From a virus: a stretch of 28,664 nucleotides of DNA. A program made the position numbers and the translations under genes. The stretch is from positions 1 to 28,664 of IMG/VR virus record IMGVR_UViG_3300007734_000546; one strand, written 5' to 3'. The first letter of the stretch is position 1, and every line of letters begins with the position of its first letter. The notes beneath the pieces are model-generated. The model did not search any database and was not told where the DNA came from. It worked only from the letters and a program-made list of their open reading frames with translations. Below are positions 1 to 28,664 of this stretch, in pieces.

Positions 1-162
1 ACATCCGCGCCAGCGCCGATTTCGCCTGTCACTGCCCGATCCACTGGATCACCGGCCTATGACACTACTGATCCCAGGTCTACCAAGACCATGACGGATT
101 CGCAGTGGATTGAAGCCGAAAGGGCACGCCAGCGTAAGAAGTGGGAAGCGCAAAACCGCTAA
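1..162 (+). CDS. C-terminal fragment of probable scaffold protein (5'-truncated)
   Basis: An open frame runs in from the window edge and stops at TAA 160-162, giving 53 residues. The end is charged (MTDSQWIEAERARQRKKWEAQ), hydrophilic and helix-forming. It lies 21 bp before the P22-like coat gene, where P22-type phages carry the scaffold gene. A basic helical C-terminus that contacts the coat protein is known for P22 scaffold, so this identity is inferred from position and composition only. Another small virion protein cannot be excluded. Confidence 0.55.
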   Translation, partial: TSAPAPISPVTARSTGSPAYDTTDPRSTKTMTDSQWIEAERARQRKKWEAQNR

Positions 163-183
163 CTTTTTTAAGGACTTTTTTTC

Positions 184-1392
184 ATGTCTAATAGTATCCT
201 AACCATTGATATGATCACCCGGAAGGCTCTCGAAATCCTCGAGAACAACCTGGTGCTCACCCGTAACGTAAACCGTCAGTACGACGATAGCTTTGCTGTT
301 GAAGGCGCCAAGATCGGTTCTACTCTGCGTATTCGTCTGCCCGACCGCGCTTTGGTCACTGACGGTGCCGCCCTGCAAGTTCAGGACGACAACGAACAGT
401 TCACCACTTTGTCTGTCGCCTCGCAAAAGCATATCGGCGTGAACTTCACTTCCGCTGAATTGACCATGCAGTTGGATGACTTCGCAGAGCGTGTGTTGAA
501 GCCTCGTATCAGCCAGTTGGCCTCCAGCATTGACGCTGATGTTGCCAATGCGTACAAAACCATCGGTAACACTGTCGGCACTCCCGGCACGACTCCTTCA
601 ACTTCTTTGGTGCTGCTCCAAGCCCAGCAGAAGCTGAACGAAAACGCCGCTGTAATGTCGCCCCGCTATGCCACGGTTAACCCCGCTGCAAACGCTGGTT
701 TGGTTGAAGGTATGAAGGGCTTGTTCAATCCTACCGACACCATCAGCAAGCAATTCCGCAACGGCATGATGGGCACTGGCGTGTTGGGCTTTGATGAAGT
801 CAATATGTCTCAGTCGATCAAGCAACACACTTGCGGAAGCCGCGATGCAACTGCCGCCACCATTGTTGCCGCTTCGGTGACTACGGAAGGTTCTTCCACT
901 TTGAGCTTGTCGCAAGCCTCTGTAACCACGACCATCAAGGCTGGCGACGTGTTTACCATTGGTAGCGTTTTTGCTGTTAACCCACAAACTCGTGAAACCA
1001 CTGGTTCGCTGTTCCAGTTCGTAGCTTTGGCTGACGCCACCGCTGTGTCTGGCACTTGGACTGTGACTGTGGCTCCTATGTACTCCGCTGCTCACGCACT
1101 GGCTACCATGACCGCCCTGCCGCTAATCAACGCTGTTGTGACCTTTGTTGGCACCGCTTCTACTGCTTACGCACAGAACTTGGTCTACCACAAAGACGCC
1201 ATCACGTTTGCTACTGCTGACTTGTTGCTGCCCCAAGGCGTTGACATGGCTGCTCGTGCGGTTCATAACGGTATCAGCTTGCGCGTTGTTCGTCAGTACG
1301 ACATCAACAACGACCGTATGCCTTGCCGTATTGACGTACTGTATGGCTACAGCACCATTCGTCCACAGATGGCTTGCCGCATCTGGGGTTAA
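184..1392 (+). CDS. Major capsid protein, P22 coat protein family
   Basis: The 402-residue protein forms the icosahedral head. The N-terminal part (MSNSILTIDMITRKALEILE, then NLVLTRNVNRQYDDSFA and the acidic DDFAERVLKPRISQLA stretch) has the pattern of P22 gp5-like coat proteins, which carry an HK97 fold. The length is close to P22 gp5 (430 aa). The middle of the protein (about residues 215-320) is Ser/Thr/Ala-rich and beta-like, where P22-type coats carry an inserted I-domain. The start follows AAGGA at 170-174. Upstream is the probable scaffold and downstream are small virion genes, the canonical head-gene order. Family assignment is strong; the I-domain extent is inferred. Confidence 0.93.
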   Translation: MSNSILTIDMITRKALEILENNLVLTRNVNRQYDDSFAVEGAKIGSTLRIRLPDRALVTDGAALQVQDDNEQFTTLSVASQKHIGVNFTSAELTMQLDDFAERVLKPRISQLASSIDADVANAYKTIGNTVGTPGTTPSTSLVLLQAQQKLNENAAVMSPRYATVNPAANAGLVEGMKGLFNPTDTISKQFRNGMMGTGVLGFDEVNMSQSIKQHTCGSRDATAATIVAASVTTEGSSTLSLSQASVTTTIKAGDVFTIGSVFAVNPQTRETTGSLFQFVALADATAVSGTWTVTVAPMYSAAHALATMTALPLINAVVTFVGTASTAYAQNLVYHKDAITFATADLLLPQGVDMAARAVHNGISLRVVRQYDINNDRMPCRIDVLYGYSTIRPQMACRIWG

Positions 1393-1418
1393 TCAATTCT
1401 TTCTAAAGGATATTTATC

Positions 1419-1826
1419 ATGGCTTTTCCTAATGGCGCAGGCGGTTACCAAGTTGGTGACGGCAATTTGACTGAAGCCCTACTGGGCGTACAAACCATCC
1501 CCACCACCTTGACTGCGGACACTACGTTGACCGCTGCTCAAGTGGCAGTTGGTTTGGTTGTTTGCAAAAAAGCATCGGATGCTACGTTGACTGTTACGCT
1601 GCCTACCGCAGCGTTGCTTGACGCAGCTATCACAAGTGCTAAAGTTGGTTCGTCTTTTGATCTGACTATTTGCAACAACAACGACTCCGGCACATCGTCT
1701 ACCGTACCTGTTACAACTGGTACTGGTATTACGATCTTCGGGTCTGTTACCGTTCCACGTTTCGGTGCTTACACATACCGTTTTGTGAAAACTGGTGACG
1801 CTGCTTACTCGGCGTTTTTGAAGTAA
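1419..1826 (+). CDS. Small beta-rich virion protein, possible head decoration
   Basis: The protein has 135 residues, is rich in Thr, Val, Ala and Gly, and has one well-spaced Cys pair region but no signal peptide or membrane segment. The pattern of short alternating hydrophobic strands (for example TLTVTLPTAALLDAAI and VTVPRFGAYTYRFV) suggests a beta-sandwich. AAAGGA lies just before the ATG. The gene sits directly after the coat gene and is followed by an intrinsic terminator, so it is probably made in high amount with the coat. A capsid decoration or head-fibre role is inferred from position; I do not recognise the family. Confidence 0.7.
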   Translation: MAFPNGAGGYQVGDGNLTEALLGVQTIPTTLTADTTLTAAQVAVGLVVCKKASDATLTVTLPTAALLDAAITSAKVGSSFDLTICNNNDSGTSSTVPVTTGTGITIFGSVTVPRFGAYTYRFVKTGDAAYSAFLK

Positions 1827-1834
1827 ATTTGGAT

Positions 1835-1855
1835 GGGGCTTCGGCCCCGTTTTTT
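1835..1855 (+). terminator. Intrinsic terminator after capsid/decoration genes
   Basis: A perfect GGGGC stem (1835-1839) with a TTCG tetraloop pairs with GCCCC (1844-1848) and is followed by G and six T residues. This is a textbook rho-independent terminator for rightward transcription. It sits 8 bp after the stop at 1826 and 11 bp before the next ATG, so it probably reduces read-through from the abundant capsid transcript into the tail genes. Confidence 0.88.
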
Positions 1856-1866
1856 AAGGAATCAAT

Positions 1867-2127
1867 ATGCCAAATACCAAATCAATTGGTGTCGCTTTTG
1901 AAGACCAGCAACTTGACGGCGCGGTGATGGGTAAGTCAGGTGGTACTGCCGGATTTTTCGGTGCTACCCCTACTAACCAACTCGCGGCGCTCACTTCGCT
2001 GAACTTCTCGACTCTCACCACTGCAAGCGTCGGCGCTTTGACCACCGCTCAGATTTCTGCCCTGCAAACTAATGTCAATGGCATTATTTCTGGCTTGAAG
2101 TCTCTAGGGATCATGGCTTCGTCTTAA
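1867..2127 (+). CDS. Small head-region protein of unknown function
   Basis: The 86-residue protein starts after TAAGGA with good spacing. The N-terminal third is Gly-rich (MGKSGGTAGFFGATPTNQL). The rest is a low-complexity Ala/Leu/Thr/Ser helix with heptad-like spacing (LAALTSLNFSTLTTASVGAL, then a Gln/Asn segment), which could trimerise. It lies between two terminators among head genes, so a minor capsid or head-fibre role is possible. I recognise no family. Confidence 0.65.
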   Translation: MPNTKSIGVAFEDQQLDGAVMGKSGGTAGFFGATPTNQLAALTSLNFSTLTTASVGALTTAQISALQTNVNGIISGLKSLGIMASS

Positions 2128-2136
2128 ACGAAAGGG

Positions 2137-2159
2137 AAGGGGGCCACAAGCCCCCTTTT
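2137..2159 (+). terminator. Second intrinsic terminator in the head operon
   Basis: AAGGGGGC (2137-2144) pairs with GCCCCCTT (2150-2157) around a CACAA loop and is followed by further T residues (to 2159). The T tract is short, so the element may be leaky. It ends only four bases before the next ATG (2164). Confidence 0.8.
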
Positions 2160-2163
2160 CAGT

Positions 2164-2349
2164 ATGGAAATTTATCTCTCTCACCCTGTTCATGGCCGCA
2201 AAGTGGCGACTATGGAACTTGAAGCAGCCTATGACGAAACAAACGGCTGGACACGATATACTCTGGATACGCCCGAAGTCTCCGAGGCGGCTCCTGTCAA
2301 CGCACTGGAAGTAAAGCGCCGTCGTAGAAACGAACCCGAAGGAGCCTAA
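2164..2349 (+). CDS. Small hypothetical protein in the head-tail region
   Basis: The protein has 61 residues, with an acidic middle and a strongly basic C-terminus (VKRRRRNEPEGA). It has no membrane segment. The reading frame fits tightly between the terminator and the gp4-like gene (2352). No Shine-Dalgarno sequence lies in the usual window. The nearest purine-rich run (2131-2143) is upstream and partly inside the terminator stem. An ATG further downstream (codon 18) would leave a very short protein. Function unknown; similar small proteins occur beside tail-accessory genes in other phages. Confidence 0.62.
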   Translation: MEIYLSHPVHGRKVATMELEAAYDETNGWTRYTLDTPEVSEAAPVNALEVKRRRRNEPEGA

Positions 2350-2351
2350 TC

Positions 2352-3068
2352 ATGGCGACATACACCGCTGGCGATCAGATTAACCGAGCCCTTCGTTTGC
2401 TTGGCGTGTTGGCCGAAGGCGAAACTACTTCCGCGTCAGTGTCGCAAGACTCTCTAACGGCGCTCAATCAGATGATTGATAGCTGGAACACCGAGCGGCT
2501 GTCGGTGTTCAGCACCCAGGATCAGGTGTTTACTTGGCCTGCGGGCTTTATCAATCGCACTCTTGGCCCAACAGGCGACTTTGTGGGTAACCGCCCAATT
2601 TTGCTGGATGACGCAACATATTACCGCGACCCAGGCACCAACGTCAGTTTTGGCATAAAAATGATCAATCAGCAGCAATACGACGGTATTGCTGTTAAGA
2701 CGGTTACGTCTACATACCCGCAAGTGCTGTTTATCAACATGACGTATCCTGATGTGGATATGTACATTTACCCCAAGCCCACACGGGACTTGGAGTGGCA
2801 CTTTATCAGCGTTGAAGAGTTGACGCAGCCCGCCAACTTGGCAACCAACATCCTGTTCCCGCCTGGGTATCTGCGTGCCTTTACCTACAACTTGGCTTGC
2901 GAGATCGCGCCTGAGTTTGGCGTGGAGCCCAGCCCCCAAGTGCAGCGCATTGCTATGACCAGCAAACGCAACTTGAAGCGCATCAACAACCCTGATGATG
3001 TGATGTCGATGCCCTACGCCATTGTGGCGACTCGGCAGCGGTTTAACATCTACGCTGGAAATTACTGA
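2352..3068 (+). CDS. Tail accessory factor, P22 gp4-like
   Basis: The 238-residue protein is expected to bind the portal after DNA packaging and start closure of the head-tail channel. The N-terminus (INRALRLLGVLAEGE, then SLTALNQMIDSWNTERLSVF) and the central TYPQVLFINMTYPDVDMYIYP motif are typical of the gp4-like tail accessory factors of podoviruses. The start follows GGAG with seven-base spacing. The stop overlaps the next start (TGATG at 3066-3070), consistent with coupled translation with the gp10-like gene. P22 gp4 is shorter and has reported lysozyme-like activity; I see no basis to claim that activity here. Confidence 0.82.
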   Translation: MATYTAGDQINRALRLLGVLAEGETTSASVSQDSLTALNQMIDSWNTERLSVFSTQDQVFTWPAGFINRTLGPTGDFVGNRPILLDDATYYRDPGTNVSFGIKMINQQQYDGIAVKTVTSTYPQVLFINMTYPDVDMYIYPKPTRDLEWHFISVEELTQPANLATNILFPPGYLRAFTYNLACEIAPEFGVEPSPQVQRIAMTSKRNLKRINNPDDVMSMPYAIVATRQRFNIYAGNY

Positions 3069-4513
3069 TGAAAACGCCGATTCTTGGATCGGCCTACGTT
3101 GCCCGCAGTATCAACGCTGCGGACAACCGCATGGTCAACCTGTTCCCCGAGGCCATTCCAGAAGGCGGCAAAGAGCCAGGCTTTTTGAACCGCGCCCCTG
3201 GCCTTGAGTTTTTACAGACCGTGGGCACCGGCCCAATCCGAGCGCTGTGGGCGCACCAGACCAACGGCAGCGACTTTTATGTTGTTTCTGGAAATGAAGT
3301 TTACAAACTGCCCAGCCTGACCGCTACGCCTCAGTTGCTGGGTACGCTCACCACTACCACCGGCCCGGTGTCCATTGCGGACAATGGCACGCAGATATTC
3401 TTTGCCACCAACCCTGACGGGTTTATCTACAACGAAACAACCGGCGCGTTTGGGCAAATTACTGATCCTGACTTTACCGGCGCAGGTACAGTTACCTATT
3501 TAGACGGGTACTTTGTTTACAACGAGCCCGATAGCCAAAAGATTTGGGTCACCCAATTGCTGGACGGCACTTCAATTGACCCGCTGGACTTTGCCAGCGC
3601 CGAAGGTTCGCCTGACGGTGTGGTAGGCGTTATCTCCGACCACCGAGAACTTTGGGTATTTGGCACCGACTCGGTAGAAGTCTGGTATGACGTTGGCGGC
3701 ACTGATTTTCCTTTACAACGCATCCAAGGCGCGTTTAACGAAATTGGCTGTGTAGCTGCATTCTCAATCGCCAAGTTGGACAATGGCTTGTTTTGGCTAG
3801 GTACAGACGCCCGTGGGCAAGGTATTGTCTACCGCGCCAATGGGTATACCGGCGTTAGGATTTCTACTCATGCCATTGAGTACGCCATCGCCCAATACGG
3901 CAACATTGCGGACGCCATTGCGTACACATACCAGCAAGAGGGCCATGCTTTTTATGTGTTGACGTTCCCCACCGGCAACGCCACTTGGGTCTACGATGTA
4001 TCTACCCAAGTTTGGCATGAACGGGCCGGATGGGACAACGGCGAGTTTATGCGGCACCGCAGCAATTGCCAATGCAACTTTGGCGGCAACATCATTGTTG
4101 GCGACTTTGAAAACGGCAACATTTATCGGTTTGATTTGGACGTGTACGCCGACAATGGCGGCGTCCAAAAGTGGCTGCGTTCATGGCGGGCGCTGCCGAC
4201 CGGCCAAAACAATTTGAAGCGCACGGCGCACCACAGCTTGCAATTGGACTGCGAAACAGGTGTGGGACTTAACGACGGCCAAGGTAGCGATCCCCAAGTG
4301 ATGTTGCGCTGGTCAGATGACGGCGGTCATACTTGGAGCAATGAACACTGGTCGCCGATTGGCAAAATTGGTGCGTACGGTCATCGAACTTTTTGGCGTC
4401 GGCTGGGCATGACGTTGAAGTTGCGCGACAGGGTTTATGAACTGTCAGGCACTGACCCCAACAAGATAGCCATCATGGGCGCGGAATTGATACTCAGCCC
4501 GACCAACGCATGA
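3068..4513 (+). CDS. Packaged DNA stabilisation protein, P22 gp10-like
   Basis: The 481-residue protein should form the hexameric tail hub below the gp4-like ring. The N-terminus (AYVARSINAADNRMVNLFPE followed by a PGLEFLQTVGTGPIRALW segment) is characteristic of the P22 gp10 / Phage_stabilise family. The body alternates short strands with WVFGTDSVEVWYDVG and YQQEGHAFYVLTFP type motifs, as in beta-propeller-like hubs. The length matches P22 gp10 (472 aa). It overlaps the upstream gene by one base and the downstream fibre gene by four (ATGA), so the three are probably translationally coupled. Confidence 0.88.
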   Translation: MKTPILGSAYVARSINAADNRMVNLFPEAIPEGGKEPGFLNRAPGLEFLQTVGTGPIRALWAHQTNGSDFYVVSGNEVYKLPSLTATPQLLGTLTTTTGPVSIADNGTQIFFATNPDGFIYNETTGAFGQITDPDFTGAGTVTYLDGYFVYNEPDSQKIWVTQLLDGTSIDPLDFASAEGSPDGVVGVISDHRELWVFGTDSVEVWYDVGGTDFPLQRIQGAFNEIGCVAAFSIAKLDNGLFWLGTDARGQGIVYRANGYTGVRISTHAIEYAIAQYGNIADAIAYTYQQEGHAFYVLTFPTGNATWVYDVSTQVWHERAGWDNGEFMRHRSNCQCNFGGNIIVGDFENGNIYRFDLDVYADNGGVQKWLRSWRALPTGQNNLKRTAHHSLQLDCETGVGLNDGQGSDPQVMLRWSDDGGHTWSNEHWSPIGKIGAYGHRTFWRRLGMTLKLRDRVYELSGTDPNKIAIMGAELILSPTNA

Positions 4514-7161
4514 CTTTTGCCAACGAAACCCAAATCACACCCCCGCGAGTGTCGTTGGTTGACGAGCGCACGGGCGCAGTCTCGCGTGAATGGTATCGTT
4601 GGTTTTACAGCCTGTACAACATCCTTGGCGCGGGCACGGGTGTTATTCCCGTTAACTCAGGCGGTACGGGCCTGGGTACAATCCCGATCAACGGCCAACT
4701 ACTGATTGGTAACGGCACGGGCTACACGCTTAACACGCTCGGTTATGGAGTTGGCATTTCTGTTACCAACGGCGCGGGCACAATTGTTGTAGCCAATACG
4801 GGTGTGCTGTCCAATATTGCTGGCACGGGCATTTCGGTATCTGGCGCTACAGGTAATGTCACCATTGGCAATACCGGCGTCTTGTCCATCATTGCAGGCA
4901 CCGGCATATCGGCGTCCAGCACCACGGGCAACGTCACGCTGTCAAATACAGGCGTTTTAAGCTGGTCTGGCGGCAGCACTGGCCTTACCCCCGCCACGGC
5001 CACTACAGGCGCGGTGACGCTGGGCGGGTTGCTTGCAATTGGCTATGGCGGCACAAATAGCACGGCCACGCCCACGGCGGGGGCAGTTGCCTACGGCACG
5101 GGCGCGGCGTACAACTTTACTTCGGCGGGCACCGTCGGCCAGTATTTGCAATCGACCGGCACCAGCGCCCCTACATGGTCAAGCATATCCAGCGGCGTTG
5201 GCTCTGCGGGCTACTACGGTTTGCTAATCAGCACTACCAACCAAGCCAATGGCGGGGCCACAGTTGCGAATGTTGTAGCATTAGATTCTTCGGCTGTGTT
5301 GTCCAATGGCGTGTCTGTTGTCAGCGGCAACCGCATTACATTTGCCAACGCCGGTCAATATCACATAATTAACGAGCTAGCGTATATAAATTCTACGGGC
5401 AGCAATCCTATCGTTAGCGTTTGGTTGGCTAAAAACGGTTCAAATATTGCTAACTCGGGTCAAGACCTTCAATTTGTTGGTGGGGCCAACAACGTTCAAT
5501 TGTCAGTTTGCTCTTGGATTTTGGATATTGTTGCGGGCGACTACGTTCAAATTTATTGGTCATGCTCCGCGACTACCGTAAGTCTTGCATACCAAGCAGC
5601 GTTAACAAGTCCTACTCGCCCCGCCAGTCCTTCGGCGATTGTCAATGTGTTTTCTTTACCCCAGATCGGCATTGGCTATTACGGATTGACTTCGGCCACG
5701 TCAACCACGATTGGCACGGGCAGCAAAACATTTACAACCAACTTAAACGTCACCGGCACGGCCTTTGCCGTGGGCACGCGAGTTCGGGTGGCTTACACCA
5801 CCACGCCAGCCAATTTTATGGAAGGCGTTATTACGGCATACAGCACCACGTCCATGACCGTTAATGTCGATTCGACAGGCGGCTCGGGCACTTACGCCGC
5901 ATGGTCTATCTCGGTTGCAGGCATTCAGGGCAATTCTGGTCTTACAGTTAACACAACTACAGTCTCGGGCGGCACAACTGGCAATATTCTGTACGACAAT
6001 GCGGGCACCGTCGGCGAACTTGCGCCCGCCGCGTTGACCAAGACCGACGATACCAACGTCACTATGACTTTGGGTGGCACGCCTACGACAGCGCTATTAA
6101 AAGCAGCGTCCATGACTTTGGGCTGGACAGGTCAGCTTGCCGTCAGCCGAGGCGGCACGGGCGTAGCTACGGCAACTGCCAATTATGTTTTTGCTGGCCC
6201 TACTTCCGGCGCGGCAGCAGCCCCGTCTTTTCGGGCGTTGACTAGCACGGACATACCTACGCTGTCTTACGTCAGTTCGGTAGGCGCAACTGCGCCGATT
6301 ACGTCTACGGGCGGTTTGACACCAACTATTGGGGTAACTGCGGCTGCGCTGACCAAAACAGATGACACTAACGTCACGGCAACCCTGGGCGGTTCACCTA
6401 CCACGGCGCTTTTGGCTGCTACATCTTTGACTCTGGGCTGGACAGGTCAGCTTGCCGTCAGCCGAGGCGGCACGGGCTTGAGCGCGGGCACGTCGGGCGG
6501 CGTACCTTATTTTTCATCAACATCCACAATAGCATCTTCGGCGCTGCTGACGCAGTACGGCGTTGTCTATGGCGGCGGGGCGGGCGCAGCGCCGGTCGCT
6601 ACGGCAGCGGGCACAACCGGCCAAGTGTTGACGGCCACCACGGGCGGCGCGCCAACTTGGGCAAACCCAGCAACCAGCGGCACAGTCACCAGCGTATCGG
6701 TTGTATCGGCCAACGGCTTTGCCGGTACGGTGGCGACGGCCACCACCACGCCAGCCATTACCCTGACAACCACCATCACCGGCTTGCTCAAGGGCAACGG
6801 CACAGCCATTTCGGCTGCGGTGGCAAATACGGACTATGTGCCGCTGTCCACGGTCATAACCAAGACGGCTGACTACACCATCACCGGCACGGACACTTGG
6901 ATCATCAACAACAAGACCGGCTCAGCCTTGACGCTGACGTTCCCTGCGGCCTCAAGCTGGACGGGCCGGTACATCACGGTCAAGAATATGCAGGCCCAGG
7001 CGGTCAACTCGGCGTCCAGCAATATTGTGCCAATTGACAGCACAACTGCTGGTACGGCTATCTTGCTTGGCGTGGTGGGAAATTGGGCGACAATGGTGTC
7101 AGACGGCACCAATTGGATTATTATGCAGGCTGCGTCTAACAACAACCTGCTTTTGGAATAG
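4510..7161 (+). CDS. Modular tail fibre / receptor-binding protein
   Basis: The 883-residue protein is Gly/Thr/Ser-rich. The N-terminal 40 residues (SLVDERTGAVSREWYRWFYS) look like a virion-anchoring segment. Next come repeated TGNVTIGNTGVLS-type motifs (about 95-150). A jelly-roll-like block that resembles C1q/TNF-type domains starts at GYYGLLIST (about 234-385). A second GYYG module follows to about 475. Paired RGGTG repeats occupy about 500-660, and a C-terminal beta domain follows. Two copies of a 105-residue unit share an exact 44-bp DNA repeat (6119-6162 and 6434-6477). No lyase or chaperone catalytic signature is evident, so it is more likely a fibre than a depolymerase spike. It should bind the host surface from the gp10-like hub. 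Confidence 0.83.
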   Translation: MTFANETQITPPRVSLVDERTGAVSREWYRWFYSLYNILGAGTGVIPVNSGGTGLGTIPINGQLLIGNGTGYTLNTLGYGVGISVTNGAGTIVVANTGVLSNIAGTGISVSGATGNVTIGNTGVLSIIAGTGISASSTTGNVTLSNTGVLSWSGGSTGLTPATATTGAVTLGGLLAIGYGGTNSTATPTAGAVAYGTGAAYNFTSAGTVGQYLQSTGTSAPTWSSISSGVGSAGYYGLLISTTNQANGGATVANVVALDSSAVLSNGVSVVSGNRITFANAGQYHIINELAYINSTGSNPIVSVWLAKNGSNIANSGQDLQFVGGANNVQLSVCSWILDIVAGDYVQIYWSCSATTVSLAYQAALTSPTRPASPSAIVNVFSLPQIGIGYYGLTSATSTTIGTGSKTFTTNLNVTGTAFAVGTRVRVAYTTTPANFMEGVITAYSTTSMTVNVDSTGGSGTYAAWSISVAGIQGNSGLTVNTTTVSGGTTGNILYDNAGTVGELAPAALTKTDDTNVTMTLGGTPTTALLKAASMTLGWTGQLAVSRGGTGVATATANYVFAGPTSGAAAAPSFRALTSTDIPTLSYVSSVGATAPITSTGGLTPTIGVTAAALTKTDDTNVTATLGGSPTTALLAATSLTLGWTGQLAVSRGGTGLSAGTSGGVPYFSSTSTIASSALLTQYGVVYGGGAGAAPVATAAGTTGQVLTATTGGAPTWANPATSGTVTSVSVVSANGFAGTVATATTTPAITLTTTITGLLKGNGTAISAAVANTDYVPLSTVITKTADYTITGTDTWIINNKTGSALTLTFPAASSWTGRYITVKNMQAQAVNSASSNIVPIDSTTAGTAILLGVVGNWATMVSDGTNWIIMQAASNNNLLLE
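6119..6477 (+). repeat. Exact 44-bp direct repeat inside the tail fibre gene
   Basis: Positions 6119-6162 and 6434-6477 are identical, 315 bp apart, and encode LGWTGQLAVSRGGTG in both copies. Flanking protein sequence is also duplicated (ALTKTDDTNVT, PTTALL). The conservation at third codon positions points to recent duplication or gene conversion within the fibre. Confidence 0.92.
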
Positions 7162-7176
7162 ATACAGGAGCGTATT

Positions 7177-7908
7177 ATGTCTTTATTTTCACTATTAGGT
7201 GGGGCTGCGGGATTTTTTCTTGGTGGGCCAGCAGGCGCAGCGGCGGGCGCAAGTATAGGTGGTGGGCTTGACCAGTCAAACGCCGCTACTGAAGCGGCTA
7301 ATACTTCTGCTGCGGCCAATGACAGGGCGCTTGCGCTGCAACAGCGGATGTATGAGGAAAATGTTGCACGGCAAGCACCTTGGCTTCAAGCTGGACAAGG
7401 CGCGCTCAATAAACTAACGGCGGCGGTTGATTACAAGCCGTTTGGTATGGATCAATTCCAAGCAGACCCAGGTTACGCATTCCGTTTGGGTGAAGGCCAG
7501 AAAGCGCTTGAGCGTTCCGCAGCCGCTCGGGGCGGTTTGATTTCTGGCGGCGCTTTAAAGGCTGCAACTCGCTATGGGCAAGATGCGGCATCACAAGAAT
7601 ATATGAACGCATTTAATCGGTATGGTACTGAGCGCGACCGTATGTTGCAGCCATTACAAAGCCTCGCCGGTGTAGGTCAAACTACCGCAAATTATTTAGG
7701 CAACGCTGGTCAATCGTACGGCACAAGCGCGGGTAACTTGTACAGCGATACAGGCGTCAATCAAGGCAATGCACTTATGGCTGGTGCAGGCGCAAGGTCT
7801 TCTGCGTACGGCGCTGCTGCGCGACTGTTACCGCAAGTGAAATTTACTAATCCGTTTGCGTCTGATGTTTCTGGGTCATGGAATTCAGCAACAAGCACGT
7901 TTCAGTAA
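7177..7908 (+). CDS. Internal virion / DNA ejection protein, DNA-transfer type
   Basis: The 243-residue protein opens with a glycine/alanine hydrophobic segment (LLGGAAGFFLGGPAGAAAGA, residues 6-25) able to insert in membranes. It then has an Ala-rich helical region and the block DPGYAFRLGEGQKALERSAAARGGLISGG. This order is typical of proteins annotated as DNA transfer or injection proteins in P22-like phages, comparable in position to P22 gp7. CAGGAG precedes the start. The role, leaving the virion to form a DNA conduit across the envelope, is inferred from family and from the next two genes. Confidence 0.78.
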   Translation: MSLFSLLGGAAGFFLGGPAGAAAGASIGGGLDQSNAATEAANTSAAANDRALALQQRMYEENVARQAPWLQAGQGALNKLTAAVDYKPFGMDQFQADPGYAFRLGEGQKALERSAAARGGLISGGALKAATRYGQDAASQEYMNAFNRYGTERDRMLQPLQSLAGVGQTTANYLGNAGQSYGTSAGNLYSDTGVNQGNALMAGAGARSSAYGAAARLLPQVKFTNPFASDVSGSWNSATSTFQ

Positions 7909-7917
7909 GGAATAACC

Positions 7918-9333
7918 ATGGCACTTAATTTTGGACTTTTAGGCGACGCTGGCGCGCCAGCTATGGGCTATTTGCAAGGGCAACAGGATGTTGTTCGTAA
8001 TCAATTAGCGCAGCAACAGATTCAAACTGGTCAATTAAATCAACAAAAAGCCCAAATGGAGATGGACGCTTTTAAGCGCCGCCAAGCGGGTCTTGACCAA
8101 TTTATGCAAAAGGCAAAAGAATTAGGTGTCAATGGTGACCCTGAACAACTGACGCAAGCCTATTGGGAACACGCCACATCGACGGGCGACCCGCAAGAAA
8201 TACAGGCGGCAATGATAGCGGTGCAAACTGCTAAAGAACGCAAGGCATACATGGCAAGCCAACCTGGTGCGGGCGGCGCTGTAGCTACACCTGTGCCTAT
8301 GACGAATAATCTTGGTACTGCGCTGCCGCCAGCAGGCGCGCCGTCAATGCCTTTTAGCGCGGGGGCAGCCCCCGCTGCTGCGCCGCCGCAAGGTAATGCT
8401 CTTTCAAACAATAGACTATCTCAAATCGAAAATAGGTTAGTTGAATTGCGACAATTTCCTATTGCAGGCAAGCAAGAGCGCGATGATTTAATTAAAGAAC
8501 GCACGGAATTAATGAAGCCTATAACAGGCGCAGCGGGCGGCTTTGTATACAACCAAGTCACCGGTAAGTTTGAACAGGCACCGGAAAAAATTAAAAAAAC
8601 TGACCTTCAAGTAAATTACGAATACGCCAAAGATCAAGGGTTTACGGGGTCTATATTTGATTACGAAAGAAAACTTAAAGAAGCTGGCCGCGCACCGGCT
8701 GCGCCGCGTCCCGAGCAGCCGCCAGTTGCGGTCATTGATCCTGTAACTGGCAAACAAGTTTACGTTAGCCGTGAAGAAGCATTGCGCGGGCGCATGGCTC
8801 CTGCAACAGCGCTTGAAGGTTTGGCTCCGAAAGAAATTCAAAGCCGAGAGGCCAAATACCCACAAGCTACCTCGGCAGTCAAAACGTTTGAAACTAAAGC
8901 TGATTCGCTTGCAGCGGATATGGAAAAATTGGCAAACCATCCAGGGCTGTCCGGCATCTCCGGTCTTATTTATGGCCGCACGCCTGCGGTCACAAAAGAA
9001 GCCCGCGCTGCCCAAGCGCTGTACGACAGTATTGTGGCTCGTGGCGGTTTTGCGGAACTGCAAGCAATGCGCGCATCGTCGCCAACTGGCGGGGCGTTGG
9101 GTAACGTGTCCAATCAAGAAGGTCAATATTTGCGCGATGCGTTTGCGCCAATCAACCGCACGCAAGACACGGGCGATTTGAAAGCTGCTTTGACAAACGC
9201 TGCCAACGCGACCCGATCTTCCAAACAACGTGTGCGCGATGCGTATGACATGACTTACGAATACAAAACAGGTGGCGCTGCGGCTCCCGCTGCTGCACCG
9301 GCTGGCGGCGGTGAATGGAAGGTAGTCAAATAA
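7918..9333 (+). CDS. Probable second ejection protein, coiled-coil rich
   Basis: The 471-residue protein has a Gln-rich coiled coil near the N-terminus (about 20-65), an Ala/Pro-rich linker (about 115-165), a charged helical middle and a Pro/Ala-rich C-terminus. A YAKDQGFTGSIFDYERKLKE segment (about 235) is common in phage internal virion proteins. The start follows AAGGA. The gene overlaps the next one by TAATG. Position between two other ejection-type genes suggests a role like P22 gp20 or gp16. Sequence alone does not decide which. Confidence 0.68.
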   Translation: MALNFGLLGDAGAPAMGYLQGQQDVVRNQLAQQQIQTGQLNQQKAQMEMDAFKRRQAGLDQFMQKAKELGVNGDPEQLTQAYWEHATSTGDPQEIQAAMIAVQTAKERKAYMASQPGAGGAVATPVPMTNNLGTALPPAGAPSMPFSAGAAPAAAPPQGNALSNNRLSQIENRLVELRQFPIAGKQERDDLIKERTELMKPITGAAGGFVYNQVTGKFEQAPEKIKKTDLQVNYEYAKDQGFTGSIFDYERKLKEAGRAPAAPRPEQPPVAVIDPVTGKQVYVSREEALRGRMAPATALEGLAPKEIQSREAKYPQATSAVKTFETKADSLAADMEKLANHPGLSGISGLIYGRTPAVTKEARAAQALYDSIVARGGFAELQAMRASSPTGGALGNVSNQEGQYLRDAFAPINRTQDTGDLKAALTNAANATRSSKQRVRDAYDMTYEYKTGGAAAPAAAPAGGGEWKVVK

Positions 9334-11369
9334 TGGCAACTCAAATCTATAAGGTGCGCGACCCTAGCGGTGCTATCCGCGAGATTGAAGGGCCAACAGG
9401 CGCGACTGACGACCAAGTAATTGCAAAAGCCAAAGAATTATTTGCCGCGCCCGCCCCTGCGCCTGTCTCCGCACCTGTTGAAGGTATGCCTACGGCTCCA
9501 CGGCAAGAATTGACTACCGGCCAGAAAGTTTATCAAGCAGCGCGGCCTTATGTAGCCCCTACGCTAGAAGCCTTGGGCGCGGCAGGCGGTGCGGTTTTGG
9601 GTACGCCTATGGGGCCATTGGGCACGGTAGGCGGGGCTGGGCTGGGCTATGGCATCGCCAAGCAAGGAATGACCGCCGCTGACGTGGCTATGGGTATGCA
9701 GCCCGCGCCTCAAGGTTCTGAAATTATCACTCAACCACTCAAAAATGTCTTAGAAGGCGCAACAATGGAAACGGGCGGGCGGGTGGCCGCGCCGTTGCTT
9801 GGTAAAGCCGCAGGCGCTGTCATGGACTTGCGCCAAATGCCTCAGCAAAAAGCTGCTGAAATTGCCCGCAACGCGCTTGCCAGTGATTTACCTAGCGCCC
9901 TTAATGCGCTACGCAACGCCCCAGCAGGTACAACCGCTGCGCAAGCGACCGCAGGTATTACCAACCCCACTTGGCAAGCCTTAATTGAGCGTCGATTGGC
10001 TGCTGATCCTAAGTTTACGCTGACGCTCAAAAACATGAACGAGCAAGACGCCGTAAACGAATTGGCTAAATTGGCGGGCGGCGTTAGCGCAACGGACGTA
10101 AAGACCGCAGCGCTTGAAGCCAAGGGCAGGCTAGGCGCAGTCACCACACCGATGCGTGACACCGCGCTGGCGCGTGCCAATCTCGGTCAAGACGTGGCCG
10201 ATTTAGAAGCCCGTGCGGGCAGCTTGAGCGATCAAGCGTTTTCCGCAGTGGCTGATGTGCGTCGTTTGGTCAATGCTGGAAACGTGGCCGAAGCAGCCGC
10301 GCGACTTGAGTTAATCAAAAAAGGTTTGCCGGTGGGCTTTACCAAGTACACCTACAAAGGCGACTTGGCCCGAATGGCTGATGAGTGGTCATCGCAAGCG
10401 GCCAATGCATCGTTGGACTTGGGCCAAGGCGCTCGACTGGCGCAAGGCGCTGCGGACAGTCTGCGCTCGGTAGGCATTAAACCCTTAAACGCGCCAGCGC
10501 TTGTAAGCAAAATACAAGGTTTGGCAACAGCGCCTGAGTTTGCTGGTAACGACATCATGTCTACGGCGGTAAAAAATGTTGCCGATGACATTGCCAAGTG
10601 GACAACCAGCGGCGGTTTGATAGACGCTGTGGCTTTGGACGCCATCCGCAAAAATTCGGTTAACGCCGCCATTCGTCAATTGAACCCTGGCGCGGACGCA
10701 ACTACGCAACGTAACTTGGCGGCGTCAGTTATGACCAAACTCAAGCCTGTTATTGACGACGCAATTGTCAACGCAGGCGGCGTGGGGTACAAAGATTACT
10801 TGGCCGCATACGCCAAAGGTGCGCAACAAATTGCGGAAAAGAAATTGTCCGGCAAAGCGTTGGATTTGTTCAAGACCAATAAGGATGAGTTTGTTCGGCT
10901 GGTTGAAGGCAACTCGCCGGATACTGTTGAGAAAATTCTTGGCCCAGGCAGCTATAACATTGCCAAAGATGTGAGCGAGAACACGCTCAATGTGCTGCGC
11001 GATCAGGCTACCAAAGTTGTGCGCGAGGCCAACATCAAGACTCAAGTAGCTGAAGGCCAAGACGCGCTCAAGGAACTGCTAACCCAGCACTTATCCAAAG
11101 TGCGTTTGCCATCGTACATCACCGCCGTGGCCGCAACTACCAATAAGGCAATCCAAATTTTGGAGAACAAGATTGGAACCAAAACCATGCGGACATTGAC
11201 CGAAGCATTTAAAACGCCGCAAGGCGCAGCCGATCTACTTAACACGCTACCCGCCAACGAGCGCAGCAAAGTGTTGCAATTGATCTCTGACCCATCTAAA
11301 TGGGGTGGAGTTGTGCCCGGCGCGGTTAACGCATTGTCTCCAGACAATCAAAACGCACTGGCACAATAA
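9333..11369 (+). CDS. Large internal virion / ejection protein
   Basis: The 678-residue protein begins with MATQIYKVRDPSGAIREIEG, then GATDDQVIAKAKELF, a short domain found at the start of many phage internal proteins. A Gly-rich hydrophobic stretch (about 85-115) could insert in membrane. The rest is long Ala-rich helices. The ATG at 9333 is preferred over one at 9315 because it forms a TAATG overlap with the previous stop and has GGAAGG at 9317-9322. I see no convincing lytic transglycosylase or peptidase motif. It is probably ejected with the DNA, as P22 gp16 is. Confidence 0.7.
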   Translation: MATQIYKVRDPSGAIREIEGPTGATDDQVIAKAKELFAAPAPAPVSAPVEGMPTAPRQELTTGQKVYQAARPYVAPTLEALGAAGGAVLGTPMGPLGTVGGAGLGYGIAKQGMTAADVAMGMQPAPQGSEIITQPLKNVLEGATMETGGRVAAPLLGKAAGAVMDLRQMPQQKAAEIARNALASDLPSALNALRNAPAGTTAAQATAGITNPTWQALIERRLAADPKFTLTLKNMNEQDAVNELAKLAGGVSATDVKTAALEAKGRLGAVTTPMRDTALARANLGQDVADLEARAGSLSDQAFSAVADVRRLVNAGNVAEAAARLELIKKGLPVGFTKYTYKGDLARMADEWSSQAANASLDLGQGARLAQGAADSLRSVGIKPLNAPALVSKIQGLATAPEFAGNDIMSTAVKNVADDIAKWTTSGGLIDAVALDAIRKNSVNAAIRQLNPGADATTQRNLAASVMTKLKPVIDDAIVNAGGVGYKDYLAAYAKGAQQIAEKKLSGKALDLFKTNKDEFVRLVEGNSPDTVEKILGPGSYNIAKDVSENTLNVLRDQATKVVREANIKTQVAEGQDALKELLTQHLSKVRLPSYITAVAATTNKAIQILENKIGTKTMRTLTEAFKTPQGAADLLNTLPANERSKVLQLISDPSKWGGVVPGAVNALSPDNQNALAQ

Positions 11370-11587
11370 TGGATCAGCAAACAATCAACCTTATTTTGGG
11401 CGCGTGCATGGCCGTGGCCGGATGGTTCGCCCGCGAGTTGTGGACAGCGGTGCAAGAATTGAAAAACGATTTGTCCAAGCTGCCCACAATCTACGTTGTT
11501 CGTCAGGACTACAAGGACGATATGCGAGAGGTCAAGGAGATGTTAAGCAAGATTTTCGACCGGCTGGAAAACAAAGCAGACAAATGA
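11369..11587 (+). CDS. Small membrane-anchored coiled-coil protein of the lysis region
   Basis: The 72-residue protein has one N-terminal membrane segment (about 7-24, LILGACMAVAGWFARELW) followed by a charged helix with coiled-coil spacing. It overlaps the preceding stop as TAATG. This topology resembles small phage lysis accessory proteins such as i-spanins or XhlA-like proteins, but it is short for an i-spanin. It opens a run of five small genes ending with the endolysin. Confidence 0.68.
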   Translation: MDQQTINLILGACMAVAGWFARELWTAVQELKNDLSKLPTIYVVRQDYKDDMREVKEMLSKIFDRLENKADK

Positions 11588-11590
11588 TTA

Positions 11591-11908
11591 ATGCGTGGCG
11601 TCATACTCTTTTTGGCGCTGGTCACGGTATCGGTCGCCCAGGACAAGCTGATCCTCAGTACGGAACCGCCGCCGCCAATCAGGAAGCCACCCAAACCCAA
11701 ACAGCCAAGCTGCGCGGTGCAGGAGTTGTATGCCATAGCCTGGTCAACGCACGACCCAGCAGAGCGCCACAAGGCCATGCTGGCGTGGCTGGACAAGTCA
11801 GCGTGCAGCGCGGACGATTACACTGCTATTTGGAACGCCCTATCTGAGTGGGCTGGCACTGCTGATAGCCCCGCCTTGCGGGCCAAGATCATGGAGAAAG
11901 CAAAATGA
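11591..11908 (+). CDS. Putative secreted protein of the lysis cassette
   Basis: The 105-residue protein has a predicted signal peptide (MRGVILFLALVTVSVAQ, cleavage near VAQ-D). A Pro/Lys stretch (PPPPIRKPPKPKQP) and a helical C-terminal half with two Cys follow. The lack of Cys at the cleavage site argues against a lipoprotein o-spanin, though the proline-rich part is spanin-like. It overlaps the next gene by four bases. The ribosome site is weak. A periplasmic role in lysis or superinfection control is inferred from position. Confidence 0.62.
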   Translation: MRGVILFLALVTVSVAQDKLILSTEPPPPIRKPPKPKQPSCAVQELYAIAWSTHDPAERHKAMLAWLDKSACSADDYTAIWNALSEWAGTADSPALRAKIMEKAK

Positions 11909-12135
11909 ACGAGTCATGGTTAGCACGCAACATCCAGCCGGTGACGGTTGTGTTCCTGCTGTTCTCTTACTTCTTCTTTGCGCTGCTGTCCGTCTTTGAG
12001 ATGGAAACCCGTGGGGCGTACGTTGACTTGTTAGGCCAAGCAATGATTATTGTGATTACCGCCATCTTTGCCGGTAAGACCGCCGAACGCATCGTAGACA
12101 TCCGAACCAACAAAGGAGCGCCAGATGGCCCTTGA
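11905..12135 (+). CDS. Small two-TM membrane protein, holin-like
   Basis: The 76-residue protein has two hydrophobic segments (about 12-31 and 42-58) and a basic C-terminal tail. It starts behind GGAG inside the end of the previous gene (ATGA overlap) and overlaps the 3-TM holin gene by 11 bp. Small two-TM proteins beside a holin often act as a second holin or an antiholin; the sequence does not decide which. Confidence 0.65.
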   Translation: MNESWLARNIQPVTVVFLLFSYFFFALLSVFEMETRGAYVDLLGQAMIIVITAIFAGKTAERIVDIRTNKGAPDGP

Positions 12136-12532
12136 TCCTGTATCCGCACTGTTAGACATTGGCGGCAAAGTCCTAGATAGGGTTTTCCCTGACCCAGCGC
12201 AGCAGGCCGCTGCCAAACTGGAATTGCTGAAACTCCAACAGAACGGCGAGTTGGCCCAGCTTGCGGGCCAGATGGACATCAACAAGATTGAAGCGGCCAG
12301 CAGCAGCGTCTTTGTCTCCGGCTGGCGTCCAGCGATTGGCTGGGTGTGCGGCGCTGGCTTTGCCGTCCAATTCGTCGTCGGCCCGCTGGCCGAGTGGGGC
12401 TCGGCCTTGGCCGGTCACCCTGTCAAGTTCCCGCAGATGGACACGGGCACCATGATGCCGCTGCTGCTGGGTATGCTTGGCCTGGGCGGTATGCGCACCG
12501 CTGAGAAGATTCAAGGCGTGGCTGCAAAATGA
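12125..12532 (+). CDS. Holin, 3-TM gene-transfer-release type
   Basis: The 135-residue protein has an amphipathic helical N-terminus (ALLDIGGKVLDRVFPDPAQQ, then a Leu/Gln-rich helix). Two or three membrane segments follow (about 63-90 and 106-123). The SSVFVSGWRPAIGWVCG motif is diagnostic of the Holin_3TMs family also found in gene transfer agents. AAAGGAG precedes the ATG. It should form inner-membrane lesions that release the M15 peptidase encoded four bases overlapped downstream. Confidence 0.86.
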   Translation: MALDPVSALLDIGGKVLDRVFPDPAQQAAAKLELLKLQQNGELAQLAGQMDINKIEAASSSVFVSGWRPAIGWVCGAGFAVQFVVGPLAEWGSALAGHPVKFPQMDTGTMMPLLLGMLGLGGMRTAEKIQGVAAK

Positions 12533-12948
12533 CACCTAATTTCACGTTGGCAGAATTAACTGTCACCGATCACCGAGAATTTAAAAATGAACCTAACCCT
12601 AGTGAAGTTGCAAATCTCCAGCGCTTGGCTGGCTTGCTGGAACAAGTTAAAGTCGCTATTGGCGGCAAGCCGGTCATGGTTAACAGCGCGTTTCGGAGCA
12701 AGCAAGTAAATGACGCAGTGGGCTCTAAAGACACTAGCCAGCATCGGGTCGGCTGCGCTGCTGATATTCGTGTACCCGGCATGGCCCCCGACGCTGTAGT
12801 CAAGGCGGTCATTGCGGCCAAGCTGCCGTTTGACCAGCTAATTCGTGAGTTCGACCGCTGGACGCACATCTCGGTGCCAAATGACCCCAAGGGCAAGCCT
12901 CGGGGCCAGGTGCTAATCATCGACAGTAAGGGCACTCGCCCGTACTAA
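12529..12948 (+). CDS. Endolysin, M15 family zinc peptidase
   Basis: The 139-residue protein carries the Peptidase_M15_3 signature: SAFRS (53-57), SQHRVGCAADI with zinc ligands H72 and D79, and WTHISV with H113. The family cleaves peptide bonds in peptidoglycan cross-links. No signal peptide or SAR segment is present, so export should depend on the holin upstream (ATGA overlap). It is the last rightward gene of the late region and its 3' end overlaps an antisense ORF from the opposing operon. Confidence 0.9.
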   Translation: MTPNFTLAELTVTDHREFKNEPNPSEVANLQRLAGLLEQVKVAIGGKPVMVNSAFRSKQVNDAVGSKDTSQHRVGCAADIRVPGMAPDAVVKAVIAAKLPFDQLIREFDRWTHISVPNDPKGKPRGQVLIIDSKGTRPY

Positions 12949-13083
12949 CTGCATGGCGTCCTTCAGGTCGCCGCGCAGTTGCTCAATGGCGTCCTGTTGG
13001 GCTTGCATTCGTAAGTACGCGTCCAAAGCGAATTTCGCTAAGGTTTCGTGGTTCCATGCGGCGAAGTTCGGTAGGTCTTGCAT
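12913..13083 (-). CDS. Small helical phage protein overlapping the HTH gene
   Basis: This 56-residue ORF starts with MQDLPNFAAWNHETLAKFAL and contains EQLRGDLKDAMQLVR. That pattern (LAKFA-DAY-EQLR-DLKDA) occurs in small hypothetical proteins of many phages of Burkholderiales, so it is probably real. It overlaps the upstream HTH-like gene by about 100 bp in another frame. It also overlaps the endolysin 3' end by 36 bp on the opposite strand. No good Shine-Dalgarno is visible, so translation may be coupled. Function unknown. Confidence 0.55.
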   Translation of the reverse strand: MQDLPNFAAWNHETLAKFALDAYLRMQAQQDAIEQLRGDLKDAMQLVRASALTVDD

Positions 13084-13318
13084 TTTTTGATCTAGGTTTA
13101 GGACAATCTTCTGGCGGGATTACCGCGCACCATACAGCTTGCGGCGGCAATTGCTGTTTGGCCTCTAGCCATCTATCTATATAAGTATCAGGCATATTTT
13201 GCAGCGCGGCATAAATTGTGTCGTGTTTCTTTTCTAACCGTTCGGCTATTTCTTTTGCTGTCAGGCCATCTTGGTACTGGTGCAATAGCTGCCTAATTTT
13301 TGGGTGGCTTGGTTTCAT
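12983..13318 (-). CDS. Small HTH-like putative DNA-binding protein
   Basis: The 111-residue protein has a helix-turn-helix-like segment (about 17-42, DGLTAKEIAERLEKKHDTIY). A possible wing with Trp follows, and then a Pro/Arg-rich tail. Its ATG overlaps the previous stop (ATGA). It is one of the last genes of the leftward operon and could be a transcription regulator. The C-terminal 33 residues are encoded in DNA shared with another small ORF, so the exact end is less certain. Confidence 0.65.
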   Translation of the reverse strand: MKPSHPKIRQLLHQYQDGLTAKEIAERLEKKHDTIYAALQNMPDTYIDRWLEAKQQLPPQAVWCAVIPPEDCPKPRSKNARPTELRRMEPRNLSEIRFGRVLTNASPTGRH

Positions 13319-13521
13319 ACGCCCCGCCGTTTGATATTTAAGTGATCACTCGCGCCAGGGCGCGGCGTTTCCATGCGGGGCGGTTGGTACACGGGTCTTT
13401 CCCAAATACTAAACGTTGGCGGCAATGCTTCATGTTTTTTACGTTCTCTTGCTGTCCAAGGTTCAGTAAGATTTAAATCTTTGCGATGCGTTGCATTATT
13501 GTTTAACGAAACAAATGTCAT
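13315..13521 (-). CDS. Small hypothetical protein
   Basis: The 68-residue protein is hydrophilic, with a basic middle (WTARERKKHEALPPTFSIW) and Pro/Arg-rich C-terminus (YQPPRMETPRPGASDH). The ATG at 13521 is chosen over one at 13584. It has GGAG at the right spacing and makes an ATGA overlap with the previous stop. No family recognised. Confidence 0.58.
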   Translation of the reverse strand: MTFVSLNNNATHRKDLNLTEPWTARERKKHEALPPTFSIWERPVYQPPRMETPRPGASDHLNIKRRGV

Positions 13522-13703
13522 GTATTCTCCAATGGTGCTGTACAAGTGTGAATGTTCCATGTGCGTTTGCCACATAGAGGACATAAGTTTTTCTTTAAAC
13601 TAGCTAATGCTGCTTTCTTACCATCGTAGTAGCCTGATTGGTATGCAATCAGCAGCGCATTGCCATCGTCTTTGTAGACCTGTGTATCGTCATCTTCATC
13701 CAT
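13518..13703 (-). CDS. Small zinc-finger-like protein
   Basis: The 61-residue protein has an acidic N-terminus (MDEDDDTQVY). It ends in a compact Cys/His knuckle, CPLCGKRTWNIHTC, with C41, C44, H52 and C54 as likely zinc ligands. AAGGAT precedes the start, which lies inside the end of the previous gene. Such treble-clef knuckles bind nucleic acid or protein. The target is unknown. Confidence 0.65.
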   Translation of the reverse strand: MDEDDDTQVYKDDGNALLIAYQSGYYDGKKAALASLKKNLCPLCGKRTWNIHTCTAPLENT

Positions 13704-14241
13704 TGTTCTTATCCTTTAGCTTTGCTTCAAAGTTTTTCCACGTTTGTGTTGCGCTTGTTGTCCAGCATTCAGCCGCTTCTTGCGCAGTCAGCCCTACCCA
13801 TGTGCGCTGTGGTGAGATGGTGTAAAGGTGCCCTGTGTATTTTTCAGGCACAGCATATTCCACAAGTACGCCATCAATTACCAACGCCACAGGCTCCTGC
13901 GCTGGTTGTGCCAAGGCTTCTTTGTGGAATTCGTTGCCCCCACAATTTGCACACGCAAGATAGTCAAGGTCAGCTTCAGACAGTGCTGATGTAAATTCCT
14001 GCGCTCCGCATTCGTTACAAGCCCACGCCCAATTAGAGTCTTGCGCTGGCTGCGCCAACTTGTCTTGCCATTCGCTTGGGTGCAGCTTAGGCACATAGCC
14101 ATAACGCTCACTAACTTTTTTATTTTCTGCTTCAATAAATTTTTGTGCTGCCCTTCTGCCATCGGGTTCATGGTCTACCAAATTAACTTCGTCTATTGTC
14201 TTGGCAATTGCCGCTTTCTTTTTGCTTTGGTATCCTGTCAT
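13696..14241 (-). CDS. Double zinc-ribbon phage protein
   Basis: The 181-residue protein contains two CxxC pairs, C75/C78 and C97/C100 (ACNECG, CANCGG), which should bind one zinc. They are flanked by two copies of the linker LAQPAQ (62-67, 110-115), a low-complexity joint common in phages of Burkholderiales. The C-terminal part (RTWVGLTAQEAAECW, TWKNFEAKLK) forms a separate small domain. It starts with an ATGA overlap. The modular build suggests a shuffled accessory protein; its function is unknown. Confidence 0.68.
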   Translation of the reverse strand: MTGYQSKKKAAIAKTIDEVNLVDHEPDGRRAAQKFIEAENKKVSERYGYVPKLHPSEWQDKLAQPAQDSNWAWACNECGAQEFTSALSEADLDYLACANCGGNEFHKEALAQPAQEPVALVIDGVLVEYAVPEKYTGHLYTISPQRTWVGLTAQEAAECWTTSATQTWKNFEAKLKDKNNG

Positions 14242-14477
14242 GCTTGTTCTCCTCTGGCCCTGATTGCTGCTTCAATTTCCTGACATTTATCTAGCGCCCA
14301 ATCATCTGGTTCAGTAGCGTTACCTATATCTCTGGCGATCTTGGCGCATTGTTTGCGTTCGTCAGCACGGGCTGCTGCTTCTACCAAGGCGGCGAATTTA
14401 CAAAGGCTTTTATTTTTGCCATCAAATCCGACAAACCCAGCCTTTCGCGCCATGAGAGTAATTTCATCTACGTTCAT
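14238..14477 (-). CDS. Small hypothetical phage protein
   Basis: The 79-residue protein starts with MNVDEITLMARKAGF and has a helical Ala/Cys region (FAALVEAAARADERKQCAKI) typical of a very common phage hypothetical. The ATG at 14477 is preferred over the one at 14510 because GGGGGA lies just upstream and the ATGA overlaps the previous stop. Function unknown. Confidence 0.68.
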   Translation of the reverse strand: MNVDEITLMARKAGFVGFDGKNKSLCKFAALVEAAARADERKQCAKIARDIGNATEPDDWALDKCQEIEAAIRARGEQA

Positions 14478-14698
14478 GGCTTCCCCCAAATAATCAGATA
14501 TGTAATCCATAAACCAAGCACCACCGTAAGCAAGGTTATCAATCCCTTGAATGTGTGGGCGAGATCGTCTATCGGGTCATCTATCTGTGCGTCTTTAAAC
14601 CCGTTGGTGTAGGCATCATTGATTTCTTTGATGCGCTGCTTGCGCACAGGGCAGTCTTTACCTTGTTCGCATTGACCATTTGCGTTACAGCAGTTCAT
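14474..14698 (-). CDS. Small single-TM protein with N-terminal cysteines
   Basis: The 74-residue protein begins MNCCNANGQCEQGKDCPVRK, with four Cys in the first 16 residues that could bind a metal. One C-terminal membrane helix follows (about 51-69, LITLLTVVLGLWITYLIIW). It is a recurrent phage hypothetical. Its gene is linked by ATGA overlaps on both sides. The cytoplasmic Cys head with a membrane tail suggests a membrane-tethered metal-binding protein. Confidence 0.7.
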   Translation of the reverse strand: MNCCNANGQCEQGKDCPVRKQRIKEINDAYTNGFKDAQIDDPIDDLAHTFKGLITLLTVVLGLWITYLIIWGKP

Positions 14699-14790
14699 AG
14701 TAATGCATCCTCGTAGTTATCGGGATTAACAGGTATTTTCTTGTAGGGCTTGTCAGGTAGTGGCGTAGTGGGAAAGGGCCATGTTTTCAT
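14695..14790 (-). CDS. Tiny proline-rich protein (31 aa)
   Basis: The ORF begins MKTWPFPTTPLPDKPYKK and ends YEDALL. ATGA overlaps with both the upstream gene (stop 14787) and the downstream gene (start 14698) strongly suggest it is translated. The peptide is rich in Pro and has no hydrophobic helix, so it may be a short binding motif. It fills what would otherwise be the only gap in this part of the operon. Confidence 0.55.
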   Translation of the reverse strand: MKTWPFPTTPLPDKPYKKIPVNPDNYEDALL

Positions 14791-14999
14791 TTGGCAAGCT
14801 CCTTTAGCATTGCGTCTGCGTCTATGTATGCAAGTTTTGCTCTTTGCTCAGGTGTAACTAATCCAGCATCGTGCATATCTCTTGCCGCAAAACCTTGCAA
14901 TACCAGCCCAGCAAAGTGGTCACGCAAGGTCATGTCCCTTGCAAAGCCGCCTGTCTTGATGTGCCAGTCGGTATAGTCTTTTGCAATTTCAATGTTCAT
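14787..14999 (-). CDS. Small hypothetical phage protein
   Basis: The 70-residue protein has a helical C-terminal half (EQRAKLAYIDADAMLKELAK) and a conserved-looking GGFARDMTLRDHFAGLVLQG segment. That pattern (aMTLRDyFAg..L.g) recurs in small proteins of many Gram-negative phages. ATGA overlaps link it to both neighbours. Function unknown. Confidence 0.68.
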   Translation of the reverse strand: MNIEIAKDYTDWHIKTGGFARDMTLRDHFAGLVLQGFAARDMHDAGLVTPEQRAKLAYIDADAMLKELAK

Positions 15000-15187
15000 T
15001 TGTATTCCTTCAAGCGCGTATTCAAACGCTCTATACGGGTTAGATTGAGGTCAAGCACAGCCTGGGCATACTCAACCGCACCTTCAGCTTCAAGCCGATC
15101 AAGATGTGCCTGTGCAAGTTCTTTGGCAATCACTTCTGCTGGCGTCAGGTCACGCCAGTAGTCCTTCAAAAACTTAAAAAATTTCAT
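14996..15187 (-). CDS. Small hypothetical helical protein
   Basis: The 63-residue protein contains LTPAEVIAKELAQAHLDRLEAE and an amphipathic C-terminal helix, a frequent phage hypothetical. It is ATGA-linked to both neighbours. It has no membrane segment or metal site. Confidence 0.68.
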   Translation of the reverse strand: MKFFKFLKDYWRDLTPAEVIAKELAQAHLDRLEAEGAVEYAQAVLDLNLTRIERLNTRLKEYK

Positions 15188-15375
15188 GGTAATTTAGCCT
15201 CTTTTAGTAGTTCAAGTCTCTCCCGCGCAACGCGCAGGGTGTTGTACCGCTGGTGCAAACGCTCCAGCATGGATACTCTTTTGAGCGTGTTGCGCTCGTT
15301 GTTCAGCATACTCAGCACTTCCTCTTCAGTCAGTGTGGGCAGACGATCATTTAGACTTCGCCAAGTGTTTTTCAA
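15184..15375 (-). CDS. Small helical hypothetical protein, TTG start
   Basis: The 63-residue protein is strongly helical and Arg/Leu/Glu-rich (SMLNNERNTLKRVSMLERLH, then RVARERLELLKE). No ATG lies near the beginning; the likely start is TTG at 15375 with GGAG seven bases upstream. It overlaps the 52-aa upstream ORF by 29 bp. A coiled-coil dimer is likely. Function unknown. Confidence 0.62.
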   Translation of the reverse strand: MKNTWRSLNDRLPTLTEEEVLSMLNNERNTLKRVSMLERLHQRYNTLRVARERLELLKEAKLP

Positions 15376-15505
15376 TTCGTGTCTCCAGTTTGGTAATCAG
15401 ATTGACGCAACGGTCATACGCCCGATAGGTGGCGTTCAACTGGCGCGTGCGAGCTTTGAGTTCGGCCTTGGCCGCTTTGAGTTGTGCTTTCAATTTGTCT
15501 AACAT
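15347..15505 (-). CDS. Small basic coiled-coil protein (52 aa)
   Basis: The ORF begins MLDKLKAQLKAAKAELKART and is Lys/Ala/Leu-rich throughout. It starts behind a strong GGAGG inside the last codons of the helicase gene (stop 15499). Lysine-rich, regularly spaced hydrophobic residues suggest a coiled coil or nucleic-acid-contacting helix. It overlaps the next gene (TTG 15375) by 29 bp. Confidence 0.6.
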   Translation of the reverse strand: MLDKLKAQLKAAKAELKARTRQLNATYRAYDRCVNLITKLETRIEKHLAKSK

Positions 15506-16806
15506 AATTCCTCCATTGCAATATCAGAAATAGCGCGCTTGTCGTGTAGCGCGGCCCAGATGCGTTCGTCCACCGTCTTGTTGGTCAGCATTACGTAGCA
15601 CCACACGTCATGCCGCTGGCCGCTACGATGCAAGCGCCCGATGGTTTGTTCATACAACTCAAGCGACCAGGGCAAGGACAAGAAAACGATCCGGCACCCG
15701 CCATACTGGAGGTTGAGCCCGTGGCCTGCTGACTTGGGGTGGACAAGCAGTAACTCAATGGTGCCTGCGTTCCATCGTTCAATGGCCCGGTCGTCGTCAA
15801 GTGTCTGAGCATGGGGGTAACGCCGCTTGAGTTCGGCCAGTTCCTCTTGATAGTTGTAAACAATAAGCGTGTTAGCACGTTGGTTCTCCTCCAGTAACTC
15901 ATGCAGCCGGTCAAACTTGGCCGTGTCAAACCACACGGGCGTTTGCACCGTCACCCACTTGCCAGGTATCTCCGAGGGCGTCTGGACGGTGTGGTACACA
16001 AACCCGCTGGCAAGCTGCTGCAACTTGCCGGTCACCACGGCGGCGTTAATGGCCGTGATGTCTTGCAGCTTGAAGTCTTTTTTCATGGTGTCGTACGGCT
16101 TGCGGTCGTTCAAATTGCAACGCACTACTACCGTATGAAGCGGAGGCAATCTGTCGCTATACTCACCCGCGTCCAAGACGAAAGTGGCAGGCTTAATCAC
16201 GGACATGACCTTCTCAAGACTGCCCTTACGGGGCATCCACTCGCCAAAGTCGGGGTTGATCAGCACGAAATACTGCTGCATGAAAGCGCCCTTGCTGCGG
16301 CCCAACAGGCTCTGGTCAACGATCTTGCATTGGCCGAACACATCTTCCAAGCCATTGCTGGTGAACGAGCCGGTCAGCCCCCAGCGAATCTTGATGGGCG
16401 CAAGGAATTTCAGCAAGTCTTTAAAGCGCTTGCCGCTGGGGTTCTTGAGGCGGGTCAGTTCGTCGAACACCACGGCGTCAAAGGTGCCCGTGGGCAGGTT
16501 CTCGTAGTTGGTCACCACCACCTGGGCGTTGGACGCCAGCGCAGCAGCCCGCTGCTTGGGCGTGCCCACGGCGACGGCCAACGTCACGTCGGGTGCCCAC
16601 TTGGGCTGCTCGACCGGCCAGACGTCGGTGGCGACCCGCTTGGGGGCCAGCACGAGGAAGCGGCGGGCGTGCCCATCTTTCAGCATGGCCTGCATGGCCG
16701 TGAGCGTGATGGCTGTCTTACCCGCGCCCACAGGGGCGAGGATCATCGCCCTGTCGCGCTCGTACAGGAAGTCAGCCGCCTGCTCTTGGTAGGGCCGCAA
16801 ATTCAT
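15499..16806 (-). CDS. SNF2-type SF2 helicase / DNA translocase
   Basis: The 435-residue protein carries the two RecA-like lobes of SF2 enzymes: Q-motif-like LRPYQEQAADFL, Walker A VGAGKT (26-31), Walker B region VVFDELTRLKN (DELT box), LTGSFTSNG (motif III). Motifs V and VI are AGHGLNLQ and IGRLHRSGQRHDVWCY. Motif order and GRxHRxGQ place it with phage SNF2-like helicases. The ATG at 16806 begins the helicase fold; a longer upstream extension (to 16920) lacks family features. It overlaps the VRR-NUC gene by 35 bp. The pair probably acts together in replication fork or recombination processing. Confidence 0.88.
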   Translation of the reverse strand: MNLRPYQEQAADFLYERDRAMILAPVGAGKTAITLTAMQAMLKDGHARRFLVLAPKRVATDVWPVEQPKWAPDVTLAVAVGTPKQRAAALASNAQVVVTNYENLPTGTFDAVVFDELTRLKNPSGKRFKDLLKFLAPIKIRWGLTGSFTSNGLEDVFGQCKIVDQSLLGRSKGAFMQQYFVLINPDFGEWMPRKGSLEKVMSVIKPATFVLDAGEYSDRLPPLHTVVVRCNLNDRKPYDTMKKDFKLQDITAINAAVVTGKLQQLASGFVYHTVQTPSEIPGKWVTVQTPVWFDTAKFDRLHELLEENQRANTLIVYNYQEELAELKRRYPHAQTLDDDRAIERWNAGTIELLLVHPKSAGHGLNLQYGGCRIVFLSLPWSLELYEQTIGRLHRSGQRHDVWCYVMLTNKTVDERIWAALHDKRAISDIAMEELC

Positions 16807-17056
16807 CGACTTGTTCCTTTGTCCATATACACATATACCTTTGATTGAGCCGCGCCATGTCTGCGGCGAACAGCTTTTGCAACTCTGATAACCTACCGCC
16901 CTTGGTCTTGAGTTCCACAAACCAAGTGCTGCCGTCAGGCAGGCAAGCTATCCTGTCCGCTACGCCCTTGCGCCCTGGGGACGTGAACTTGTAGGTCTTA
17001 CCCCCAAGCCGTTCCACCGCCCAGACAAAATGATTTTCGACATCTTTTTCTTTCAT
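16772..17056 (-). CDS. VRR-NUC family nuclease
   Basis: The 94-residue protein fits stand-alone phage VRR-NUC enzymes: E7, GVADRIA with D34, ELK with E48 and K50, and Q60 form the PD-(D/E)XK-type site. Family members cut branched DNA structures such as Holliday junctions or flaps. The ATG at 17056 gives the usual N-terminus (MKEKDVENHFV). It has no clear Shine-Dalgarno, and a GTG at 17107 would add 17 unlikely residues. It is the first gene of the leftward operon and overlaps the helicase gene. Confidence 0.85.
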   Translation of the reverse strand: MKEKDVENHFVWAVERLGGKTYKFTSPGRKGVADRIACLPDGSTWFVELKTKGGRLSELQKLFAADMARLNQRYMCIWTKEQVDEFAALPRAGG

Positions 17057-17070
17057 GTCAAGAAGTTTAG

Positions 17071-17103
17071 CACAAAAAGTTGTGATATAGTCGTGGCTCA
17101 CAA
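17071..17103. promoter_or_regulatory. Divergent promoter with operator-like inverted repeats
   Basis: A 64-bp gap separates the divergent VRR-NUC and DUF2800 genes. On the plus strand TGATATAGT (17083-17091) is an extended -10 for the rightward operon, with start near 17098. It is flanked by TTGTGA (17080-17085) and TCACAA (17098-17103), a perfect inverted repeat with a 12-base spacer. A second repeat, CACAA-AAAG-TTGTG, occupies 17071-17084. Leftward, TATATC overlaps the same core. A protein bound here would cover both promoters. Confidence 0.6.
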
Positions 17104-17120
17104 ACACTAAAGGACTCTAA

Positions 17121-18248
17121 ATGCAACACTCCAGTATCGTCGGCGGTAGCACCGCCAAGAGGGTAATCAACTGCCCTGGCTCCGTGGCCTTAGTCGCCAA
17201 GATGCCGCCCAAACCCTCAAGCAAGTACGCTGACGAGGGCACGCTCCTACACAACGTCATCGCTGAGATTGTGATGTCCGGCCAACCGCCAGAGCATTAC
17301 CTTGGCACCGTGTACGAAGGCCAGACACTAACCCAAGAACTGATCGACAACAAGTTAAAGCCCGCGCTGGCCGCGCTGGACGAGATCGACCCCAAGCAGG
17401 AGATGGAAATTGAGGCCGAGACAAGCGTTAATTTCGGCGATCTACTGCCTGGTGTGTTTGGTTCAACTGATCTTATCGGTCGCATTGGCACTCGTGCTGT
17501 TGTGCTGGATTGGAAATTTGGCGATGGTGTGGCTGTTGAAGTCGAAGAGAACATGCAATTGATGTTCTACGCAGCAGCGGCCATGCGTACACCGCAAGCG
17601 CAGTGGGCCTTTGAAGGCGTGACCGAGATTGAGATGGTCATTGTGCAGCCGCCAGCAGTTAAGCGTTGGGTGACCACACCAGCGCGCATCGCTGAGTTTG
17701 AATTGCAGTTGGTGCAGGCCGTCAAAATGAGCGAGAAGAAAACCGCCCCTCTGCGCTCTGGCGATCACTGCCGCTGGTGCGCTGCCAAGCCGGTATGCCC
17801 ACAGATGACCGGCGCAGTCGAGCGCGCCTTGCAGACTACCATTGACGCGCTTGACCCGCCGACCATTGCCACCTATCTCAAAAACGCTGATATGCTGGAG
17901 CAGTGGATTACTGATCTGCGGGCCTTGGCGCTCCAGTTGCTGGAGTCTGGGGCCAAGCTGCCTGATTACAAACTGGTCGCCAAGCGTGCGATCCGTTCAT
18001 GGACTGACGAAGACAAGGCCAAGGTCGCCCTGTTTGCGTTCGGTTTAACAGAATCTGAGGTGTTGGAGACTTCCGTGATCTCTCCGGCCAAAGCTGAGAA
18101 GGCGCTCAAAAAGCGCAAGCAGGCTTTGCCGGACGATTTGGTGGTCGCCATCTCTTCAGGTAACACCTTGGCAAGCGCGGATGACCCGCGCCCCGAGGTG
18201 ATGCTCTTGGGTAAGCAATTAACCGCTGCCCTTTCTAAACTTCAATAA
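17121..18248 (+). CDS. DUF2800 PD-(D/E)XK nuclease, Cas4/RecB-like
   Basis: The 375-residue protein has the DUF2800 layout: N-terminal INCPGSV (C18), DEGTLLHNVIAE helix, GVFGSTDLIG (D117), VVLDWKFG (D130, K132) and C-terminal HCRWCAAKPVCPQM (C217, C220, C226). The D/DxK set is a PD-(D/E)XK active site. The four Cys (C18 plus C217/C220/C226) match the Fe-S cluster arrangement of Cas4 and AddB-type nucleases. AAAGGA precedes the start. Its place beside a family A polymerase is common in phages and suggests end processing in replication or recombination. Confidence 0.85.
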   Translation: MQHSSIVGGSTAKRVINCPGSVALVAKMPPKPSSKYADEGTLLHNVIAEIVMSGQPPEHYLGTVYEGQTLTQELIDNKLKPALAALDEIDPKQEMEIEAETSVNFGDLLPGVFGSTDLIGRIGTRAVVLDWKFGDGVAVEVEENMQLMFYAAAAMRTPQAQWAFEGVTEIEMVIVQPPAVKRWVTTPARIAEFELQLVQAVKMSEKKTAPLRSGDHCRWCAAKPVCPQMTGAVERALQTTIDALDPPTIATYLKNADMLEQWITDLRALALQLLESGAKLPDYKLVAKRAIRSWTDEDKAKVALFAFGLTESEVLETSVISPAKAEKALKKRKQALPDDLVVAISSGNTLASADDPRPEVMLLGKQLTAALSKLQ

Positions 18249-18256
18249 GGACTATC

Positions 18257-18892
18257 ATGTCAAATCTAGTAGCGTTTTCCCAAGCGGGCTTGCCCGCAGT
18301 TTCCACCCTCGCATCTTCCCTGCGGGCTATCCAATCCGATGTCGGCCCAGCCGGTACGGTCATCCTGAAAATGGACAAGACCGGCCATTGGGTGTTTGGT
18401 GCAGACCAAACCGAAATCGAAGAGGACAGCACCTGGGCGGTCAACCCTTTCTCTTTTGTCCACGGCTTTATCGCTTGGGGCGATGGCGAAGTGTTGGGCG
18501 AGAAGATGGTGCCCGTGTCCCAACCCCTGCCGGAGTTGGACGTTGCGCCCTTAGCAGCCAAAAAGGGCTGGGAGACTCAGGTGGGTATGAGTCTGAAGTG
18601 TCTGTCTGGCGAAGACAAGGGCATGGAAGCGCGCTTTACGACCACTTCGGTGGGCGGCAAGCGCAGCGTCCAAACCTTGGCCGTGGCCTTGGCAGATCAG
18701 GTCGATAAAGACCAAACCAAACCAGTGCCGGTCGTGCGCCTCAAAAAGGAGCATTACCAGCACAAGTCGTATGGCCGGATTTTTACGCCGGTCTTCGAGG
18801 TGGTGGAATGGTTGACTTTGGAAGGCGAAGCTGAACCCGCCAAGGTGGAAGAAGCACCAGCCCCAAGTCGTCGTCGTCGCGTAGCGGCCTGA
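18257..18892 (+). CDS. Probable phage ssDNA-binding-like protein
   Basis: The 211-residue protein lies between the DUF2800 nuclease and DNA polymerase, where DUF2815-type ssDNA-binding proteins often sit. It has a beta-rich core with aromatic residues (GHWVFGADQTEIEEDSTWAV, then FVHGFIAWGDGEVLG) and KKEHYQHKSYGRIFTPVFEV. A Glu/Pro-rich linker and a basic RRRRVAA tail complete it. That last feature is unlike the acidic tail of bacterial SSB. AAGGAC precedes the ATG; TGATG couples it to the polymerase. The function is inferred mainly from position. Confidence 0.62.
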   Translation: MSNLVAFSQAGLPAVSTLASSLRAIQSDVGPAGTVILKMDKTGHWVFGADQTEIEEDSTWAVNPFSFVHGFIAWGDGEVLGEKMVPVSQPLPELDVAPLAAKKGWETQVGMSLKCLSGEDKGMEARFTTTSVGGKRSVQTLAVALADQVDKDQTKPVPVVRLKKEHYQHKSYGRIFTPVFEVVEWLTLEGEAEPAKVEEAPAPSRRRRVAA

Positions 18893-20805
18893 TGACTCTC
18901 TGGGTTGACTTTGAGACCCGTAGCGCCTGCGACCTAAAAGTCGCGGGCGTTTACAACTACGCCCAGCACGGCACGACCGAAGTGCTGTGTATGTCCTACG
19001 CCTTCGATGATGAAGACGTACAGACTTGGTTGCCCGAGCAGCCGTTCCCCAAACAGGTCGCAGACCATAAGGGCTTGATCTACGCCCACAATGCCGCCTT
19101 TGAGCGCTTAATTTTTTGGTACGTGTTGCAGATCGACTTTGCCCTTGAGCAGTTCGTCTGTACCGCAGCGCAGGCCCGCGCCAATTGCGCGCCTGGTTCC
19201 CTTGAGGACGTTGGCCGGTTCGCTGGCGCGTCCATGAAAAAAGATCACCGTGGTGCCCAGCTAATTCGCAAAATGAGCGTGCCGCCTTACGAGGAGTCGC
19301 CCGAGTTGACCGCCGAGATGGTGGCCTACTGTGAGCAGGACGTGCGGGCCATGCGCGCTATCAGCAAGGCCATGCGGCCACTGTCAGCCCAAGAGTTGGC
19401 AGACTATCATGTCAACGAGCGTATCAACGACCGTGGCGTGCTGGTCGATGTGCCTCTGTGCCAAGCTGCGGTCAAGTACGCCAGCGCTGAGTTGGCCGAG
19501 ATTCAAGAGATCGTCGCCGAGGTTACGGGCGGTGAGATTACCAGCGTGCGCTCCCCTAAGATGCGCGATTGGGTGCTGGCCCGTGTCGGCCCGCAGGCCA
19601 AGAAGCTGATGGAGAAGGATGGAAAATACTCTATTGACAAAACCGTCAGGGCTAACTTGCTACTGATGGACAACTTCGACGAGGTGCCTTATGACGTTCA
19701 AGAAGTTATCCAATGCGCCGACGACCTTTGGGCGTCCTCGGTTGCGAAGTTCAGCCGCCTTGCACAGCTATCAGATGAAGAAGATGGCCGAGTACGAGGT
19801 GCGTTTGTCTTTGCAGGCGGCAGCGCTACTGGACGCGCTTCGTCGTATGGGGCCCAAGTTCACAACTTTACCCGTAAGTGCGCTCAGGAACCCGAAGCCG
19901 TACGAAATAGTATGGTCAGAGGACATGCCATTGTCCCCAAGTACGGCAAGCGAGTCACCGATGTCCTCAAAGGAATGCTCCGGCCCGCCCTTGTACCTAG
20001 TAAGGGTAAACACCTAGTCGTCGCTGATTGGTCGGCCATTGAAGCTAGGGTAAACCCTTGGTTGTCCGGCAAGGGCGACGAGAAGCTGGCGATCTTTGCA
20101 TCCGGCGAAGACGTGTACAAGGTCAACGCCTCGGCGACGTTTGGCGTGTCAGTCGCTGCGGTGACCAAAGACCAGCGCCAGATCGGCAAGGTGCAGGAGT
20201 TAGCCTGCGGCTTTGCCGGTGGCGTCGGTGCCTTTGCAGCGATGGGTCGGGCCTACGGCATCTTGCTGCCTGAGTCAGACGCTAAACGCATGGTTGATGC
20301 GTGGCGTAGGGCAAACCCTTGGTCTGTTCCGTACTGGCAAGACCTAGAATCAGCGTACACCCGAGCGATGCGAAACAAAGGCAAAGAGTTCAGCGCCGGT
20401 CGGGTGACTTACCTGTTCGACGGCCTGCACCTGTGGTATGTGCTGCCTTCTGGCCGCATCCTGTGCTACCCCTACGCCCGATTGGAATCCGAAGGTGTGA
20501 CTTACGCCAAAGCCTCATGGAAACCCGCCGCTGATGCCAAGGAGTGGCCCCGCGCCCGTTTGTGGAAGGGGCTGGCCTGCGAGAACATCACCCAGGCCGT
20601 GGCTAATGACTTGCTGCGCCATTCATGTCGTCAATTGGACGCTGAAAAATATGAAATTATACTCACTGTACATGATGAAATTGTGATCGAAACCGCAACG
20701 CCCGACCCCGAGGCGCTGCGCTTGGTCATGTGTACCCCGCCCGAATGGGCTAAGGGTTTACCCCTAGACGCTGAAGTCTCAATTATGGAGCGATACGGAA
20801 AATGA
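18892..20805 (+). CDS. Family A DNA polymerase with 3'-5' exonuclease
   Basis: The 637-residue protein is a replicative family A polymerase. The N-terminus is a DnaQ-like proofreading domain: WVDFETRS (D6, E8), YAHNAAFERLIF and YCEQDVRAM. Palm motif A is VADWSAIEARV (D379), the O-helix region is RQIGKVQELACGF (R429, K433) and motif C is VHDEIVIE (H594, D595). No 5' nuclease domain is present, as usual in phages. The residue aligned with Klenow F762 is Leu437, and the one aligned with Y766 is Phe441. It overlaps neighbours by one (TGATG) and four bases (ATGA). Confidence 0.92.
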   Translation: MTLWVDFETRSACDLKVAGVYNYAQHGTTEVLCMSYAFDDEDVQTWLPEQPFPKQVADHKGLIYAHNAAFERLIFWYVLQIDFALEQFVCTAAQARANCAPGSLEDVGRFAGASMKKDHRGAQLIRKMSVPPYEESPELTAEMVAYCEQDVRAMRAISKAMRPLSAQELADYHVNERINDRGVLVDVPLCQAAVKYASAELAEIQEIVAEVTGGEITSVRSPKMRDWVLARVGPQAKKLMEKDGKYSIDKTVRANLLLMDNFDEVPYDVQEVIQCADDLWASSVAKFSRLAQLSDEEDGRVRGAFVFAGGSATGRASSYGAQVHNFTRKCAQEPEAVRNSMVRGHAIVPKYGKRVTDVLKGMLRPALVPSKGKHLVVADWSAIEARVNPWLSGKGDEKLAIFASGEDVYKVNASATFGVSVAAVTKDQRQIGKVQELACGFAGGVGAFAAMGRAYGILLPESDAKRMVDAWRRANPWSVPYWQDLESAYTRAMRNKGKEFSAGRVTYLFDGLHLWYVLPSGRILCYPYARLESEGVTYAKASWKPAADAKEWPRARLWKGLACENITQAVANDLLRHSCRQLDAEKYEIILTVHDEIVIETATPDPEALRLVMCTPPEWAKGLPLDAEVSIMERYGK

Positions 20806-21503
20806 AACATGTAATAGGACTATCTGGCGGCAAAGATTCGACCGCCCTTGCGCTGCGCTTGATGGAAGTCGAACCCCGCGAATACGAATTGATCTGCAAC
20901 GCTACCGGCAACGAATTGCCTGAGATGCTAGAACATTGGGCCAAGCTGGAACAGATGCTGGGCTTGCCCATCAAGAAAGTTGGTCATTCGACTGACCTGT
21001 ACGGCTTGATCGAAGAGCAGCAGATGCTGCCCAATTTCAGAGCGCGTTGGTGCACGCGCATTTTGAAGATTGAGCCGACCATCAAATATTTTGAAGACTT
21101 GCCCGATGGGTCGGTGCTGTATGTTGGCCTGCGCGCAGACGAAGAGGCGCGGCGCGGCATCTACGGCGAAGATATGAAGATTCGTTTCCCCATGCGGGAG
21201 TGGGGCTGGAAAGAGGAGGACGTTTGGAAGTATCTGGCCCAGCGCGGCGTTACCATCCCCCGTCGCACCGATTGCGCCGTGTGCCCTTACCAGCGGCTGG
21301 GCGAGTGGCGCGATCTGTGGCGCGATTATCCCGAAGAGTTTGCGCATGGCGTAGCCGTGGAAGAGAAGCTGGGTCATACGTTTAGGTCGCCCCAGCGCGA
21401 CACTTGGCCCGCTGCGCTCAAAGACTTGGCAGTTGAGTTTGCCAGTGGTCGAAAAATCCGTGGTGATGGGAAAGTCCCGACTTGCCGTGTTTGTTCGTTG
21501 TAA
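20802..21503 (+). CDS. PAPS-reductase-family PP-loop protein
   Basis: The 233-residue protein has a PP-loop SGGKDST (8-14) that binds ATP or a nucleotide sulfate, as in CysH, DndC, TtcA and related enzymes. Cys C84 (RWCTR), C158/C161 (CAVCPYQR) and C228/C231 (CRVC) could hold an Fe-S cluster or zinc. Phage members are widespread, yet their substrate is usually unknown. It lacks the CysH C-terminal KxECG motif, so ordinary sulfate assimilation is unlikely. It is ATGA-coupled to the DNA polymerase. DNA thiolation, nucleotide modification or tRNA modification are candidate roles. Confidence 0.8.
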   Translation: MKHVIGLSGGKDSTALALRLMEVEPREYELICNATGNELPEMLEHWAKLEQMLGLPIKKVGHSTDLYGLIEEQQMLPNFRARWCTRILKIEPTIKYFEDLPDGSVLYVGLRADEEARRGIYGEDMKIRFPMREWGWKEEDVWKYLAQRGVTIPRRTDCAVCPYQRLGEWRDLWRDYPEEFAHGVAVEEKLGHTFRSPQRDTWPAALKDLAVEFASGRKIRGDGKVPTCRVCSL

Positions 21504-21513
21504 GGATTACAAG

Positions 21514-23796
21514 ATGAATTTTCTCCATTATCTCGAAAACATTGCGCCCGAGGGCGAAGTTATTTTGTTCGTGCGGCAAAAGCCCATCCTTAAGGACGGT
21601 GAAACCCAATACCATGCCGATGGTGCAATCAAATGCGCTTGGCCTGCGTTCCTGCCCAAGAAGTGGAAGCCCGACCAAGCGTGGTACTGCAACACCGGCT
21701 GCTTCATCATCGACCGATTCGACGAGGGCAAGCCCGCAGCCAAGGCCGATGCCTGTGAGCGGGTGGCGTTCTTGGTGCTGGATGACGTGGGCACCAAGGC
21801 CAAGGTGCCACCCATCAAGCCGACGTGGATCATGGAGACATCACCCAACAACTACCAATACGGCTACACCTTCGCGCTGGACGACCAGCCCATGAAGGGC
21901 GAATTCAGCGCGGCCATTGTCGCCATTGCAGAAGCAGGCTACACCGACGGCGGCGCGATCAACCCCGTGCGTAACTTTAGACTGCCTGGTTCGATCAACC
22001 TCAAGCCTGGGCGTGATCGCTTTGCGTCTTCTTTGGTTGAGTTTCACCCAGAGCGGGAATTTTCGTTGGCCGAGATATGCACCGCTTTGGGCGTGGTGCC
22101 CAATCCAGCCGACACCGCCACCGTGCGCCCGATCCGGCTCACAGACGACGGCGGCGACGACGTGCTGGCGTGGACGGCAGCGCGTGGTGACTTGCTGGAG
22201 AAAGGCAACAGCAGCGGCTGGTGGGGCGTCGTTTGCCCCAACAGCGGCGAGCATAGCGACGGCAACCCGATGGGCCGGTATCACCCCGTAAACCGCGCCT
22301 ATTGCTGCCTGCATGAGCATTGCGCCCATCTTGATAGCGTGGCCTACCTTGCGTGGGTGGAAGAGCAGGGCGGGCCTAAGCGCTCGCATGGCCTGCGCGA
22401 CGAGTTGCTGGCCGCAGTGATGGAAAACACCCTTGCCAAGTTGACCCCGACAGTTGAATACCCCGACGACGCCGCGACAGTCATTGCCGAGGTGGAACAT
22501 CGTGAATTGGGCCGTGTGGAGATGTCCGGCTGGTTTGAGCGGTTTGCGTATATACAGAACGACGACGCCTACTTTGATATGCAAGACCGGCGCGAAGTAA
22601 TGCGTAAGACCTTCAACGCCCTGTTCCGGCATATCAACTGCAAGTCGCGCCACGGCAAGCACCCCAAGATCGAGGCGTCCAATTCCTTTGACGAGTACCG
22701 CCAAGACAAAGGTGCAAGGGCGCTCGTAGGTATCACCTACGCCGCAGGCGAGTCGGTGCTGGTGGCGCGTGAGGGCTTGGTGTACGGCAACCGCTGGCGC
22801 GACGCTCGCCCCGAGCCGGTGGCCGGTGACGTGTCTGCGTGGCTGCGCCATGTCGAGCGCATGGTGCCGATTGAATTCGAGCGCGAGCATTTGCTCAACG
22901 CCTTGGCGCATAAGGTGCAATTCCCCAGCCACAAGATCAACCATGCAATTTTGCTGGGCGGCAATCATGGGTCAGGGAAAGATACCCTGTTTGCCCCGTT
23001 CTTTTGGGCCATTGGCGGCAAGGCCAAGGCAAATTGCTCCTTGGTCAAGAATGAAGACCTCAATTCGCAGTGGGGCTATGCCCTTGAGTGCGAAGTGATG
23101 GAGATTGCCGAGTTGCGCCAAGCAGAGGCCAAAGACCGCAGAGCGCTGGAGAACACCCTCAAGCCCATCATTGCAGCGCCGCCTGAGTTGCTCATGGTCA
23201 ACCGCAAGGGCTTGCACCCATACTATGCCCTGAATCGCGTGTTCGTGGTGGCGTTTTCCAATGAGCGCGTGGCGATCTCCCTGCCATCAGAAGATCGTCG
23301 CTGGTTTGTTTTATGGTCTGAAGCAGGCAAGCTGCCCGAAGCAGAGGCGGTCGCCCTTTGGAATTGGTACGAAAATCGTGGCGGCTTTGCAGCAGTGGCC
23401 GCTTACCTGCACTCGCGTGACGTGTCGGCTTGGAATCCCAACGCAGCGCCGCCGATGACTGAGGCCAAAGCCATCATGGTCGAGCACGGCATGAGCGGCG
23501 CTGAGTCGTTCTTGGTTAACCTGATCAAAGCCCGCCAGCGCGCATTCTCCAGTGGCGTGGTCGGCGCGCCCTTCTACGCTATCTGCGATGAATTGCAGCT
23601 ATACGCGCCAGCAGGGATCAAGATCGTCCCCCCTGCCCTTATGCACGCGCTGAAGGAAGCGGGCTGGGTGGATATGGGCCGCTTGGCCTCGCGTGAGTAT
23701 CAGACCAAAAAGCATATTTTCTGCGCGCCTGAGCTTGCCAAAAGCAATAAATCCGACCTGCGCAGGGCCATAGAAAAAGCCCCCGAAGGGGCTTAG
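21514..23796 (+). CDS. Primase-helicase, AEP-like N-terminus and D5-like helicase
   Basis: The 760-residue protein has an N-terminal primase-like part. It includes VAFLVLDDVG and ETSPNNYQYGY, resembling RepB-type archaeo-eukaryotic primases, and PVRNFRLPGSIN. A CCLHEHCAHLD cluster in the middle may bind zinc. The C-terminal SF3/D5-like ATPase has Walker A GGNHGSGKDT (K489), LECEVMEIAELRQAEAKDR as Walker B region, and VVAFSNERVAI. The ATG at 21514 follows AAGGA; an upstream ATG at 21433 lies inside the previous gene. It is the last gene of the replication run and its 3' end contains the terminator of the opposing operon. Confidence 0.86.
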   Translation: MNFLHYLENIAPEGEVILFVRQKPILKDGETQYHADGAIKCAWPAFLPKKWKPDQAWYCNTGCFIIDRFDEGKPAAKADACERVAFLVLDDVGTKAKVPPIKPTWIMETSPNNYQYGYTFALDDQPMKGEFSAAIVAIAEAGYTDGGAINPVRNFRLPGSINLKPGRDRFASSLVEFHPEREFSLAEICTALGVVPNPADTATVRPIRLTDDGGDDVLAWTAARGDLLEKGNSSGWWGVVCPNSGEHSDGNPMGRYHPVNRAYCCLHEHCAHLDSVAYLAWVEEQGGPKRSHGLRDELLAAVMENTLAKLTPTVEYPDDAATVIAEVEHRELGRVEMSGWFERFAYIQNDDAYFDMQDRREVMRKTFNALFRHINCKSRHGKHPKIEASNSFDEYRQDKGARALVGITYAAGESVLVAREGLVYGNRWRDARPEPVAGDVSAWLRHVERMVPIEFEREHLLNALAHKVQFPSHKINHAILLGGNHGSGKDTLFAPFFWAIGGKAKANCSLVKNEDLNSQWGYALECEVMEIAELRQAEAKDRRALENTLKPIIAAPPELLMVNRKGLHPYYALNRVFVVAFSNERVAISLPSEDRRWFVLWSEAGKLPEAEAVALWNWYENRGGFAAVAAYLHSRDVSAWNPNAAPPMTEAKAIMVEHGMSGAESFLVNLIKARQRAFSSGVVGAPFYAICDELQLYAPAGIKIVPPALMHALKEAGWVDMGRLASREYQTKKHIFCAPELAKSNKSDLRRAIEKAPEGA
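23777..23794 (-). terminator. Intrinsic terminator of the leftward small-gene operon
   Basis: Read leftward, AAGCCCC-TTCG-GGGGCTT forms a perfect 7-bp stem with a UUCG loop and is followed by TTTCT (down to about 23772), a rho-independent signal. In the rightward direction no T tract follows. It lies in the last codons of the converging primase-helicase gene, so it should stop leftward transcription from entering the replication genes. Confidence 0.82.
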
Positions 23797-23855
23797 TCTA
23801 GGTCGAACAGGATCGCCAGGATCGCGGCCACCAGGGCCGCAGCGATTATGAGCAT
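23793..23855 (-). CDS. Possible 20-aa membrane peptide
   Basis: An ATG inside the end of the 44-aa gene opens a 20-codon frame that is almost entirely hydrophobic (MLIIAAALVAAILAILF then DLD). It stops just at the terminator. The length equals a single membrane helix. The ribosome site is weak and such short frames arise by chance, so it is only a candidate. Confidence 0.3.
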   Translation of the reverse strand: MLIIAAALVAAILAILFDLD

Positions 23856-23980
23856 TCGAGCGCCCGCCTTGCGGCGGCGCGTGTCGCTTCGTTGTCGTCG
23901 TCCAGCAGGGCGCGCAGCACGTCCTCTAAATGGTTTATGCGCGCGATGTAATGCGCCTCTTCAAAATTTTCGTCGTTCAT
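23846..23980 (-). CDS. Small hypothetical protein (44 aa)
   Basis: The peptide begins MNDENFEEAHYIARINHLED and continues with an acidic/Ala-rich helix ending RALECS. The ATG at 23980 has GGAG five bases upstream and an ATGA overlap with the previous gene, so it is chosen over an ATG at 24046. Predicted as a soluble helical protein. Function unknown. Confidence 0.6.
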   Translation of the reverse strand: MNDENFEEAHYIARINHLEDVLRALLDDDNEATRAAARRALECS

Positions 23981-24084
23981 AAGTACTCCAATAGGATAGC
24001 GGCCAAGATCAGGCCAATTGAGACAGCCAGCAGCATATCGGCCCAAGGGCGCGCCACTGGTTCGGGTTTGTAGTGCTGTCTCAT
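23977..24084 (-). CDS. Small single-TM membrane protein (35 aa)
   Basis: The ORF has a basic soluble N-terminus (MRQHYKPEPVARPWAD) followed by one membrane helix (about 17-33, MLLAVSIGLILAAILLEY). ATGA overlaps join it to the previous gene (stop 24081) and the next gene (start 23980). The positive-inside pattern predicts a cytoplasmic N-terminus. The overlaps make translation likely. Role unknown. Confidence 0.58.
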   Translation of the reverse strand: MRQHYKPEPVARPWADMLLAVSIGLILAAILLEYL

Positions 24085-24407
24085 GCTTCGACCTCCATTG
24101 AATCGACGCCCTGAGGTACGCTCACGCGGTCGCTGAGTCCCTCATAAAATCCGGCCAGGTTCGCGTCTCCATAGGGTGCTGCGCCAGCCTTAAAAAGGCG
24201 CCGGTTCGAGTTAAGCGCATAATACTGGCTCACGTACTCCGCAGGGCTCATATTGGCCCCCATGGCCGGATACAGGCGGCCAGTGCCGCCCTTTGGCCGC
24301 ACCGGCTTATGCTTGCCGGTAATCTTAGCGGCCAGAGCTTGCACGGCCATAACGCGCTCGAGTGACGCGAGTTTATAGGTGGTGGTTTCAATTTTCAGGT
24401 TTAGCAT
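24081..24407 (-). CDS. Hypothetical protein (108 aa)
   Basis: The protein has a Lys-rich helical N-terminal half (KLASLERVMAVQALAAKITG). A Gly-rich basic turn (KPVRPKGGTGRLYPAMG), a YVSQYYALNSNRRLFKAG segment and an acidic end (SMEVEA) follow. GGAG lies upstream of the ATG at 24407. It overlaps the preceding gene by 20 bp. No family recognised; the basic Gly-rich part could contact nucleic acid. Confidence 0.62.
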   Translation of the reverse strand: MLNLKIETTTYKLASLERVMAVQALAAKITGKHKPVRPKGGTGRLYPAMGANMSPAEYVSQYYALNSNRRLFKAGAAPYGDANLAGFYEGLSDRVSVPQGVDSMEVEA

Positions 24408-24675
24408 ACTTTAGCTCCAGGTTTATAGCGTTTTCAATTTTGCGTTGGTTATAGCCGTCGGCGAGCTTATCGGCCAGCATGGCCGCATCGATGGCTTCAG
24501 GCGTGGGCGGTGGCGTGTCAGCAACTTGCTTGATGTCGCCGATGTTGGCGTGCGGGCGTAAATGCCGCGCAAGCGCAATAGCGTCGTTTTTGTCTTTTGC
24601 GGCCACTAAAATCGTGGGATGGCAAAAGCCCTTAGCGCCGCGAAAACACGGCAAAGCGATTAGGTATTTGATCAT
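24388..24675 (-). CDS. Hypothetical protein (95 aa)
   Basis: The protein starts MIKYLIALPCFRGAKGFCHP, then TILVAAKDKNDAIALARHLR, a small alpha/beta pattern. A Pro-rich linker (TPPPTPEAIDAAMLADKLAD) and a C-terminal helix follow. The ATG at 24675 has GGGGA upstream and an ATGA overlap, so it is preferred over 24756. Function unknown. Confidence 0.65.
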   Translation of the reverse strand: MIKYLIALPCFRGAKGFCHPTILVAAKDKNDAIALARHLRPHANIGDIKQVADTPPPTPEAIDAAMLADKLADGYNQRKIENAINLELKYAKPEN

Positions 24676-24773
24676 GCTATCCCCTTGGTTTTGGGTTGTT
24701 GCAGCGGCACAGCCATCCACGTCCGAGTATTTTGTAGGTAAGATGCCCGCAGGCACATTTCTGATGTTTTCAT
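24672..24773 (-). CDS. Tiny protein (33 aa) with a strong ribosome site
   Basis: The ORF begins MKTSEMCLRASYLQNTRTWM and ends with a basic KTKGIA. A near-perfect GGAGGTGA precedes the ATG, and ATGA overlaps link it to both neighbours, so translation is likely. The peptide is too short for a family call. Confidence 0.55.
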   Translation of the reverse strand: MKTSEMCLRASYLQNTRTWMAVPLQQPKTKGIA

Positions 24774-24925
24774 GCTGTCACCTCCAACATAGATAGGCCG
24801 CTCACTCGATAGCACGCGCCATCGCTGCGCTGCACGTCGATGGTGCCAGCGCGCCGAATAGCAAGGATTAGCACGCGCTCCATGCGCCCGTACAGGCTGA
24901 TATGGATATATTGGCCTGCTTTCAT
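24770..24925 (-). CDS. Small basic beta-rich protein (51 aa)
   Basis: The ORF begins MKAGQYIHISLYGRMERVLI, then AIRRAGTIDVQRSDGACYRV, an alternating pattern suggesting a small beta-barrel. ATGA overlaps link it with both neighbours. The basic beta pattern might bind RNA or a protein partner. Function unknown. Confidence 0.6.
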   Translation of the reverse strand: MKAGQYIHISLYGRMERVLILAIRRAGTIDVQRSDGACYRVSGLSMLEVTA

Positions 24926-25122
24926 TTTGCGACCTCATCGGCGCGGTTCGCCACATATTGCACAGCAGCATCGACCACCGGCACGCCAGTATGATAAAAA
25001 TGCAGCGCTGAAGGCCATTCAATCCGGCCAGCGTGCGCCGGTTCGGCTGTGATCACGGCATCGTTAAATTCGGCCAAGTAGCGCGCTTGGCGTTGGGCTT
25101 TGGTTTCACCATAATTTAGCAT
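24922..25122 (-). CDS. Small hypothetical protein (66 aa)
   Basis: The protein begins MLNYGETKAQRQARYLAEFN and contains HAGRIEWPSALHFYHTGVPV and a short Ala/Val helix. GGAG stands six bases before the ATG. It is ATGA-linked to the next gene. It is the first gene after the hairpin at 25158-25183. Function unknown. Confidence 0.65.
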   Translation of the reverse strand: MLNYGETKAQRQARYLAEFNDAVITAEPAHAGRIEWPSALHFYHTGVPVVDAAVQYVANRADEVAK

Positions 25123-25157
25123 AATTTACTCCAATGTATAAAGGCCAGGATTAGCCC

Positions 25158-25183
25158 GCAAGCGGCCGTCGCTGGCCGCTTGC
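25158..25183. other. Perfect 10-bp inverted repeat between leftward genes
   Basis: GCAAGCGGCC (25158-25167) and GGCCGCTTGC (25174-25183) are exact complements with a GTCGCT spacer. The leftward transcript would form a very stable stem-loop right after the stop of the cysteine-rich gene. No T tract follows it, so it is not a classic terminator. It could protect or process the mRNA, or act as a protein site. Confidence 0.72.
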
Positions 25184-25191
25184 AGATAACC

Positions 25192-25851
25192 CTACGCTGC
25201 CAAGCGCAGATTGATAACCCGATGGCGCGTGCCGTGGGCAGGGAACGCCACAATGGCCGTGCGCTGGCGTTGGCATAGTTGACAGGTGGCGCAGCTCACA
25301 TCGTCGCGCTGCGTCGCGGGGCAGATAACAACCGACCGGCCCGCTGGCGTTTTTGTGTTTTCTGTGGTAGTGCTAGGCACGACGACGACGACAGGCCCGC
25401 ATTCAGTATCGGCCAGCGCATCGGCATCGGCGAGATTATTGGCGCTCAAATTGACAGTGAAACCCCATGCATTGGCGTGCTTGATCCATGCCAAGCTTGT
25501 AGCATCGCGATGGTGCGAATAGGTAAAGCCTCGGCGGCCAACATTGGCCGCGACCAATTGGCCCAATTTGACGGCATCGATTGTGCCGCCCACTTGGGGT
25601 AGATCGCCAGCTTGATTGTGCCGCCACAATTGGCCTTCGGGCAGCGCTGCGATGGCTTGGGTGAACTGGCCCCAATCTGTGCCGCGAGTGCCATTGGAGA
25701 CAGCGGCCCAATGTAGCGCCAATGGCCCGCTGGCCGCATAGCACTCTGCGCGCATCGCGCAGTCTGTGGGGCAACTGTCGCGCTCTGTGGTGCTAACGGG
25801 TATCGGACCGGTTTTTACATTGGCCGATTTTAAGGTTAAGTGTACTTGCAT
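25192..25851 (-). CDS. Cysteine-rich phage protein of unknown function
   Basis: The 219-residue protein starts at ATG 25851 (AAAGG upstream); an earlier ATG at 25881 adds ten residues lacking a site. Early residues NVKTGPIPVSTTERDSC are followed by C27-x3-C31-x5-C37-Y and GPLALHW. The middle has conserved-looking HNQAGDLP, GFTYSHHRD and GFTVNLSANNL. The end has C177 and C187-x2-C190-x2-C193 with IVAFPAHG. Two Cys triads suggest metal or Fe-S binding. The family recurs in phages (motif-level resemblance to mycobacteriophage gp88-type proteins and to proteins listed as DUF7227), without a known reaction. Confidence 0.72.
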   Translation of the reverse strand: MQVHLTLKSANVKTGPIPVSTTERDSCPTDCAMRAECYAASGPLALHWAAVSNGTRGTDWGQFTQAIAALPEGQLWRHNQAGDLPQVGGTIDAVKLGQLVAANVGRRGFTYSHHRDATSLAWIKHANAWGFTVNLSANNLADADALADTECGPVVVVVPSTTTENTKTPAGRSVVICPATQRDDVSCATCQLCQRQRTAIVAFPAHGTRHRVINLRLAA

Positions 25852-25878
25852 GGTGTGCCTTTTACTGTAGTTTATGAA

Positions 25879-25896
25879 CAAGGGCCGAAGCCCTTG
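25879..25896 (-). terminator. UUCG hairpin, weak terminator or attenuator
   Basis: Read leftward, CAAGGGC-TTCG-GCCCTTG is a perfect 7-bp stem with a UUCG loop, followed by TTCATAAAC. The U content downstream is poor, so termination would be partial at best. It lies between the first (60-aa) and second genes of the leftward operon and may reduce expression of all later genes. Confidence 0.55.
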
Positions 25897-25907
25897 GATG
25901 GTTTGAA

Positions 25908-26090
25908 TTACGCGATGAATTCAGGGTTGTTTACGACGCCATACGCTAGCGCGATGGCCATAATTTCATCTTGCGATTTCTTGCTGCGCGCACTGCGATA
26001 CAGTGCGGACAGTGCGCGTGCAACATAATTTGCGCCGAAGTGCTGCATTTTTAACGTGACTGCAACCTCACGTTTTTCTGATTTTGTCAT
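25908..26090 (-). CDS. Small basic protein, first gene of leftward operon
   Basis: The 60-residue protein begins MTKSEKREVAVTLKMQHFGA. It continues with ARALSALYRSARSKKSQDEI and a C-terminal helix (IMAIALAYGVVNNPEFIA). AGAGG lies upstream of the ATG. It is the nearest gene to the strong leftward promoter, so it should be the most expressed protein of the operon and among the earliest. A basic first-gene product could be a regulator or host takeover factor. No family recognised. Confidence 0.68.
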   Translation of the reverse strand: MTKSEKREVAVTLKMQHFGANYVARALSALYRSARSKKSQDEIMAIALAYGVVNNPEFIA

Positions 26091-26109
26091 TGTGTGCCTC
26101 TACTTTATT

Positions 26110-26129
26110 GCATGGCGATGTTGCCATGC
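26110..26129. promoter_or_regulatory. 7-bp inverted repeat at the leftward start site
   Basis: GCATGGC (26110-26116) and GCCATGC (26123-26129) are exact complements spaced by six bases. The repeat coincides with the expected transcription start (near 26127). It could be an operator that blocks RNA polymerase, or form a 5' stem-loop that stabilises the mRNA. Confidence 0.6.
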
Positions 26130-26133
26130 CTGT

Positions 26134-26161
26134 ATTGTAAGGGATTCTTTTACACTGTCAA
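26134..26161 (-). promoter_or_regulatory. Strong sigma70-type leftward promoter
   Basis: Read leftward, a perfect TTGACA -35 (26161-26156) is followed, after a 16-base spacer, by TACAAT -10 (26139-26134). It stands about 40 bp before the ATG of the 60-aa gene, with no other gene between. The match predicts strong expression by host RNA polymerase early in infection. Confidence 0.85.
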
Positions 26162-26200
26162 CAACTATTTTCTAGGTGTTTACCCTTAGTCGGTGAAAAT

Positions 26201-26233
26201 TGTAGGTACCTATCGTGGCGATTTGTAGGTACT
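26201..26233. repeat. Operator-like TTGTAGGTAC direct repeat
   Basis: TTGTAGGTAC occurs at 26201-26210 and 26224-26233, 23 bp apart (about two helical turns). The first copy extends into the perfect palindrome TAGGTACCTA (26204-26213). A related TAGGTG lies at 26174. Position 40-75 bp upstream of the leftward -35 suggests an activator or repressor site. Confidence 0.55.
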
Positions 26234-26318
26234 GGCGTTTTTATGCGGTTCTCCAATGGGGGCGATTAAATGTGGGTCATATTGTCATTAATTTGATCTT
26301 AACTTATCTAAACCTTAC

Positions 26319-26353
26319 ATTTCATAATGTGAAATCTTACAATACTTACAATA
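26319..26353. repeat. AT-rich inverted repeat and tandem 9-bp repeat
   Basis: ATTTCA-TAATG-TGAAAT (26319-26335) is a perfect inverted repeat of operator size. It is directly followed by two adjoining copies of CTTACAATA (26336-26344, 26345-26353), each containing a TACAAT -10-like element for the plus strand. The layout suggests a regulated rightward promoter or a DNA unwinding element. Confidence 0.55.
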
Positions 26354-26387
26354 TGGGGTAGAGCGATTTGAAAATGGCTTTTTGGGT

Positions 26388-26566
26388 GCCCACATGACCT
26401 ACCGCCCACAATCGCTGCATTTTGCGCGCTGCGCATTGGCGCATAGTTAACGCACGCTATGCGCTTGCATTGGCATGGCCCACATGGCCCACATCGATGG
26501 CCGGTGGCCGGTGGCCGGTATCGGACAACATGCAAATAGATTGGCATAGCCTACATGGCCCACATC
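26388..26566. repeat. GCCCACA repeats, 27-bp duplication and GGCCGGT tandem repeat
   Basis: GCCCACA occurs at 26388 and 26404. GGCCCACAT occurs in tandem at 26477-26485 and 26486-26494, and again at 26557-26565. The last three sit in two 27-bp copies (26469-26495, 26540-26566) differing at two positions. Between them GGCCGGT is repeated three times in tandem (26499-26519). This dense layout in a non-coding stretch points to multiple binding sites for one or more proteins. Confidence 0.75.
26439..26464. other. 8-bp inverted repeat in control region
   Basis: GCGCATAG (26439-26446) and CTATGCGC (26457-26464) are perfect complements around a 10-base spacer that includes TTAACG. The element immediately precedes the first 27-bp repeat. 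It could form a cruciform or be a dimer-binding site. Confidence 0.65.
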
Positions 26567-26578
26567 CGCCAGGGAATA

Positions 26579-26665
26579 TGCTTGCCAATCTGCTAACTAT
26601 ATGCTTGCCATTCTGACTAGCATTACCCTTGCCATTTTGCCTAGGAATTGCTTGCCATTTTGCGT
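26579..26665. repeat. Four-copy 23/24-bp iteron array
   Basis: CTTGCCA occurs at 26581, 26604, 26628 and 26651, with steps of 23, 24 and 23 bp. The following bases are also similar (consensus CTTGCCATTTTGCSTAG). Two copies are closest to each other (third and fourth). Such regular spacing, about two helical turns, is typical of iterons for an origin-binding or terminase-binding protein. It ends about 125 bp upstream of the small terminase gene. Confidence 0.75.
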
Positions 26666-26789
26666 AGGATTTCAGCCGAGGGGGGAGGGGTAGGGCCGAG
26701 CGATTGGGCCAACGTAAACGGAGGGGCCACAAACAAAATTTTTTTTAATATAAAATCCACGCACACGCCTCCCCGGCGCAGGAGAACAA

Positions 26790-27221
26790 ATGTTCAAATC
26801 ACTGCCGCTCACTGTCCGACACGTCCAAGCGACTGAATCGCGCTTACAGGCGATATACGACGCTGCCAAGCTGGGACTCAAAGGCGACACGCTGGCGCTA
26901 GCCTCTGGAATGCGGCCTGAAGAGTACCGTCACCTGTGCCAATTTGACCCACTGGCCGAGATGGCCGCGATCAAGGGCAAAGCAGACGGCGAGCGCGAGA
27001 TGGCCGACATCCTGCACAAAGCCGCCCGCGAGGGCGACGCTAAGGCGGCGCTTGAGATTCTGAAGCATCAGCACGGCTGGGTCGCCAAGCAGTCCATCAC
27101 GGTGGACATCGACCAGCGCATATCCATCACGCAAGCGTTGCAGGAAGCGGAGATGCGGGTTGTAGATGTAGTCGCCCACGAACTAGACTCAAATAATGCA
27201 GTCAACCAGATACAGCGCTGA
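26790..27221 (+). CDS. Small terminase subunit (probable)
   Basis: The 143-residue protein lies just before the large terminase and has an N-terminal HTH-like segment (about 29-52, GLKGDTLALASGMRPEEYRHL). A helical oligomerisation-type middle follows (IKGKADGEREMADILHKAAR, then GDAKAALEILKHQHGWVAKQ) and ends in a charged tail. This matches small terminase layout: DNA-binding head, helical core and a C-terminal part that contacts the large subunit. AGGAG precedes the ATG. It probably binds the packaging site, perhaps the repeats just upstream. Confidence 0.82.
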   Translation: MFKSLPLTVRHVQATESRLQAIYDAAKLGLKGDTLALASGMRPEEYRHLCQFDPLAEMAAIKGKADGEREMADILHKAAREGDAKAALEILKHQHGWVAKQSITVDIDQRISITQALQEAEMRVVDVVAHELDSNNAVNQIQR

Positions 27222-28664
27222 AGACGAACAAGCTCTGATGGCGCGTCTATGGACGCCGCGCATCAAGGACAACCCGCTTAATTTCGTAGCGCTGGTATTC
27301 CCGTGGGGCGTCAAGGGCACGCCGCTAGAAAACTTTAAGGGGCCGCGCAAGTGGCAGCGCGAGGTGCTGCAAGACATCGCCGAGCATATTGAGGCGAACA
27401 AAGGCCAGTTGGACTACGCCGTGTTGCAATCGGCCATCTCGTCGGGGCGTGGTATTGGCAAGTCGGCCTTGGTCAGTTGGATCACGATCTGGATGCTGGC
27501 AACGCGCATCGGCTCGACGACGATCATCTCGGCCAACAGTGAATCCCAACTCAGAAGTATCACCTGGGCCGAGATCACCAAGTGGCTGGCGATGGCAATC
27601 AACTCGCACTGGTTTGAGGTTAGCGCGACCAGAGTCATGCCTGCCAAGTGGCTGACTGAACTGGTCGAGCGGGATTTGAAAAAGGGCACCAGGTACTGGG
27701 GCGTCGAGGGGCGGCTGTGGTCAGCGGAGAACCCCGACGCCTACGCGGGTGTGCATAACTACGACGGCGTGCTGGTGGTGTTCGACGAGGCAAGCGGTAT
27801 CGACGACACGATCTGGGCGGTGACAGCAGGCTTCTTTACTGAGAACACGCCCAACCGCTTTTGGTTGGCGTTCTCTAACCCGCGCCGCAACACGGGGTAC
27901 TTCTACGAGGCGTTCAATTCCAAGCGGGCGTTTTGGAAGACCAAGGTGGTAGATGCGCGCACGGTAGAAGGTACGGACAAACAGGTCTACGAGCGGATCA
28001 TCCAAGAGTACGGGCCAGACTCCAGCCAGGCGCACGTCGAGGTCTACGGGATGTTCCCAAGCGCGGGCGACGACCAGTTCATCGGGTCGGACATAGTGGA
28101 CGAGGCCATGAAGCGGGAACGGTACAAAGACCTGTCAGCGCCCATCGTCATTGGCGTCGATCCGGCGCGCTATGGCGCGGACGCCACGGTCATCGCCGTG
28201 CGCCAGGGACGGGATATTGTTAACATAACGCGGCACCGAGGCGACGACACGATGACGGTCGTGGGGTATGTGATCGACGCGATTGAAGAGTACAAGCCGA
28301 CTTTGGTGGTGATTGACGAGGGCGGCTTGGGGGCTGGGATTGTGGACAGGCTCAAGGAGCAACGGTACAAGATTAAGGGTGTGAACTTTGGGAATAAGGC
28401 CAAAAACCCGATAATGTACGGAAATATGCGCGCCCAAATGTGGGGTGAAATGAGGGAATGGCTGAAATCTGCTAGTATCCCGACCGACAGGTTCTTGAAG
28501 ACGGATTTAATTTCGCCTAAGATGAAGCCTGATTCACGTGGAACAATCTTCTTGGAGAGCAAGAAAGAAATGAAAGCACGGGGCTTGGCATCACCAGACG
28601 CAGCGGACGCTATATGCGTGACGTTTGCTTTTCCCGTGGCTCACCGCGAGTATACTGAGCCCAC
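27196..28664 (+). CDS. Large terminase subunit, 3'-truncated by window end
   Basis: An open frame of 489 codons runs to the edge without a stop. Motor motifs: Walker A SGRGIGKS (83-90, K89) and Walker B VVFDEAS (D197, E198). Nuclease motifs: GVDPARYGAD (D322), VVIDEGGLGAG (D374) and SPDAADAI (D471), as in the RNase H-like headful or cos nucleases. The ATG at 27196 lies inside the small terminase gene (26-bp overlap) and lacks its own Shine-Dalgarno, so it is likely coupled. A few more residues and the portal gene should follow. Confidence 0.92.
   Translation, partial: MQSTRYSAEDEQALMARLWTPRIKDNPLNFVALVFPWGVKGTPLENFKGPRKWQREVLQDIAEHIEANKGQLDYAVLQSAISSGRGIGKSALVSWITIWMLATRIGSTTIISANSESQLRSITWAEITKWLAMAINSHWFEVSATRVMPAKWLTELVERDLKKGTRYWGVEGRLWSAENPDAYAGVHNYDGVLVVFDEASGIDDTIWAVTAGFFTENTPNRFWLAFSNPRRNTGYFYEAFNSKRAFWKTKVVDARTVEGTDKQVYERIIQEYGPDSSQAHVEVYGMFPSAGDDQFIGSDIVDEAMKRERYKDLSAPIVIGVDPARYGADATVIAVRQGRDIVNITRHRGDDTMTVVGYVIDAIEEYKPTLVVIDEGGLGAGIVDRLKEQRYKIKGVNFGNKAKNPIMYGNMRAQMWGEMREWLKSASIPTDRFLKTDLISPKMKPDSRGTIFLESKKEMKARGLASPDAADAICVTFAFPVAHREYTEP

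Follow-up and report, generated by a model that had tools for sequence, protein, structure and literature searches.

An accessory operon of a P22-like podovirus in which small genes are joined by overlaps or separated by hairpins, among them a covarying intercistronic RNA element

The block of small, tightly packed genes lying between the small terminase and the primase of an environmental phage raises the question of how such genes may be expressed together and what their products may do. The window, that is the whole stretch of DNA analysed, is a 28,664-base IMG/VR virus record whose coat protein matches the P22 coat family (2.6e-38) and, judged from this P22-type coat protein, the locus is an accessory operon of a P22-like podovirus. 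Among named genomes the closest one found was Podoviridae sp. ctNMl277 (MW202483, Manatee Spring), its primase being 49% identical over 96% of the query; a megablast search of named phages for close DNA relatives returned none, and blastn gave one weak match outside the genes of interest. The Manatee Spring relative, together with the Dishui Lake origin of another phage carrying DUF7227 (the family of gene 2, see below), suggests that the phage is a freshwater one. Protein searches yielded 111 viral loci with related genes, and 66 sequences (window included) have both flanks, the small terminase side and the primase. In these 66 related virus contigs the operon interval between the flanks measures 2.1-3.9 kb and holds 7-17 called genes with a median of 60 aa, a count that includes some ORFs upstream of the promoter.

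In the window, positions 26161-23777 on the minus strand form one leftward operon, running from a promoter through ten ORFs to a UUCG terminator, the ORFs encoding in order 60, 219, 66, 51, 33, 95, 108, 35, 44 and 20 aa. Its features, in the direction of transcription, are as follows.

26134..26161, minus strand: sigma70-type promoter, TTGACA-16-TACAAT, 11/12 consensus
26110..26129, minus strand: 5′ leader hairpin (-12.9 kcal/mol, z -5.1)
25908..26090, minus strand: gene 1, 60 aa (28 relatives, dN/dS 0.22; 28 viral loci)
25879..25896, minus strand: UUCG hairpin in the 56-nt gap between genes 1 and 2 (-12.4 kcal/mol, z -3.7)
25192..25851, minus strand: gene 2, 219 aa, DUF7227 (PF23872; Pfam 1.2e-83)
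25145..25194, minus strand: conserved intercistronic RNA hairpin (covariance model E 1.7e-20, the window copy having belonged to the training set)
24922..25122, minus strand: gene 3, 66 aa (4 relatives, dN/dS 0.17)
24770..24925, minus strand: gene 4, 51 aa (19 relatives, dN/dS 0.12; ATGA overlap with gene 3)
24672..24773, minus strand: ORF 5, 33 aa, unproven (good Shine-Dalgarno sequence and ATGA overlap)
24388..24675, minus strand: gene 6, 95 aa, two-part fusion (dN/dS 0.16)
24081..24407, minus strand: gene 7, 108 aa (55 relatives, aligned; dN/dS 0.28)
23977..24084, minus strand: gene 8, 35 aa, single membrane span by hydropathy (24 relatives, dN/dS 0.26)
23846..23980, minus strand: gene 9, 44 aa (18 relatives, dN/dS 0.13)
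23793..23855, minus strand: gene 10, 20 aa, single membrane span (27 relatives, dN/dS 0.18)
23777..23794, minus strand: intrinsic terminator with a UUCG loop, AAGCCCC-UUCG-GGGGCUU-UUU

The promoter is the only site at 11/12 consensus in stretches 1-20000 and 23000-27000, all others reaching 10 or less, and a promoter-like site with 10-12/12 consensus was found in 32 of the 66 operon intervals, most of them being the identical TTGACA-16-TACAAT. The terminator, with a fold energy of -16.8 kcal/mol, recurs as an identical and same-placed hairpin in 20/66 intervals. Five of the nine junctions between ORFs are exact 4-nt ATGA overlaps, two further junctions overlap by 20 and 10 nt, and at the remaining two the genes lie 56 and 69 nt apart, with a hairpin in each gap. 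Plausible Shine-Dalgarno sequences precede nine of the ten starts, with that of the 20-aa ORF being weak. Overlap of stop and start codons is frequent in bacteria, occurring in >30% of E. coli gene pairs, and for this reason is not special on its own (PMC7538156). The original prediction had described about ten tiny ATGA-linked genes at 23777-26090 which, with a promoter, hairpins and a UUCG terminator, make up a self-contained unit. The ten ORFs and their coordinates stand, the minus-strand interval being right for genes and terminator with the promoter just outside it at 26161-26134, and the promoter, fold and ORF analyses bear out a self-contained transcription unit; the word "tiny" is a little generous, with seven ORFs of 20-66 aa and three larger ones (219, 108 and 95 aa). 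As anatomy, the prediction is correct, and stronger than originally put.

Substitution patterns place nine of the ten ORFs, the 20-aa membrane peptide included, under purifying selection. Across the ORFs with relatives dN/dS lies at 0.10-0.28, a test that, being built on protein hits, may lean towards conservation, and the codon-position test, made from DNA alignments of the relatives, agrees with it, all nine showing an excess of third-position substitutions. In gene 10, codon position 3 takes 117 of 151 substitutions (chi2 p 8.5e-30) without indels, while in gene 3 it takes 57/93. ORF 5 has no relative at the protein or DNA level among the related loci and is for that reason unproven as a gene, despite its Shine-Dalgarno sequence and ATGA overlap. 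Gene 6 is composite, with residues 1-51 and residues 54-95 each matching separate loci. The two peptides expected to be membrane proteins, of 35 and 20 aa, have Kyte-Doolittle means of 2.4 and 2.8 over 19 residues, in keeping with that expectation. Searches of Pfam, PHROGs, NCBIfam and PADLOC gave no reliable family match for 9/10 of the operon proteins, and genes 4 and 7 matched nothing among named phages; the structure model of gene 7 is poor (pLDDT 63.6). The prediction that most of these genes belong to no known family is upheld by these searches for nine genes, the exception being the largest, a member of the DUF7227 family that had gone unnamed.

The gene content of this slot shifts rapidly among relatives, as had been anticipated. 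Clustering of the genes called in the 66 intervals gave 90 clusters of at least two members and 153 single calls, some of the latter being spurious or upstream of the promoter. In 96 pairs of phages whose primases are 97-99.5% identical, the mean fraction of operon genes shared was 0.46. DUF7227 was uncalled in 10/66 intervals, at least one of which (L071) carries it in mis-called form, and the frequencies of both DUF7227 and gene 7 are biased upwards since the loci were fetched with these two. In the same slot MW202483 carries a cytosine DNA methyltransferase, a close relative (L088) carries a homolog of TreK (5e-18) and a RusA-like resolvase is found among the relatives. Such variable content is as expected of an accessory, host-interaction cluster.

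What is new at this locus is a rule for the junctions, together with an RNA element that covaries and is specific to the operon. Across the 66 operons, 337 of 415 junctions are overlapping or abutting (245 overlaps and 92 gaps of 0-19 nt), 70 are separated by at least 40 nt and 8 by 20-39 nt, the gene calls having come from a heuristic that gives credit to 4-nt overlaps, such that the overlap count is somewhat inflated. The wide gaps contain stems: at 60-110 nt, a stem of at least 8 bp was present in 47 of 54 distinct gaps as opposed to 2.1 expected by shuffling, and at 40-59 nt a stem of at least 7 bp was present in 13/16 gaps as opposed to 0.2 expected. At the position of the 25879-25896 hairpin, relatives carry hairpins of other sequence. 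The hairpin behind gene 2 is a copy of a conserved element that occurs 69 times in 51 operons, with one to three copies in each, and that starts at a median of 6 nt past the preceding stop codon and lies about 36 nt ahead of the next start. In the window its fold at 25150-25192 has an energy of -26.5 kcal/mol (z -5.1), with the outer stem beginning at the gene 2 stop codon.

Both sides of the inner stem change at 11/13 pairs and the covariation score was reached by 0/500 shuffles, the sequences having been chosen for forming the stem, which favours the percentage paired and not the spread of pair types. In many copies, that of the window included, the flanks add outer pairs for a stem of about 21 bp that has a single bulged base and includes the stop codon in its outer part, and this 21-pair structure scores above every shuffle and every slide; other copies have a weak outer stem or none. 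At least four outer pairs were observed in 42/57 copies, and support for the outer stem is weaker than for the inner one because a flank-swap control reaches 31/57. U.G predominates at two of the pairs and the sense strand gives much higher scores than the antisense strand (73 vs 29.6 bits in the window), which points to operon-strand RNA as the likely functional form. The covariance model finds the element inside the operon of relatives and, across whole virus records (22, the longest of 38.8 kb), strong matches fall in the operon only, the match positions having been converted by hand from locus ranges. A search of the window against Rfam gave no family at the gathering score. A tie of the element to DUF7227 itself was considered and rejected, with distant DUF7227 loci being without the element, and in the operons of relatives it follows unrelated genes.

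The role of the element is most likely mRNA processing or insulation, a long stable intercistronic stem that begins at a stop codon being as expected of an RNase III or RNase E boundary, a 3′-end protector or an insulator. Under this reading host RNA polymerase would transcribe the operon leftward from the single strong sigma70-type promoter to the UUCG terminator, and the genes of the overlapping blocks would be translationally coupled such that the tiny proteins are produced together. At junctions without an overlap, a hairpin starting on or close to the stop codon may insulate the next ribosome-binding site, and may serve as a processing or stability site through RNase III-like cleavage or protection of 3′ ends. 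By analogy, the hairpins could divide the mRNA into segments of separate dosage, as the RNase III sites of the T7 early region do, the cleavage of T7 early transcripts by RNase III being the textbook example (Dunn and Studier 1973, as cited in PMC5371410). Like the operon, the T7 early region, which host RNA polymerase transcribes, lies on one strand, with a host-type promoter, many small genes, intercistronic hairpins and an end terminator. The two differ in that the operon belongs to a P22-type podovirus, shows no relation to T7 in sequence or genes within what was tested, and reuses one covarying element at several junctions; its RNase III cleavage and early timing are putative. The covarying hairpin offers a testable model of dosage setting in a gene block of shifting content as well as a marker of such operons.

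Very stable stems in intercistronic gaps might also act as partial terminators or attenuators that reduce transcription of the downstream genes, yet the stem at 25145-25194 is followed by CUAAUCCUGG and by no U-tract, so that it is not an intrinsic terminator; the U-tract is likewise absent after the stem in the listed relatives while the genuine terminator at the end of the operon does have one, and attenuation is accordingly highly improbable. A second possibility places the action of the hairpins mainly at the level of DNA, as hinges, that is short homologous border palindromes for the recombinational exchange of cassettes, with no role in the mRNA. The genes flanking the hairpins do assort independently, and a single 3′ flank occurs ahead of gene 4, of gene 3 or of a TreK homolog and behind DUF7227 or other genes, but the conserved U.G pairs and the strong strand asymmetry of the model score indicate operon-strand RNA, and the fixed distance to the upstream stop codon fits an mRNA role, leaving the hinge explanation an unlikely one. 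The two roles could also meet in one reused, operon-confined RNA element serving both as an mRNA processing boundary and as the exchange border of host-takeover cassettes; this is a speculative proposal, regarded as quite unlikely, which if true would mean that new tiny genes enter with ready-made dosage control.

As to the products, these may be made early and act on the host in takeover or counter-defence, a plausible role that the original prediction had put forward, with the two membrane peptides possibly acting in the cell envelope, suggestions that are less certain than those on the transcript. The operon is probably a host-takeover kit, such a role fitting the turnover, the gene size, the host-type promoter and the same-slot methyltransferase of MW202483 and TreK homolog of L088. 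The terminal-repeat-encoded regions of staphylococcal phages serve host takeover. TreK is described as terminal-repeat-encoded in such phages (PMC5618024). The small-protein host-interaction genes of phages resemble those of the operon in being of <100 aa, of high turnover and accessory, and differ in that homology to characterised ones was looked for in the operon and none was found (review PMC11323111). In the searches of Pfam, PHROGs, NCBIfam and PADLOC, none of the operon genes could be assigned to a known anti-defence family, and no operon protein matches the PADLOC defence families at E up to 1, PADLOC listing mostly defence and not counter-defence. The region could instead be an ordinary accessory one, made up of genes that are mostly dispensable one by one, have various roles in metabolism or regulation and are not dedicated to takeover or anti-defence. 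The nine genes without a family match and the RusA-like resolvase in the slot of relatives favour this explanation, whereas the purifying selection on all conserved genes and the fast turnover typical of arms-race genes speak against it, and it is seen as a serious contender that nonetheless probably does not hold. The whole model, of a promoter-to-terminator accessory operon with coupled translation, hairpins as processing or insulation sites and early host-acting products, is on balance slightly favoured. The short phage genes of this slot are hardly named by family libraries, and the 66 operons in one recognisable slot make it practical to look there for factors of host takeover and counter-defence among environmental phages.

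Gene 2 belongs to DUF7227, which it matches at full length (280.6 bits where the cut-off is 27; residues 1-214); no papers on this family were found in the literature. The cysteines C27, C31, C37, C177, C187, C190 and C193 and the segment WRHNQAGDL are kept in 39/39 aligned members. The AlphaFold2 model of gene 2 is confident (pLDDT 94.5) and open-barrel-like, its best structural match on a DALI-like scale being QueE, a radical SAM enzyme (Z 6.1 and 6.0); SuiB, SkfB, spore photoproduct lyase and anSME follow at lower Z, and unrelated TIM-like barrels come close to QueE (Z 5.5-6.0). Like the radical SAM enzymes QueE, SkfB and spore photoproduct lyase, gene 2 has an N-terminal three-cysteine cluster and, as modelled, what may be a partial TIM-like barrel; unlike them it shows only a moderate structural similarity that is common to other barrels, and the canonical CX3CX2C is absent from DUF7227, in which the invariant C27, C31 and C37 form CX3CX5C. 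The hypothesis is put forward that gene 2 may act as an iron-sulfur, radical-SAM-like enzyme, a step less certain than the reading of the transcript. A search of the PDB by sequence with DUF7227 and DUF5131 gave no match. GP88 and Gp37/Gp68-like proteins are among the viral fold matches of gene 2. The GP88 (PF17338) model is matched by 7/39 DUF7227 members, the best at 2.2e-7, with the window protein unmatched. Between DUF5131 (Gp37/Gp68, PF07505) and DUF7227 the hhalign probability is 0.7%, with one Gp37/Gp68-like fold match at E 1.3e-4. DUF7227 itself is present in 181 named phage records at <60% identity and at 25 loci in assemblies of bacterial genomes, several Variovorax among them.

Two ORFs of the window operon:

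24388-24675, minus strand: gene 6 (95 aa), composed of two parts that match different loci
24672-24773, minus strand: ORF 5 (33 aa), with a good Shine-Dalgarno sequence and an ATGA overlap

Gene 6 is a fusion, with the N-terminal part (residues 1-51) giving an 82% match to a stand-alone stretch in two other viral contigs and the C-terminal part (residues 54-95) matching the resident gene of close relatives. Relatives of the 33-aa ORF were sought among the fetched loci and none was found.

A cysteine-containing protein of 75 aa (cluster 3; L014, 3346-3573, and relatives) was present in 45 of the 66 operons compared, the window operon being among those without it. Other genes were seen in the corresponding slot, including an annotated 5-cytosine DNA methyltransferase in Podoviridae sp. 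ctNMl277 (MW202483; locus L139, 10042-11019), a RusA-like resolvase in one relative (L077, 6742-7323; phrog_3007, 1.2e-25) and, within the operon of the close relative L088 (5447-5701), a TreK-family protein (PF24229, 5e-18).

In bacterial genomes (loci L169-L176 and L177-L184) several weak GP88 matches lie inside genes with a strong DUF5131 assignment, a hint of kinship between the two families. A further UUCG hairpin was located in the window at 1831-1852 on the plus strand, a few nucleotides past the stop codon of an ORF ending at 1826.
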